Assembly (NCBI RefSeq): GCF_000744815.1
Contig: NZ_JQMQ01000004.1
Location: forward strand, 1 to 64,000
Direction of reading: 5' to 3'
Length of the DNA stretch: 64,000 nt
From: Phaeacidiphilus oryzae TH49
Lineage (GTDB): Bacteria > Actinomycetota > Actinomycetes > Streptomycetales > Streptomycetaceae
A program made the position numbers and the translations under genes. Below are positions 1-64,000 of this stretch, in pieces (the first letter of the stretch is position 1; each line of letters opens with the position of its first letter). A model generated the notes under the pieces. It was not told the DNA's origin, ran no database searches, and saw only the letters and a program-made list of their open reading frames with translations.

Positions 1-4738
<4,738 letters not shown>

Positions 4739-4756
4739 TGCTCCGCGTCCACTGTG
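4739..4756 (+). other. 3' arm of the 23S processing stem
   Basis: The sequence tgctccgcgtccactgtg pairs with 1598-1614 upstream of 23S, giving a stem of about 17 base pairs with one bulged base. This is the expected RNase III processing stem; it is inferred from complementarity alone. Confidence 0.6.
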
Positions 4757-4800
4757 TTGTTCTGAAGAAACAGCCTGCCACAGGCAGATTTCTTCATAGT

Positions 4801-4919
4801 GTTTCGGTGGTCATGGCGGTCAGGGTACGCCCGGTTACATTCCGAACCCGGAAGCTAAGCTGGCCAGCGCCGATGGTACTGCACTCGGGAGGGTGTGGGA
4901 GAGTAGGACGCCGCCGAAC
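4801..4919 (+). rRNA. rrf: 5S ribosomal RNA
   Basis: About 119 bases, from gtttcggtggtcat to gacgccgccgaac. The two ends pair (ggtggt with gccgcc), and the inner segments ccgaacccggaagctaag and cgatggtactgc are typical actinobacterial 5S. It follows 23S by about 60 bases and is followed directly by the operon terminator. Confidence 0.95.
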
Positions 4920-4934
4920 AAACATTGAGATGAG

Positions 4935-4974
4935 AAGGGCCGTGCCCCTGGCTTCTGTCAGGGACACGGCCCTT
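4935..4974 (+). terminator. rRNA operon terminator
   Basis: A 16-bp inverted repeat (aagggccgtgcccctg against cagggacacggccctt, one mismatch) with a short loop, followed by cttcat. It lies 15 bases after 5S and is a rho-independent-type hairpin. Confidence 0.8.
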
Positions 4975-5060
4975 CTTCATGCCCACCGGCCGGCCGGGCC
5001 CGGTTCGGCGCCGGGTAAAGTCTGCCTGCACCGTTGTGAGTACCGACAGGAGGCCCTCGG

Positions 5061-5675
5061 GTGGAGGTCCAGGAGACGCGTGTCCAGACAGACCGCGTGC
5101 TCACCATCCCCAATCTGCTGAGCATGGCGCGGCTGGTGGGCGTGCCCGTGTTCCTCTGGCTGATCCTGTGGCCGGTGTTCGGGGGGCCGAAGAACGACGG
5201 ATGGGCTCTGCTGATCCTGGCGCTGAGCGGGATCAGCGACTACCTCGACGGGAAACTCGCGCGCCGTTGGGGCCAGATCAGCCGGTTGGGTCAGCTGCTG
5301 GACCCGGCCGCCGACCGGGCGTACGTGCTGTCGACCCTGGTCGGGCTGACCTGGCGGGGCATCATGCCCTGGTGGCTGACGGCGATTCTGCTGGCCCGCG
5401 AGGCCTTCATCGCGTCTCTTCTGCCGATTCTGCGCCGGCACGGATATGGCCCGCTGCAGACCAACTTCCTGGGGAAGGCCGCGACCTTCTGCCTGATGTA
5501 CGCATTCCCGCTGCTGCTGCTGAGCGATCGTTCGGATTGGCTCGGTAATGTTGCATCAATCTTCGGATGGGCGTTCGCTGGTTGGGGTACGACGCTGTAC
5601 TGGTGGGCAGGGATCCTGTACGCGGTGCAGGCCCGCCGACTGGTGAAGGCGGAGCCGGACACCGCTCTCGACTGA
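5061..5675 (+). CDS. CDP-alcohol phosphatidyltransferase (eukaryote-like cardiolipin synthase type)
   Basis: Integral membrane enzyme of 204 residues that would transfer a phosphatidyl group from a CDP-lipid to an alcohol acceptor. The CDP-alcohol phosphotransferase motif is complete: D60, D63-G64, A67-R68, G77, D81 and D85. Hydrophobic segments flank it at about 24-55, 108-126, 147-170 and 178-195. GTG start with aggagg seven bases upstream. In streptomycetes the gene beside the 831-residue nucleotidyltransferase, as here, is the eukaryote-like cardiolipin synthase (SCO1389 in S. coelicolor, from memory). I infer cardiolipin synthesis on that basis; a phosphatidylglycerophosphate synthase role is the alternative. 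Confidence 0.85.
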   Translation: MEVQETRVQTDRVLTIPNLLSMARLVGVPVFLWLILWPVFGGPKNDGWALLILALSGISDYLDGKLARRWGQISRLGQLLDPAADRAYVLSTLVGLTWRGIMPWWLTAILLAREAFIASLLPILRRHGYGPLQTNFLGKAATFCLMYAFPLLLLSDRSDWLGNVASIFGWAFAGWGTTLYWWAGILYAVQARRLVKAEPDTALD

Positions 5676-5791
5676 GTCCGTAGTACGGCGGATTGATGGT
5701 TCATGGCCCGGGCCTTCGCTCGGGGTCCGCCGCGCGGGTTCGGTCCGAGCACGGGGGACGTCCCTGAGGCCTGAAGGAGGATCCGCCAGAC

Positions 5792-8287
5792 ATGAAGGCC
5801 GTCGTGATGGCCGGAGGCGAGGGCACCCGCCTCCGCCCGATGACCTCGAGCATGCCGAAGCCGCTGCTTCCAGTGGTGAACCGCCCGATCATGGAGCATG
5901 TGCTCCGGCTGCTCAAGCGCCACGGACTCACCGAGACCGTGGTGACCGTGCAGTTCCTCGCGTCGCTGGTACGTAACTACTTCGGCGACGGCGAAGAGTT
6001 GGGCATGCACCTGACCTATGCCAACGAGGAAGTGCCGCTCGGTACCGCGGGCAGCGTGAAGAACGCCGAGGAGGCGTTGAAGGACGACTCGTTCCTGGTG
6101 ATCTCCGGGGACGCGCTCACCGACTTCGACCTCACCTCGCTGATCGAGTTCCACCGCGCCAAGGGCGCGATGGTCACCGTCTGCCTGACGCGGGTACCCA
6201 ACCCCCTCGAGTTCGGCATCACCATCGTCGACGACGAGGGCAAGGTCGAACGCTTCCTGGAGAAGCCGACCTGGGGGCAGGTCTTCTCGGACACCGTCAA
6301 CACCGGCATCTACGTGATGGAGCCGGAGGTCTTCGACTACGTCGCCGCCAACGAGAGCGTCGACTGGTCAGGCGACGTCTTCCCGCAGTTGATGAAGGAG
6401 GGCAAGCCGATCTACGGCTACGTCGCCGAGGGCTACTGGGAGGACGTGGGCACCCACGACTCCTATGTGAAGGCCCAGGCCGACGTGCTGGAGCGGAAGG
6501 TCGACGTCGACATCGACGGCTTCGAGATCTCGCCCGGGGTATGGGTGGCCGAAGGCGCCGAGGTCGATCCGGAGGCCGTCCTCCGCGGGCCGCTGTTCAT
6601 CGGGGACTACGCCAAGGTCGAGGCCGGCGTCGAGCTGCGCGAGCACACCGTGCTGGGCTCGAACGTGGTGGTGAAGCGCGGCGCCTTCCTCCACCGGGCG
6701 GTGATCCACGACAACGTCTACATCGGCTCGCAGTGCAATCTGCGGGGCTGCGTGGTGGGCCGGAACACGGACGTCATGCGGGCCGCGCGGATCGAGGACG
6801 GGGCGGTGATCGGCGACGAGTGCCTGATCGAGGAAGAGTCGATCATCGCCGGCAACGTCCGGGTGTACCCCTTCAAGACCATCGAGGCCGGTGCCTTCGT
6901 CAACACCTCGGTGATCTGGGAGTCGCGCGGGCAGGAGCACCTCTTCGGCGCCCGCGGGGTCTCCGGCGTGCTGAACGTGGAGATCACCCCGGAGCTCGCG
7001 GTGCGGCTGGCGGGGGCGTACGCCACCACCCTGAAGAAGGGCGACACGGTGACGATCGCCCGTGACCACTCGCGGGGCGCCCGGGCGCTGAAGCGGGCGA
7101 TGATCTCGGCGCTGCAGGCCAGCGCGATCGACGTCCGCGACCTGGAGAACGTCCCGATGCCGGTGGCGCGGCAGCAGACCGCCCGGGGCAGCGCCGGCGG
7201 GATCATGCTGCGGACCACCCCCGGGGTGCCGGACTCGCTGGACATCCTCTTCTTCGACGAGCGCGGGGCCGACCTCTCGCAGGGCGGGCAGCGGAAGCTG
7301 GACCGGGTCTACGCGAGGCAGGAGTACCGGCGCGCGTTCCCCGGTGAGATCGGCGATCTCGGGCACCCCAACGCGGTGTTCGACACCTACGCCGGATCGC
7401 TGCTGCGGCGGATCGACACCAGCGGGGTCGCCGAGGCCGAGCTGAAGATCGTGGTGGACGCCGCCCACGGCTCGGCTGGACTGGTGCTCCCGTCGATCCT
7501 GGGCCGGCTGCCGGTGGAGGCGCTGACCCTCAACCCGGGTGTGGGCGAGGCCTTTCCGACGGAGACTGCGGAGGCGCGTCGGCAGGGCCTGCAGCGACTC
7601 GGCGAGGTGGTGGCCTCCTCCAGGGCGGCCTTCGGGGTGCGGTTCGACCCCGTCGGCGAGCGGGTGTCCTTCGTGGACGAGCGCGGCCGGATCATCGAGG
7701 ACGACCGGGCCCTCCTGGTCCTCCTCGACCTGGTCGCGGCCGAGCGGCGGAGCGGGCATGTGGCGCTGCCGGTGACCACCACCCGGATCGCCGAGCAGGT
7801 GGCGGCGTACCACGGCACGCAGGTGCAGTGGACGACCACCTCGCCGGACGACCTGACCCGCACCATCGCGGCCGAGGACGCGATCTTCGGCGGCGACGGC
7901 AAGGGCGGCTTCGTGGTGCCGGAGTGCAGCGAGGTCTTCGACGGCACGGCGGCCTTCGTGCGGCTGGTGGGCCTGGTGGCCAGGACCCAGCTGACGCTCA
8001 GCCAGATCGACGCGCGGATCCCGCGGGCGCACGTGGAGCGGCGGGACATGGCCACTCCGTGGGCAGTCAAGGGGAAGGTGATGCGCTCGGTGGTGGAGGC
8101 GGCCGGCGACCGGCACGTGGACACCACGGACGGGGTGCGGGTGGTCGAGCCGGACGGCCGGTGGACCCTGGTGCTGCCGGACCCGGGCGAGGCCGTCACC
8201 CATGTGTGGGCGGAGGGCCCCGACGACGAGTCGACGCGCGCCCTGCTGGACGAGTGGACCGCCGTGGTCGAGGCGGCGGGCCGCTAG
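5792..8287 (+). CDS. Mannose-1-phosphate guanylyltransferase-type nucleotidyltransferase fused to a phosphomannomutase-like domain
   Basis: Cytosolic protein of 831 residues. Residues 1-230 form the sugar nucleotidyltransferase with GGEGTRLRP near residue 8 and the acceptor motif KPLLP. Residues 250-370 carry hexapeptide (left-handed beta-helix) repeats. From about residue 385 there is a phosphomannomutase/phosphoglucomutase fold. The mutase catalytic loop (TASHNP in active enzymes) is here [10 protein letters not shown] near residue 475, and the magnesium loop DGDGDR reads FDPVGER. That half therefore looks catalytically dead and may be regulatory or structural. It would supply GDP-mannose or a related sugar nucleotide for glycosylation. 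ATG start with aaggagg eleven bases upstream. An isolated transcription unit, ended by the hairpin at 8364-8395. Confidence 0.88.
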
Positions 8288-8363
8288 CGGAGCACCGCGG
8301 TCGGGCCGTGTGCGGACGGGTGATGGCAGTCCGTGTCACGGCAGTGGCCAGAGCGTGAACCGG

Positions 8364-8395
8364 ACGGGTACGGTGCGGCAGTGCACCGTACCCGT
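8364..8395 (+). terminator. Perfect 13-bp hairpin terminator after the nucleotidyltransferase
   Basis: acgggtacggtgc and gcaccgtacccgt form an uninterrupted 13-bp stem around a six-base loop, followed by ttcc. It lies 76 bases after the stop codon. A weak T tail is normal for this GC content. Confidence 0.75.
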
Positions 8396-8687
8396 TTCCG
8401 TGTGCGGAGAGCCCCGCAGGGAGCGCGCCCGGTGCACGGGTTGTCGGTGGCGGATGGCAGGATGACCTCTGGGGGTGACCGGTCGTCGCAAAGGACCTGT
8501 GCGGCCCCTCCGCACCAGCGCGGATGGATATGCTGCTGTCCACGTGAACAGGGGGATCAGGGGAGGCCATGCGAGACCGCAGGGCCCACCGCGACACCAG
8601 GTCGGCACCGTCCGGGTGCCGCACCGTCCATAAAGACGCTTCATCCTGCCCCACGGGCGGGTTCGTGGCACGCAAGGGGAATCGCCC
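8396..8687. other. Intergenic region ahead of the FHA gene
   Basis: About 290 bases with no supported gene. It should hold the promoter of the FHA/FtsR block, but I see no convincing -10/-35 pair. Reading frames crossing it show no coding third-position bias. Confidence 0.5.
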
Positions 8688-9515
8688 GTGAGTTTTTTCT
8701 CGAAGCTGTTCGGCAGAGGCCAGCGCCGGGGCGCGGTGGAGGCGCCGACCGCGCGGCACCGCCGAGCCGACGACGCGAGTGTGCCGGGGATGCGCGGCTC
8801 CGCCGACGGCGGGGAGTACGCGCCGGCCGGGGAGCGCCCGCTCTTCCGCGACCAGACCGGCGGCGTGGGTGCGGGACGGATAGGTGCCGAGGGGGTAGCC
8901 TCAACCACCGGTGGAGGGTTTGTGCCCTCTCCGAACTCCCCGTACGCGTCTCAGGGACACGCGGGCGAACCGCGGCAGGAGGCAGCATCCGTGACGGTGT
9001 GCACCCGGTGTGGAAACCAGAACCCCGAGGCGAGCCGGTTCTGCTCGAACTGCGGTGCACCCCTGCACGGCCGGGCCGCCGCCGAGCGCCCCTCCGAGAC
9101 CACTTCGACCATCTCGATCTCCGGCCTCGAGGCCTATGAGGCCGAGGTGCAGGGCCAGGGCGCCCCGCCCCTCTCGCCGGAGGCGATGGCCGCGGTGGAG
9201 GCGCTGCCGCCGGGTTCCGCGCTGCTGATCGTGCGGCGCGGGCCGAACTCGGGCAGCCGGTTCCTGCTGGACTCGGACCTGACCACGGCCGGCCGGCACC
9301 CGGAGAGCGACATCTTCCTGGACGACGTCACCGTCTCGCGCGTGCACGTGGAGTTCCGCCGGACCCCGGAGGGCTTCACGGTCGCCGACGTCGGCTCGCT
9401 CAACGGCACCTATGTGAACCGCGAGCGGATCGACCAGGTCGCGTTGCAGAACGGGGACGAGGTGCAGATCGGAAAGTACCGGCTGGTGTTCTACGCCGGC
9501 CCCCGAGCGTACTGA
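8688..9515 (+). CDS. FHA-domain protein with zinc ribbon (GarA/OdhI-like)
   Basis: 275 residues. C105, C108, C119 and C122 form a CxxC-CxxC zinc ribbon. An ETTST motif follows near residue 139, matching the threonine motif that Ser/Thr kinases phosphorylate in GarA. The forkhead-associated domain spans about 178-272 with GRHPESD, SRVHVEF and SLNGTYVN. Known GarA/OdhI proteins bind and inhibit 2-oxoglutarate-handling enzymes when unphosphorylated; the same role is inferred here. GTG at 8688 gives the longer MSFFSKLFG amino terminus. An internal GTG at 8991 has a much better ribosome binding site (aggagg at 8977-8982) and begins exactly at the conserved part, so a short form is possible. Next to ftsR, as in mycobacteria. 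Confidence 0.82.
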   Translation: MSFFSKLFGRGQRRGAVEAPTARHRRADDASVPGMRGSADGGEYAPAGERPLFRDQTGGVGAGRIGAEGVASTTGGGFVPSPNSPYASQGHAGEPRQEAASVTVCTRCGNQNPEASRFCSNCGAPLHGRAAAERPSETTSTISISGLEAYEAEVQGQGAPPLSPEAMAAVEALPPGSALLIVRRGPNSGSRFLLDSDLTTAGRHPESDIFLDDVTVSRVHVEFRRTPEGFTVADVGSLNGTYVNRERIDQVALQNGDEVQIGKYRLVFYAGPRAY

Positions 9516-9593
9516 CGCTGCCCAGGGCGGTCCCGTCCCGGTTGCGGGGCGGGGCGCGGCCCGGGGCGGAGCGTCGTGAGGAGCACGTGAGCA

Positions 9594-10439
9594 GTGGCGG
9601 GTACTGAGGCCGGGCCGCGCCCGGAACCGCAGCGGACGTCGGGCCTGGTCCCCCGGGGCCGAGGGGCGATGGACCGGACCGGAGGGCGGCCGCAGCTGCT
9701 CAGTATCGGAGCGGTGCTCGGGGTGCTCCGAGACGCCTTCCCCGAGGTCACCATCTCGAAGATCCGCTTCCTTGAGGCGGAGGGGCTGGTGGAGCCCCAG
9801 CGCACCCCCTCGGGCTACCGGAAGTTCAGCGAGGCGGACGTCGAGCGGCTGGCGTATGTGCTGCGGATGCAGCGCGACCACTATCTGCCGCTGCGGGTGA
9901 TCCGCGAGCACCTGGACGCCATCGACCGGGGCGAGGCCCCGCCCGCGCTGCCGGCCTCCGCCTCGACCGGGACGGGCCCGGTGGCCGAGGCCGAGCGGGA
10001 GGCCACCGCGCTGGCCGAGGCGCTCGGCCAGGCCGGCGCCGGCGGCGAGGGCGGTCTGGGAGGGCCGGCCGCCGGCCGGCTCAACCGCGAGGAACTGCTG
10101 GCCGAGGCGGGCATCGGCGAGCCCCAGCTCCAGGAGTGGGAGTCGTACGGGCTGGTGCTGCCCGGCCCCGACGGCGGCTACGACGCGGACATGGTGCATG
10201 TGTCCAAGCTGGTCGCCGAACTGGGCCGGTTCGGCCTGGAGGCGCGGCATCTGCGCGCCGTGAAGGCGGCCGCCGATCGGGAGATCGGCCTGGTGGAGCA
10301 GGTGGTGGCGCCGCTGAGGCGGCATCGCAACCCGCAGACCAGGGCGCATGCCGCCGCCACCGCCCGTGAGTTGGCGACCCTCTCGGTGCGGCTGCACGCC
10401 GCCCTGGTCCAGTCGGGCCTGCGCGAGCGGCCGGTCTGA
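9594..10439 (+). CDS. ftsR: MerR-family cell-division regulator FtsR
   Basis: 281 residues. The MerR winged helix is at about 35-100 (LLSIGAVLGVLRDAFP, then IRFLEAEGLVEPQRT and GYRKFSEADVERLAYV). A low-complexity linker at 120-160 and a second helical domain follow. FtsR activates ftsZ transcription in corynebacteria and is conserved across actinobacteria beside the FHA gene. GTG start with gaggag about ten bases upstream. Gap to the preceding FHA gene is 78 bases, so co-transcription is likely. The amino-terminal 30 residues are poorly ordered and the start could be further in. Confidence 0.85.
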   Translation: MAGTEAGPRPEPQRTSGLVPRGRGAMDRTGGRPQLLSIGAVLGVLRDAFPEVTISKIRFLEAEGLVEPQRTPSGYRKFSEADVERLAYVLRMQRDHYLPLRVIREHLDAIDRGEAPPALPASASTGTGPVAEAEREATALAEALGQAGAGGEGGLGGPAAGRLNREELLAEAGIGEPQLQEWESYGLVLPGPDGGYDADMVHVSKLVAELGRFGLEARHLRAVKAAADREIGLVEQVVAPLRRHRNPQTRAHAAATARELATLSVRLHAALVQSGLRERPV

Positions 10440-10559
10440 GCCGCGCCCGCCCCGTCGCCCCCGGATCGGGGGCGGTGCGGGCGGAGTCGTCTGCACCATA
10501 TGCCCCGATGGCCACGACCGGACTTTAATATCCGCGAGTGGCGCCCTAGGGTGGCTCTT

Positions 10560-11033
10560 GTGAATGAGCTCGACGTCGTGGGCGTCAGGGTGGAGATGCC
10601 CTCCAACCAGCCGATCGTCCTCCTGCGCGAGGTCGGCGGCGACCGGTATCTGCCGATCTGGATCGGGCCGGGCGAAGCCACCGCGATCGCCTTCGCCCAG
10701 CAGGGGATGACGCCCGTTCGGCCGTTGACCCATGACCTCTTCAAGAACGTCTTGGAGGCCGTCGGCCAGCAGCTCACCGCGGTGCGCATCACCGACCTGC
10801 GCGAAGGCGTCTTCTACGCGGAGCTGGTGTTCGCCAGCGGGGTGGAGGTCAGCGCCCGGCCGTCCGACGCCATAGCGCTTGCGCTGCGGACCGGCACTCC
10901 GATCTACGGTGCGGAGGGCGTACTGGACGAGGCCGGGATCGCGATCCCGGACGAACAGGAGGACGAGGTCGAGAAGTTCCGGGAGTTCCTGGACCAGATC
11001 TCTCCGGAGGACTTCGGCACCAGCAGCCAGTGA
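10560..11033 (+). CDS. Bifunctional nuclease family protein (BFN/DUF151)
   Basis: 157 residues made almost entirely of the BFN domain (NELDVVGVRVEMPSNQPI, then LPIWIGPGEATAIA and ARPSDAIALALR). Plant relatives cut DNA and RNA; the bacterial role is unproven. The GTG at 10560 is chosen because the conserved domain starts immediately there; an upstream in-frame ATG at 10500 would add 20 unconserved residues. The ribosome binding site (agggtgg) is weak. It lies between the two MerR genes, the same order as Rv1828-Rv1830 in M. tuberculosis. Confidence 0.88.
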   Translation: MNELDVVGVRVEMPSNQPIVLLREVGGDRYLPIWIGPGEATAIAFAQQGMTPVRPLTHDLFKNVLEAVGQQLTAVRITDLREGVFYAELVFASGVEVSARPSDAIALALRTGTPIYGAEGVLDEAGIAIPDEQEDEVEKFREFLDQISPEDFGTSSQ

Positions 11034-11260
11034 GCGGCGGCCGCGGGGCGCGGGGCGAACGAACTCGCGTACCCGCAGGCCTCCTTGCCCAAACCGCTCT
11101 TGAGGTTGAGGTCACTCGGCGTGCCGAGCGTGGCGATCGTTGACGCGCCCCTGGCGACTGCCTACCGTCGATGGTGGACGTCCCCGGTGAGCCACCCCAT
11201 CAGGGACGGCGGCCGGCGAGCGGTCCCGGAAGACGACGGGTGGGCCGGATGGAGGGTCGC

Positions 11261-11902
11261 GTGAGCAGTACCGGCGACGGCATGGCCGCACACGGCGCGC
11301 ACCCCCTCCACGAGGTGCACGCCCCGCCCGCTCCCCGTCTCAACGACGTGGGGGCCTGGCAGCCGGAGGCCCGGCCGATGCGATCGGAGGATCCCACGGG
11401 ATCGGAGATGATCGGCTACCGCGGCCCGACGGCCTGCGCGGCGGCCGGGATCACCTACCGCCAGCTCGACTACTGGGCGCGGACCGGGCTGGTCGAACCG
11501 AGCGTCCGGCCGGCCCACGGCTCCGGGACCCAGCGCCTCTACAGCTTCCGGGACATCCTGGTGCTGAAGATCGTCAAGCGGCTGCTGGACGCCGGGGTCT
11601 CCCTGCAGAACATCCGGATCGCCGCGGCCCATCTGGCCGAGACCGGCGGGGCGGATCTGGCGCAGGTGACGCTGATGAGCGACGGTGCCACGGTCTATCA
11701 GTGCACCTCCCCGCACGAGGTGGTGGACCTCCTGCAGGGCGGGCAGGGCGTCTTCGGGATCGCCGTCGGGGCCGTCTGGCGCGAGCTGGAGGGCTCCCTC
11801 ACCCGGCTGCACGCCGAGCGCGCGGACACCGGCGAGACGCTGCCAGGGAACGACCCCGAGGACGAGCTGGCGGCACGCCGGCGGCGCAACCGGGCGGTCT
11901 GA
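11261..11902 (+). CDS. MerR-family transcriptional regulator (second of the block)
   Basis: 213 residues. A disordered stretch of about 50 residues precedes a MerR winged helix with YRGPTACAAAGITYRQLDYW, TGLVEPSV and QRLYSFRDILVLKIVKRLLD. The rest forms a dimerisation helix and a small effector-like domain. GTG start with ggagg five bases upstream; an in-frame ATG at 11171 has no ribosome binding site. Orthologous position to Rv1830. The target genes are unknown; the conserved proximity to gcvP (Rv1832 in M. tuberculosis, 3.6 kb downstream here) is suggestive only. Confidence 0.85.
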   Translation: MSSTGDGMAAHGAHPLHEVHAPPAPRLNDVGAWQPEARPMRSEDPTGSEMIGYRGPTACAAAGITYRQLDYWARTGLVEPSVRPAHGSGTQRLYSFRDILVLKIVKRLLDAGVSLQNIRIAAAHLAETGGADLAQVTLMSDGATVYQCTSPHEVVDLLQGGQGVFGIAVGAVWRELEGSLTRLHAERADTGETLPGNDPEDELAARRRRNRAV

Positions 11903-12011
11903 GGCCCGGCCCGCGCCATGAGCTGAGCCCGGGGCCCGCGCGGGGCGGTGGGAGCAGGGCGCGGCGGCGGGGGCGCGGCGAATTGTCAGTGGTGTGCGGG
12001 ATCATCGCTGT

Positions 12012-13598
12012 ATGCGCCCGGTTCCGTCCATCCTCCACCTCGACATGGACGCCTTCTTCGCCTCGGTGGAGCAGGCGTCCAAGCCGAGCCTGCGCGGAAA
12101 GCCGGTGATCGTCGGCGGGCTGGGGGCGCGCGGGGTGGTCTCCACGGCCTCCTACGAGGCGCGGGTGTTCGGGGTGCACTCGGCCATGGCGATGGCGCAC
12201 GCCCGCCGGCTGGCGCCGAACGCGGCCTATCTGGTACCCAGATTCGCGCTCTACCGCGAGGTCAGCGAGACCGTGATGGGGCTGCTCCGGGCGATGTCCC
12301 CGCTGGTGGAGCCGCTCAGCCTGGACGAGGCCTTCGTGGACCTCGCCGCGGGCCCGTACGGGGAGCTGATCGCCTCGGCCGGCCCCGAGGCGGCGCGGGA
12401 GCTGGTGCAGGCGCTGGGCGAGGACCTGCGGGCGGACATCACCGCGGCCACCGGACTGACCGGCTCCGTCGGTCTGGCGGGTGCCAAGTTCCTGGCGAAG
12501 ATCGCCTCCGAGCGGGCCAAGCCGGACGGGCTGGTGCTGATCGAGCCGGGCACCGAGCGGGAGCTGCTGGACCCGCTGTCGGTGCGGGTGCTGCCGGGGG
12601 TGGGCCCGGCCACGGCCGAGACCCTGCGGCGGGCGGGGCTGAACACGGTCGGCGAGATAGCCGCGGCCGAGGAGGTGGAGCTGATCCGGCTGCTGGGGAA
12701 GGCGCACGGCGCCGGGGTGCACGCCCTCGCCCAGGGGATCGACGACCGCCCCGTGGTGGCGGAGCGGGACGCCAAGTCCATCTCCGTGGAGGACACCTTC
12801 GAGGTGGACCTGCGGGACCGCGACCGGATCGTGGCCGAGGTGGAGCGGCTGGCCGAGCGCTGCGTGGGGCGGCTGCGGGCGGCCGGCCGGTCCGGGCGGA
12901 CGGTGGTGCTCAAGGTCCGCCGCTACGACTTCTCCACCCTCACCCGCTCCGAGACCCTGCGCGGGCCGACCGACGACCCGGGGGTGGTGACCGGCACGGC
13001 GCTGCGGATGCTGGACCAGCTCGGGTCGGGGGAGCTGGCCGGCGGGGTGCGGCTGCTCGGGGTCGGCGTCTCCGGGCTCGCGGACTTCACCCAGGAGGAC
13101 CTGTTCGCCCAGGCCGCCCGGGAGGCGGGCGAGGCGCAGCTCGGCGACCCCGGGGAGGGGGCCGCGCCGGCCGGTGGGGCCGGGGAACCCGCTGCGAGTC
13201 CGGAATCGGAGTCGACGCCGGAACCGGCGGCCGGGGCCGTGAAGCCGGCGGGCGAGGGCGTGAAGCCGGCGGGCGAGGCCGTGACCGAGACCGTGAACGA
13301 GGCCGAGGACCCGGCCTACGGGGGGTTCGGGCAGCCGCGGGCCTTCCATCCCGGCCGGGAGCCGGGTTCCGAGCCTGGGACGCGCCGCCGCTGGCTGCCC
13401 GGCGAGGATGTGCGGCACGAGGAGTTCGGTCCCGGCTGGGTGCAGGGCAGCGGCGTCGGGCGGGTCACCGTCCGCTTCGAGACCCCGGAGTCCGAGCCCG
13501 GGCGGGTGCGCACCTTCCGGGAGGACGATCCGGCGCTGGCCGCCGCGCCGCCGCTGAGCCTGGTCTCGGACGGGGACCCGTCGGACGGCTCGGCGTAG
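12012..13598 (+). CDS. dinB: DNA polymerase IV (Y family) with carboxy-terminal Tudor-like extension
   Basis: 528 residues. Catalytic acidic residues are in HLDMDAFFASVE (D11, D13) and PLSLDEAF (about residues 102-109). The helix-hairpin-helix and little-finger domains run to about residue 370. An Ala/Pro/Glu-rich linker of about 80 residues contains a duplicated VKPAGE unit. It leads to a terminal domain (WLPGEDVRHEEFGPGW, RVTVRFETPESEPGRVRTF) that resembles the small barrel at the end of PcrA/UvrD helicases. This would perform translesion synthesis. The ATG at 12012 is preferred over a GTG at 11994. No LexA box is visible in front. Confidence 0.9.
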   Translation: MRPVPSILHLDMDAFFASVEQASKPSLRGKPVIVGGLGARGVVSTASYEARVFGVHSAMAMAHARRLAPNAAYLVPRFALYREVSETVMGLLRAMSPLVEPLSLDEAFVDLAAGPYGELIASAGPEAARELVQALGEDLRADITAATGLTGSVGLAGAKFLAKIASERAKPDGLVLIEPGTERELLDPLSVRVLPGVGPATAETLRRAGLNTVGEIAAAEEVELIRLLGKAHGAGVHALAQGIDDRPVVAERDAKSISVEDTFEVDLRDRDRIVAEVERLAERCVGRLRAAGRSGRTVVLKVRRYDFSTLTRSETLRGPTDDPGVVTGTALRMLDQLGSGELAGGVRLLGVGVSGLADFTQEDLFAQAAREAGEAQLGDPGEGAAPAGGAGEPAASPESESTPEPAAGAVKPAGEGVKPAGEAVTETVNEAEDPAYGGFGQPRAFHPGREPGSEPGTRRRWLPGEDVRHEEFGPGWVQGSGVGRVTVRFETPESEPGRVRTFREDDPALAAAPPLSLVSDGDPSDGSA

Positions 13599-13606
13599 CC
13601 AGCAGG

Positions 13607-13645
13607 CCTCGGCGCCGCGACCGGTGGTCCGGTGCGGCGCCGAGG
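13607..13645. terminator. Bidirectional terminator between dinB and the DUF2382 gene
   Basis: cctcggcgccgc and gcggcgccgagg form a perfect 12-bp stem around a 15-base loop, in the 63-base gap between two convergent genes. Either strand could use it. Confidence 0.65.
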
Positions 13646-13661
13646 TGGGGAGCGGGGTGGG

Positions 13662-15077
13662 TCAGTGACCGTAGGCCGGACGGCCGGGGTAGCGGGCGCC
13701 GGGGGAGTACGGGGTGGTGGAGGTGCCGGCCGAGGGCGCCGCGCCGTTGCGCCCGCCCTGTGCGGCCTGGCCCTGCCCGGACCGTTCGGACTGGCCGGAC
13801 TGCCCGGCCTGGCTGCCCTGGCCGGCGTCGTGGACCTCGACCTGCTCGCGGCGGAGCTGGTCGCGGACCACCTCCTCCTCGGTGACCCGCTCGGTGATCA
13901 GCCGGATCCGCTCGACCGGGACCACGTGCTTGCGTACCACCACCCGCTCCTCGTGGACCGGGACCTCCTGAGTGGCCTCCTCGATCTCCTGGTCGGAGAT
14001 CTGCGCCCGCTCGTCGTCGCTCAGCCGGACCCGCTCGATCCGGACCCGCTCGCGGACGACCGGAACCCGGCGCTCCACGTTCTCGGTGGTGACGTACTTG
14101 CGCAGCCGGGCGCGGCCGAGCTCGTGCCATTCGGTGGTGATGTCCAGCCGCTCCTCGCGGCAGACCACCTCGATCTGTTCCGGGGCGCCCGTCCCGGCCG
14201 CCCCCGCCGGCTTGGCGGTGCCCGCGGCGGCGGTGGAGTCGCGGTCGGTGAGGTGCGGGACCGCGCGGGTCTCCTCCTCCTTGACCGGGGTGGGGGTCTG
14301 GGCGGTCGTCGACGGCTCCGGGGTGGTGGTGCCGGCGGAGCCGGTGAAGAACGCGGAGGTCCGGCCGCCGGCGGGGGAGGAGTGCTCGGCCGGCTTCGAG
14401 GAGGCCGCGGCGTATCCGGCGGCGGCGCCCGCCGCTCCGCCGGCCGCACCCGCCGCCAGGCCCTGCTCGGGAGCGCTTGCCGAGGTGTGCTCGCCCGTCA
14501 GGCCGTCGGTGCGCTCGGCGGACCGCGCGGTGTCCGTAGCTGCGGTGTCCGAGCCCGCGGTCCCCGAGCTCGCGGTCCCCGAGCTCGCGGTGTCCGGGAC
14601 CGCGGCGGCCTGGGTCCGGGCGGTCGCGTCGCCGGCGGCGGCCGGGGCGGTGTGCGCGGCGCTGCCGCCCACCGCGGCGGCGGCGGCCGGAGTGGCCGCC
14701 GTGTCGGAGGCGTCGGAGGCGTCCGAGGGGGCGGCCTGGCCGTTCGCCCGGGAGCCGGACTCGCTGGGCACGTCCAGACCGTAGTAGCGGTACAGCTGGA
14801 GTTCCTGAGCCGGCGACAGATGCTGGCCGGCTCCGAAGTCGGGGGAATCCTTGACCTGGGACTTGTCGTAGGGCACGCGCAGCTCCTCGCTGACGAACTC
14901 GCTGGTGGCCAGCGGAACGAAGGCGTCCCGGCCGAAGATCCCGGTCCGGACGGCGGCCCATTCCGGCTCGCCCGTGGCGTCGTCGAGGTACACCTCGTCC
15001 ACGGTGCCGATCTTGTCGCCGTTGCGGTCCACGGCCTTGTGGCCGATGAGGTCCCTTGGGTCGATGTCGGTCTGCAC
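13662..15077 (-). CDS. PRC-barrel and DUF2382 domain protein
   Basis: 471 residues. Residues 1-90 are a PRC barrel (DLIGHKAVDRNGDKIG, EWAAVRTG). About 110-340 is Ala/Ser/Thr-rich low complexity with repeated GSDTAATDT-like units. About 355-450 is DUF2382, rich in charged strands (EERLDITTEWHELGRARL, VPVVRERVRIERV, VPVHEERVVV). Such proteins are linked to general stress or desiccation in Deinococcus and actinobacteria, but the biochemical role is unknown. GTG start at 15077 with ggagg five bases upstream. Divergent from the gcvP leader and convergent with dinB. Confidence 0.85.
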   Translation of the reverse strand: MQTDIDPRDLIGHKAVDRNGDKIGTVDEVYLDDATGEPEWAAVRTGIFGRDAFVPLATSEFVSEELRVPYDKSQVKDSPDFGAGQHLSPAQELQLYRYYGLDVPSESGSRANGQAAPSDASDASDTAATPAAAAAVGGSAAHTAPAAAGDATARTQAAAVPDTASSGTASSGTAGSDTAATDTARSAERTDGLTGEHTSASAPEQGLAAGAAGGAAGAAAGYAAASSKPAEHSSPAGGRTSAFFTGSAGTTTPEPSTTAQTPTPVKEEETRAVPHLTDRDSTAAAGTAKPAGAAGTGAPEQIEVVCREERLDITTEWHELGRARLRKYVTTENVERRVPVVRERVRIERVRLSDDERAQISDQEIEEATQEVPVHEERVVVRKHVVPVERIRLITERVTEEEVVRDQLRREQVEVHDAGQGSQAGQSGQSERSGQGQAAQGGRNGAAPSAGTSTTPYSPGARYPGRPAYGH

Positions 15078-15289
15078 GGGGCCCTCCACGGGTGGCGACC
15101 CGGCTGGCACCGGGATCACATGACTCGGTTGACGTCGTACGAAAACATACGAAACGTCATGATTTGGTGTGTTGTCGAACATTCGGGCCCCAATGGGGCG
15201 TGTCGCTGGACCAGTTGGCCCAATCCCGGACTGCTTCAGGAGCCACGTCCGAGGTGATCCGCACTGGTAGGGTGAGGGTGACCGTCGAG

Positions 15290-15497
15290 CCCGGACGGGA
15301 GAGTCCGAACGCGCGAGCGCTCGGCGCCGAAGGAGCAACTCCTCCCCGGAATCTCTCAGGCAGACGTACCGTCCGGGCGAGGTCACTCTGGAAAGCAGGG
15401 CTCCTTCGGTGGACCACCGGAGTCCTCGCCGACGGTGCAAGCCGACGCCGGTCGAACCGGCGGACGGTGAAGCTCTCAGGTGCAGATGACAGAGGGG
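15290..15497 (+). promoter_or_regulatory. Tandem glycine riboswitch
   Basis: Two adjacent glycine aptamers. The first runs about 15292-15365, with cgggagagtc, cgccgaaggagcaactcc and ggaatctctcaggca. The second runs about 15384-15497, with actctggaaagcaggg, gccgacggtgcaagccg, ggtgaagctctcaggt and agatgacagagggg. These are the conserved glycine-riboswitch signatures. Aptamer 2 ends about 45 bases before the gcvP ATG. Family knowledge: glycine binding turns expression on, so that glycine decarboxylase is made when glycine is in excess. The upstream gap 15078-15289 should hold the promoter; a ttgacg near 15129 is the best -35 candidate but is uncertain. Confidence 0.93.
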
Positions 15498-15542
15498 GAG
15501 GCCGTCCCCGCGGGTCACGCTGACCAGGAGGCCTCAGCCACC

Positions 15543-18415
<2,873 letters not shown>

Positions 18416-18419
18416 CCCC

Positions 18420-18488
18420 GGTCCGGCCGGGGGCCGGACCGACAAGCGCCCCGCTTGCGTGTGGACACGCAGGCGGGGCGCGGGTTTT
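18420..18488 (+). terminator. Double hairpin terminator after gcvP
   Basis: Two consecutive stems. The first is a perfect 9-bp hairpin (ggtccggcc/ggccggacc, 18420-18440). The second is a 17-bp stem (18446-18462 with 18465-18481, one wobble pair) followed by ggg and tttt at 18485-18488. The second has the form of a classical intrinsic terminator. Confidence 0.85.
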
Positions 18489-18517
18489 CGGCAGGTGCCG
18501 ACGCTCGCTGTGAGGCG

Positions 18518-18709
18518 CTAGGCGGCGGGCGCGTAGACCCGGCGGGGGCTGATGACCTTGCCGTCGGGGAGGAGTTCTCCGGTGTCCTCGAAGAGGAGGA
18601 CGCCGTTGCAGAGCAGGCTCCAGCCCTGCTCCGGGTGGGTGGCCAAGACGGCCGCGGCCTCGCGGTCCGGCGAGTCCGCTGACGGGCACTCAGGTCGGTG
18701 CTGGCACAT
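18518..18709 (-). CDS. Small DUF5999-family protein
   Basis: 63 residues beginning MCQHRPECPSADS. It has a Cys-His-Cys cluster at residues 2-8, another cysteine at 34 (SLLCNGVLLFEDTGELLPDG), and ends RRVYAPAA. It belongs to a small conserved streptomycete family of unknown function. No membrane segment or signal peptide. Convergent with gcvP, separated by the terminator at 18446-18488. Function unknown. Confidence 0.8.
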   Translation of the reverse strand: MCQHRPECPSADSPDREAAAVLATHPEQGWSLLCNGVLLFEDTGELLPDGKVISPRRVYAPAA

Positions 18710-18942
18710 TGCTCGTACCCTTCGGAAGTTTCCATGTCCCCCGCGGCGGCCCCACCGGTGCGGACCCGCCGCATTACCGGGACTCACGACGGGGCCGTGC
18801 GCGTCGGTTCCCAGTGTGGGCACGCCGCAACCCTGCCGCAGCCATTTGGTGACATGGATCACTCCGGCTCGGGATAGATCACCCGTTCGGGCAGGTGTGG
18901 CCGGTGCCGCACCCACCCGGAATGACTAGCCCGAGCGTGGTC

Positions 18943-19548
18943 TCACTGACCGGCGAGGATCCCGGCGCTCCGGACGCCCTGCACCGGACGCGTCAGCACG
19001 GGCAGCAACTCGGTCGCCGCGTACGGGTGGTGGGCCGTCACCCCGCAGGGCGAGGGCGCGAGCGGAACCAGTACGTCCGCGGCCGGGGCCGGGCCGAGCA
19101 GCGGATGCAGCCACAGCGCGGTCATGTAGTGCCCCGGCACGCAGAGCAGCCGCGGCTGGTAGACCACGGCGCTGTCCGCGCAGTGGAGTTGGGCCTGATG
19201 CAGGGCACGCAGCGTGGACACCGGATAGGGGCCCTCGGCGAAGTGGGAGAAGGCCGGTCCGTCCGGGGTCTCGATGGTCTCGGCCGCCGCGAGCACCTCG
19301 CCCCCGCAGCGCACCAGGAAGCGCCAGCCGCTGCGGTCCCCGGCCGCCGAGGGCAGCGAGGGCGCGGGGGAGAGCCCGGAAGGGGCCGGATCCAGCCTGT
19401 GCACGGGCAGGGGATGGACGAGCTGGAGCGGCCCGGGAGCGTCGCGCAGCGACGGCGTATGCGACCCGCGCACGGCGCTCGGGGTGTCCAGAGCGGCGCG
19501 CACGGCGCGCAGAGCTGCGGCGGGGGGCTGAGGGAGCTGGAGCGACAT
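18943..19548 (-). CDS. Hypothetical protein, about 201 residues
   Basis: I do not recognise a named domain. The frame has strong third-position GC and begins with MSLQLPQPPAAALRAVRAAL. The second half reads as a compact fold (GWRFLVRCGGEVLAAAETI, GPYPVSTLRALHQAQL, VVYQPRLLCVPGHYMTALWL). No signal peptide or membrane helix. ATG start with a weak gaggcg upstream. It stands alone, divergent from the long leader of the GCS2 gene. Likely a soluble, lineage-restricted protein. Confidence 0.7.
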   Translation of the reverse strand: MSLQLPQPPAAALRAVRAALDTPSAVRGSHTPSLRDAPGPLQLVHPLPVHRLDPAPSGLSPAPSLPSAAGDRSGWRFLVRCGGEVLAAAETIETPDGPAFSHFAEGPYPVSTLRALHQAQLHCADSAVVYQPRLLCVPGHYMTALWLHPLLGPAPAADVLVPLAPSPCGVTAHHPYAATELLPVLTRPVQGVRSAGILAGQ

Positions 19549-20160
19549 GGCGGTTCGCCTCACAGGGCAGAGACGGACGGTGCAGGGGCGGCGTTCGGGC
19601 CGCCGGCGCGCCGTCGCACGACCGGCCGCGAGCGCCCGCCGTGACGGGGGCTCGGCTCGTTCTACGAGGGCTTCAACTGTGTTGCAGCGCCGGAGGGGTG
19701 ACGGTGCGTCGGGCGACGCGTCGATGGTGCGGGCGCCCGGCGGCGCCGGGCGTGGGGTGGTGGAGGTACTGCTGGTTCGTTCGGCATCGCCGAGGGTCGG
19801 GGCGCAGGAGGGGCCGCCGGTCGGTGGCGGGCTCCGCCGGGGCGCGTCCGCGCGGCTGCGAAGACCCGTGCCGCGGGGCGTGCCTTGCTCCGGCCAGGCC
19901 TGCATGCCTGTGCGCGAATTCTAGCCGAACGTTCGCACGGTGTGACACTTCTACTACGGTCCGTGGCTTTCGGCAAGGGGCAACCCGGACAAGCTCGTGG
20001 AAACATACCGATCTCGCTGCATGGGAAGGATCCAGGCGCGGTCGAACCGCGCCGACCGGGTAGGCCTGGACGAGACCCGGGCCATGCCGGGCGCGATACC
20101 GGCGCGGCCCCGGGGCACCCGTACGAGGAACCCGACGAGAGTCCCAGAGAGTAGGCACCC
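19549..20160. other. Long intergenic region between divergent genes
   Basis: About 610 bases with no gene I can support; several frames are open only because stops are rare at this GC content. It must hold promoters for the hypothetical gene on the minus strand and the GCS2 gene on the plus strand. A perfect palindrome cgaacgttcg lies at 19926-19935, beside a lower-GC patch (tgtgacacttctactacggt, to about 19960) that is the most promoter-like segment. Confidence 0.5.
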
Positions 20161-21717
20161 ATGGGGGAGAAGGTCGCAGCCGGCGGTTCCGACCTGTCAG
20201 ACCGTCAGATCTACCGGCAGAAGCTGCGCCAGTGCGTGGACGCGCTGCGCAGACTGCTGGACGAGCAGCGGTTCGACCGTCCCCGGGCGGTGCTCGGCCT
20301 GGAGCTGGAGCTCAACCTGGTGGGGGAGGACGGGCAGCCCGCGATGCGCAACGAGGAGGTGCTGCGCGCCATCGCGAGCAGCGACTTCCAGACCGAGCTG
20401 GCCCGGTTCAACATCGAGGTGAACATCGCCCCGCACCGGCTCGGCGGCCGGGTCTTCGAGGAGCTGCGGGAGGAGGTGGACACCGCCCTCCGGTACGCCG
20501 ACCGCAAGGCCCGGGAGGCCGGCGCCGGGATCATGATGGTCGGCACCCTCCCCACCCTCACCCAGGCGCACGCCGGGCTGCACAACATCTCCGCGGACAA
20601 CCGCTACACCATGCTGAGCGAGCAGATCCTGGCCGCCCGCGGGGAGGACATCGCCCTGGACATCCAGGGCGTCGAGCGGCTCCGGCTGGACCGGGCGTCG
20701 ATCGTCGCGGAGGCCGCCTGCACCTCGCTCCAGCTGCACCTCCAGGTCACCCCGGAGCTCTTCCCCGCGGTGTGGAACGCGGCCCAGGCGCTGGCCGGCC
20801 CGCAGCTGGCGCTCGGCGCCAACTCGCCCTTCCTCTTCGGCAAGGAGCTGTGGCGGGAGACCCGGCCGATCCTCTTCGAGCAGGCCTGCGACACCCGGCC
20901 GACCGAGCTGAAGGCCCAGGGCGTCCGCCCGATCACCTGGTTCGGCGAGCGCTGGATCGACTCCGTCCTCGATCTGTACGAGGAGAACCTGGCCTACTTC
21001 CCCTCGCTCCTGCCGATCTGCGACGAGGAGGACCCGGACCGGGTGCTCGACGTCGGCGGCATCCCCGCGCTGCGGGAGCTGCGGCTGCACAACGGCACCA
21101 TCTACCGCTGGAACCGGCCGGTCTACGACGTGGCCGGCGGGGTTCCGCATCTGCGGGTGGAGAACCGGGTGCTGCCGGCCGGGCCCACGGTCGCGGACAT
21201 CCTCGCCAACGCCGCCTTCTACTACGGGGCGGTGCGCAGCCTCGCCGAGCAGTCCCGGCCGGTCTGGACCCGGCTGCCGTTCGAGCTGGCCGCGGAGAAC
21301 TTCCACACCGCCGCCCGCTACGGGCTCGACGCCGAGCTGTGGTGGCCGGCGCCGAACAGGATCCCGGGGATGCGCGGCAAGCCCGGCCGGAGCACCGGCC
21401 GGAGCGGACTGCGCCGGGTGCCGGCCGCCCGGCTGATCGCCGAGGAGCTGCTGCCGCTGGCCCGGCGCGGCCTGGACGCCTGGCAGGTGGAGCCCGCCGA
21501 CCGGGACCACTACCTGGGCATCGTCGAGGAGCGCTGCCGGCGGGGCGCCAACGGGGCGTCCTGGCAGAGCGCGGTCTACCACCGCCTGCGCGGCGACGGG
21601 CTCGAACGGGACGCCGCGCTGGCCGAGATGACCCGCCGTTACATGGCCCGGATGCGCACCGGCGCTCCGGTCCACACCTGGCCCGTGTCGGGGGCGGACC
21701 GGGGACCCATGCGATGA
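20161..21717 (+). CDS. Glutamate-cysteine ligase family 2 (GCS2) protein
   Basis: 518 residues with the GCS2 fold: LGLELELNLVGEDGQP near residue 42, RFNIEVNIAPHRLGG near 81, LPTLTQAHAGLHNIS near 124 and a carboxy-terminal region rich in Arg. GCS2 enzymes form amide bonds to the gamma-carboxylate of glutamate. Streptomycetes use mycothiol rather than glutathione, so the acceptor here is probably not simply cysteine for glutathione; the true substrate is unknown. ATG start with a poor ribosome binding site (gagag). Only seven bases separate it from the next gene, so the two are probably co-transcribed. Confidence 0.8.
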   Translation: MGEKVAAGGSDLSDRQIYRQKLRQCVDALRRLLDEQRFDRPRAVLGLELELNLVGEDGQPAMRNEEVLRAIASSDFQTELARFNIEVNIAPHRLGGRVFEELREEVDTALRYADRKAREAGAGIMMVGTLPTLTQAHAGLHNISADNRYTMLSEQILAARGEDIALDIQGVERLRLDRASIVAEAACTSLQLHLQVTPELFPAVWNAAQALAGPQLALGANSPFLFGKELWRETRPILFEQACDTRPTELKAQGVRPITWFGERWIDSVLDLYEENLAYFPSLLPICDEEDPDRVLDVGGIPALRELRLHNGTIYRWNRPVYDVAGGVPHLRVENRVLPAGPTVADILANAAFYYGAVRSLAEQSRPVWTRLPFELAAENFHTAARYGLDAELWWPAPNRIPGMRGKPGRSTGRSGLRRVPAARLIAEELLPLARRGLDAWQVEPADRDHYLGIVEERCRRGANGASWQSAVYHRLRGDGLERDAALAEMTRRYMARMRTGAPVHTWPVSGADRGPMR

Positions 21718-21724
21718 TCGCGCG

Positions 21725-22513
21725 GTGACCACCTCCCCGACCGTGTCCGACGACAGGGAATCCCTGAGCCGCAGGCTGCTCGGCCAGGAGACGCTGCTGG
21801 TGCTGGCGCTCTCGCTGGGCGCGAGCGGGGTCAGCGCGATCATCAGCTTCATCGGCTCGCTGACCGCCAAGAAGAGCCTGTCCGCGCAGACCGCGACGCT
21901 GGTCGGGTCGATGGCGCCGGGGCGGCCGTGGCTGGATCTCGCCTGGCAGGTGTTCGACATCGCCACCGCGCTGGTGCCGGTGGCGCTGGTCGCGCATCTG
22001 CTGCTGCGCGAGGGGACCTCGCTGCGGGTGATCGGCTTCGACCTGACGCAGCGGTGGCGGGACCTCGGCCGGGGCGCCCTGGTCGCCGCGGTGATCGGCG
22101 GCAGCGGTCTGGGGCTCTACCTGGCCGCGCGGGCGGCCGGGTTCAACCTCACCGTGGTGCCGACCACCCTGCCGGACGTGTGGTGGCGGGTGCCCATCCT
22201 GGTCCTCTCGGCCGCGCAGAACGCGGTGGTCGAAGAGGTGATCGTGCTCGGCTACCTGCTGCGCAGGCTGGAGGGGCTGGGCTGGTCCTGGCCGGGCGCG
22301 GTGGCCGCGAGCTCGCTGCTGCGCGGCTCGTACCACCTCTACCAGGGCGTGGGCGGCTTCTTCGGCAACCTGGTGATGGGACTCATCTTCTGCTGGCTCT
22401 ACCGGCGTTGGCGCCGGGCGGCCCCGCTGGCGGTGGCCCACGGGCTGATCGACACGGTCGCTTTCGTGGGCTACGCGCTGCTGGCGGGGCATGTGAGCTG
22501 GCTGCCCACCTGA
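21725..22513 (+). CDS. CPBP-family intramembrane metalloprotease
   Basis: 262 residues with about six to eight hydrophobic segments. The Abi/CAAX-protease signature is present: the paired glutamates in NAVVEEVIVLGYLLRR (near 172), a histidine in RGSYHLYQG (near 205), and the last conserved histidine in LAVAHGLIDT (near 240). Such proteases may trim prenylated or membrane-anchored substrates; the bacterial substrates are mostly unknown. GTG start, seven bases after the GCS2 gene. Confidence 0.85.
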   Translation: MTTSPTVSDDRESLSRRLLGQETLLVLALSLGASGVSAIISFIGSLTAKKSLSAQTATLVGSMAPGRPWLDLAWQVFDIATALVPVALVAHLLLREGTSLRVIGFDLTQRWRDLGRGALVAAVIGGSGLGLYLAARAAGFNLTVVPTTLPDVWWRVPILVLSAAQNAVVEEVIVLGYLLRRLEGLGWSWPGAVAASSLLRGSYHLYQGVGGFFGNLVMGLIFCWLYRRWRRAAPLAVAHGLIDTVAFVGYALLAGHVSWLPT

Positions 22514-22575
22514 GGGGCGCAAGGGAGGGCCGCCGGGGACTTCCGGGCGCCTTGTAAGGGTGTAATCCTGATTAC

Positions 22576-23121
22576 ATGACAGCGAGTGATACCGGAACGA
22601 CGCTCGCAGGCTGGTTTGCGGAGCGGGTTCCCGAAGGATTGTTCGAAGGGGCGCCGGAGGTCGTCGTCGACCGCGAGGAGATCACGGTCGTCGGGGTGAT
22701 TCCGGAGCCGGAGGGACCGGAGGAGCCGGAGGGCTCGGAGGAGTCCGAGGACACGCCGGGTGCGCGGCTGGCCCGGATCGAGGAGGCCGTGGCCGCCTTC
22801 CGGGAGCGGACCCGCGAGCAGCGGATCCAGCTCGCGCGGGAGGCGGAGCAGCGGTTCGGCCGCAAGGTCTCCTGGGGGGTCGAGTGCGGCGGGCGGCGGG
22901 TGATGTTCACCAGCCTGTCGGTGCCCGCGATGACCAGGCTGCGCCAGCCGGAGCGGCAGATCCTGGACACCCTGGTCGCCGCCGGGGTGGCGCGCAGCCG
23001 CTCGGAGGCGCTCGCCTGGTGCGTCCACCAGGTGGGCAGGAACGCCGACGGCTGGCTGGGTGAGCTGCGCGAGGCGGTACGCCGGGTGCAGGACGTCCGC
23101 CGGCACGGCCCGGACGCGTAG
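22576..23121 (+). CDS. Hypothetical protein with acidic central segment
   Basis: 181 residues, soluble, unrecognised. Residues 44-62 are a run of glutamate and proline (PEPEGPEEPEGSEESED). The rest is helical and charged, with RIEEAVAAFRERTREQRIQL and a carboxy-terminal part (LRQPERQILDTLVAAGVARSR SEALAWCVHQVG, spaced here for length) that recalls a ribbon-helix-helix segment preceding a helix. ATG start; an AT-rich patch with gtaatcctgattac just upstream may be the promoter. Function unknown. Confidence 0.75.
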   Translation: MTASDTGTTLAGWFAERVPEGLFEGAPEVVVDREEITVVGVIPEPEGPEEPEGSEESEDTPGARLARIEEAVAAFRERTREQRIQLAREAEQRFGRKVSWGVECGGRRVMFTSLSVPAMTRLRQPERQILDTLVAAGVARSRSEALAWCVHQVGRNADGWLGELREAVRRVQDVRRHGPDA

Positions 23122-23132
23122 CCGCGTAGCGA

Positions 23133-23174
23133 AAAGCAGGGAGCCGGAAGCAGGGAGCCGGAAGCAGGGAGCGG
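23133..23174. repeat. Three tandem 14-bp repeats
   Basis: The unit gaagcagggagccg occurs three times in a row with minor changes in the intergenic gap after the hypothetical gene. A further degenerate half unit follows to about 23190. It is a purine-rich spacer with no evident function. Confidence 0.75.
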
Positions 23175-23250
23175 GGAGCAGAGAGCAAGGGGCAAGCGCG
23201 ACGGGAGGCGGCGCGCGGGGCGCGGAGGCGTACCCCGCGCGCCGCCCCTG

Positions 23251-24063
23251 TCACAGCCGCAGATCGCCTTCCAGGGTGGTGACGGCGTGGCCGGTGAGGC
23301 GGACCCGGGCGCCGGCCGCCTCGGTGCGCACCAGGCCACCGCGCCGGGAGGCCTGGTAGCCCGTCAGCGCGGTCCGGCCGAGGCGGTCCGACCAGAACGG
23401 GGCAAGCGCGGTGTGGGCGCTGCCGGTCACCGGGTCCTCCGGGACGCCGACGGCAGGCCCGAAGAACCTGGACACGTAGTCATAGCCGCCGGGGCCGTCC
23501 GCGCCGGCCGCGGCGGTGGTGATCACGCCGCGGGTGGCCAGGGCGACCACCAGGCCGAGATCCGGGACGAGTCCGCGGACCGTCGACTCGTCGGCCAGCT
23601 CGACCAGCAGATCGCCCAGCTCTCCCGTCTCGTAGGCGGCGACCACCGGGGAGCCGAGCGCCTCGACCAGGCCCTCCGGGACCGGCACCTCGGTGGGCGG
23701 GTTGGCCGGGAAGTCCAGGGTGATCGCCCCGGTCTGGCCCGCCTCGGCGGTGAGCCGTCCGCTCAGCGTGTCGAACTCGGCCGTCGCCCCGGGCGCCAGC
23801 AGGCCGTCCTCGCGCAGCGCGTGGGCGGTGGCCAGGGTGGCGTGGCCGCAGAGCCGGACCTCGACGGCCGGGGTGAACCAGCGCAGCTCCCAGCCGCCGG
23901 ACGGCCGCGGGCGGGTGAAGGCGGTCTCGGCGAGGTTCATCTCCATCGCGATCGAGGCGAGTACCTCGTCCTCGGGCCAGGGGCCCTCGGGGAGGAGGCA
24001 GACCCCGGCCGGGTTTCCGGCGAAGGGGCGGTCGGTGAAGGCGTCGACGGTTCGGATCCTCAT
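23251..24063 (-). CDS. PhzF-family isomerase/epimerase
   Basis: 270 residues with the PhzF pattern: MRIRTVDAFTDRPFAGNPAGVCLL at the amino terminus with the catalytic glutamate in EMNLAETAF (near 44), RWFTPAVEVRLCGHATL (near 62), and SRFFGPAVGVPEDPVTGSAHTAL (near 195). PhzF proteins are cofactor-free isomerases; the substrate here cannot be told. The ATG at 24063 matches the family start but lacks a clear ribosome binding site. Divergent from the PadR gene. Confidence 0.88.
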   Translation of the reverse strand: MRIRTVDAFTDRPFAGNPAGVCLLPEGPWPEDEVLASIAMEMNLAETAFTRPRPSGGWELRWFTPAVEVRLCGHATLATAHALREDGLLAPGATAEFDTLSGRLTAEAGQTGAITLDFPANPPTEVPVPEGLVEALGSPVVAAYETGELGDLLVELADESTVRGLVPDLGLVVALATRGVITTAAAGADGPGGYDYVSRFFGPAVGVPEDPVTGSAHTALAPFWSDRLGRTALTGYQASRRGGLVRTEAAGARVRLTGHAVTTLEGDLRL

Positions 24064-24123
24064 GGCGCAGACGCTACCGCCCGCGAAAGATCTTGCCGAC
24101 GGCGCTTGTCGAGCGACAGTCAC

Positions 24124-24133
24124 CGATATATCG
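24124..24133. promoter_or_regulatory. Palindrome in the padR/phzF divergent promoter
   Basis: cgatatatcg is a perfect 10-bp AT-rich palindrome, followed at 24139-24145 by a partial echo (gctatcg). AT-rich inverted repeats of this kind are typical PadR binding sites, so autoregulation is likely. This is inferred from position and symmetry. Confidence 0.5.
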
Positions 24134-24191
24134 TTGAGCTATCGGGAGCCGATCGGTTCCCGACGACCACTCGACGAAAGGAGTCGCCATC

Positions 24192-24959
24192 ATGCGACCC
24201 GGAACGAACTTCGAGCGTGACTTCAACGGCCCCGGCCCCTTCGGCCGCGGGCGAGGCGGCCACGGTGGCCGCGGTGGACGCGGCATGCGCGCGGGCGGCC
24301 CGACGGGGCCGATGGGCCAGCGCTTCGAGGGCCGTGCGGCCTTCGGACCGTTCGGTCCCGGAGGCTTCGGCGGCCCGGGCGGGCCCGGAGGACCCGGCGG
24401 ACCCTTCGGTCCATGGGGCTTCGGCCACGGCGGGCGCGGGCGCGGCGGTCGGGCACGAGCCCGCAGGGGCAATGTGCGCGCCTCCCTCCTCGCGCTGCTC
24501 AAGGAGCGGCCGATGCACGGCTACGAGATGATCCAGCGGATCGGCGAGCTCACCGAGGGCGCCTGGCGCCCCAGCCCCGGCTCGGTCTACCCGACCCTCC
24601 AGTTGCTGGAGGAGGAAGGGCTGATCGCCAGTCAGGAGGAGGGCGGCAAGCGGCTGTTCCGGCTCACCGAGAGCGGACGCCGTGAGGCCGAGGCCGGCCC
24701 GGGCGAGCCCTGGCGCCAGGACGGGCCCGACCAGCCGGACCTCAGCGCGCTGCGCGACGCCAAGCAGACCATCGGCGGCCTGATGGGCGCCGTCTGGCAG
24801 GTGATGGGCGGCGGCACTCAGGAGCAGCGCACCAAGGCGCTGGGCATCCTGGACGAGGCCCGGCGCAGGATCTACCTGCTGCTCGCCGAGGCCGAGGGCT
24901 CCGGGGCCGCCGAGACCCCGGAGGACGAGGTCCCGGAGGACGGCCCCGAGGACGCCTGA
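24192..24959 (+). CDS. PadR-family transcriptional regulator with long Gly-rich amino terminus
   Basis: 255 residues. Residues 1-93 are Gly/Pro/Phe/Arg-rich low complexity with repeated GGPGG and GRGG units. The PadR winged helix follows at about 94-165: ASLLALLKERPMHGYEMI, SPGSVYPTLQLLEEEGLI and GKRLFRLTESG. A carboxy-terminal helical dimerisation segment and an acidic tail complete it. PadR proteins repress genes for phenolic-acid or drug response, often next to an ABC or detoxification gene; none is adjacent here. ATG start with aaggag at 24178-24183. Confidence 0.85.
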   Translation: MRPGTNFERDFNGPGPFGRGRGGHGGRGGRGMRAGGPTGPMGQRFEGRAAFGPFGPGGFGGPGGPGGPGGPFGPWGFGHGGRGRGGRARARRGNVRASLLALLKERPMHGYEMIQRIGELTEGAWRPSPGSVYPTLQLLEEEGLIASQEEGGKRLFRLTESGRREAEAGPGEPWRQDGPDQPDLSALRDAKQTIGGLMGAVWQVMGGGTQEQRTKALGILDEARRRIYLLLAEAEGSGAAETPEDEVPEDGPEDA

Positions 24960-24963
24960 GTCC

Positions 24964-25776
24964 TCACCGCCACTCGGGCGGGCGCCGCAGCAGTCGGTCG
25001 ACGTCCCGGCGGCGCAGCCCGTCGCCGGGGTCGACCCGCAGCAGCAGTCGGTCGGTGCGGCTCGCGCAGTCGCGCAGCAGCCGGTCCGGGATGACGTCGT
25101 CGATCCAGGCGAACGGCCGTCCTGCCGAGTGCCGGAGGATGGGGAGCCAGTCGCTCCGGGAGGCCCAGCCCTCCCGGAGCGACTGCTGTTCCGGGCCGGA
25201 GCGCGCCGCTCGGCGACCTCCGCGACCTCCGCGGCCGCCGGGGCCGAGGCCTGGGCCGAGGTCGGCGCCGTCGCCGGGGCCCAGGGCCGGTCCCTGCTGC
25301 TGGACTGGGACCACCGGGAGCTCCGGGAGGCCGAGCAGCGGGCCGATCAGGGTGTTCGCCCGCTCCTGCCAGGTGGTGGCCCAGACCAGTTCGTAGACCG
25401 CGGAGAGCTCGCGGAGCCAGCGGCCGTGCCGCTCGCACAGCAGCACCCGGGTGCCGAGCAGCGAGTGGACGGTGAAGCCCGCGTCCGGCGCCGGGCGGAC
25501 GGGGTTGAGGACGCCGTCCACGTCCAGGTAGAGGAGGGGCTTGGCGGCGTGCTGGGCGCGGCCGCGGGGGCCGCCGCGGTGGGTGGGGGCAGCGAGCGGG
25601 GCATCGGGGGCACGGGGGTCATGGGGGTGTCCAGGGATCGGGCCGGAGGGCGTGGCCGGTGGACGGCGGGGGGAAGAGCGGGGTTCTCGGGGAGTTCGAC
25701 GCCGCAGCGCGGGTGTGCGGTTGCGCGCGGCCGGGGGCGCGCAGGTCTGGAACGCGCCGCTTCGGAAATCCCCCAT
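24964..25776 (-). CDS. HAD-like hydrolase domain protein, start uncertain
   Basis: Up to 270 residues. The HAD motif LLYLDVDGVLNPV lies near residue 86, followed by LLCERHGRWLRELSAVYELVWATTW. A late acidic motif (PFAWIDDVIPD) lies near 222 and could be motif IV. A Gly/Arg-rich insert sits at about 165-195. The first 75 residues are Pro/Arg-rich and unlike a folded domain, so the true start is probably internal and closer to the HAD motif. The family comprises small phosphatase-like proteins common in streptomycetes, with no known substrate. Ends four bases from the convergent padR stop. Confidence 0.7.
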   Translation of the reverse strand: MGDFRSGAFQTCAPPAARNRTPALRRRTPREPRSSPRRPPATPSGPIPGHPHDPRAPDAPLAAPTHRGGPRGRAQHAAKPLLYLDVDGVLNPVRPAPDAGFTVHSLLGTRVLLCERHGRWLRELSAVYELVWATTWQERANTLIGPLLGLPELPVVPVQQQGPALGPGDGADLGPGLGPGGRGGRGGRRAARSGPEQQSLREGWASRSDWLPILRHSAGRPFAWIDDVIPDRLLRDCASRTDRLLLRVDPGDGLRRRDVDRLLRRPPEWR

Positions 25777-26042
25777 CCGTCACCGGAAGGCCGGTTCTCC
25801 CAGCTCTGACGAGCGCACCGATACGGGCGATCCGGGGGCTCCCTCCACTCATCGTATGGACGGGTTGACGGAGGGTCACCAAGCGCAGCAGACTGCCCGC
25901 GAGACCTCTGCCGTGGCCTGCGGGGAGGACGGCTCTCATCCATACGGATGAGGCACCTCCCGAAATGTTCCTTCTTGTGGAGGCCGTGAACCGCCCCAGC
26001 CGGGGATGCCCTCCCCCCGAGCCTAGTGATGTGGTGGACAGC

Positions 26043-26567
26043 ATGTCCGGATTCCGCCCAGAGACCGCCCGCTCCTCCTTGAGACTGGTCGCCTCCGCCG
26101 CCAGACGCCGGGCGGTGCGGGCCGGTGATCGCGAGGTGGACACCGGTCACCTGCTGCACTCGATCCTCGAGGCGGATCCGGCGGCGCTGCTGGCGGCCGC
26201 CCCGGCGCCGGCGCAGGCCGGGCGGCTGATGGGGTACCTGGCCCAGCGCAGCATCGGCTTCGGCCGGCGCTGGCAGTCGGTCAGCGAGAGCTCAGCCGAG
26301 GCCGCCGACTGGGACTGGCCCTCCGGCTGGAGCCGTACCGCGGCCCGCGCGCTGGAGCGCGCCCGGGAGCGTGCGCGGAGCCGGGGGGTGGACGAGGCGG
26401 ACGGCATGGACCTGCTGGCCGAGCTGGCCTCGGATCCGGGCAGCAGGGCGGTGGAGATCCTCCGGGCGGCCGGGATCGATCCGGTCGCGGTCGTCTCCGG
26501 CTGCCGCCTCGCGGAGCTGGAGCCGGCCGCGGCCGAGGACGGAACGGGCGGCGGCCTGGCCGGCTAG
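26043..26567 (+). CDS. Clp amino-terminal (Clp-N) domain protein without ATPase
   Basis: 174 residues. Two Clp-N-like helical repeats are visible: ETARSSLRLVASAARRRAVRA through VDTGHLLHSILEADPAALL, and GWSRTAARALERARERAR through VDEADGMDLLAELASDPGSRAVEILRAAG. There is no AAA+ module, so it may act as an adaptor or a ligand-binding stand-alone domain. The ATG at 26043 is chosen because homology starts there; in-frame GTG codons a few residues upstream are possible. The 266 bases upstream show no gene. Confidence 0.78.
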   Translation: MSGFRPETARSSLRLVASAARRRAVRAGDREVDTGHLLHSILEADPAALLAAAPAPAQAGRLMGYLAQRSIGFGRRWQSVSESSAEAADWDWPSGWSRTAARALERARERARSRGVDEADGMDLLAELASDPGSRAVEILRAAGIDPVAVVSGCRLAELEPAAAEDGTGGGLAG

Positions 26568-26652
26568 CAGCGCCGCCAGGCCGCCGCCCGGTCCCGCGGG
26601 CGGGCCCGCCGTTCGGCGTCGCCCGCGCGGGTCAGGGCCTGAGGCCCGGGCC

Positions 26653-26859
26653 TCAGGCCGGGGCAGGGGGGTCCGTCGGCGAGTGCGCTCCTGCCGTCGG
26701 TGACGGCGGAGCTTGCGGGGGCTGCTCGCACTCCTCGAGGCCCGTGTCGGTGTGGACGACCCGGATGGGCCTGTCGGTGCTGTCGTGCTTGCGAGGACCG
26801 CCGGGCACCACGCGCTGGGGCCGGCCGCAGCGCGGACACATCAGGGGCAGCGGAGCCAT
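26653..26859 (-). CDS. Small hypothetical protein with CxxC motif
   Basis: 68 residues: MAPLPLMCPRCGRPQRVVPG at the start, with a single CPRC pair and one more cysteine at 45 (GLEECEQPP), then a Pro/Ala-rich tail. An unusually strong ribosome binding site (gaggaggtgagg) directly precedes the ATG, which is the main reason to accept it. It may bind one zinc ion. Function unknown. Confidence 0.6.
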   Translation of the reverse strand: MAPLPLMCPRCGRPQRVVPGGPRKHDSTDRPIRVVHTDTGLEECEQPPQAPPSPTAGAHSPTDPPAPA

Positions 26860-26954
26860 CGCCCTCACCTCCTCTCCTCCGGTTCTCCTGCCTCCAGCAT
26901 GCTCCCCGGAGCGCCGCATAAGAAGCGCCGCGCGCCCGGCCCGCCCCGGCCGGT

Positions 26955-27281
26955 TCAGCGCCCGAGGGCGTGCAGCAGCTCCTGCTTGTTCATCTTGGAG
27001 CGGCCTTCGATGTGCTTCTTCCTGGCCTCGGCGTAGAGCTGGTCCTTGGTCGGGCCCTGCGAACCGCTGTGCGAGCGCTCGCCGCCGCGCTGCGAGGCGG
27101 ACTTGGGGTCGCGGGTGGAGGTGCGGCTGGCGGTCCTGGACTCCCCGCTCCGGGCGCGCTGCTTGTTGACGGTACGGGACGCGATCTCCTTGGCCCGCCC
27201 CTCGGAGGCGCCCCGCTTCTTGGAGCTCTCCTTGATGTGCTCGTACTGCCGCTCGCGCTTGCGGTTGGCTCCTGCCGGCAT
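26955..27281 (-). CDS. Basic Rho-N/SAP-like small protein, often annotated plasmid stabilisation protein
   Basis: 108 residues, strongly basic. The amino half (NRKRERQYEHIKESSKKRG, EIASRTVNKQRARSGES) is coiled and Lys/Arg-rich. The carboxy-terminal 35 residues (TKDQLYAEARKKHIEGRSKM, then NKQELLHAL) form a helix-extended-helix of the Rho amino-terminal type that binds nucleic acid. Widespread in actinobacteria as a single chromosomal gene. The label plasmid stabilisation is historical and not supported by context here. Possibly a nucleoid or stress-associated DNA-binding protein. Confidence 0.8.
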   Translation of the reverse strand: MPAGANRKRERQYEHIKESSKKRGASEGRAKEIASRTVNKQRARSGESRTASRTSTRDPKSASQRGGERSHSGSQGPTKDQLYAEARKKHIEGRSKMNKQELLHALGR

Positions 27282-27394
27282 CGGACTTCTCCCTCTCGGA
27301 CGAGGACTGGATCCCGGGGCGGCCGCTGCGGCCATCCCTCGGTCCAGCCCAACCCCGATCCGCCCGGCCCGCCACGCCGACGGGCCCAATCGCC

Positions 27395-28657
27395 TTACGG
27401 TTCGCCCAGCGGGCCCTGCGCCTCCGGCCTCTGCGCGTCCGGCCCCTGGGCCTGGGCCTGCGCGGGGCTCTGCCGGGGCCGCCACTCGACCAGCATGATC
27501 GTCGCGTCGTCCTGGAGCTGGTTGTGGTCGCGGTCGAGGATGGCGTGCATCAGCCGGCGCAGGGTCTCCGGAGCGGGCTCCCCGGCCGCGGTGGCCCGGA
27601 TGACGGACTCGGTGAACCGGGTGAGGCCGAACTCCGCCCCGTCCCTGACCCGCCCCTCGGTGACCCCGTCGGTGAAGCAGAACACCCGGTCCCCGGGCAG
27701 CAGTTGGACCTCGTGGACCTCGCGGACGATCTCCGCCAGGCGGGCCGGCATCCCCATCGGGGGCTGGGGCGTCCGCTCGAAGGCCCCCTCCACCACCTTC
27801 TCGTCCCGGATCAGCACGGGCGTCGGATGGCCGCAGTTGCACCAGCGGAACCTGCCGTCGGCGAGGCTGAGCTGCATGAAGATCCCGGTGCAGAAGCGGT
27901 CGGGCAGCCATTCGTCCAGGGCGCTGTCCACGCTCTCGGCCAGTTCCGGCAGTTCGGCGCCGACCCGGCGGGCGTTGCGGCAACCGGCCGTGGCCACCGC
28001 GGTGGTCAGCCCGGAGGCCAGGTCGTGGCCCATCGAGTCCAGGATCGTGGCGTACAGGCAGTCGCCGGTAAGGGCGTGGTCGAAGGCGTCGCCGCCCAAC
28101 TCGTAGGCGGGTTCCAGGATCGCGGTGGACACCGCGTGCCCGTCGCTGACGGTCCTGGGCGGCAGAAAGGCCCGCAGCATCTCGGAGGGGAGCTGCATCG
28201 GCTCCGCGCGGGTGCGCTTCACATAGCTGTCGCTGTACATCCGCTTGGAGGTGACCAGCAGGGCGAGGAGGGAGACCAGCGCTCGGCAGCGGCGCAGCGC
28301 GGCCGCGTCCAGCCGGGCCGTCCGCACCCCCACCACGCCGAGCCGCTCTACCCCGTCGACCAGCGGGAACCAGGCGTGGATCTCGTCTCCGCTCTCGTCC
28401 ACCCGCTGGGTGAGGGTCCGGTAGACCCACCCGGGCGGGGAGGTGTCGACGTCCAGCGCCGGCTGGTCCCCGTCCAGCGGGACCAACCGGCGCTGCTGGA
28501 GGTCGATCAGGAAGACCTCCACCCCCCGGAGGCCCAGCGCCCTGGCGTACTCGTTCACCAGGGCGGTGAGCTCGGTCGGCGGGACTCCGGGGGCCCGCGC
28601 GAGGAGGTCCTCGACCAGCCGCTCGGCGACGGTGCTGTCGACGCCTTCGTCGGACAC
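27395..28657 (-). CDS. SpoIIE-family PP2C protein phosphatase with amino-terminal sensor domain
   Basis: 420 residues. Residues 1-165 form a GAF-like sensor region. The SpoIIE/PP2C domain spans about 180-415. Metal-binding aspartates lie in YELGGDAFDH, ILDSMGHDLASG, FCFTDGVTEGR and LQDDATIMLV. Such enzymes dephosphorylate anti-anti-sigma factors in partner-switching control of stress and development; streptomycetes have dozens. No kinase or anti-sigma partner is adjacent. ATG start. Confidence 0.88.
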   Translation of the reverse strand: MSDEGVDSTVAERLVEDLLARAPGVPPTELTALVNEYARALGLRGVEVFLIDLQQRRLVPLDGDQPALDVDTSPPGWVYRTLTQRVDESGDEIHAWFPLVDGVERLGVVGVRTARLDAAALRRCRALVSLLALLVTSKRMYSDSYVKRTRAEPMQLPSEMLRAFLPPRTVSDGHAVSTAILEPAYELGGDAFDHALTGDCLYATILDSMGHDLASGLTTAVATAGCRNARRVGAELPELAESVDSALDEWLPDRFCTGIFMQLSLADGRFRWCNCGHPTPVLIRDEKVVEGAFERTPQPPMGMPARLAEIVREVHEVQLLPGDRVFCFTDGVTEGRVRDGAEFGLTRFTESVIRATAAGEPAPETLRRLMHAILDRDHNQLQDDATIMLVEWRPRQSPAQAQAQGPDAQRPEAQGPLGEP

Positions 28658-28721
28658 GCTCTTCCTTTCCTCGCGGCGGGCCTGCGCGGCCGCGGCGGCC
28701 GTGGCGGCCGCCGGGCGCGGC

Positions 28722-29174
28722 TCAGTGGCCGAACAGGTGGAGGCTGTGCCGGCGGCGGCCCTTCTGTGCGGTCGCGGACTGGGAGAACGAGGAGCCGGAG
28801 CCGACCAGCGGTGCGGTGGCGTCCCCGGTCCGCGTTCGAGCCGCCGGCTGGGCCGGCTGGGCCGGCTGCGCCTGGGCGTGCTGGGCGACGGCGTCCCGCT
28901 CGTCGGCCACCCGGTCCCGCTCGGCGCGGGCGTGGCGCAGCTTGCGGTGGCGCCGGTGGGCCAGGGCCCCGCCGCCGGACATCATCATGAAGCCCAGGCC
29001 GAAGATCAGGGCCAGGGCAAGACCGGCGCAGAAGATCGCCAGCATGTTGAGGGTCGCGATGTGGTTGCCGAGGATCGTCACGCTGTACGACGGTCCGCCG
29101 GAGAAGTTGTCGGCGATCACGAGCCCGGTGAACGCAGCGGTGGCCGCCATCAGGAGGAGACCCAGCAGAATCAT
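28722..29174 (-). CDS. Small membrane protein, two predicted transmembrane helices
   Basis: 150 residues. Helices lie at about 2-21 (MILLGLLLMAATAAFTGLVI) and 38-62 (IATLNMLAIFCAGLALALIF), then an Arg/Ala-rich cytoplasmic tail with a QPAQPAQPA run. The ATG at 29174 is chosen because gaggtgaagg lies just upstream; an upstream ATG at 29201 has none. Conserved in streptomycetes, function unknown. Close to the SpoIIE gene on the same strand but not obviously linked in function. Confidence 0.7.
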   Translation of the reverse strand: MILLGLLLMAATAAFTGLVIADNFSGGPSYSVTILGNHIATLNMLAIFCAGLALALIFGLGFMMMSGGGALAHRRHRKLRHARAERDRVADERDAVAQHAQAQPAQPAQPAARTRTGDATAPLVGSGSSFSQSATAQKGRRRHSLHLFGH

Positions 29175-29517
29175 GACCTTCACCTCTTTCGTCGCTTTCA
29201 TCCCTATACCCGGACTAAGCGGACTCAATAGTGCCGACAGCCGTCCTGCTTCCCCTGGGGTGTCGCCGGTTCGTCGCCCGTAGTGACTGTTATCGCGGAT
29301 CGCGATCACCGACCGATCGGTAATCGGTTGCTTCCGGCAGCCGTCCGGGCTCTGACGTGTCGGTTCGCCTCCACCAGCGCTGAGGCACCGTCAGAAGCGC
29401 TGTGTCACTTCTGCGTTAACCACCACTCCGGCATGCGCGGGGTCTTGCCGGGGGCGGGCTCCACACGTAGCTTCCCGCACACCCCAGTCCGCCATGATCA
29501 CTGGAGGTGCGTCCCCC
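29175..29517. other. Divergent promoter region with two palindromes
   Basis: About 340 bases without a gene. It contains atcgcg-gat-cgcgat (29292-29306), a perfect 15-bp inverted repeat, and accgatcggt (29312-29321), also palindromic. They sit 200 bases before the peptide importer operon and look like operator sites, perhaps of a TetR-type regulator. No such regulator gene is in the window. Confidence 0.5.
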
Positions 29518-31158
29518 GTGCCCCGCCGGCCGAGGCCACCCTTGCTCAGTCCGCTGGTCAGAACGCTGACCGCCACGCTCACCGCCCTGGTCGCGCTGCT
29601 CGCGCTGGACGGCTGTGCCGCGCTCAACACCTCCACCACCACCGTCGGACCGGTCCGGATGACCGACGACCGTGCGGTGCGCGACGGCGGAGTGCTGACC
29701 GTCGCCCTGCAGAGCGACCCCGACAAGCTCGATCCGACGCTCGCCAACACCCTGGTCTCGCGCACCGTCTTCGCCGCGATGTGTCAGAAGCTCTACGACA
29801 TCGACGCCTCCGACCGGATCGTTCCCCAACTGGCCGCGGCACTGCCCACCACCTCGGCCGACGGGCGCACCGTCACCATCCCGATCAGGCGGGGCGCCCG
29901 GTTCAGTGACGGCACCCCGCTCACCGCCCAGGCCGTCGTGACCTCCATCGACCGGGACCGCACCCTGCCCGGCTCCGCCCGCGCCACCGAGCTGAGTTCG
30001 GTCACCGGGGCCGCCGCCACCGGTCCGTACACCGTGCGGCTCAGTCTCTCCAAGCGCTATGTACCGCTGCTGCCGGTGCTGGCCGACCGGTCCGGGATGG
30101 TGATGTCGCCGACCGCGCTGGCCAAGTACGGCAAGGACTTCACCAACCACCCCTCCTGCGTGGGGCCGTTCAAGTTCGTCGACCGGGTCGCCGGGGACCG
30201 CATCGTCCTCACCCGCGATCCGGACTACTACGGCGCGAGCGGCGTCCATCTGGACGGGGTGGTCTTCAAGACCATCACGGACAGCTCGATCCGGCTGGCC
30301 AACCTCCGCTCCGGGGACATCCAGGTCGGCGACCAGATGCAGCCGGTGGACGTGCAGAGCTCGCTCACCGAGCCCAAGCTGCAGCTCTTCAACTCGCCCT
30401 CGCTGGGCTGGAGCGGGATCGGCTTCAACATCGGCGACAGCGCCGGGATCGGCCGGCCGGTCGGCCGAGTCGACACGCCGTTCGCCAAGGACGTCCGGGT
30501 CCGCGAGGCTTTCGCCCTCTCCCTCGACCGCGACACCATCAACAAGGTGGTCTTCGAGGGGATGTACCAGCCGGCCTGCAGCCCGGTCTCGCCGATCGCG
30601 GCCCTGCCGGCCGGGCCGACCAGCTGCCCCGGGCGGAACCTCGCCAAGGCCAGGCAGCTGCTCCGGCAGGCCGGGGTGAAGACCCCCGTCAAGGTGGAGA
30701 TGCTGATCGCCGACACCCAGCAGGACAGCAGACTGGCGCAGGTCATCCAGGCGATGGCCAAGCAGGCCGGGTTCGACGTCTCGCTGCGGGCCACCGACTA
30801 CACCACCCAGCTCGCCACCGAGGACGCCGGCAAGTTCCAGCTCACCACCGACGCCTGGTCGGGACGGCTCGACCCGGACGGCAACATCGCGGGCTTCGTC
30901 AAGACCGGCGGCGCGCTCAACATCTACGGCCTGTCCGACCCGGTCGTCGACCGGCTGGTCGCCGAGGGCCGCTCGACCGCCGCGCGCCCCGCCCGGCAGG
31001 CCGTCTACGACCAGCTCATCCAGCGGGTCAACGACAGCTACGCGGTGATCGTCCTCTACCGGCAGAAGAACTACGTCGTCGCCAGCAAGTCCGTCGCCGG
31101 GCTGAAGGTCTACGGCGACGGCCTGATCCGAGTCACCGACGCGGGGTTCATCCGATGA
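29518..31158 (+). CDS. ABC transporter substrate-binding lipoprotein, family 5 (peptide/nickel)
   Basis: 546 residues. A signal peptide (residues 1-25) ends in a lipobox-like LALDGC, giving a cell-surface lipoprotein. The SBP_bac_5 domain follows: RDGGVLTVALQSDPDKLDPT, ARFSDGTPLTAQAVV and VREAFALSLDRDTINKVV. GTG at 29518 is chosen over an ATG at 29494 because ggaggtg lies nine bases upstream. First gene of a five-gene importer operon with overlapping starts and stops. The family binds oligopeptides, nickel-chelates or glycosides; specificity cannot be read from sequence. Confidence 0.9.
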   Translation: MPRRPRPPLLSPLVRTLTATLTALVALLALDGCAALNTSTTTVGPVRMTDDRAVRDGGVLTVALQSDPDKLDPTLANTLVSRTVFAAMCQKLYDIDASDRIVPQLAAALPTTSADGRTVTIPIRRGARFSDGTPLTAQAVVTSIDRDRTLPGSARATELSSVTGAAATGPYTVRLSLSKRYVPLLPVLADRSGMVMSPTALAKYGKDFTNHPSCVGPFKFVDRVAGDRIVLTRDPDYYGASGVHLDGVVFKTITDSSIRLANLRSGDIQVGDQMQPVDVQSSLTEPKLQLFNSPSLGWSGIGFNIGDSAGIGRPVGRVDTPFAKDVRVREAFALSLDRDTINKVVFEGMYQPACSPVSPIAALPAGPTSCPGRNLAKARQLLRQAGVKTPVKVEMLIADTQQDSRLAQVIQAMAKQAGFDVSLRATDYTTQLATEDAGKFQLTTDAWSGRLDPDGNIAGFVKTGGALNIYGLSDPVVDRLVAEGRSTAARPARQAVYDQLIQRVNDSYAVIVLYRQKNYVVASKSVAGLKVYGDGLIRVTDAGFIR

Positions 31159-32108
31159 CCAGATACCTGCTACGCCGCCTCGGCCAGTCCGTGGTCACCC
31201 TCTTCCTGGCCAGCCTCGCGGTCTTCGCCGGGGTCCGGGCCCTCCCCGGCGACCCCGCGCTCGCCATGGCCGGCGAGACCCCGGACCCGGCGGTGGTGGC
31301 CCAGATCCGCCACGCCTACGGCTTCGACCGCTCGCTGCCCGTGCAGTACTGGAAGTTCCTGGAGAACGCCGCCGAGGGCAACCTCGGCACCTCCTCCCAG
31401 ACCGGTGTCCCGGTCGCCCACGCGATCGCCCAGGCGGCCCCGATCACCGTCGAACTCGCCCTCCTCAGCCTGCTGTTCGCGATCGTGCTGGGGATGGGCG
31501 CGGGGGTGCTCGCGGCCGTGCGCAGGGGCGGGCCGATCGAGTGGATGGCCAACGCGGCCGCCCTGGTGGGGCTCTCCGTGCCGTCGTTCTGGCTGGGCAT
31601 CATGCTGGTGCTGGCCTTCGCCATCGCGCTGCCGCTCTTCTCCGCCTCCGGCTTCGTGCCGATCGCCACCGATCCGCTGGACAACCTCCACCGGATGGTG
31701 CTGCCCGCGGTGGTGCTCGGCTCGGCGATCGCCGCGGTGGTGATGCGGCAGACCCGCTCGGCGATGCTGGAGTCGCTCTCCGCGGACTACGTCCGCACCG
31801 CCCGGGCCAAGGGGCTGAGCCGCCGTCAGGTGGTCTACGGCCACGCCCTGCGGAACTCGCTGATCACCGTGGTGACGGTGCTCGGCCTCCAGCTGGGGCA
31901 GCTGATCTCCGGCGCCGTGGTCACCGAGCAGATCTTCGTCCTGCCCGGCTTCGGCAAGCTCACCCTGGACGCGGTCACCAACCGCGACTACGCGATGGTC
32001 CAGGGCGTGGTGCTGTGCACCGCCGCCGCGTACATCGCCGTCAACCTGGTGGTCGACCTCCTCTACTCGGTCATCGACCCGCGGATCCGGCTCGGAGGTG
32101 CCGCATGA
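31155..32108 (+). CDS. ABC transporter permease, DppB/OppB type
   Basis: 317 residues with six membrane helices. The amino terminus is MTRYLLRRLGQSVVTLFLAS and the family coupling motif is RTARAKGLSRRQVVYGHAL near residue 214. ATG overlaps the stop of the binding protein (atga), so translation is coupled. Forms the channel with the next gene. Confidence 0.92.
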   Translation: MTRYLLRRLGQSVVTLFLASLAVFAGVRALPGDPALAMAGETPDPAVVAQIRHAYGFDRSLPVQYWKFLENAAEGNLGTSSQTGVPVAHAIAQAAPITVELALLSLLFAIVLGMGAGVLAAVRRGGPIEWMANAAALVGLSVPSFWLGIMLVLAFAIALPLFSASGFVPIATDPLDNLHRMVLPAVVLGSAIAAVVMRQTRSAMLESLSADYVRTARAKGLSRRQVVYGHALRNSLITVVTVLGLQLGQLISGAVVTEQIFVLPGFGKLTLDAVTNRDYAMVQGVVLCTAAAYIAVNLVVDLLYSVIDPRIRLGGAA

Positions 32109-33004
32109 GCGCGACGACCCCGCTGACCCCGGCCGCCGCGGCGCCCGAGGCCGCCACCGCCGCCCTCCCGCGCGGCCGGGCCCGCTGGCGGGCACTCCGG
32201 CGCAGCCCGCTGGCGATGACCGGGCTGGTGCTGGCCGTGCTGCTGGTGCTGGTCGCCGTCCTCGCCCCGCTGATCAGCCCCTACGACCCGGCCGGGGCGG
32301 ACTTCGGGCATGTCCTCGCCCCGCCCTCGCTCGCCCACTGGCTGGGCACCGACGACCTGGGGCGGGACCAGCTCTCCCGGGTGTTCTACGGGGTGCGGGC
32401 CTCGATGCAGGTCGGGGTGCTCGCGGTACTGCTGGCCTTCGTGGTCGGGGTGCCGCTGGGGCTGGCCGCCGGCTACTACGGGCGGTTCGCGGACACCGTG
32501 GTCTCCCGGCTGACCGACACCATGCTCTCCTTCCCGTTCCTGGTGCTGGCGGTCGGCCTGGCCGCGATCCTGGGGCCCTCGCTGACCAACGCGACCATCG
32601 CGATCGGCATCTCGCAGATCCCGGCGGTGGTCCGGATCACCCGGGCCGAGACCCTCCGCCTCAAGCACCTGGACTATGTGGCCGCCACGGTGGCCAACGG
32701 GGGCGGGGACGGCACGGTGCTGTTCCGCCGCATCCTGCCGAACGCCTCGCCGGCGCTGATCGTCCAGGCCACCGTGGGCATCCCGAACGCCGTGATCGGC
32801 GAGGCGCTGCTCAGCTTCCTCGGCCTCGGCGTGCAGCCGCCGCAGCCCTCGCTGGGCGTGATGCTCTCCTCGGCGCAGACCTATATCGCGCAGGCGCCCT
32901 GGATGGCGGTCTTCCCCGGTCTGGTGATCGTGGCCGCCACCCTCGCCTTCAACCTGCTCGGCGACGGCCTGCGCGACGTCCTCGATCCCCGCGGAGGCCG
33001 CTGA
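32105..33004 (+). CDS. ABC transporter permease, DppC/OppC type
   Basis: 299 residues. An amino-terminal helix (LAMTGLVLAVLLVLVAVLA) leads to the extracytoplasmic HWLGTDDLGRDQLSRVFYG segment typical of OppC. The EAA-type loop reads LDYVAATVANGGGDGTVLFR. Start overlaps the preceding stop by four bases and the end overlaps the next gene by one base (tgatg). Confidence 0.92.
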   Translation: MSATTPLTPAAAAPEAATAALPRGRARWRALRRSPLAMTGLVLAVLLVLVAVLAPLISPYDPAGADFGHVLAPPSLAHWLGTDDLGRDQLSRVFYGVRASMQVGVLAVLLAFVVGVPLGLAAGYYGRFADTVVSRLTDTMLSFPFLVLAVGLAAILGPSLTNATIAIGISQIPAVVRITRAETLRLKHLDYVAATVANGGGDGTVLFRRILPNASPALIVQATVGIPNAVIGEALLSFLGLGVQPPQPSLGVMLSSAQTYIAQAPWMAVFPGLVIVAATLAFNLLGDGLRDVLDPRGGR

Positions 33005-34152
33005 TGCCCACTGCAACCACCACCGCGCCGGTGCTGGTCGTCGACGACCTGTCGGTGGTCTTCCGGCCGCGCGATCCGCAGGACGCCCCCGTCCAGGCGG
33101 TGGACGGCGTCTCCTTCTCGCTGGCGCCGGGGGAGGTGCTGGCCATCGTCGGCGAGTCCGGCTGCGGCAAGTCGGTGACCTCCACCGCCTCGCTCGGCCT
33201 CCTCCCGGCCAACGCCCGCACCAGCGGGGCGGTGACCCTCAATCCGGACTCGGGCGCGGCGACCGATCTCCTCTCCGCCGACGAACGGGCGCTGGGGGCG
33301 GTCCGCGGCAGCGAGATCGCGATGATCTTCCAGGAGCCGATGACCTCGCTCAACCCGGTGCTGACCGTCGGCCGGCAGATCACCGAGGTGCTCCGCCGCC
33401 ACCAGGGGATGCGCCGCCGCGAGGCGCGCGCCCGGGCGGTCGAACTCCTCGACCTGGTCGGCATCCCGGCCCCGGACCGGCGGATCGACGAGTATCCGCA
33501 CCAGCTCTCCGGCGGGATGCGGCAGCGGGTGATGATCGCGGTCGCGGTCGCCTGCGACCCGCGGGTGCTGATCGCGGACGAGCCGACCACGGCGCTGGAC
33601 GTCACCGTCCAGGCCGGCATCCTCGACGTCCTGCGGAACCTCCGCGAGCGGCTGGGCACGGCGATCGTGCTGATCACCCACGACCTCGGGGTGGTCGCGG
33701 ACATCGCCGACCGGGTGCTGGTGATGTACGCCGGACGGGTGGTGGAGCAGGGCGGGATCGAGGAGGTCTTCGCCGAGCCCCGCCACCCGTACACCCGCGG
33801 CCTGCTGGACGCCGTCCTCAGCCCCGGCCGGGGGCCGGCCGACGGGCGGCTGCGGGAGATCCCGGGGATGGTGCCCCGGCTCTCCGGCTCCCCGGACGCC
33901 TGCACCTTCGCCGCCCGCTGCGGGCACGCCACCGCGCGCTGCGGCGAGTCCCGGCCGCGCCTCGGCCGGACGGCGGCCGCCGACCACGCCGTCGCCTGCT
34001 GGCACCCGCTCGGCGCGCCGGGGCCGGCGGCCCCGGACCTGCCCGCGCAGAACCTGCCCGCGCAGAACCGGCCCGCGCAGCACCAGCCCGCGCAGAACCA
34101 GCCCGTACCGCAAGAGTCCCCCTCGCCCTCGGACCCGGAGCCCACCGCATGA
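33004..34152 (+). CDS. ABC transporter ATP-binding protein, OppD/DppD type
   Basis: 382 residues. Walker A GESGCGKS lies near residue 53, the signature LSGGMRQR near 168 and Walker B VLIADEP near 189. The oligopeptide-type carboxy-terminal domain carries the cysteines of a possible iron-sulfur or zinc site (CTFAARCGHATARC, then CW). It ends in a disordered tail of repeated PAQN units encoded by 15-bp repeats. Powers import with the following ATPase. Confidence 0.92.
   Translation: MPTATTTAPVLVVDDLSVVFRPRDPQDAPVQAVDGVSFSLAPGEVLAIVGESGCGKSVTSTASLGLLPANARTSGAVTLNPDSGAATDLLSADERALGAVRGSEIAMIFQEPMTSLNPVLTVGRQITEVLRRHQGMRRREARARAVELLDLVGIPAPDRRIDEYPHQLSGGMRQRVMIAVAVACDPRVLIADEPTTALDVTVQAGILDVLRNLRERLGTAIVLITHDLGVVADIADRVLVMYAGRVVEQGGIEEVFAEPRHPYTRGLLDAVLSPGRGPADGRLREIPGMVPRLSGSPDACTFAARCGHATARCGESRPRLGRTAAADHAVACWHPLGAPGPAAPDLPAQNLPAQNRPAQHQPAQNQPVPQESPSPSDPEPTA
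34038..34112 (+). repeat. 15-bp tandem repeats in the OppD-type tail
   Basis: About five copies of a 15-bp unit close to ctgcccgcgcagaac, encoding the tail motif PAQN(L/R/Q). In-frame unit length means copy-number changes would not disrupt the protein. Confidence 0.8.
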
Positions 34153-35168
34153 CCTCCACGGCCGGCACAGCAGCAGAGTCCAGCGGCACCGCCGCCACCG
34201 CCGAGGACGCCCCTCCGGTACTCGAACTCGACCGGCTCACCCGGCACTTCAGCAGCCCGCGGGGCACCGTGCGAGCCGCCGACGAGGTCTCGTTGAGCAT
34301 CGGCCGCGGTGAAGTGGTCGGCCTGGTGGGGGAGTCCGGCAGCGGCAAGTCCACGGTGGGCCGGCTCGCGGTCCGCCTGGACACCCCCACCGGCGGTGCG
34401 GTCAGGCTGAACGGGCAGGACATCACCAAGCTGTCCGCCCGGCGGCTGCGCCCGCTGCGCAGGCACTTCCACATCGTCTTCCAGGACCCCTCCTCCTCCC
34501 TCGACCCCCGGCAGACGGTCGGCGACCTGATCGGCGAGCCGCTCCGGCTGCACCGGCTCTGCTCCAGCGCGGAGCTGCGGCCCCGCGTCCAGCGGCTGCT
34601 CCAGCAGGTCGGGCTGCGGCCGGACTTCGCCGACCGGCACCCGCACGAGCTCTCCGGCGGACAGCGGCAGCGGGTCTCGCTGGCCCGGGCGCTCTCGGTG
34701 GACCCGGATCTGCTGGTGGCCGACGAGCCGACCTCCGCGCTGGACGTCTCGGTCCAGGCCGCCGTCCTCAACCTGCTCCGGGACCTGCAGCGGGACCGGG
34801 GCTTCGGCTGCCTGTTCATCACCCACGACCTGGCCGCGGTGGAGTTCCTGGCGGACCGCATCGCGGTGATGTACCTCGGCCAGATCGTCGAGCTCGCGGA
34901 CGCCGACGCGCTCTTCGCCGGGCCGAGGCATCCGTACACCAAGGCGCTCCTCTCCGCGGCGCCGGTGCCGGACCCCGTCCAGCAGCGGAGCAGGGAGCGG
35001 ATCGTCCTCTCCGGGGAGCTGCCCAGCCCGCTGGCACCGCCACCGGGCTGCCGGTTCCACACCCGCTGCCCGGTGGCCGTGGACCGCTGCCGGACCGAGG
35101 CGCCGGCCTTCCGCCCGCTGGCCACGCCGACCCGGCACGAGGTGGCCTGCCACCTGGTGGACGACTGA
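34149..35168 (+). CDS. ABC transporter ATP-binding protein, OppF/DppF type
   Basis: 339 residues. Walker A GESGSGKST lies near residue 60, followed by HIVFQDPSSSLDPRQTVGD, the signature LSGGQRQR near 161 and Walker B LLVADEP. The carboxy-terminal oligopeptide motif is PPPGCRFHTRCPVA. ATG overlaps the preceding stop (atga). Last gene of the importer operon. Confidence 0.92.
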   Translation: MTSTAGTAAESSGTAATAEDAPPVLELDRLTRHFSSPRGTVRAADEVSLSIGRGEVVGLVGESGSGKSTVGRLAVRLDTPTGGAVRLNGQDITKLSARRLRPLRRHFHIVFQDPSSSLDPRQTVGDLIGEPLRLHRLCSSAELRPRVQRLLQQVGLRPDFADRHPHELSGGQRQRVSLARALSVDPDLLVADEPTSALDVSVQAAVLNLLRDLQRDRGFGCLFITHDLAAVEFLADRIAVMYLGQIVELADADALFAGPRHPYTKALLSAAPVPDPVQQRSRERIVLSGELPSPLAPPPGCRFHTRCPVAVDRCRTEAPAFRPLATPTRHEVACHLVDD

Positions 35169-35332
35169 CCGTACGGCCGGGCGCACGGTGGGTGGACGCT
35201 CGCTCGGCCGGAAACCGTAGAGCGGGCGGGTCTCGGGATGCGGAGGCGGCGGGAAGCGCCCAGGATCGATGGCAGCGCCCCGGTCGCGCCCATTCGGCCG
35301 ATCCCGAGCCGGGGCCGCGACCGGAGGTCGTC

Positions 35333-35611
35333 GTGTTCCAGCTGATCTGGATCATCATCGTCGGTGCCGTCCTCGGCATCATCGCCCGGCTGATCCTCCC
35401 GGGCAGGCAACCCATCCCGTGGTGGCTGACCATCATCTTCGGCATCCTCGGCGCCTGGCTGGGCAATGCCCTGGCAGGCTGGATCGGGGTCCGGCACACC
35501 TCCGGGGTGGACTGGATCCGGCACGGCCTGCAGGTCGGGTGCGCCATCGTGATCGTGGCCCTGGGCAGCGGGTTGTGGACCTCGTTCCGCCGCGGCCGGG
35601 TCAGCCGCTAG
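35333..35611 (+). CDS. GlsB/YeaQ/YmgE-type small membrane protein
   Basis: 92 residues, with helices at about 2-20 (LIWIIIVGAVLGIIARLI), 31-48 (TIIFGILGAWLGNALAGW) and 66-83. The glycine-zipper pattern GILGAWLGNALAG is characteristic of transglycosylase-associated/GlsB stress proteins. GTG start with ggagg six bases upstream. Probably a general-stress membrane protein; no partner is evident. Confidence 0.82.
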   Translation: MFQLIWIIIVGAVLGIIARLILPGRQPIPWWLTIIFGILGAWLGNALAGWIGVRHTSGVDWIRHGLQVGCAIVIVALGSGLWTSFRRGRVSR

Positions 35612-35749
35612 ATCGCGGAGGTTCCGCGACGGATTTCACGGATCATCGGCCTCCGTGTCACAGGCGTGTCCTGCGGCCCCCCGGTGCGCAACCGCGGGAG
35701 GCGCCGATGGAGTCGGCTTCGGACAGATACCCGGTTCGAAGGAGACACC

Positions 35750-36247
35750 ATGCGCGTGCGGAAGATCTCGGTGCTGACCCTGGCCGCAGTGGCCGCCGGC
35801 CTGTCGCTCACCGCCTGCGACGGCAACGGGACGACGGCCTCGTCCGCCCCATCCGCCAGCGTCGGGTCGGCGGTGTCTGGCGGTTCCTCCGCGTCCTCCG
35901 CGCCGGCCGCGGGCACGGCGGCCACCGGCCAGTCGGCGCCCGCGGCCCCGGCGGCTCCGGCGACCCCGGCCGCCGCCGGTACGCCGGCCCGGTCGGGGGT
36001 GAAGTGCACGGATCAGATCGACTACGCAGGGGACCCGCGCTCCAACGCGCAGATCAACTCCATCGGCGACGAGACCGGGCACTGCCCGGCGCCGGAGAAG
36101 AGCGGCAGCACCCCGTCCGGGATACCGGAGAAGGCGGGGATGAAGTGCACCGACCAGCTGGACTACGCGGGCGACCCGCGGTCCAACGCGCAGATCAACT
36201 CGATCGGCGCGGACACCGGCTACTGCCCCCCGGTCGAGAAGGGCTGA
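35750..36247 (+). CDS. Lipoprotein with a duplicated CTDQ-DYAGD module
   Basis: 165 residues. A signal peptide ends in the lipobox LTAC (cysteine near 23). A Ser/Ala/Pro-rich stalk of about 60 residues follows, then two copies of a 30-residue module. Each copy has KCTDQ, DYAGDPRSNAQINSIG and, a few residues later, TG(H/Y)CP, so each contributes two cysteines that could form a disulfide. The copies are also close at DNA level, which points to recent tandem duplication. I do not recognise the module. ATG start with gaaggag upstream. Confidence 0.75.
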   Translation: MRVRKISVLTLAAVAAGLSLTACDGNGTTASSAPSASVGSAVSGGSSASSAPAAGTAATGQSAPAAPAAPATPAAAGTPARSGVKCTDQIDYAGDPRSNAQINSIGDETGHCPAPEKSGSTPSGIPEKAGMKCTDQLDYAGDPRSNAQINSIGADTGYCPPVEKG

Positions 36248-36739
36248 GGCCCCGGGAATGGGCCGGGGAGATGCGTGGTTGAGAGAACCGTGCGGGTGGT
36301 CGCCGGTGGGACAGTGTCCCCGGGCCTCACCCATAGCCCGTGGGGAAGATCGTTCGGCTGAAGCCCCACGGTGCCTTTCGCCGCGTAGGCGACCGCCACC
36401 GCGGCCATCCGCCATCTGACCGGCGCCGACCAGGGAGCCCCCCGTATCCCTGGCCGGCGCCTTCGCATGTCCGGCGTGCGGCGTGCGGCGTGCGGCGTGG
36501 CCAGGGCGGGGGCCGGGCCGGGCTCTTCACTCGTTAGGGCCCGTCGCGGGGCGTGGGCCGGAGTCACCCGGGGCGGCTGTCACCCCTGCGGGCGGGTACC
36601 CGGAGTGGGCTAAGGGGGCGGGGTGAAACCGCAGGTGGGAAGCGTTTTCCTGAAGGGCGGGCGGGGGCTCGGGGCAGCTCGGCCGGACAGGCTCCGGCGA
36701 GAAGTCGATCTCTGAAACCGAGTGGTCCGGGAGGCCGGG
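36248..36739. other. Structured intergenic region
   Basis: About 490 bases without a supported gene. It holds the two hairpins described at 36338-36461, and a purine-rich stretch from about 36600 (gggctaagggggcggggtgaaaccgcaggtggg) that may be the leader of the CAP gene. I could not match the leader to a known riboswitch. Confidence 0.45.
36338..36461 (+). ncRNA. Candidate structured RNA, two hairpins, one with a C6 loop
   Basis: Hairpin 1: ccgtgggg (36338-36345) pairs perfectly with ccccacgg (36364-36371). Hairpin 2: ggcgccgaccaggga (36422-36436) pairs with tccctggccggcgcc (36447-36461) with one mismatch, around a loop containing six consecutive C. Actinobacterial 6C RNAs have hairpins with loops of six or more C, so this may be one. 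The second hairpin could equally be only a terminator. No homology test was possible. Confidence 0.35.
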
Positions 36740-37348
36740 ATGCGAAAGCGGCAGCGGAGGAGTCTGGTGGTCGGGATGGCGCTGGCGGGGGTGGTCGCGG
36801 GCGCCGCGCCGGCCCGGTCGGTGGCGGCGCCGGAGGTGGGTGCGGCGGCGCGGGCCGGGGACGGCGGGAGCTTCGCGGTGCGGACCCTGCGGGAGATCAA
36901 CGCCCTGCGCGCCCGGCACGGCGCGCGCCCCCTCGTCCTGGACCCGGGGCTGACCGCCTACGCCGAGGGCCGGGCGCGGACGGTCGCCCGGTGCCCCGGG
37001 CTCGAGGCCGGGCACGCCGGACTGCGGGCGCGCACCGGCGAGAACCTCTACTGGGAGGCCGCGCCTGACCCGGCGGCCGATTCGGACGCGGACGGGGACG
37101 CCGCGGTCGACGCCTGGTACCAGGAGGGCCGGCACTACGACTACCGGCATCCGGGGCGGCTGAACCTCAAGGCGCTGCACTTCACCCAGCTGGTCTGGGC
37201 GGGCAGCCGAAGGGTCGGCCTGGCCCGCCGGATCCAGCGCCGGCGCGGGGCGCGCTACGTGGAGACGTACATCGTCGCCGAGTTCGAGGCCCGCGGTAAC
37301 GTCGTCGGCCGGTTCGGCGCCAATGTCCATCCCCTCTCGCGGCGATAG
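36740..37348 (+). CDS. Secreted CAP (SCP/PR1-like) domain protein
   Basis: 202 residues. A signal peptide covers about 1-30 (basic start RKRQRR, then VVGMALAGVVAGAAPA). The CAP domain is at about 50-195: TLREINALRARHGARPL, GLTAYAEGRARTVA, TGENLYWEA, DAWYQEGRHYDY and LHFTQLVWAGSRRVG. Bacterial CAP proteins are extracellular, with mostly unknown lipid- or wall-related roles. ATG start with gggagg six bases upstream. Confidence 0.85.
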   Translation: MRKRQRRSLVVGMALAGVVAGAAPARSVAAPEVGAAARAGDGGSFAVRTLREINALRARHGARPLVLDPGLTAYAEGRARTVARCPGLEAGHAGLRARTGENLYWEAAPDPAADSDADGDAAVDAWYQEGRHYDYRHPGRLNLKALHFTQLVWAGSRRVGLARRIQRRRGARYVETYIVAEFEARGNVVGRFGANVHPLSRR

Positions 37349-37362
37349 CGGGCCGCTCGTCC

Positions 37363-37376
37363 GGCAATCGTTTGCC
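37363..37376. promoter_or_regulatory. LacI-type operator O1 upstream of the LIV importer
   Basis: ggcaatcgtttgcc, 12 of 14 positions symmetric with the central CG typical of LacI-family operators. Its core gcaatcgtttgc is the exact reverse complement of the core at 46075-46086, and both are followed by ctgcg. About 137 bases before the binding-protein start. Confidence 0.7.
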
Positions 37377-37452
37377 TGCGTCCGATGACGTCCGCTGATC
37401 GACTGTCGCGGGACCTATTGACGTTCGTGCCGGGGATGGTGACACTCCCTCA

Positions 37453-37466
37453 TGCAATCGATCGCA
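37453..37466. promoter_or_regulatory. LacI-type operator O2 upstream of the LIV importer
   Basis: tgcaatcgatcgca, 12 of 14 positions symmetric around CG, sharing gcaatcg with O1. It lies 90 bases downstream of O1 and 47 bases before the start codon, a normal arrangement for looping or roadblock repression. Confidence 0.6.
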
Positions 37467-37512
37467 GCACCATGCCGGCACGGCGCACGCTTCCCGCAGA
37501 GGGGTGAGCAGG

Positions 37513-38807
37513 GTGACGCAGCGGACTGAGCGACGGTTGGCCAGGCGGGCGCGGGGGGCCGCCGTGCTGGGCGGGGTGGGCGCCTTGGTGCTCCTGGCCG
37601 CGGCGTGCTCCAGCGGAGGCGGCAGCGGCGGTGGGGGCGGGGGCGGGGCGGTGCGGCCAAGGGGCCGATCAAGGTCGGCGTCTCGCTCTCCCTCACCGGG
37701 GACTTCTCCGCCGACGGCAAGGCCTTCCAGCAGGGGTACCAGCTCTGGGCGAAGAACGTGAACGCCGCCGGCGGGCTGCTCGGGCGCCAGGTCACCCTGG
37801 ACATCGTCAACGACGCCAGCAACCCCGTGCAGGTCTCCACCAACTACCAGAAGCTGATCAGTGTCGACCACGTCGACCTGGTCTTCGGTCCGTTCTCCAC
37901 CCTGCTGACCAAGGCGGCCTCGCAGGTGGTCGCCCGCTACGGCTACGCCCTGGTGGAGGGCGCGGGCGGCGGCCCCTCGGTCTTCACCAGCGGGCTGCAC
38001 GACGTCTTCGACGTCAGCCTGCCGGTGGCGAACAACCTGGTCAGCTTCGCCGAGTGGCTCGCGGCCATGCCGCCCGGGCAGCGGCCGGCGACGGCGGCCT
38101 ACGCGAGCGAGGACGACCCGTTCACCTCCCCGCAGCTGGACCGGGCGCGGTCGATCCTCGAAGCGGCCGGGGTGAAGACGGTCTACAACAAGATCTACCC
38201 CTCCGAGACCACCGACTACGGCCCCATCGCCGCCGGGATGATCGGCGCCAAGGCGGACGTGGTGCTGGTCGGCACACTGCTGCCGGACGTGACCGCCTTC
38301 ATCCAGCAGTTCGTCCAGCAGAACTACGATCCCAAGGCCTTCATCGCCACCGCGGGACCGGACCAGGGCGCCCAGTTCCTCAAGAACATCGGCGGCGCCA
38401 AGCGCGCGCAGGGCGTGATGGTGCCCAACGAGTGGTATCCGACCGATCCGGCTCCGGGCAATGCCGCCATGGTGGCCTCCTATCTCCACACCTACGGGGG
38501 CAGTGCCCAGGACATCAGCGCGGACGTCGCCGAGGCCTACTCGGTCGGCCAGGTGACCGCCCAGGCGGTGACCCGCAACGGCTCCCTCGACCAGGGCAGG
38601 CTGATCTCGGAACTGCACAGCGGCAGCTACCAGACCGTCCAGGGAGCGGTGAAGTTCGACGCCACCGGGCAGAACACCAAGGCCTTCGCCTATGTCTTCC
38701 AGTGGCAGAACGGCCGGCTGGTGCCGTACCAGCCGAACGCCGCCAAGGCGCTGACCCCGGTGCCGCCGGAGAAGGCCGCGGTGCTCTACCCCAAGCCGGC
38801 CTGGTGA
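37513..38807 (+). CDS. LIV-type ABC transporter substrate-binding lipoprotein; apparent one-base frameshift
   Basis: About 431 residues if repaired. The amino terminus (ARGAAVLGGVGALVLLAAAC, lipobox LAAC, then a Ser/Gly linker) is in one frame. The mature protein (AAKGPIKVGVSLSLTGDF onward to 38807) is in the next. Adding one G in the G-rich tract at about 37636-37653 joins them smoothly. The binding domain is a type-1 periplasmic fold: GDFSADGKAFQQGYQLW, VNAAGGLLGRQVTLD and VDLVFGPFSTLLT. It is the first gene of the LIV importer. GTG at 37513 is preferred (aggggtg upstream); GTG at 37504 is also possible. The error lies in a homopolymer-rich linker, so a functional gene is likely. Confidence 0.88.
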
Positions 38808-38820
38808 GGGCGGGCCGCCG

Positions 38821-39717
38821 ATGGGGAGCGAACTGGTTCGCGCGGTCGTCGAGGGGGTGCTGACCGGCGGTGTCTACGCCCTGATGGCCGCCGGTCTGAC
38901 GCTGGTCTTCGGGGTGATGGACATCATCAACATCGCCCAGGGGATCATGGTGGTGCTGGGCGCGTATCTCGCCTATGTGCTGCAGGTCCACGCCGGGATC
39001 GACCCGTTCGTCGGCCTGGTGGTCACCGTGCCGGCGATGTTCCTCCTCGGGATGGGCATCGAGTGGGGGTTCGTCCGGCGGCTGCGGCGGCGCGGGCGTG
39101 CCGGGCGGGACCGGGCGGCGCTGTCGGTGCTGGTCACCTTCGCGGTGGCGATCGTGATCGAGGGCGTGCTGACCGTCGTCTTCTCCGCCGACCTGCGCAC
39201 CCTGAACGCCTGGTACGTCCGCCGCTCCTGGCAGGTCGCCGGGCTGCGGCTGCCGTATGTGTACCTCTTCGGGTTCGGGCTGGCCGTCGTCCTGCTGGCG
39301 GCGCTCTACCTCTTCCTCTACCGGACCAGGGGCGGGTTCAGCCTCCGGGCGTCCATGGAGAACCGGGACGGCGCCGAACTGATCGGCGTCGAGATCGACC
39401 GGGTGTGCGCCCTCACCTTCGGCCTGGGGACCGCGGTGACCGCGGCCGGCGGCGCGGTCTTCGGGGCGACCAACACCTTCGACCCCAACTCCGGCTACGA
39501 CCTGATCTCCCGGCTGCTGGTGATCGTCGTCCTCGGCGGGCTGGGCAGCATCGGCGGCGCGCTGGTCGCGGCCGTGGCGGCGCTGGTGATCGAGGACGTC
39601 ACCGCCGTGCTGTGGTCGCCGGTGTGGGCGAGCACGGTCTTCTTCGCGGTGCTGATCGCCGTGCTGCTGCTGCGACCCAACGGCCTCTTCGGCCGGCCGG
39701 AGGCGAGGACCGCGTGA
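38821..39717 (+). CDS. LIV-type ABC transporter permease (LivH family)
   Basis: 298 residues, eight hydrophobic segments, with GVYALMAAGLTLVFGVMDIINIAQG (split motif GVYALMAAGL/LVFGVMDI) at 19-45 and the coupling region ASMENRDGAELIGVEIDRV near 178. Starts 13 bases after the binding protein and overlaps the next permease (gtga). Imports branched-chain amino acids or similar carboxylates or amides in known relatives. Confidence 0.9.
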   Translation: MGSELVRAVVEGVLTGGVYALMAAGLTLVFGVMDIINIAQGIMVVLGAYLAYVLQVHAGIDPFVGLVVTVPAMFLLGMGIEWGFVRRLRRRGRAGRDRAALSVLVTFAVAIVIEGVLTVVFSADLRTLNAWYVRRSWQVAGLRLPYVYLFGFGLAVVLLAALYLFLYRTRGGFSLRASMENRDGAELIGVEIDRVCALTFGLGTAVTAAGGAVFGATNTFDPNSGYDLISRLLVIVVLGGLGSIGGALVAAVAALVIEDVTAVLWSPVWASTVFFAVLIAVLLLRPNGLFGRPEARTA

Positions 39718-40784
39718 CCACCGCCCAGACCCCCCACCGGACCAGGACGGCGGCCGCGACGGCGGCGACGGCGGCGGCCACCGCGGCGCTGATGGACCGC
39801 TTCGAGCCGCTGGCCCGCAGCCGCCGGCTGCGGATGGGCGGGGTGCTCGCGGTGCTCGCGGCGGCGGTCTGCTTCCCGCTGGTCTTCGGCAATCCGGCGA
39901 CCACCTCGGTCGCCATGTTCACCCTGCTCTACGCGGCGGCCGCGTCCGCCTGGAACCTCTTCTCCGGCTTCACCGGATACATCGCGCTGGGCAACGCGGT
40001 CTTCTTCGGCAGCGGCGCCTACTTCCTGGCCGACGTCACCGCCCGTCTCCATGTCCGGGGCGGGGCCGGGGTGTTCGCGTTCGTTCCGCTGGCGGGGCTG
40101 TTCGCGGGGGTGGTGGCGGTGCCGGTCGGCTGGCTGGCGCTGCGGACCAGACGGCACACCTTCGTGGTGATCACCATCGCGATCTTCTTCATCTTCCAGC
40201 TCCTCGCCTACAACCTCCACTCCCTCACCAACGGCTCGGCCGGCCTTCAACTGCCGTTCGCCCCTTGGCCCGCGGCCACCTACAACGACTGGTTCTACGC
40301 CGCCGCGCTGGTGCTCGCGGTGGTCAGCACGGCCTGCGCCTGGCTGGTCCGCCGGTCGCGGACGGGGCTGGAACTGCTGGCCGTCCGGGACGACGAGGAC
40401 CGGGCGCGCGGGCTCGGCGTCCGCACCGGGCGGCTGAAGCTGGCGGCCTTCGTCCTGGCCGGCACCCTCACCGGGATGTGCGGCGCGGTCTACGCCTACT
40501 ACCTGGGCAGCATCTACCCGCCCTTCGCCTTCGACGCGATCTTCGACCTGACAGTGGCGCTGATGTCCTTCCTGGGCGGACTCGGCACGGTCAGCGGACC
40601 GGTGGTGGGGGCCCTGGTCCTGGAGCCGATTCAGCAGTACCTGACCGTGCAGTTGAGCGACGCGGGAGTGGCGCTGATCCTCTTCGGCGCGCTCTTCCTG
40701 CTGGTCATCGGGGTGCTGCCGGAGGGGATCGTGCCCTCGCTCGGCCGGGCGGCACGCTGGGCGCGCGGCCGGGCCGGGAGGTGA
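39714..40784 (+). CDS. LIV-type ABC transporter permease (LivM family)
   Basis: 356 residues. After an Ala/Thr-rich cytoplasmic start, the conserved block is NLFSGFTGYIALGNAVFFGS near 79-98, with the loop AVRDDEDRARGLGVRTGRLKL near 222. About nine hydrophobic segments. GTG start overlapping the livH-type stop. Confidence 0.9.
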   Translation: MTTAQTPHRTRTAAATAATAAATAALMDRFEPLARSRRLRMGGVLAVLAAAVCFPLVFGNPATTSVAMFTLLYAAAASAWNLFSGFTGYIALGNAVFFGSGAYFLADVTARLHVRGGAGVFAFVPLAGLFAGVVAVPVGWLALRTRRHTFVVITIAIFFIFQLLAYNLHSLTNGSAGLQLPFAPWPAATYNDWFYAAALVLAVVSTACAWLVRRSRTGLELLAVRDDEDRARGLGVRTGRLKLAAFVLAGTLTGMCGAVYAYYLGSIYPPFAFDAIFDLTVALMSFLGGLGTVSGPVVGALVLEPIQQYLTVQLSDAGVALILFGALFLLVIGVLPEGIVPSLGRAARWARGRAGR

Positions 40785-40789
40785 GGGGG

Positions 40790-41578
40790 GTGACGGGGAC
40801 GCCGGCGCGGCCGCTGCTGCGGATCGAGGACGTCCACCGCGACTTCGGCGGGCTGCGCGCCCTCGCGGGCTGCTCACTGGCCGTGGAGACCGGCACGGTG
40901 ACCGGGCTGATCGGCCCCAACGGCTCCGGGAAGACCACCCTCTTCAACGTGGTCACCGGCTACGACCGCCCGGACTCCGGCCGGGTCCGGCTGGACGGCC
41001 AGGAGATCACCGGCGCCGCGCCGGACGCCGTCGGCCGGCTCGGCCTGGCCAGGACCTTCCAGCTGACCAGGGTCTTCGACCGGCTCAGCCTGCTGGACAA
41101 CCTGCGGGTGGGGGCCGCCGCGGTGCCGCGGGCGCGGCGGCAGGCGCTCTACCGCGAGTCGCGCTGCCTTGAACTGCTCGACGTGGTCGGGCTGGTCGAC
41201 CACGCCGATCGCCGGGCCGGTGAACTCTCCTACGGGCAACGGAAGTTGGTGGAGCTGGCGACGGTGCTGGCGCAGCAGCCGCGGATCGTGCTGCTGGACG
41301 AGCCGGCCGGCGGGGTCAACCCGGGCCTGATCGCCCGGATCGGCGGCCTGATCCGCGAGCTCAACCGCTCGGGGACGACGTTCCTGGTGGTCGAGCACAA
41401 CATGGAGTTCGTGATGGGGGTGTGCGACACGGTCGCCGTGATGGAGCGCGGAGAGGTGATCGCGCAGGGCGAGCCCGAGGCGATCCGGACCGACCCGCGG
41501 GTGCTGGACGCGTACCTGGGCGGCGGCCTGGACGACGAGCCGTTCGGCGCGGAGGCGGAGCCGGGGGAGGAGGGGTGA
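40790..41578 (+). CDS. LIV-type ABC transporter ATP-binding protein (LivG family)
   Basis: 262 residues: Walker A GPNGSGKTT near residue 40, Q-loop region GLARTFQLTRVFDRLS, signature LSYGQRK near 148 and Walker B IVLLDEPAGGVNPG. GTG start, five bases after the preceding stop. Overlaps the next gene by four bases (gtga). Confidence 0.92.
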   Translation: MTGTPARPLLRIEDVHRDFGGLRALAGCSLAVETGTVTGLIGPNGSGKTTLFNVVTGYDRPDSGRVRLDGQEITGAAPDAVGRLGLARTFQLTRVFDRLSLLDNLRVGAAAVPRARRQALYRESRCLELLDVVGLVDHADRRAGELSYGQRKLVELATVLAQQPRIVLLDEPAGGVNPGLIARIGGLIRELNRSGTTFLVVEHNMEFVMGVCDTVAVMERGEVIAQGEPEAIRTDPRVLDAYLGGGLDDEPFGAEAEPGEEG

Positions 41579-42324
41579 GCGGCGGGGAGGCGGCGGAGCC
41601 GCTGCTGGAGTTCCGCGGGGTCTCGGCCGGCTACGGCGGCAGCGACGTGCTGCGCGACCTGTCGCTCGCCGTCCCGCGCGGCGGGGTGACCTGCGTGGTC
41701 GGACCCAACGGCGCCGGGAAGTCGACCGTGCTGCGGGTGCTCTCCGGGCAGCTCGCCCCCCGGCGCGGCCAGGTGCTCTTCAAGGGGCGGGACATCACCG
41801 GGCTGAGCCCGCGGCGGGTGCTGCGGGAGGGGATCGTGCAGGTGGCCCAGAACCACACCCTCTTCCCGGAGATGTCGGTCCGGGAGAACGTCCGGGCGGG
41901 GGCCTTCCTGCTGCGCGACCGGGCCGCCGTGGCCCGGCGGCTGGCCGAGGTCGAGGAGGCCTTCCCGATCGTCCGGGAGCGGGCCGGGGAGCGGGCCGGC
42001 GCGCTCTCCGGCGGGCAGCGGCGGCTGGTGGAGTTCGCCCGCTGCCTGATGCTGGACCCGGAGCTGGTGGTGCTGGACGAGCCGTCCATGGGCCTGGACC
42101 CGCGTACCCTGCGGGTTGTTCTCGGCCGGGTGCGGGACATGGCAGAGGCGGGCCGGACGGTGCTGCTGGTCGAGCAGAACGTCCGGGCCGGGCTGTCCCT
42201 GGCGGCCCGGGCCGTGGTGCTGGAGAGCGGCCGGGTCCGGCTGACCGGGACCGGCGCCGCGCTCCTCGCCGACGCCCGGGTGGCCCACCTCTACCTGGGC
42301 GGGGCCACCTCCCCGGCGCCCTGA
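41575..42324 (+). CDS. LIV-type ABC transporter ATP-binding protein (LivF family)
   Basis: 249 residues: Walker A GPNGAGKST near residue 43, VAQNHTLFPEMSVRENV, signature LSGGQRR near 145 and Walker B LVVLDEPSMGLDP. GTG start with gggggagg upstream, overlapping the LivG-type stop. Last gene of the importer; it ends one base from the convergent lacI-type stop with no room for a terminator. Confidence 0.92.
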   Translation: MSGGEAAEPLLEFRGVSAGYGGSDVLRDLSLAVPRGGVTCVVGPNGAGKSTVLRVLSGQLAPRRGQVLFKGRDITGLSPRRVLREGIVQVAQNHTLFPEMSVRENVRAGAFLLRDRAAVARRLAEVEEAFPIVRERAGERAGALSGGQRRLVEFARCLMLDPELVVLDEPSMGLDPRTLRVVLGRVRDMAEAGRTVLLVEQNVRAGLSLAARAVVLESGRVRLTGTGAALLADARVAHLYLGGATSPAP

Positions 42325-42325
42325 C

Positions 42326-43597
42326 TCAGCGCCCGCCCGCGGGCCGCGGACCCCCGCCGCCCGGCCGGTCCGTCGACCCCCGGACCACCAGCGTCGCCGG
42401 GAGGAGCAGCGAACGCGGGCCGCTCGCCGGGTGCCGGCCCGCCGCGGCCGGACCGGCGGTGAGGCTGTCCAGCAGCATCCGGGCGGCCTCCGCGCCCAGC
42501 TCGTGATGGGGGACGCGGACCGTGGTCAGCGGCGGGTGCATCTTGTCCAGGAACGGCATGTCGTTGAAGCCGACCACGCTGACGTCCCGCGGGCACTCCA
42601 GTCCGCGTTCGGCCAGCACGTCGTAGCAGCCCAGCGCGATCAGGTCGTTCCCGGCCACCACGGCGGTGAACTCCCGTCCGGCGTCCAGCAGTCCGCGCAG
42701 CGCGCGGGCCCCGTCCGGTTCGGTCCAGGCGGCGCACTCGGCGATCAGCTCCGGGGCGTCCGGCAGCCCGTGGTCGCGCAGCGCGTGCCGGAAGGCCCGC
42801 GCCCTGGCCACGCCGGTGGACGTGTCCCGGGGACCGGAGAGGTGGGCGATCCGGGTGTGCCCCAGCTCGACCAGATGCCGCACGGCGAGCGCCACCCCGC
42901 CGGCGTCGTCCCCGGTGACCAGCGGCACCGGCAGGCCCTCGGTGCGGCGGTTGACCAGCACCATGGTGACGCCCTGGGTGTGGAGGGCGTGCAGCAGCGG
43001 GTGGTCGAGCCGGGCGGTGGCCACGATCAGGCCCTCGACCTGGCGGGAGCGCAGCGCCTCGATCCGCGCCTGCTCCCGCTCGGGGACGTTGTCGGTGTTG
43101 ACCACCCAGGCGCTGTACCCGGCCGGGTCGAGGACGCTCTCGATGCCCCGCACGATCGGCGGGAAGAGGGGGTTCGTCAGGTCCGGGACGACCAGCCCGA
43201 CGGTCGCGGTGCGGGCCGTCTTGAGGCTGCGCGCGATCGGGTTCGGCTGGTAGCCGAGGGCCTCGGCGGCCCGGCGGACCCGGCGGGCGGTCTCGCCGCG
43301 GACCATCCGCCGGGTCTCCGGGTTCAGCGCCCGGGAGGCGGTGGCCGCGTGGACGCCGGCGGCCTCGGCCACGTCCCGGAGGGTCGGCGGGCGGCCGGGG
43401 GCGACGGGCTCGGCCCGCGCGGGACGGTCGGGGGAGCGCTCGGGGGAACGGTCGGCGGAGGGCCCGGAGGAGCGATCGGCGGAGACCGCGGCGGAGCGCT
43501 CGGCGGAGGCCGTGGCGGAGCGGTCGCGGGAGCGGTCGCCGGAGCGTCCGCGGGGGCCCTGCTGCCGGGGCAGGGCCGGGTGGTGGTCGGTCTGCAT
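42326..43597 (-). CDS. LacI-family transcriptional repressor
   Basis: 423 residues, longer than the usual 340. The first 65 residues are a disordered tail with about nine (D/E)RS units (for example ADRSPERSPDRP). The helix-turn-helix follows at about 72-92 (TLRDVAEAAGVHAATASRAL), then the hinge GYQPNPIARSLK. The type-1 periplasmic-like effector domain spans 130-405 (TATVGLVVPDLTNPLFPPI, VEGLIVATARLDHP, RIAHLSGPRDTSTG). ATG start. It is the last gene of the catabolic set and convergent with the importer. Matching palindromes at 37363, 37453, 46075 and 47238 are its likely operators. Confidence 0.9.
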   Translation of the reverse strand: MQTDHHPALPRQQGPRGRSGDRSRDRSATASAERSAAVSADRSSGPSADRSPERSPDRPARAEPVAPGRPPTLRDVAEAAGVHAATASRALNPETRRMVRGETARRVRRAAEALGYQPNPIARSLKTARTATVGLVVPDLTNPLFPPIVRGIESVLDPAGYSAWVVNTDNVPEREQARIEALRSRQVEGLIVATARLDHPLLHALHTQGVTMVLVNRRTEGLPVPLVTGDDAGGVALAVRHLVELGHTRIAHLSGPRDTSTGVARARAFRHALRDHGLPDAPELIAECAAWTEPDGARALRGLLDAGREFTAVVAGNDLIALGCYDVLAERGLECPRDVSVVGFNDMPFLDKMHPPLTTVRVPHHELGAEAARMLLDSLTAGPAAAGRHPASGPRSLLLPATLVVRGSTDRPGGGGPRPAGGR

Positions 43598-43626
43598 CTC
43601 TCCCTCTGGCGGTGTCCGACGGCGGC

Positions 43627-44919
43627 TCAGTAGGCGTTCGCGACGACCAGGTCCTGCGCCGGGAAGAGGGTGAGGACCCGGGCGCCCTCGGGGGTCACCA
43701 CGACCTCCTCCTCGATCCGGGCGGCCGAGAAGCCGTCGTCGGCCGGGCAGTAGGTCTCCAGCGCGAAGACCATCCCCGCGCGCAGCTCCACCGGTTCCCG
43801 CATGCTGTTCAGCCGGGAGATGATCGGCCGCTCATGGAGGCCGAGGCCCAGCCCGTGACCGAACTGCAGGCCGAACGCGGCCATCTCGTCCTCGAATCCG
43901 AACTCGGTGGCCGCCGGCCACAGCCGGGCGATCCGGTCGGTGGTCACCCCCGGCCGGACGGCGTCGATCGCGGCGTCCATCCACTCCCGCGCCCTGGTGT
44001 AGGCGTCGCGCTGGGAGGGGGTCGCGCTGCCCACCCCGAAGGTGCGGTAGTAGCAGGTGCGGTAGCCGTTGTAGGAGTGGATGATATCGAAGAAGGCCTG
44101 GTCGCCGGGGCGGATCAGGCGATCGGAGAAGTTGTGGGGATGCGGGTTGCAGCGTTCGCCGCTGACCGCGTTCACCGCCTCTACCTGGTCCGAACCGCCC
44201 GCGTACAGCCGCTGGTTGACCAGGGCGACGATCTCGTTCTCGCGGACTCCGGGCTTCAGCGCCTCCAGCACGTCCTGGTAGACCCCGTCCACCATCGCCG
44301 CCGCCTGGTTGAGCAGCGTGATCTCGTCCTGGGACTTGATCTCGCGGGCGTCCAGCATCAGTTGCTGGGCGTCCACCACCGTCAGCCCCTGCCGCTGCAT
44401 CTCGAAGAGGAACGGCGGTTCCACGATGTCCACCCCGACCGGGGCGCCGGCCAGGCCCGCGTCCCGCAGCAGCCCCTTGATCTCACGGACGGCCTCCGCC
44501 ATCAGCCCCGCGCTGGGGGCTATCGCCCCGCGCAGGCCGAGCATCCCGGCCCGGCAGTCGGCGGGGTCCAGCCAGGGGCTGTGCAGCCGGTGGTGGCGGG
44601 CGGCCGAGCCGAAGTCCCAGAGCTTGGGCGTGCCGCCGTCCCGGGTGAGGAGGGCGTAGCGGGTCATCTTGTCGCCGAGCGCGCCGCCGATCCAGGTCTG
44701 GGTGGTGTAGCGGATGTTGTAGAAGTCGAAGAGGAGGAAGGCGCCGCACTCGCCGGCGTCCAGGGCCGCCCGGGCGCGGGCCAGCCGGTGGTCGCGGAGG
44801 CGGTCGAAGTCCACCCGCTGCTCGTAGTCGACGGCCATGTGGCCCGGCGCGGGGACCGGTGCGGTGGGCGGGGCCGGCGCGGTCCGCGCGGCGCTCCGGG
44901 AGGACGCGGGGGCGGTCAC
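43627..44919 (-). CDS. M24-fold (Xaa-Pro peptidase/creatinase-like) hydrolase
   Basis: 430 residues. The creatinase amino-terminal domain is at about 35-190 and the pita-bread catalytic domain at 195-425. Of the usual five metal ligands D278 (FFDIIHSYNG), a histidine in QFGHGLGLGLH, E388 (FALETYC) and a glutamate in RIEEEVVV are present. The second aspartate position (GYxxDxTRTF in aminopeptidase P) is C289 in GYRTCYYRTF. Creatinase itself lacks metal, and DMSP lyase DddP also belongs to this fold, so the reaction need not be peptide cleavage. GTG start with aaggag eight bases upstream; overlaps the upstream dehydrogenase by four bases (gtga). Confidence 0.87.
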   Translation of the reverse strand: MTAPASSRSAARTAPAPPTAPVPAPGHMAVDYEQRVDFDRLRDHRLARARAALDAGECGAFLLFDFYNIRYTTQTWIGGALGDKMTRYALLTRDGGTPKLWDFGSAARHHRLHSPWLDPADCRAGMLGLRGAIAPSAGLMAEAVREIKGLLRDAGLAGAPVGVDIVEPPFLFEMQRQGLTVVDAQQLMLDAREIKSQDEITLLNQAAAMVDGVYQDVLEALKPGVRENEIVALVNQRLYAGGSDQVEAVNAVSGERCNPHPHNFSDRLIRPGDQAFFDIIHSYNGYRTCYYRTFGVGSATPSQRDAYTRAREWMDAAIDAVRPGVTTDRIARLWPAATEFGFEDEMAAFGLQFGHGLGLGLHERPIISRLNSMREPVELRAGMVFALETYCPADDGFSAARIEEEVVVTPEGARVLTLFPAQDLVVANAY

Positions 44920-46004
44920 GGCCGGTCTCCTTCGCCGTCGCCCGGGTCGGCGCCGTCTTCCGGGCCGGCGTCGAAGCCCCCGCCCTCGCCCGGTCCCTCG
45001 CCGAGGCCGTCGCCCGGTCCCTCGCCGGGACCGTCGCCGAGGCCGTCGTCCACCTCGACGTTCTCCGGGGCGAGGGTGAGGCCGGAGGCGGCGGCCTGCT
45101 GGTCGAGGAGGACGGCGAAGTCCTCGCCGGTGCGCCCGCCGCCGATGGTCGCCTGGACCAGCTGCGCGGTGGCGGCGGCCAGCGGCATCGGCACGCCGAG
45201 CTCCCGGGCCGCGTCCAGACCGAGGTCCAGGTCCTTGCGGAGCAGCGGCGGGGTGAAGGTCGGGGAGTAGTCGAGGTTGACGAAGGCCGGCGACTTGTAG
45301 CGGGTGAACGCCGAGCCCAGCACGCTGTCGTTGAGGAACTCCAGGAAGGCGTGGCGCGGGACCCCGCCCTTCTCGGCCAGCACGGTGATCTCCGCCAGGG
45401 ACTGGGTGACCACCCCGAGGAAGACGTTGTGGGCGATCTTCACCAGCCGGGCGGTGTCCCCCTCGCCGGCGTAGGTGGCCGCGCGTCCGATGGTGTGGAG
45501 CAGCGGGGAGACTCGCTCGTACGCCTTCTGCGGGCCGGAGACCACCAGGCTCAGCTTCCCGGCCTCGACCACCTTGGCGTTGCCGCTGACCGGTGCGGCC
45601 AGGAAGTCCGCGCCGGCCGCCGCGCAGGCCTCCCGGACCGCCGCCGAGGCCTCGGCGGAGACCGTGGAGCAGTCCACGACGACCGCCGGCACCGGGCCGG
45701 CCGGCGCCTGGCCGTCGGAGTGGATCAGGCCGTCCTCGCCGAGCAGCACCTCCTTGAGGTCCTCCGAGCCGGCCACCGTCGTGAAGACGACGTCCCGGTC
45801 CCGCAGTTCGGCGATGGAGTCGCGGACCTCGGCGCCGAACCGGCGCAGCGGCTCGGCCTTGGCGCGGGTGCGGTTCCACACCGCGAGGTCGTGGCCGGCC
45901 CGGGCCAGGCGCTCGGCCATCGCCGCGCCCATCCGGCCCGTACCGATCCAGCCGACGCGCAGCCGTTCCCGGTCGGTGTTCCGCGCTGAAGCCGAGTCCG
46001 CCAT
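44916..46004 (-). CDS. NAD(P)-dependent beta-hydroxyacid dehydrogenase family protein
   Basis: 362 residues. The Rossmann start GWIGTGRMGAAMAERLARAG has GxGxxG near residue 20. The substrate motif is AAPVSGNAKVVEAG and the catalytic-lysine region DTARLVKIAHNVFLGVV, as in 3-hydroxyisobutyrate dehydrogenase and glyoxylate/succinic-semialdehyde reductases. A tail of about 45 residues made of repeated (D/E)GPG(D/E)G units is unusual for the family and probably disordered. ATG start. First gene of the operon with the M24 enzyme and the LacI repressor; an operator-like palindrome lies at 46075-46086. Confidence 0.88.
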   Translation of the reverse strand: MADSASARNTDRERLRVGWIGTGRMGAAMAERLARAGHDLAVWNRTRAKAEPLRRFGAEVRDSIAELRDRDVVFTTVAGSEDLKEVLLGEDGLIHSDGQAPAGPVPAVVVDCSTVSAEASAAVREACAAAGADFLAAPVSGNAKVVEAGKLSLVVSGPQKAYERVSPLLHTIGRAATYAGEGDTARLVKIAHNVFLGVVTQSLAEITVLAEKGGVPRHAFLEFLNDSVLGSAFTRYKSPAFVNLDYSPTFTPPLLRKDLDLGLDAARELGVPMPLAAATAQLVQATIGGGRTGEDFAVLLDQQAAASGLTLAPENVEVDDGLGDGPGEGPGDGLGEGPGEGGGFDAGPEDGADPGDGEGDRP

Positions 46005-46074
46005 CTGACACCCTCTCCTCGTCCGGCTCTCCTCTTCCGGTGGGGGTACCGGGGGATTCCGGTAGGGGTAACTC

Positions 46075-46086
46075 GCAAACGATTGC
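46075..46086. promoter_or_regulatory. LacI-type operator O3 upstream of the dehydrogenase operon
   Basis: gcaaacgattgc followed by ctgcg. The core is the exact reverse complement of O1 at 37363-37376. It lies about 70 bases before the dehydrogenase start and just after the stop of the hydrolase gene, where the operon promoter should be. Confidence 0.7.
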
Positions 46087-46103
46087 CTGCGGCTGACGGT
46101 ATC

Positions 46104-47180
46104 TCACCCGTCGGCGTTCAGCCGTTCCGCCACCCAGTCCGCGGTGTACGGCCGGTGCCAGGGCGCGACGTTCGCGCAGCCGTGGTTGCCGCGCTCCAGC
46201 ATCAGCAGCTCGCCGTGCGGGGCGCTGTCCGCCAGCCGCTGGGCCTGCTGCCAGGGGAAGAGCCGGTCCTGCCGGCCGAAGACCACCAGCAGCGGGGCGG
46301 TGATCCGCTCGGCGTGACCGGCCAGGTCCAGGCCGAGCGCCAGGTCGCGGGCCTCCTTGGCGGAGCCGGAGCGGGACCGGACCCGGAAGGCGTCCTGGGT
46401 CAGCGGCGGTAGCCCCTCCCAGCATTCGCCGAGGTTGAACGGCCCGGCCAGGGCGACGCAGGCGCGGATCCGGCGCCCGGCGGCGGCCGCGACCCGAGGG
46501 GCGTAGTACCCGCCCAGGCTGACCCCCCAGACCGCGAGCCGGCGCGGGTCCACCCCCGGCTGGGCGGCCAGCGCGTCCAGCATCGCGGTGCCGGGCGCGG
46601 ACCAGTCGGCGCGGATCGGCAGGTCGTACTCGGCCTCGCCCTGGCCCGGTCCGTCCACGCTGAAGGTGGCCACCCCGCGCTCCAGGAAGGCCTGTTCGAC
46701 CAGGTGCTGCTCCTCCTTTGCCGAGTCCAGGCCGGAGAGCAGCAGGACCGCGCCGTGGTGCGGGCCCTCGCCGCCCGCTCCGCGCGGCAGCCGCAGGATG
46801 CCGGCCATCCTGCCGCCCTCGAAGGGGATCTCCACCCGACGGCCGGGCGGGTCCAGGTACGGCAGGGCGTCGTTACGGCAGGCCACCGCGCGGCGGTGGG
46901 CCGCCCGCAGCTGGTCCGGGTCCTGTACGAAGAGGAACTTGGCGAAGTGGTAGTAGACCGCGGCCCGGGAGAGGTGCTGACCCGCCGTCAGGGCGTGCCC
47001 GGCGGCCAGGGCCTCGCGGCCGAGCCGCTCGTGCTCGGCGGCCGCCTCGCACCAGGCGGCGCACCAGTCCGACCAGTTCCGGAGGTCGCGGGTGACCCGC
47101 TCGAAGTCGGAGACGGTCACGCCGTTGGTGGTGAATCGCGGCGCCCAGTTGGCCAGGGCGGAGGCTACTCGATCGTCCAT
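46104..47180 (-). CDS. Alpha/beta hydrolase with helical amino-terminal domain (dihydroxypseudooxynicotine-hydrolase-like)
   Basis: 358 residues. Residues 1-110 are helical (DWCAAWCEAAAEHERLG, HLSRAAVYYHFAKFL). The alpha/beta-hydrolase core has the nucleophile elbow GVSLGGYY near 220, an acid in VFGRQDRLFP near 300 and a histidine in ERGNHGCAN near 336. This layout matches 2,6-dihydroxypseudooxynicotine hydrolase, a C-C bond hydrolase of nicotine catabolism, and related esterases. ATG at 47180; an in-frame ATG at 47195 is equally possible. An operator-like site lies 58 bases upstream at 47238-47251. Substrate unknown. Confidence 0.85.
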   Translation of the reverse strand: MDDRVASALANWAPRFTTNGVTVSDFERVTRDLRNWSDWCAAWCEAAAEHERLGREALAAGHALTAGQHLSRAAVYYHFAKFLFVQDPDQLRAAHRRAVACRNDALPYLDPPGRRVEIPFEGGRMAGILRLPRGAGGEGPHHGAVLLLSGLDSAKEEQHLVEQAFLERGVATFSVDGPGQGEAEYDLPIRADWSAPGTAMLDALAAQPGVDPRRLAVWGVSLGGYYAPRVAAAAGRRIRACVALAGPFNLGECWEGLPPLTQDAFRVRSRSGSAKEARDLALGLDLAGHAERITAPLLVVFGRQDRLFPWQQAQRLADSAPHGELLMLERGNHGCANVAPWHRPYTADWVAERLNADG

Positions 47181-47237
47181 ACTCGCTCGTCCCATGACAG
47201 AGCACCGGCTTCCGGGTGGTCGTCGGGCAGTCGATCG

Positions 47238-47251
47238 TGCAAACGAGTGCA
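47238..47251. promoter_or_regulatory. LacI-type operator O4 upstream of the hydrolase
   Basis: tgcaaacgagtgca; its core gcaaacgagtgc matches O3 at 11 of 12 bases. It lies 58 bases upstream of the hydrolase start codon on the minus strand. Confidence 0.6.
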
Positions 47252-47291
47252 GAGTCACCGATCCCATCGGAGCTGTCAAGGCTCCTGGTCG

Positions 47292-47741
47292 TCAGTGCCG
47301 GGCGGCGGCCTCGCGGGCGGCGGTCAGATACCGCTCCACGGTCTCCAGCTCCGCCGGCGTGAACTCCGCTGCCGCGTCCACCAGTCCGCCGATCAGCGGG
47401 CCGAAGAAGGACCAGCCCAGCTCCTCGGCCCGCTCCTCGACCGAGAGGAGGACCCGCCGCCGGTCGGCCCGGTCGCGGGTGCGGGACACCAGGCCGAGCC
47501 GCTCCAGCCGGTCGAGCAGCGCGGTGACGCCCGCCGAGTTGAGCCGCAGCGCGGCACCGAGCCGCCCGGGGGTGGCGACCGTGCCGGCCCGGCCCGCGTC
47601 CATCAGGAAGATCAGCGCCCGCAGGTCGGTGGGGTGGAGGCCGTTGCGGGCCGCGAACTCGGCGCCGCGCAGGTCGAACTCCACGGTGACTGCGCGGAGG
47701 AGGTGCACCAGCCGCATGGCGGGCTTGAGGTCTTCACTCAC
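47292..47741 (-). CDS. MarR-family transcriptional regulator
   Basis: 149 residues with the winged helix at about 40-100: GLHPTDLRALIFLMDAG, TPGRLGAALRLNSAGVTALL, DRLERLGLVSRTRDRADRR. GTG start. Divergent from an alpha/beta hydrolase gene; a 15-bp palindrome lies between them and would let the regulator control both genes. MarR proteins respond to phenolic or oxidative ligands; the ligand here is unknown. Confidence 0.88.
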   Translation of the reverse strand: MSEDLKPAMRLVHLLRAVTVEFDLRGAEFAARNGLHPTDLRALIFLMDAGRAGTVATPGRLGAALRLNSAGVTALLDRLERLGLVSRTRDRADRRRVLLSVEERAEELGWSFFGPLIGGLVDAAAEFTPAELETVERYLTAAREAAARH

Positions 47742-47751
47742 TCGGCTAGTA

Positions 47752-47766
47752 TCTCGCTCAGCGAGA
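47752..47766. promoter_or_regulatory. Palindromic MarR-type operator
   Basis: tctcgct-c-agcgaga is a perfect 7+1+7 palindrome, extended on the left to tatctcgct. It lies 11 bases before the marR start and 31 bases before the hydrolase start, the place for a shared operator. Confidence 0.65.
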
Positions 47767-47796
47767 GATCTGGTCAATCCGATCCAGGGGGTAGCC

Positions 47797-48720
47797 ATGG
47801 CCGCAGCGCCCGGCGCACCGGACTTCTTCACCGCCTACGAGGCACTCCTCGCCCGCTGGCCCGCCGGCACCCGCGAGCTCGACGTGCCGACGCCGTACGG
47901 AAGCACCCGGGTGCACGCCTACGGGCCCGAGTCCGCCCCGCCACTGCTCCTCCTCCACGGCGGTGGCGCCACCGGAGGCGTCTGGTACCGGAACGCCCGC
48001 GCGCTGGGGGAGCGGTACCGGGTGCTGGCCGTCGACGTCCTCGGCGACGCCGGGCGCAGCGTCCGCTCCGGCCGCCCGCTGCGCCGCACCCCCGATCTGA
48101 TGGGCTGGCTGGACGCGCTGCTCGACGGCCTGGAGCTGTCCGGCGCGCATCTTCTCGGCCACTCCTACGGCGGCTGGATCGCCCTGAACTACGCCCTCCA
48201 CGCGCCCCGGAGGGTGAACCGGCTGGTGCTGCTCGATCCGACGCAGTGCTTCGCCGGCTACCGCCCGGCCTTCCTCCTCCGCTCGCTGCCCGCACTGCTG
48301 CGCCCCAGCACGGCGAGGGCACTCGCCCTGGTCGACCACGAGACCGCCGAGACCGCCGGCACCGAGACCGCCGGCACCGAGACCACCGGCACCCAGCCCG
48401 ACCCGGACGCCAGGCGGGTCTACGCCCTGGCGGCCGCCGGCTTCCCGGACCGCCGCCTGGTGGTCGGCCGCCGCCCGGACCCCTCCCGGCTGAGCGTCCC
48501 ACTGCTGGTCCTGCTGGCCGGCCGGAGCGGGGTGCACGACGTGGCGAAGGTCACCGCCCGGGCCCGAGCGGCCGTCCCGGACGCCGAGATCGAGACCCTC
48601 CCCGGGCTCGCCCACTTCTCGCTGCCGACCGCCCTGCCGGACCGCGCCCACCGGCGGATCGCGGACTTCCTCGGCGGAGTACGCGCCGGAGATGGAGATC
48701 ACGTGCCGGTTGCGGAGTGA
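47797..48720 (+). CDS. Alpha/beta-fold hydrolase
   Basis: 307 residues. Oxyanion motif LLLLHGGGATGGVWY lies near residue 48, the nucleophile elbow LLGHSYGGWIALNY near 122 and the late histidine PGLAHFSLPT near 272. A Thr/Glu/Ala repeat (TAETAGTETAGTETTGT) interrupts the cap region at about 181-198 and is encoded by 15-bp repeats. ATG start with aggggg upstream. Probably under control of the divergent MarR protein. Substrate unknown; an esterase or lactonase role is plausible. Confidence 0.85.
   Translation: MAAAPGAPDFFTAYEALLARWPAGTRELDVPTPYGSTRVHAYGPESAPPLLLLHGGGATGGVWYRNARALGERYRVLAVDVLGDAGRSVRSGRPLRRTPDLMGWLDALLDGLELSGAHLLGHSYGGWIALNYALHAPRRVNRLVLLDPTQCFAGYRPAFLLRSLPALLRPSTARALALVDHETAETAGTETAGTETTGTQPDPDARRVYALAAAGFPDRRLVVGRRPDPSRLSVPLLVLLAGRSGVHDVAKVTARARAAVPDAEIETLPGLAHFSLPTALPDRAHRRIADFLGGVRAGDGDHVPVAE
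48341..48390 (+). repeat. 15-bp tandem repeats inside the hydrolase gene
   Basis: About three copies of gagaccgccggcacc encode the TETAG repeats of the cap region. The unit length keeps the reading frame. Confidence 0.75.
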
Positions 48721-48806
48721 CGCCTCCCAGCGGCCGGCGGGGAACTGACGGTTCGTTAAAGTAGGTGTCGATCAACGGCGTTCAGCGTGGAAAGGCTGGT
48801 CCCGAG

Positions 48807-49661
48807 ATGGCCGAGACACCGAGGTGGATGCTGCCGGCGGACCATCAGCGGTCGCTCCAGGCCGAGCAGGCGGTGCCCGCCCCGCCGGTGGACCTGCGGA
48901 CCGACCAGCCGCACTCCGCCCGGGTCTACGACTACATCATCGGCGGCAAGACCAACTTCCCCGCCGACCGGGAGACCGCCGCCAAGTCCCTGGAGCGCTG
49001 GCCGGGCCTGCGCACCTCGATGCGGCTCAACCGCGCCTGCATGCGCCGGATCGCCCGCAGGCTGACCGAACTCGGGGCCCGTCAGTTCATGGACATCGGC
49101 ACCGGGATACCCACCTCGCCCAACCTCCACGAGGTGGTCCAGGCCGAGGCCCCGGAGGCGAGGATCGCCTACGTGGACAACGATCCCATCGTCCTCGCCC
49201 ACGCCCGCGCGCTGCTCAGCAGCACGCCGGAGGGCCGCACCGGCTACGTCCAGGCCGACATGCGGGACGTCGACGGCCTGCTCGCCGACCCCGTCCTCAA
49301 CGGCATCCTGGACCTCGGGCGGCCGATCGCGCTGACCCTGATCGCCGTCCTCCAGTTCGTCGAGGACGCCCACGGCCTGGTGCGGGCGCTCACCGAGCGG
49401 CTGCCCTCCGGCAGCCACCTCGCGCTCACCATCCCCACCGGCGAACTCGCCGCGGAGTCCCGGGCGCTGGCCGAGGAGTACACCGCCAACGGCATCCCGA
49501 TGTACCTCCGCAGCCGGGCCGAGGTCGAGGCGCTCTTCGAGGGCTTCGAGCTGCTCGGCCCCGGCATCGTCCCGATGACCCGCTGGGAGCCGGACCCCGG
49601 CGAGGAGCGGCTCCCCGACGACACCACCAACATGTACGCGGGGATGGGCGTCAAGCCGTAG
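48807..49661 (+). CDS. SAM-dependent methyltransferase, DUF574 family
   Basis: 284 residues. The family hallmark HSARVYDYIIGGKTNFPADR lies near residues 36-55, the SAM-binding strand FMDIGTGIPTSPNLHE near 94 and the acidic ribose contact AYVDNDPIVLAHARALL near 120. DUF574 proteins are numerous in streptomycetes with few known substrates. ATG start with aaagg upstream. Its stop codon overlaps the end of the convergent monooxygenase gene by 11 bases. Confidence 0.88.
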   Translation: MAETPRWMLPADHQRSLQAEQAVPAPPVDLRTDQPHSARVYDYIIGGKTNFPADRETAAKSLERWPGLRTSMRLNRACMRRIARRLTELGARQFMDIGTGIPTSPNLHEVVQAEAPEARIAYVDNDPIVLAHARALLSSTPEGRTGYVQADMRDVDGLLADPVLNGILDLGRPIALTLIAVLQFVEDAHGLVRALTERLPSGSHLALTIPTGELAAESRALAEEYTANGIPMYLRSRAEVEALFEGFELLGPGIVPMTRWEPDPGEERLPDDTTNMYAGMGVKP

Positions 49662-52080
49662 CCGTGGCCGGGGGCGTAACCGCAACCGCCTCCGCCTCCG
49701 CGGGCGCGGCCCCGCGGCTCGGCTTCCACCGCAGGTGGATGGGCTGCCCGTCGGCGGAGGCGCGCAGCAGCGCCAGCCGCGGCGGGATCTTGTCGGTACG
49801 GGAGGACGGCGGCCGCCGGGACCCGGCGGCGAACTGCGCAGGCCACTCGGCGCCCTCCCCCCGGTACTCCTGCTCGGCCGCGGCCTGCAGGGTCCACTGC
49901 GGGTTGTAGAGGTGGGTGCGGCCGAGGGCGCACAGGTCGGCGCGGCCGGCCAGCAGGATCGAGTTGACGTCGTCGTAGGAGGAGATCGCGCCCACCGCGA
50001 TCACCTTGACCCCGGCCGGGCGGGCGACGGTCTGCCGGATCCGGTCCGCGAACGGCGTCTGGTACGAGCGGCCGAAGGCGGGTCGCTCCTCCTTGGCGAC
50101 CTGGCCGGTGGAGACGTCGATCGCCGCTGCCCCGTGTGCGACGAAGGCGCGGGCGATCTCCACCGCGTCCTCGGCGGTGTTGCCGTCCGGCATCCAGTCG
50201 GTGGCCGAGATGCGGACGGTCACCGGGACGCTGTCCGGCACCGCCGCGCGTACCGCGTCGAAGACCTCCAGCGGGAAGCGCAGCCGGTTGGCCGGCGAGC
50301 CGCCGTACTCGTCGGTGCGGTGGTTGGCGAGGGGGGAGAGGAAGGAGGAGAGGAGGTAGCCGTGGGCGGCATGGACCTCGATCAGGTCGAAGCCGGCCGC
50401 GACCCCCCGTTCGGCGGCCGCGACGAAGTCGGCGACCACCTTGTCCAGATCGGCCCGGTCGGCCTCGCGTGGGGTGTGGCAGCCCTCGCCGTAGGGGATC
50501 GCGGAGGGGCCGATGACCTCCCAGTTCCCGCTCTCCAGCGGCTGGTCGATGCCGTCCCACATCAGCCGGGTGGACCCCTTGCGGCCGGCGTGGCCGAGCT
50601 GGAGGCCGATCTTGGCGGTGGAGCGGGTGTGGACGAAGTCGGTGATCCGGCGGTAGGCGTCGCGCTGGTCGTCGTTCCACAGCCCGGTGCAGCCGGGGGT
50701 GATCCGGCCCTCCGGGGAGACGCAGACCATCTCGGTCATCACCAGCCCGGCGCCGCCCAGGGCCTTGGAGCCGAGGTGCACCAGGTGGAACTCGCCGGCC
50801 AGGCCGTCCTCGGCGGAGTACATGTCCATCGGGGAGACGAGGACGCGGTTCTTCAGCCGCAGCGGGCCGATCTCGACCGGCTGGAACATCGCCGGGACCG
50901 AACCCCGGGCGTCCGCCGCCGCCGTCCCGGCGAAGGCCCGCTGGACGCGTGCGGCGAACTCGGGGTCGCGCTCCTTGAGGTTCTCGAAGGTGATCCGCCG
51001 GGAGCGGGTCAGCAGGTTGAAGCAGAACAGCTCGGGGTCCTGCCCGGCGTACATCCCGATGTCCTCGAACCACTCCAGGGAGGCCTGGGCGGCCCGCTGG
51101 GTGGACTCCACCACCGGCTTGCGCTCGCTCTGATAGGCCGTCAGCGCCGCCTCCAGCGAAGGCTGTTCGTGCAGACAGGCGGCCAGCGCCAGGGCGTCCT
51201 CCATGGCCAGTTTGGTGCCGGAGCCGATGGAGAAGTGGGCGGTGTGGGCGGCGTCGCCGAGGAGCACCACATTGCCGTGGTGCCAGCTGCGGTTGCGCAC
51301 GGTGGTGAAGTTCAGCCACTTGGAGTTGTTGCCGAGCACCCGGTGGCCGCGGAGTTCCCCGGCGAAGATCTCGGAGATCCGGGCGACGGCGTACTCGTCC
51401 GAGGCCCCGGGCGGGAAGGCGTCGCCCTCGGTGGCGTCGAAGCCGGCCCGCCGCCAGACCTCCTCGTGCATCTCCACGATGAAGGTGGAGCCGTGGTCGC
51501 CGTAGGGGTAGCCGTGGATCTGCATGGTGCCCCACTCCGTCTGCTTGACGAAGAACTGGAACGCCTCGAAGACCAGGTCGGTACCGAGCCAGATGTACTT
51601 GTTGCGGCGCCGGTCCAGGGAGGGCCCGAAGTGGTCCGCGTACCGCTCCCGGATCCGGGAGTTGAGCCCGTCCGCGGCGACCACCAGGTCGTATTCGGCG
51701 CGCAGCGCCTCCGGGTCGGGCGCCTCGGTGCGGAAGCGGACGTCGGCGCCGAGCTCGGCGGCCCGCCGCTGGAGGAGCTGGAGGAGCTCCTTGCGGCCCA
51801 TCGCGGCGAAGCCCTGGCCGCCGACGGTGAAGGAGCGGCCGTCCAGCCCGATGTCGATGTCGGTCCAGCGGGCGAAGCGGGCGGCCATCTGCTCGTGGAT
51901 CACGGTGTCGGCGTTCTCGATGCCGCCCAGGGTCTCGTCGGAGAAGACCACGCCGAAGCCGAAGGTGTCGTCGGGGGCGTTGCGCTCCCAGACGGTGATC
52001 CGGTGGCCCGGGTCGAGCTGCTTCATCAGCGCGGCGAAGTAGAGTCCGGCGGGGCCGCCGCCGGCGATAGCGATCTTCAA
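49651..52080 (-). CDS. Bifunctional aryl-CoA (salicylyl-/2-aminobenzoyl-CoA) monooxygenase fused to Old Yellow Enzyme reductase
   Basis: 809 residues. Residues 1-390 are a group A flavin monooxygenase: FAD motif IAGGGPAGLYFAALM, DG motif VVAADGLNSRIRERY, GD motif VVLLGDAAHTAHFSIGSG. Residues 405-760 are an Old Yellow Enzyme barrel with SPMDMYSAEDG, LQLGHAGRKG and HAAHGYLLSSFLSP, NHRTDEYGGS. This fusion is known as 2-aminobenzoyl-CoA monooxygenase/reductase in Azoarcus, and its first half resembles salicylyl-CoA 5-hydroxylase. The start is TTG at 52080, read from perfect homology and a strong gaggagg upstream; it overlaps the ligase stop (ttga). Would hydroxylate, and perhaps reduce, the CoA thioester made by the neighbouring ligase. 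Confidence 0.9.
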   Translation of the reverse strand: MKIAIAGGGPAGLYFAALMKQLDPGHRITVWERNAPDDTFGFGVVFSDETLGGIENADTVIHEQMAARFARWTDIDIGLDGRSFTVGGQGFAAMGRKELLQLLQRRAAELGADVRFRTEAPDPEALRAEYDLVVAADGLNSRIRERYADHFGPSLDRRRNKYIWLGTDLVFEAFQFFVKQTEWGTMQIHGYPYGDHGSTFIVEMHEEVWRRAGFDATEGDAFPPGASDEYAVARISEIFAGELRGHRVLGNNSKWLNFTTVRNRSWHHGNVVLLGDAAHTAHFSIGSGTKLAMEDALALAACLHEQPSLEAALTAYQSERKPVVESTQRAAQASLEWFEDIGMYAGQDPELFCFNLLTRSRRITFENLKERDPEFAARVQRAFAGTAAADARGSVPAMFQPVEIGPLRLKNRVLVSPMDMYSAEDGLAGEFHLVHLGSKALGGAGLVMTEMVCVSPEGRITPGCTGLWNDDQRDAYRRITDFVHTRSTAKIGLQLGHAGRKGSTRLMWDGIDQPLESGNWEVIGPSAIPYGEGCHTPREADRADLDKVVADFVAAAERGVAAGFDLIEVHAAHGYLLSSFLSPLANHRTDEYGGSPANRLRFPLEVFDAVRAAVPDSVPVTVRISATDWMPDGNTAEDAVEIARAFVAHGAAAIDVSTGQVAKEERPAFGRSYQTPFADRIRQTVARPAGVKVIAVGAISSYDDVNSILLAGRADLCALGRTHLYNPQWTLQAAAEQEYRGEGAEWPAQFAAGSRRPPSSRTDKIPPRLALLRASADGQPIHLRWKPSRGAAPAEAEAVAVTPPATATA

Positions 52081-53798
52081 CGCTGTTCCTCCTCGATGAT
52101 CCGCCGCAGGATGTAGTGCTGCAGCTTCCCGCTGGGGTTGTGCGGGAGCGACGCCCGGAACCTGATCTCGCGGGGGTACTTGTACGGCGCCAACTGCCGT
52201 TTCACATGCTCCTGGAGCTCTCGTGCGGTGCCCTCGTCCGCGGTCGCGCCCTCGCGGAGCACCACGAACGCGCAGACGATCGAGCCGCGTTCGGGATCCG
52301 GCTTGGCCACGACCGCGGACTCCAGCACGTCCGGGTGGGTGTCCAGGGCCGCCTCCACCTCCGGTCCGCCGATGTTGTAGCCGGAGGAGACGATCATGTT
52401 GTCGGTGCGGGCGCGGTAGGTGAAGTAGCCGTCCTCGTCCCGGACGAAGGTGTCGCCGGTGACGTTCCAGCCGTTCACCACGTACGCCGACTGCCGGTGG
52501 TCGTCCAGGTAGCGGCAGCCGACCGGGCCGATCACGGCCAGCCTGCCCTCGGCGCCCGGCGGCAGTTCGTTGCCGTCGGCGTCCAGCACGGTGGCCCGGT
52601 AGCCGGGCACCGGGCGGCCGGTCGTGCCGGGGCGGATGTCCTCGCCGGCCGCGGAGATGAAGATGTGGAGCATCTCGGTGGCGCCGATCCCGTCGATGAT
52701 CCGCAGCCCGATCTCGGACTCGATCCGCTGCCAGACCTCCTGCGGGATGTGCTCGCCCGCGCTCACCGCCGTCCGCAGCCCGCGCAGCCGGCCGATCAGG
52801 CCCGCCTTGAGGATCTGCCGGTAGGCGGTGGGCGCCGTGGAGAGCACCGTGACGCCGAACTCCTCGACCAGGTCGGCGAGTCGGGCCGGGGTGGCGCTCT
52901 CGGTCAGGAACATGCAGGCGCCGGCCCGGAGCGGGAAGACCACCAGCATGCCGAGGCCGAAGGTGAACCCGAACGGCGCGGTGCCGGCCACCAGGTCGTC
53001 GGGTCGCAGCCGGAGGACGTGGCGGCCGAAGGTGTCGTCGATGGCCAGCAGGTCGCGGTGGAAGTGGATGGTGATCTTCGGGGTTCCGGTGGAGCCCGAT
53101 GTCGGCCCGAAGAGCGCGATGTCGTCGGCCGCGGTGTCCACGTTGGCGAACTCGCCGGGCTTCGCCGCGCAGAGCGCCAGCAGGTCGTCCGCGGCCTCGC
53201 CGCCGAAGGCGACCAGCCGCAGCCCCGGCGCCGCGCTGTCCCGCAGCTCGGCCACCTCCGCGGTGAACCGGTGGTCGACCAGCGCGAGCGCCACCTCGCA
53301 CTTGGCCACCACCGGTGCCAGATCGCGCACCCGCAGTGCGGCGAGGGTGGTCACCGCGATCCCGCCGGCCTTCAGGATGCCCAGCCAGCAGGCCACCGCC
53401 CAGGGGTTGTTGGGCGCGCGCAGCAGTACCCGGTTGCCGGGCACCAGACCCAGGTCCTCGACCAGCACCCGGGCCACCTGGTTGGCCCGCTGCCGCAGCT
53501 CGCCGTAGGTCCACAGCTCGCCGGTGTCGGTGCGGATCGCCGGCCGGTCGGGGCCGTGGGCGGCCACCGCGGCGTCGATCAACTCCCCGGCCGCATTGAG
53601 GCGTTCGGGACGTCCGCGGAGCGCCTCGGTGTCGAACTCCAGACGCGGCCACTGCGCGGACGGGGGCAGCCGGTCGCGGCCGAAGGTGTCCGGGTAGGCG
53701 GTGGGGGAGAGCCGCACAGCTGCGGCCGGTGCCGCCGGGGCCCCCGGGGCCGCGGGCGGCGTCGGGGGCAGCGGTCGGGTCGGTGGCGTGGGTGGCAT
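52077..53798 (-). CDS. Benzoate-CoA ligase family acyl-CoA synthetase
   Basis: 573 residues. A Pro-rich start (about 25 residues) precedes the ANL-fold enzyme: ATP-binding GPTSGSTGTPKITIHF near 215, DGIGATEMLHIFISA near 350, the hinge TYRARTDNMIVSSGYNI near 455 and the adenylation lysine in NPSGKLQHYIL near 560. Activates an aromatic acid with ATP and CoA. Context points to salicylate or anthranilate rather than benzoate, because the next gene acts on such thioesters. ATG start; overlaps the monooxygenase start. Confidence 0.9.
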   Translation of the reverse strand: MPPTPPTRPLPPTPPAAPGAPAAPAAAVRLSPTAYPDTFGRDRLPPSAQWPRLEFDTEALRGRPERLNAAGELIDAAVAAHGPDRPAIRTDTGELWTYGELRQRANQVARVLVEDLGLVPGNRVLLRAPNNPWAVACWLGILKAGGIAVTTLAALRVRDLAPVVAKCEVALALVDHRFTAEVAELRDSAAPGLRLVAFGGEAADDLLALCAAKPGEFANVDTAADDIALFGPTSGSTGTPKITIHFHRDLLAIDDTFGRHVLRLRPDDLVAGTAPFGFTFGLGMLVVFPLRAGACMFLTESATPARLADLVEEFGVTVLSTAPTAYRQILKAGLIGRLRGLRTAVSAGEHIPQEVWQRIESEIGLRIIDGIGATEMLHIFISAAGEDIRPGTTGRPVPGYRATVLDADGNELPPGAEGRLAVIGPVGCRYLDDHRQSAYVVNGWNVTGDTFVRDEDGYFTYRARTDNMIVSSGYNIGGPEVEAALDTHPDVLESAVVAKPDPERGSIVCAFVVLREGATADEGTARELQEHVKRQLAPYKYPREIRFRASLPHNPSGKLQHYILRRIIEEEQR

Positions 53799-53817
53799 CG
53801 GGGACCTTCCAGTGCGG

Positions 53818-54804
53818 TCAGGAGGCGCCGTGCGGACGGGAGTCGCGGAGCATGCCCTCTTGGACGACGGTGGCCAGGTGGACACCGTCCCGGGTGAAGA
53901 ACCTCCCCTGCCCGACCCCCCGCCCGGCGGCGGCGTGGCCGGCCTCCTGGGCGTAGAGCAGCCAGTCGTCCAGGACGCCCTCGTCCGGCACGCGGTGGAA
54001 CCACATCGCGTGGTCCAGGCTCGCGGTCACCAGCCCGGGCCTGGCCCACGGCAGGCCGAGGACCCGCAGCACCGGTTCGAGGATGGTGTAGTCGCAGACG
54101 TACGCCAGGGCGGCCAGGTCGCGCTGCGCCCGGTCCAGGCCCTCCACGGGCCGCAGGGCGTCGAACGGCCGCACCCAGATCGCCTGGTGGGGCGTGCGCT
54201 CCCCGTCGACGGTGAGGTAGACCGGCCCGGGGACGTGCCGCATGTCGAAGCTGCGGCCGTGGCCCCAGTACTCCTTGGACTGCCCGGTCATCGTCCCGCC
54301 GGAGCGTTCCGCCAGGTACGCGGCCGAGGAGGGCAGGGTCTCCGGGGCCGGCGCCTCCGGAGCCGCCGGGAGGTACTCCCCGCCCGGCTCGCCGGCCGCG
54401 AAGGAGGCCAGTGCGACATAGACCGGCTTGCCGTTCTGGAAGCCGCGGACCTGGCGGGTGCTGTAGCCCCGGCCGTCGCGCAGCAGCTCGACCTCGTAGC
54501 GGACGGCCGCGCCGATCTCGGCCGGGCGCATGAAGTAGGAGTGCATCGAGTGGAGCGACTTGCCCTCCGGGGCGCTGCGCATCGCGGCCGCCGCCGCCCC
54601 CGCGACCAGGTCGCCGCCGTACGCCTTGGGCCACGGGCAGGGCTGGGTGACGGCGCTGAAGGCGAGGTCGAAGTGCTCGGCCTCGGTCTCCTTGAGGGTG
54701 ACCGCCTCGGTGAAGACCGCCGACGTGCCGGCCCGCCCGCCGCCGGCGCCGCCTCCGTCTCCCTCGGCGCCGCCTCCGCCGCTCATGCCCGGTCCGTCGC
54801 TCAT
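53818..54804 (-). CDS. Acyl-CoA thioesterase, TesB-like double hotdog
   Basis: 328 residues. After about 25 Gly-rich residues, two hotdog domains follow: KAYGGDLVAGAAAAAM, SLHSMHSYFMRPAEIGA, YSTRQVRGFQNGKPVYV and then ASLDHAMWFHRVP, LYAQEAGHAAAGRGVGQGRFF. The SLDHAMWFH and terminal GQGRFFTRDG motifs carry the catalytic residues of the TesB group. It probably releases the free hydroxylated aromatic acid from CoA before ring cleavage. ATG at 54804 overlaps the cupin stop (atga). Confidence 0.87.
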   Translation of the reverse strand: MSDGPGMSGGGGAEGDGGGAGGGRAGTSAVFTEAVTLKETEAEHFDLAFSAVTQPCPWPKAYGGDLVAGAAAAAMRSAPEGKSLHSMHSYFMRPAEIGAAVRYEVELLRDGRGYSTRQVRGFQNGKPVYVALASFAAGEPGGEYLPAAPEAPAPETLPSSAAYLAERSGGTMTGQSKEYWGHGRSFDMRHVPGPVYLTVDGERTPHQAIWVRPFDALRPVEGLDRAQRDLAALAYVCDYTILEPVLRVLGLPWARPGLVTASLDHAMWFHRVPDEGVLDDWLLYAQEAGHAAAGRGVGQGRFFTRDGVHLATVVQEGMLRDSRPHGAS

Positions 54805-55295
54805 GCCCGGTCCGCCCAGTCCCGCAGGGCCGCGTCGGCCACGTCCGCGAGGTTGACCACGATGTTCTCCGGGGTGCGGGTGGTCATCCAGGTCAGCGGG
54901 CGGTTGCGGTCCAGGTTGCACTCGATGTGCGGCATGTACGGCGGGACGAAGACCCAGTCCCCCTCCGCCATGTCGATGTAGTCCAGGTACTTCTCGCCGA
55001 AGTAGATCCGGGCCCGCCCGGAGAGGACGTAGCCGCCGGTCTCGGCCTCGCCGTGGTGGTGCGGTACGGAGCGGTAGCTGGGGTCGTTGCTGACCTTGCC
55101 GAACCAGATCCGGGTGGCCGGGGTGTGCTGCGGGCTGACCCCGGCGATCCGGGAGGCCCCCTCGGACTGGCCGGTGCGCGCGGACTCCAGCCCGCCCCTG
55201 GTGACCACCGGCACCACCAGCCCGCTCTCGTTCGCGTACATCGAGTTGTCCCCGACGGTGTGGACCTGGTTGAGGTCTCCCTCGGTGGGTTGCAT
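54801..55295 (-). CDS. Single-domain cupin, possible ring-cleavage dioxygenase
   Basis: 164 residues. The cupin motifs give a metal site: PHHHGEAETGGYVLSG (two histidines and a glutamate near 77-84) and GDWVFVPPYMPHIECN (histidine near 122). It is too short to be a classical gentisate dioxygenase, which has two cupin domains. From its place between thioesterase and FAA hydrolase it is the best candidate to open the 5-hydroxylated ring, but this is inference; a regulatory or isomerase role is possible. ATG start with aggag upstream. Confidence 0.8.
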   Translation of the reverse strand: MQPTEGDLNQVHTVGDNSMYANESGLVVPVVTRGGLESARTGQSEGASRIAGVSPQHTPATRIWFGKVSNDPSYRSVPHHHGEAETGGYVLSGRARIYFGEKYLDYIDMAEGDWVFVPPYMPHIECNLDRNRPLTWMTTRTPENIVVNLADVADAALRDWADRA

Positions 55296-55304
55296 GAGCG
55301 ACTC

Positions 55305-56150
55305 CTAGCGTGCGAGCTCGTCGGTGTGGACGATCCGGTTGCGCAGTACGCCGATGCCGGGGATCTCGGTCTCCAGCAGGGCGCCGTCGGCGAGGTGGGC
55401 CGGCGGGGTCATACCCGCTCCGACCCCGCCGGGAGTCCCGGTGAGCACCAGGTCACCGGGGCGGAGCAGGGTGAACGTGGAGATGTAGGAGAGCAGTTCG
55501 GCGGTGTCGAAGACCAGCGTGCGGGTGTTCCCGCGCTGGCGCTCCACCCCGTCGACCCGGCAGATCACCTCGACCCCGGCCGCCGGATCCAGCGCGTCCG
55601 CGCTCACCACGACCGGGCCGACGGGGGTGGTGCGGTCCCAGGCCTTCCCCTGGAACCACTGCAGGGTGCGGCGCTGCCAGTCCCGCACCGAGACGTCGTT
55701 GGCGACGGTGTAGCCCCAGACCGCGGCGGCGGCCTCGGCGCGGCCGGCGCCGCGCAGCTCCCGACCCACCACGACGGCCAGCTCCGCCTCCCAGTCCGGC
55801 CGGAGGCCGGCCGGCAACCGGATCTCGTCCGCGGGACCGGTGAGGGTGTCCGCGTACTTGGCGAAGAGGGTGGGGTGGGTCGGCAGCTCCCGGCCGGTCT
55901 CGCGGATGTGGTCGGCGTAGTTGAGGCCGCAGCAGACCACCTTGCCGGGGGCGGGCAGCGGCAGCACCGGCACGGCGTCCGCAGCCGCCAGCGCCTCGGC
56001 CGCCGACTCCCCGGCCGGGGTGGAGGCGCCGCCGTCGCGGAGAAAGGCCGACAGGTCGGGGGCGGGCAGCCGGCGCCAGACCCCGTCCGAGTCCAGGTCG
56101 ACCGCGGCGGTGGTGCCGCCGTCGGCCTCGCGCAGTGTCGCGAACCTCAT
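55305..56150 (-). CDS. Fumarylacetoacetate hydrolase family protein
   Basis: 281 residues. The FAH fold is clear: VVCCGLNYADHIRETG near 92, EAELAVVVGRELRG with the metal-binding glutamates near 142, NDVSVRDWQ near 175 and LVLTGTPGGVGAGM near 243. Family members hydrolyse C-C bonds of ring-cleavage products such as fumarylpyruvate or maleylpyruvate. First gene of the catabolic operon. ATG start with gaggagg upstream; divergent from the Rid gene across 101 bases. Confidence 0.9.
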   Translation of the reverse strand: MRFATLREADGGTTAAVDLDSDGVWRRLPAPDLSAFLRDGGASTPAGESAAEALAAADAVPVLPLPAPGKVVCCGLNYADHIRETGRELPTHPTLFAKYADTLTGPADEIRLPAGLRPDWEAELAVVVGRELRGAGRAEAAAAVWGYTVANDVSVRDWQRRTLQWFQGKAWDRTTPVGPVVVSADALDPAAGVEVICRVDGVERQRGNTRTLVFDTAELLSYISTFTLLRPGDLVLTGTPGGVGAGMTPPAHLADGALLETEIPGIGVLRNRIVHTDELAR

Positions 56151-56251
56151 CCTCGGGCTCTCCTCCTCGGCCGGCACGGGCTTGCCATGTGTCGTTTTTT
56201 TCATGGCCGTCATATAAAGTCAATAGCCGATTCGATCGTACGGAGGCCCTG

Positions 56252-56668
56252 ATGAACCCGATCCCCGTGAACCCGGACACGCTGCCCGCCCCCAGCGGCT
56301 ACTCGCACGGGACGCTGAGCGGAAACACCCTCCACCTCGGCGGGCAGACGGCGCTGGACAAGGACATGCGGATCGTCCCGGGCGGGATCGTCGAGCAGTT
56401 CCGGCAGGCCTTCGGCAATCTGCTGACCACCCTCGCGGCGGCCGGCGGCCGGCCCGAGGACCTGGTCAGCATCACCCTCTACCTCACCGACATCCCCGAC
56501 TACCAGGCGCACGGCAGGGAGATCGGACGGGTCTGGCGGGAGCTGGCCGGGCCGGTCTACCCGGCGATGGCCGGGATCGGCTGCACCGCGCTCTGGCAGC
56601 CCGAGGCGCTGATCGAGATCCTGGGCGTGGCGGTCATCCCGGAGGAGCGGATCGTCCGCCCGGCCTGA
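56252..56668 (+). CDS. Rid (YjgF/YER057c/UK114) superfamily protein lacking the RidA arginine
   Basis: 138 residues with the Rid fold: SGYSHGTLSGNTLHLGGQTA, FGNLLTTLAAAGGRPEDLV, ITLYLTDIPDY and AGPVYPAMAGIG. The arginine that binds imino-acid carboxylates in E. coli RidA (YPTRS) is methionine 106 here (YPAMA), so it belongs to one of the other Rid subgroups and may not be an enamine deaminase. Divergent from the FAA hydrolase gene, sharing its promoter region. ATG start with ggagg five bases upstream. Confidence 0.87.
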   Translation: MNPIPVNPDTLPAPSGYSHGTLSGNTLHLGGQTALDKDMRIVPGGIVEQFRQAFGNLLTTLAAAGGRPEDLVSITLYLTDIPDYQAHGREIGRVWRELAGPVYPAMAGIGCTALWQPEALIEILGVAVIPEERIVRPA

Positions 56669-56670
56669 GC

Positions 56671-56692
56671 CGGGCGGCGGCCGGGCCGCCCG
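56671..56692. terminator. Hairpin between the Rid and paaX-type genes
   Basis: cgggcggc (56671-56678) pairs perfectly with gccgcccg (56685-56692) in the gap between convergent genes. No T run follows. Two direct copies of gggcgacggcgc come just after it. Confidence 0.5.
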
Positions 56693-56750
56693 GGGCGACG
56701 GCGCCGGCACCCGGGCGGGGCGACGGCGCGGGCAGGGGCGGCCGGCCGGG

Positions 56751-57596
56751 TCAGCCGGCCTCGATCACCGAGCGGGCGAAGCGGTGGGCGGGTTCGGCGA
56801 GGCGCTCCCGCAGCTCGTCGAAGAGCGCCGCGGCGCGGGTGCCGGGCCAGTCCTCGGGCAGCAGTTCCGGCGGCAGTCCGGGGTCCAGGAACGGCAGCCG
56901 CCGCCAGGCGGTCAGCGCCCGCAGGTACTCGGCGAAGGACTCGGCGTCGGTGCGGCCGTCCCGCCGGCGCTCGAGCACCGCGCCGAAGGCCCCGACGAAC
57001 TCCTCGTAGAGGCCCCGCAGTCCGTCCAGGTCCCACCAGCTGCCGACCAGCTGGGCCACCTCGCCGAAGGCCAGGTGCCGGGCCTCGAAGAGATCGACGT
57101 AGCCGGTCAGCCCGTAGCGGTCGAGGACCTCGCGGGTCTCCTGGTACAGGTGCCGGGGGGCGATCCACACCCCGGGCGCGGCCGTGCCGAAGCCCAGCCA
57201 GCTCAGCCGCGAGCGCAGGACGTGGCGCTGCTGCCGCTCGGACTCGGGGACGCTGAAGACGGCCAGCAGCCAGCCGTCCTCGACCTCGGCGCGGGAGCGC
57301 CCGAAGATCCGCTGGTCGCCCTCGTCCAGGACGCCGCGGCCCTCGGCGGAGAGCTCGTATCCGGCGGAGCCGGAGACCCGGCGGGCCTCCAGCAGTCCGC
57401 GGCGCTTCAGCCGGGAGACCGCCGAGCGGGTCGCCGGGGCGTCCACCCCGAGTTCGGCCATCAGCCGGATCAGCGCCGATACGCTCACCCAGCCGCCGAC
57501 CTCGCGGGCGTACAGCCCGTACAGCGTGACGATGAGGCTCCGGGGCTGCGGGCCGCGGCCCCCGGCTCCCTCATCCGCGTCGGCCGAGATCGTCAT
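56751..57596 (-). CDS. PaaX-family transcriptional repressor
   Basis: 281 residues from the ATG at 57596; a GTG two codons earlier (57602) is possible. The amino-terminal winged helix is QPRSLIVTLYGLYAREVGGW, VDAPATRSAVSRLKRRGLLE. The central PaaX domain is DGWLLAVFSVPESERQQRHV and SWLGFGTAAPGVWIAP. PaaX represses phenylacetate catabolism by sensing phenylacetyl-CoA. By analogy this one may sense the aryl-CoA made by the ligase operon next door. A perfect 11-bp palindrome (gtgatcatcac, 57626-57636) lies 30 bases upstream. Confidence 0.87.
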   Translation of the reverse strand: MTISADADEGAGGRGPQPRSLIVTLYGLYAREVGGWVSVSALIRLMAELGVDAPATRSAVSRLKRRGLLEARRVSGSAGYELSAEGRGVLDEGDQRIFGRSRAEVEDGWLLAVFSVPESERQQRHVLRSRLSWLGFGTAAPGVWIAPRHLYQETREVLDRYGLTGYVDLFEARHLAFGEVAQLVGSWWDLDGLRGLYEEFVGAFGAVLERRRDGRTDAESFAEYLRALTAWRRLPFLDPGLPPELLPEDWPGTRAAALFDELRERLAEPAHRFARSVIEAG

Positions 57597-57636
57597 CCGC
57601 ACACGATATCCCGCCCCGGCCGGGCGTGATCATCAC

Positions 57637-57801
57637 CTAGTGCTTGGGGGCGAAGGTGAACATCAGCAGGATCAGCGCCACCAGCAGGTGGAGGGCGAAG
57701 ATGTAGATGAACACCCGGGCGGCCACCCGCCGCTCGGTACGGGTGCTGCCGTCGTCGGCCGCGCCGGCGGAGGAGGGGCGGGGGTGGGAGGGGGCGGTCA
57801 T
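57637..57801 (-). CDS. Small single-helix membrane protein
   Basis: 54 residues, with a Ser/Thr/Arg-rich start and one transmembrane helix at about 30-50 (VFIYIFALHLLVALILLMFT). The ATG overlaps the stop of the XRE-cupin regulator (atga), so the two are translated together. It resembles the small DUF6126-type proteins found next to XRE regulators in streptomycetes. Function unknown. Confidence 0.72.
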   Translation of the reverse strand: MTAPSHPRPSSAGAADDGSTRTERRVAARVFIYIFALHLLVALILLMFTFAPKH

Positions 57802-58424
57802 CGGTGTCCTCCGATGCACAGGTCGGCGGTTGAGCTCTGGAGCAGGGTGTGGACGAAGAGGAGGTCGGTCCCCGCACTGGTGGCGGCGGCCAGCCGGTGC
57901 GGCCGCATCGAGTCGAAGTGTGCGGAGTCGCCCGGATCGAGCCGGTACTCCTCGTCGTCGAGGGCCAGCCGCAGCCGGCCGTCCAGGACGTACAGCCACT
58001 CCTCGCCGGGATGGACGCGGACCACGTGGTCCTGCACCTCCGGGGGGATGTGGACGCGCAGCGGCTGCATGGCGCGCCCGGGCAGTCCGGCCGCGCGGTA
58101 GATCCAGCCGCCGGCCCGGCCGGTCACGTCCGCGGCCGCCGCGGCGGCGCGGATCACCGGCTCGTCGGCCGGTTCGCCCTCCCCGAGGAGGGCCGAGACC
58201 GGCTTGCCGTAGGCTCTGGAAAGGCCCAGGAGTACGGGCAGGGACGGCTGGCGCCGGCCGGTCTCCAGCCGCGACAGGTGGGCGGGGGACAGGCCCACGC
58301 GGGCGGCCGCGGACTCCAGGCCGAGGCCCGCGGAGCGGCGCAGTTCGCGGAGCCGGGCGCCTAGCCCGGGCAGGGCCTCCGCGGGGAGCCCTGCATCCGG
58401 CTGCGGGGTGGACGCATCGAGCAT
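57798..58424 (-). CDS. XRE-family regulator with cupin effector domain
   Basis: 208 residues. The helix-turn-helix is at about 24-80: LGARLRELRRSAGLGLESAA, VGLSPAHLSRLETGRRQPS. A cupin-2 domain lies at about 120-200: VRVHPGEEWLYVLDGRLRLA, LDPGDSAHFDSMRPHRL. Such regulators often control small-molecule or amine catabolism. Two palindromic copies upstream at 58444-58481 are its likely operator. Co-translated with the small membrane protein. Confidence 0.88.
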   Translation of the reverse strand: MLDASTPQPDAGLPAEALPGLGARLRELRRSAGLGLESAAARVGLSPAHLSRLETGRRQPSLPVLLGLSRAYGKPVSALLGEGEPADEPVIRAAAAAADVTGRAGGWIYRAAGLPGRAMQPLRVHIPPEVQDHVVRVHPGEEWLYVLDGRLRLALDDEEYRLDPGDSAHFDSMRPHRLAAATSAGTDLLFVHTLLQSSTADLCIGGHR

Positions 58425-58443
58425 GCCTCCAGTGGACCGCTGC

Positions 58444-58481
58444 TTCGCCTCAGAGGCAAACGTTTTGCCTCTGAGGCAAAA
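58444..58481. promoter_or_regulatory. Duplicated palindromic operator for the XRE-cupin gene
   Basis: ttcgcctcagaggcaaa (58444-58460) and ttttgcctctgaggcaaaa (58463-58481) are two copies of a gcctc-N-gaggc palindrome. The second is perfect over nine bases each side. The centres are 20 bases apart, about two helical turns, and the site lies 20 bases before the regulator start, so autoregulation is likely. Confidence 0.7.
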
Positions 58482-58488
58482 AGCCCGC

Positions 58489-61487
<2,999 letters not shown>

Positions 61488-61537
61488 GGACGCCCGGCCG
61501 GCACCCTCTCCACCCCTTCGAAAGGAACACCTCTTCC

Positions 61538-62128
61538 ATGCCCACGCCCAACACCGCCACCGCTGTCTCCTCCGCCCTGACCGCGGATCAACTCCGGTCC
61601 CGCCTCGAGCAGCTGACGGTCATCGACGTGCGCTCCCCGGGCGAGTACGCCTCCGGCCATGTGCCCGGGGCGCACAACATCCCGCTGGACCGGCTCAAGC
61701 AGGCACTGCCCGCGCTGCGGGACGCCGCAGGACGCGGTGAGCTCGCCGTCGTCTGCGCCTCCGGCTCCCGCTCCCAGACGGCCTGCAAGCAGCTGGCCGA
61801 GGCCGGCATCCCGGCCGCTACCCTGATCGGCGGCACCTCCGCCTGGACCGCCGCGGGCAACCCGGTGAACCGGCCGGCGGGCGCCCGCAGGGTGTGGGCG
61901 ATGGACCGTCAGGTCCGCCTGGTGGCCGGCTCCCTGGTCGCCGTCGGCGTGCTGCTCGACCTGGCCGTCCCGGGCCTGCGCTGGGTCTCCGCCGCGGTCG
62001 GCGGCGGGCTGGTCTTCTCCGCCCTGAGCAACACCTGCGCGATGGGCAACCTCCTCGGCCGGCTCCCCTTCAACCGCGGCACGGCGAGCTGCGACCTGGA
62101 CACCACGCTCGCCGCGCTGAAGAGGTAG
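61538..62128 (+). CDS. YgaP-like rhodanese with DUF2892 membrane domain
   Basis: 196 residues. The rhodanese domain is at 15-110 (VIDVRSPGEYASGHVPGAHN; active loop VVCASGSRSQTACKQL). Two transmembrane helices follow at about 128-172 (DUF2892: VRLVAGSLVAVGVLLDLAVP, WVSAAVGGGLVFSAL). It resembles E. coli YgaP, a membrane-anchored sulfurtransferase. ATG start with aaagga upstream. Last clear sulfur gene of the operon. Confidence 0.9.
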   Translation: MPTPNTATAVSSALTADQLRSRLEQLTVIDVRSPGEYASGHVPGAHNIPLDRLKQALPALRDAAGRGELAVVCASGSRSQTACKQLAEAGIPAATLIGGTSAWTAAGNPVNRPAGARRVWAMDRQVRLVAGSLVAVGVLLDLAVPGLRWVSAAVGGGLVFSALSNTCAMGNLLGRLPFNRGTASCDLDTTLAALKR

Positions 62129-62145
62129 CGGGGAACACGTCGACC

Positions 62146-63411
62146 ATGTCGACACCGCCCACACCGCCGATCGCGGCCTCCCTCGCGGCCCGGCCCGCCG
62201 TGCGCCTCGGACTGCGGGCGAACCGTTCGCAGTTCACCCTCCTCGTCGTGGTCAACCTCTGCGTCGGCGGGCTGGTCGGCCTGGAACGGACCACCGTGCC
62301 GCTGATCGGCACCGAGGTGTTCCGGCTGGCCGACGACCTCGCGGTCTTCTCCTTCATCGCCGCCTTCGGCGTCACCAAGGCGCTCACCAACCTGGCCGCG
62401 GGCGCGCTCACGGCCAGGTTCCGGCGCAGGCGGCTGCTGCTGGCGGGCTGGCTGGCCGGCGTCCCGGTGCCCTTCGTGCTGGCCTGGGCGCCGTCCTGGG
62501 GCTGGATCGTGGCGGCGAACGTGCTGCTCGGTCTCAACCAGGGGCTGGCCTGGTCGATGACGGTCAACATGAAGATCGACCTGGTCGGGCCGGCCCGCCG
62601 GGGGCTGGCCACCGGGCTGAACGAGGCCGCCGGCTACACCGCCGTCGGCGCGACCGCCCTGGTCACCGGCTATCTCGCGACCGCTTACGGGCTGCGCCCC
62701 GCCCCCGAACTCCTCGGCGTCCTCTTCCTGGCCGCCGGGCTCGGGCTCTCCCTGGTGGTCCGGGACACCGGCGCCCATGCGGCGCTCGAACTGGCCCGGC
62801 ACGGCGGCCCGCCGGCCCGGCGTGCCGGGGCCGGCTTCGGCGCCGTCTTCGCCGAGACCTCCTGGCGCGACCGCTCGCTGCGCGGCGCCAGCCAGGCCGG
62901 TCTTGTCAACAACCTCAACGACGGCCTCACCTGGGGCGTCTTCCCGCTGCTCTTCACCGGCCACGGGCTCGGCCTGGCCGCCGTCGGACTGATCAAGGGC
63001 CTGTACCCGATCCTGTGGGGTCTCGGCCAGGTGCCCACCGGCCACCTCGCGGACCGCGTCGGCCGCAAGCCCCTGATCGTCGCCGGCATGCTGGTGCAGT
63101 CCGCCGGCTTCGTCCTCGCCCTCGCGCTGATCGGCCATCCGCTCTTCGCCGGGATCGCCTCGGCGGTGCTCCTCGGTCTCGGCACCGCCATGGTCTACCC
63201 GGCCCTGCTGGCCTCGGTCTCCGACCACGCCCATCCCGCCCACCGGGCCAACGCCCTCGGCACGTACCGGTTCTGGCGGGACATCGGCTACGCCGCGGGC
63301 GCCGTGGTCGCCGGTCTGCTGGCCGACACCCTCGGGCTGGACGCGACCGTCATCGCCGCCGCCGCGCTGACCGCGGGCTCCGGGCTGCTCGCCGCCCGCT
63401 GGATCGTCTGA
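62146..63411 (+). CDS. MFS transporter
   Basis: 421 residues, about twelve membrane helices. The intracellular loop 2-3 shows LTARFRRRRLLLAGW, the central cytoplasmic loop is about 210-235, and the second half has GHLADRVGRKPLIVAGM, the second-half counterpart of MFS motif A. Substrate unknown. It starts 17 bases after the YgaP-like gene, so it is probably part of the CstR regulon and might move a sulfur oxide or metabolite. Confidence 0.88.
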   Translation: MSTPPTPPIAASLAARPAVRLGLRANRSQFTLLVVVNLCVGGLVGLERTTVPLIGTEVFRLADDLAVFSFIAAFGVTKALTNLAAGALTARFRRRRLLLAGWLAGVPVPFVLAWAPSWGWIVAANVLLGLNQGLAWSMTVNMKIDLVGPARRGLATGLNEAAGYTAVGATALVTGYLATAYGLRPAPELLGVLFLAAGLGLSLVVRDTGAHAALELARHGGPPARRAGAGFGAVFAETSWRDRSLRGASQAGLVNNLNDGLTWGVFPLLFTGHGLGLAAVGLIKGLYPILWGLGQVPTGHLADRVGRKPLIVAGMLVQSAGFVLALALIGHPLFAGIASAVLLGLGTAMVYPALLASVSDHAHPAHRANALGTYRFWRDIGYAAGAVVAGLLADTLGLDATVIAAAALTAGSGLLAARWIV

Positions 63412-63624
63412 CGCCCGTCCCTCGACGCACCGAGCGCATGCCAATGGCACACGCCCCCGGAATCGCAACCGTAGCCGGGGAGGCTCGTTAGGGCTGGCAT
63501 AGCGCTGGGGCGGCCGGAGGCGGCGCGAGGGGAGCAGGAACGTTCCCTCGGGCCCGCGTCGCGGCGTTCCCCAGGTATGTGGCCTACCTGCCCTCGGTAC
63601 CGGACGCACGTCGCTGGAGCTGCC

Positions 63625-63885
63625 ATGACATCCGACCGCCCGACACCCCGCCCACCGCTGCACAAGCTGTTCGCGGTCTCCCGGGAGCTGGCCGACACCC
63701 TCGAACTCTGGGCCGAGGTGGCCGGCACCCGTACGGTCGGCCCCGGCGCCCGGTTGATCGTGCAGTTCGACCGGGCGGCCACGCTGGGCACGCCGACCCT
63801 GGTGATGGCCACCATCCCGCTCGGCCACGAGGCGGCCGCGCAGCTCACCGCCGTGGTCCGACAAGGCCTCGACCAGCTCGGCTGA
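63625..63885 (+). CDS. Small hypothetical protein
   Basis: 86 residues starting MTSDRPTPRPPLHKLFAVS. It has helical and strand segments (RELADTLELWAEVAG, ARLIVQFDRAATLG, TLVMATIPLGHEAAAQL). No membrane helix or known domain. ATG start with ggag six bases upstream. Third-position GC supports coding. The 213 bases before it hold no gene. Confidence 0.65.
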   Translation: MTSDRPTPRPPLHKLFAVSRELADTLELWAEVAGTRTVGPGARLIVQFDRAATLGTPTLVMATIPLGHEAAAQLTAVVRQGLDQLG

Positions 63886-64000
63886 TCCCGGGGTCGCCGC
63901 CGGCCTCGGTGACGGTGGCGGCCTCGGTGACGGTGGCGGGCCCGGCGCCGGTCCGCTGCGGCCGGCCCGGCAGGCAGGCCGCGCACGTGCCGGCCAGGAT
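63845..64000 (-). CDS. Possible carboxy-terminal fragment of a gene running off the window
   Basis: Read on the minus strand from the window edge, the frame beginning ILAGTCAACLPGRPQRTG has G or C at every third position for about 40 codons and contains a CxxC pair, as in real genes of this organism. It includes a duplicated ATVTEA unit from an 18-bp repeat (63901-63939). Its first stop (63845-63847) would overlap the convergent small gene by about 40 bases. Evidence is codon bias only. Confidence 0.3.
   Translation of the reverse strand: MLAGTCAACLPGRPQRTGAGPATVTEAATVTEAGGDPGISRAGRGLVGPRR

Follow-up and report, generated by a model that had tools for sequence, protein, structure and literature searches.

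Our analysis of the window, a 64,000-nucleotide stretch of the genome of the soil actinobacterium Phaeacidiphilus oryzae TH49, points to a LacI-repressed catabolic regulon (probability roughly 0.72) comprising a LIV importer and three enzymes: a 2,6-dihydroxypseudooxynicotine hydrolase (DHPONH)-like hydrolase, a beta-hydroxyacid dehydrogenase and an M24 enzyme with a Cys substitution in its metal site. The sequences show that importer and enzymes stay linked across many genera and have LacI-type operators in common; from this we infer the regulon and its individual steps. The three enzyme genes proposed in an earlier note on this DNA were all found on the minus strand of positions 43627–47180. 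They encode the M24 enzyme (PF00557; 43627–44919, 430 aa from GTG 44919), a dehydrogenase of the 3-hydroxyisobutyrate/tartronate-semialdehyde reductase superfamily (PF03446/PF14833; 44916–46004), whose gene overlaps that of the M24 enzyme by 4 bp (44916–44919), and an alpha/beta hydrolase (46104–47180) placed by profile match and conserved triad in the group of 2,6-dihydroxypseudooxynicotine hydrolase, AntI and FrsA. The LIV importer and LacI control claimed in the same note are likewise present and adjoin the enzymes. The LacI-family regulator (42326–43597, minus strand; profile match) belongs to an ortholog cluster found in 52 of 76 related loci, and its gene adjoins a complete LIV gene set (about 37514–42324, plus strand) that is convergent with the minus-strand operon. 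This set consists of a substrate-binding protein (PF13458; 37514–38807), a permease (PF02653; 38821–39717), a second permease (39714–40784) and an ATPase (40790–41578), both assigned by neighbour clustering across related loci, and a second ATPase (41575–42324) from the same neighbour cluster as the first. A MarR-family regulator gene lies upstream of the operon (47292–47741, minus strand); no conserved partner cluster was found for it among the relatives' loci, and its membership of the cluster is doubtful.

A LacI-type operator-like motif, TGCAAnCGnTTGCA, occurs upstream of the importer, dehydrogenase and hydrolase genes, so that the locus combines a LacI gene with operator-like sites at the promoters. 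Two sites precede the importer (GGCAATCGTTTGCC at 37363–37376 with two mismatches to the motif, and TGCAATCGATCGCA at 37453–37466 with one), another lies between the hydrolase and dehydrogenase genes (46074–46087, two mismatches), and a further one is found upstream of the hydrolase (TGCAAACGAGTGCA at 47238–47251, one mismatch). The window holds five such sites where 0.79 would be expected (0 of 100 shuffles). Only four near-perfect sites exist in the 7.8-Mb genome, two of them at the cluster (37453–37466 and 47238–47251); of the others, C4:518751 is flanked by a different LacI-like gene and a divergent gene for a secreted protein, and C5:5143119 falls within a coding region. The pattern extends to related loci, where CAAnCGnTTG precedes 33 of 41 LIV substrate-binding protein genes, 39 of 59 dehydrogenase genes and 27 of 37 genes for NMT1-like proteins, compared to 27 of 476 other genes. 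LacI-family operators resemble one another, and the motif is therefore no proof that this particular LacI binds.

The importer may be impaired in this strain. The open reading frame of the binding protein (37605–38807) carries no lipoprotein signal; a signal peptide with lipobox is encoded in another frame, starting at GTG 37514. With signal and mature parts in different frames, the gene appears to be frameshifted in this genome, within a G-rich Gly/Ser linker, which could mean a non-functional importer in this strain or else an assembly error.

To place the cluster in context we compared 76 related loci from 32 named genera, a set picked by M24 similarity and hence not phylogenetically independent. 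Scattered positions of the homologues would have spoken against a functional set, and they were found grouped instead: the dehydrogenase lies directly upstream of the M24 gene in 70/76 loci (with a gap below 60 bp in 65), and in 23/76 the genes run uninterrupted in one direction from the LIV binding protein to the M24 enzyme. This conserved synteny, together with the common LacI-type operators, bears out the claim that the genes form one functional set. The set recurs at 55–75% identity (loci L129–L136) and is also found on roseobacter plasmids, while part of it is present in Paenarthrobacter. The cluster occurs in 16 of 150 related genomes, a patchy spread that fits an accessory catabolic module. 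Additional genes recur beside it, namely a succinate-semialdehyde-dehydrogenase-like aldehyde dehydrogenase (51/76 loci), a TPP-dependent E1 of acetoin/2-oxoacid dehydrogenase type (fused or beta in 46/76, alpha in 13/76) and often a VOC protein. The dedicated E1 and aldehyde dehydrogenase are absent from the P. oryzae locus, and the genome's own copies, encoded elsewhere, are distant (43% and 59%). The DHPONH-like hydrolase is present in 28/76 loci and absent from most relatives. We considered the VOC protein as an extradiol dioxygenase, but ring cleavage by it is not supported: as read from the sequence, its four ligand-like positions are of epimerase/glyoxalase type, and among solved structures its relatives are limited to methylmalonyl-CoA epimerases and a single bleomycin-resistance protein. 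A search of papers readable without subscription, covering M24 enzymes in catabolic clusters, RidA and Paenarthrobacter, dehydrogenase with aminopeptidase P, sulfonamide plasmids and hydrolase/acetoin combinations, returned nothing on the Cys-substituted M24 family.

The M24 enzyme matches PF00557 over its catalytic domain (138 bits, cutoff 23, E 3.7e-40). Its metal-site set is D278-C289-H355-E388-E403, which departs from the D-D-H-E-E site of the peptidases by a Cys in place of the second metal Asp, as the earlier note had read from the letters. Each of the five residues is invariant in 85/85 relatives. The Cys persists even in the most distant, a haloarchaeal protein of 37% identity, which marks C289 as characteristic of the family rather than a local change. 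The haloarchaeal link is weaker, since the NAD(P) oxidoreductase near the M24 gene there shares no homology with the dehydrogenase; of the haloarchaeal loci inspected, only that of H. mediterranei has E1 and an SSADH close to M24. Xaa-Pro peptidase is the routine annotation for M24 proteins.

The AlphaFold model used for structural comparison (pLDDT 76) predicts a two-domain pita-bread fold resembling prolidase, DoeA and creatinase along its full length (Z 28–30 over 350–360 residues). It is unlikely, though with some points in its favour, that the enzyme is a normal or mildly modified Xaa-Pro dipeptidase, which would cut the amide bond of an imported peptide, or similar compound, containing proline or a hydroxyacid, by the usual metal-hydroxide mechanism with Cys as a tolerated ligand. 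PepE and prolidases are the nearest single solved relatives (a PDB profile search at a strict limit of 1e-30 gave no match), Xaa-Pro dipeptidases match the predicted structure at Z 29.6, the peptidase active-site residue H260 is kept along with D278, H355, E388 and E403, and LIV-type importers often carry amides and amino-acid derivatives. H362, the other active-site His, is kept in the subgroup of this enzyme but replaced by Trp or Tyr in other parts of the family, whereas the Cys for the bridging Asp is present in every member. The score against the PepQ equivalog is 89.6 bits (cutoff 630), and indeed no curated M24 family cutoff is ever exceeded. The fixed linkage to hydroxyacid and 2-oxoacid/acyloin dehydrogenases, in what would be a small-molecule catabolic regulon, is moreover atypical of peptidase genes. 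Given seven further PF00557 matches elsewhere in the genome, the altered metal site and the failure to reach any curated peptidase cutoff, the enzyme is probably not a housekeeping prolidase.

Non-peptide precedents on the same fold offer partial parallels. The top structural match to the model is the ectoine hydrolase DoeA/EutD (6twk, Z 29.7), a catabolic C-N hydrolase, but identity is about 20%, the score against TIGR02993 is 61.6 bits (cutoff 613) and no ectoine genes were found near the locus. Creatinase (1chm, 7yto) matches at Z 28.0–28.3, on a fold general to M24B enzymes, and is an altered-metal-site enzyme serving catabolism, as proposed here. Creatinase acts without a metal, whereas the present family strictly keeps four metal ligands plus the Cys, which argues against a creatinase-like metal-free site. 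Very improbable is a DMSP- or DMSOP-type lyase module. The DMSP lyase DddP (4rzy, 4b28) shares the two-domain architecture, its NCBIfam model NF043017 aligns over full length (residues 37–423), and it is a structural neighbour of the model (Z 26.7); yet at 89.3 bits the score stays far below the cutoff of 600, the fits to ectoine hydrolase, prolidase and creatinase are as good or better, and the neighbourhoods lack acrylate- or DMS-related genes. Of the six DddP iron ligands (D295, D297, D307, H371, E406 and E421; PMC4108388), D297 and D307 correspond to I280 and C289. A preference for DddP seen with a first, poor AlphaFold model (31 close sequences, pLDDT 64) disappeared with the better one. 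The dimethylsulfonio-like substrate suggested earlier is accordingly not upheld, and of the suggestion that the enzyme works like creatinase or DddP, not as a peptidase, the departure from peptidases probably stands while the likeness to DddP falls.

The partner enzymes also diverge from named relatives. The dehydrogenase has the NAD-binding and C-terminal domains and the catalytic K189, but its substrate loop reads S140-G141-N142 where S-G-G is usual in the superfamily, and its score is about half of what the curated models of the best named members require. For the hydrolase, the best solved relative is 2,6-dihydroxypseudooxynicotine hydrolase of the Paenarthrobacter nicotine pathway (2jbw, E 6.9e-42), and the likeness claimed earlier holds from end to end, with the N-terminal helical part and the Ser-Asp-His triad (S221-D305-H333, conserved in 29 sequences) included, at about 30% identity. 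As the related AntI and Ayg1 act in polyketide shortening, C-C cleavage is likely by analogy without implying a substrate. Nicotine degradation itself was discarded, since no other nicotine genes were recognised within the window or the conserved neighbour clusters. Pantothenate, kojic acid and alkylpyrazines, also considered as candidate substrates, found no supporting genes and are not put forward.

We postulate that the LIV-type ABC importer takes up a small organic molecule and that an inducer releases LacI. The serine hydrolase would cleave a C-C bond (retro-Claisen type) or an ester, the dehydrogenase would oxidise a hydroxyacid intermediate, and the M24 enzyme, binding at least one metal in its pita-bread fold through ligands that include a thiolate, would break a C-N (amide-like) or other C-X bond; the products could then enter an acyloin/2-oxoacid dehydrogenase and an aldehyde dehydrogenase. 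It is possible, at well below even odds, that the substrate is instead a sugar acid, polyol or acyloin-like compound without nitrogen, with the M24 enzyme a metal-dependent lyase or isomerase yielding an acyloin/2-oxoacid for E1/E2 and the SSADH-like enzyme oxidising the resulting aldehyde. This is a variant of the preferred scheme, differing in substrate and M24 chemistry. DddP gives a precedent for a lyase on this fold, the LacI regulator is of RbsR/CytR type by profile scores, roseobacter relatives carry sugar-type ABC importers and ThuA, some relatives of E1 alpha bear the annotation acetoin dehydrogenase alpha, and the VOC protein is epimerase-like. Actinobacterial relatives, however, have LIV-type and NMT1-like binding proteins, RidA beside the Paenarthrobacter copies points to nitrogen, and a cyclic or aromatic substrate is suggested by the DHPONH-like hydrolase and by a molybdenum hydroxylase of two subunits, encoded at some of the related loci.

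We therefore regard the cluster as a putative catabolic module under LacI control with a Cys-substituted pita-bread enzyme at its centre, one that is common and syntenic across the 32 named genera, plasmids included. More tentatively, and with the odds somewhat against it, the clade in bacteria and haloarchaea may have converted the dinuclear site of the peptidases to one with a Cys among its metal ligands. Its reaction, new to the fold, would be the central step of an undescribed catabolic pathway under one LacI regulon, in which acyloin/2-oxoacid cleavage follows the oxidation of a hydroxyacid. Such a metal site would be a new one for this well-studied fold, and with an invariant Asp-to-Cys clade tied to a catabolic regulon, the peptidase annotation is probably wrong in many genomes.

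The earlier note's gene trio is present at 43627-47180 on the minus strand: an alpha/beta hydrolase gene (46104-47180), a beta-hydroxyacid dehydrogenase gene (44916-46004) and an M24 enzyme gene (43627-44919), with a 4-bp overlap between the last two. A LacI regulator gene (42326-43597) lies ~30 bp downstream of the M24 gene on the same strand, and a complete LIV-type importer set (37514-42324, plus strand) is oriented towards it. The window is the start of contig C4 (894 kb). The actinobacterial genome (7.8 Mb) has seven further PF00557 matches, so that peptidase housekeeping is independent of this M24 gene. The LIV binding-protein ORF begins at 37605 without a signal peptide. Translation from GTG 37514, in a different frame, gives a lipoprotein signal with the ending LLAAACSSGG; the signal and mature frames join within a G-rich Gly/Ser linker (~37605-37660), and the break may reflect an error of assembly or a genuine frameshift. 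The LacI N-terminus (43390-43580) carries an Arg/Ser/Asp-rich repeat extension. Elsewhere in the window, 49651-57596 is a separate cluster, probably for salicylate or 2-aminobenzoate degradation, with a bifunctional salicylyl-CoA 5-hydroxylase/oxidoreductase (1174 bits vs a cutoff of 1078), a benzoate-CoA-ligase-like enzyme and, by eye, thioesterase, FAH-type hydrolase, RidA protein and regulator look-alikes. A putative sulfur-oxidation set at 58957-62128, also read by eye, comprises an MBL-fold persulfide-dioxygenase-like protein, two rhodanese-like proteins and a TauE-like permease.

Alignments to solved M24 enzymes place the metal positions at D278, C289, H355, E388 and E403 (numbered from GTG 44919). 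All five, the Cys included, are invariant in 85 relatives of 89% down to 37% identity, the most distant being from a Haloferax; Halorussus and H. mediterranei copies also have the Cys. Because it is invariant in this set, but is Asp in the Sinorhizobium and Caballeronia enzymes (~30% identity; D-T-D as in DddP), Cys at position 289 is, on these alignments, the marker of a clade. The family also departs from the peptidases at H362, the second catalytic-site His in the GHG..HE motif: Trp takes its place in the 56% group, and haloarchaeal copies have Tyr. The locus enzyme stays below the cutoff of every curated M24 family, scoring 90 bits against PepQ (cutoff 630), 89 against DddP (600) and 62 against DoeA (613). 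DddP requires six iron ligands (PMC4108388), of which D297 and D307 have no equivalents here. A structural model built from 67 family sequences (pLDDT 76) aligns over its full length with DoeA, PepE, Xaa-Pro dipeptidase and creatinase at Z 28-30, and reaches Z 26.7 with DddP; the modelled fold does not single out one function. D278 and C289 (D253 and C264 in model numbering) are predicted on adjacent strands (249-258 and 261-271), an arrangement shared with the two metal Asp residues of prolidases.

Over its full length the hydrolase is related to 2,6-dihydroxypseudooxynicotine hydrolase (DHPONH; 2jbw, E 6.9e-42) and, more remotely, to AntI and Ayg1-type enzymes; its S221-D305-H333 triad is kept in 29 relatives. 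Known members of the DHPONH group act on beta-dicarbonyl compounds, cleaving C-C bonds. The dehydrogenase is a member of the 3-hydroxyisobutyrate/tartronate-semialdehyde reductase superfamily and scores near half of the cutoffs of the best named families. Its tail, a Gly/Asp/Glu repeat encoded at 44916-45080 (GDGPGEGPGDGLGEGPGEG...), makes it ~60 residues longer than most relatives (362 vs 300 aa).

We sampled 80 related loci from genome contigs, 76 of them analysable, in 32 named genera. In 70 of the 76 the dehydrogenase gene immediately precedes M24, within 60 bp in 65. LacI is present in 52, SSADH-like aldehyde dehydrogenase (ALDH) in 51, TPP-dependent E1 (fused or beta) in 46, LIV binding protein and NMT1-like protein in 40 each, VOC in 39, E2 in 36, GntR in 31, DHPONH-like hydrolase in 28 and molybdenum hydroxylase subunits in 15-18. 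An unbroken run of LIV genes, hydrolase (where present), dehydrogenase and M24 occurs in 23/76, and the core LIV-dehydrogenase-M24-E1alpha-E1beta is retained at 55-75% identity (loci L131, L132). Roseobacter plasmids combine M24 with E1, E2, SSADH, dihydrolipoyl dehydrogenase and sugar-type importers; Paenarthrobacter plasmids, with RidA or a LIV importer. The one NMT1-like protein read among the 40 loci (L067:8020-8922) shows no obvious signal peptide and could be a cytosolic enzyme with a binding-protein fold, not a transporter part. Mycobacterial and Aeromicrobium versions of the cluster (L046, L048, L051, L055, L069) encode LVIVD-like repeat proteins adjoining a second ABC importer, sulfonate/taurine type by look. 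On Shinella and Rhizobium plasmids (L141, L142) a DHPONH-like hydrolase sits in a different shared cluster, with an intradiol-type dioxygenase, 3-keto-5-aminohexanoate cleavage protein, zinc alcohol dehydrogenase, cupin and gamma carbonic anhydrase.

Allowing up to two mismatches, the window holds five copies of the palindrome TGCAAnCGnTTGCA vs 0.79 expected, a count reached in 0/100 shuffles; four sites lie directly before the importer (two), dehydrogenase (one) and hydrolase (one). With at most one mismatch it occurs at four places in the whole genome, two at this locus and one adjoining another LacI-like gene. In relatives, CAAnCGnTTG precedes 33/41 LIV binding-protein, 39/59 dehydrogenase and 27/37 NMT1-like genes vs 27/476 other genes (Fisher p ~1e-56, overstated because the loci are related). 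Most VOC, GntR and E1/E2 genes have no such motif upstream, and these genes may make up a second unit. LacI-family operators resemble one another, so that binding of these operator-like sites by the locus LacI is an inference. Sequence comparison shows that the importer, regulator, hydrolase, dehydrogenase and Cys-type M24 genes form a co-inherited unit with shared operator-like sites. The gene set that the earlier note proposed as an unassigned degradation route is a real finding, its grouping made firmer by synteny and shared operators than the initial reading could show.

In the proposed pathway, the compound would be taken up by the importer and cut hydrolytically, a hydroxyacid would be oxidised, and M24 would make a metal-dependent cut; acyloin/2-oxoacid cleavage and aldehyde oxidation would then act on the product. 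The E1 alpha of relatives is similar to proteins that carry the annotation acetoin dehydrogenase alpha. This locus has no dedicated E1 or ALDH gene; since the closest own-genome copies are 43% and 59% identical, general enzymes may serve the later steps, or the module may have been reduced here. RidA, LIV-type uptake, molybdenum hydroxylase and the DHPONH-like hydrolase speak for a substrate that contains nitrogen or is cyclic; LacI, and the sugar-type importers and ThuA of roseobacters, speak for a sugar-acid or polyol-like one. The M24 enzyme is present in only 16/150 related genomes, as expected of an accessory trait. The system is made from known parts and its kind is not new; the M24 clade and the pathway appear, within the limits of the searchable literature, to be undescribed.
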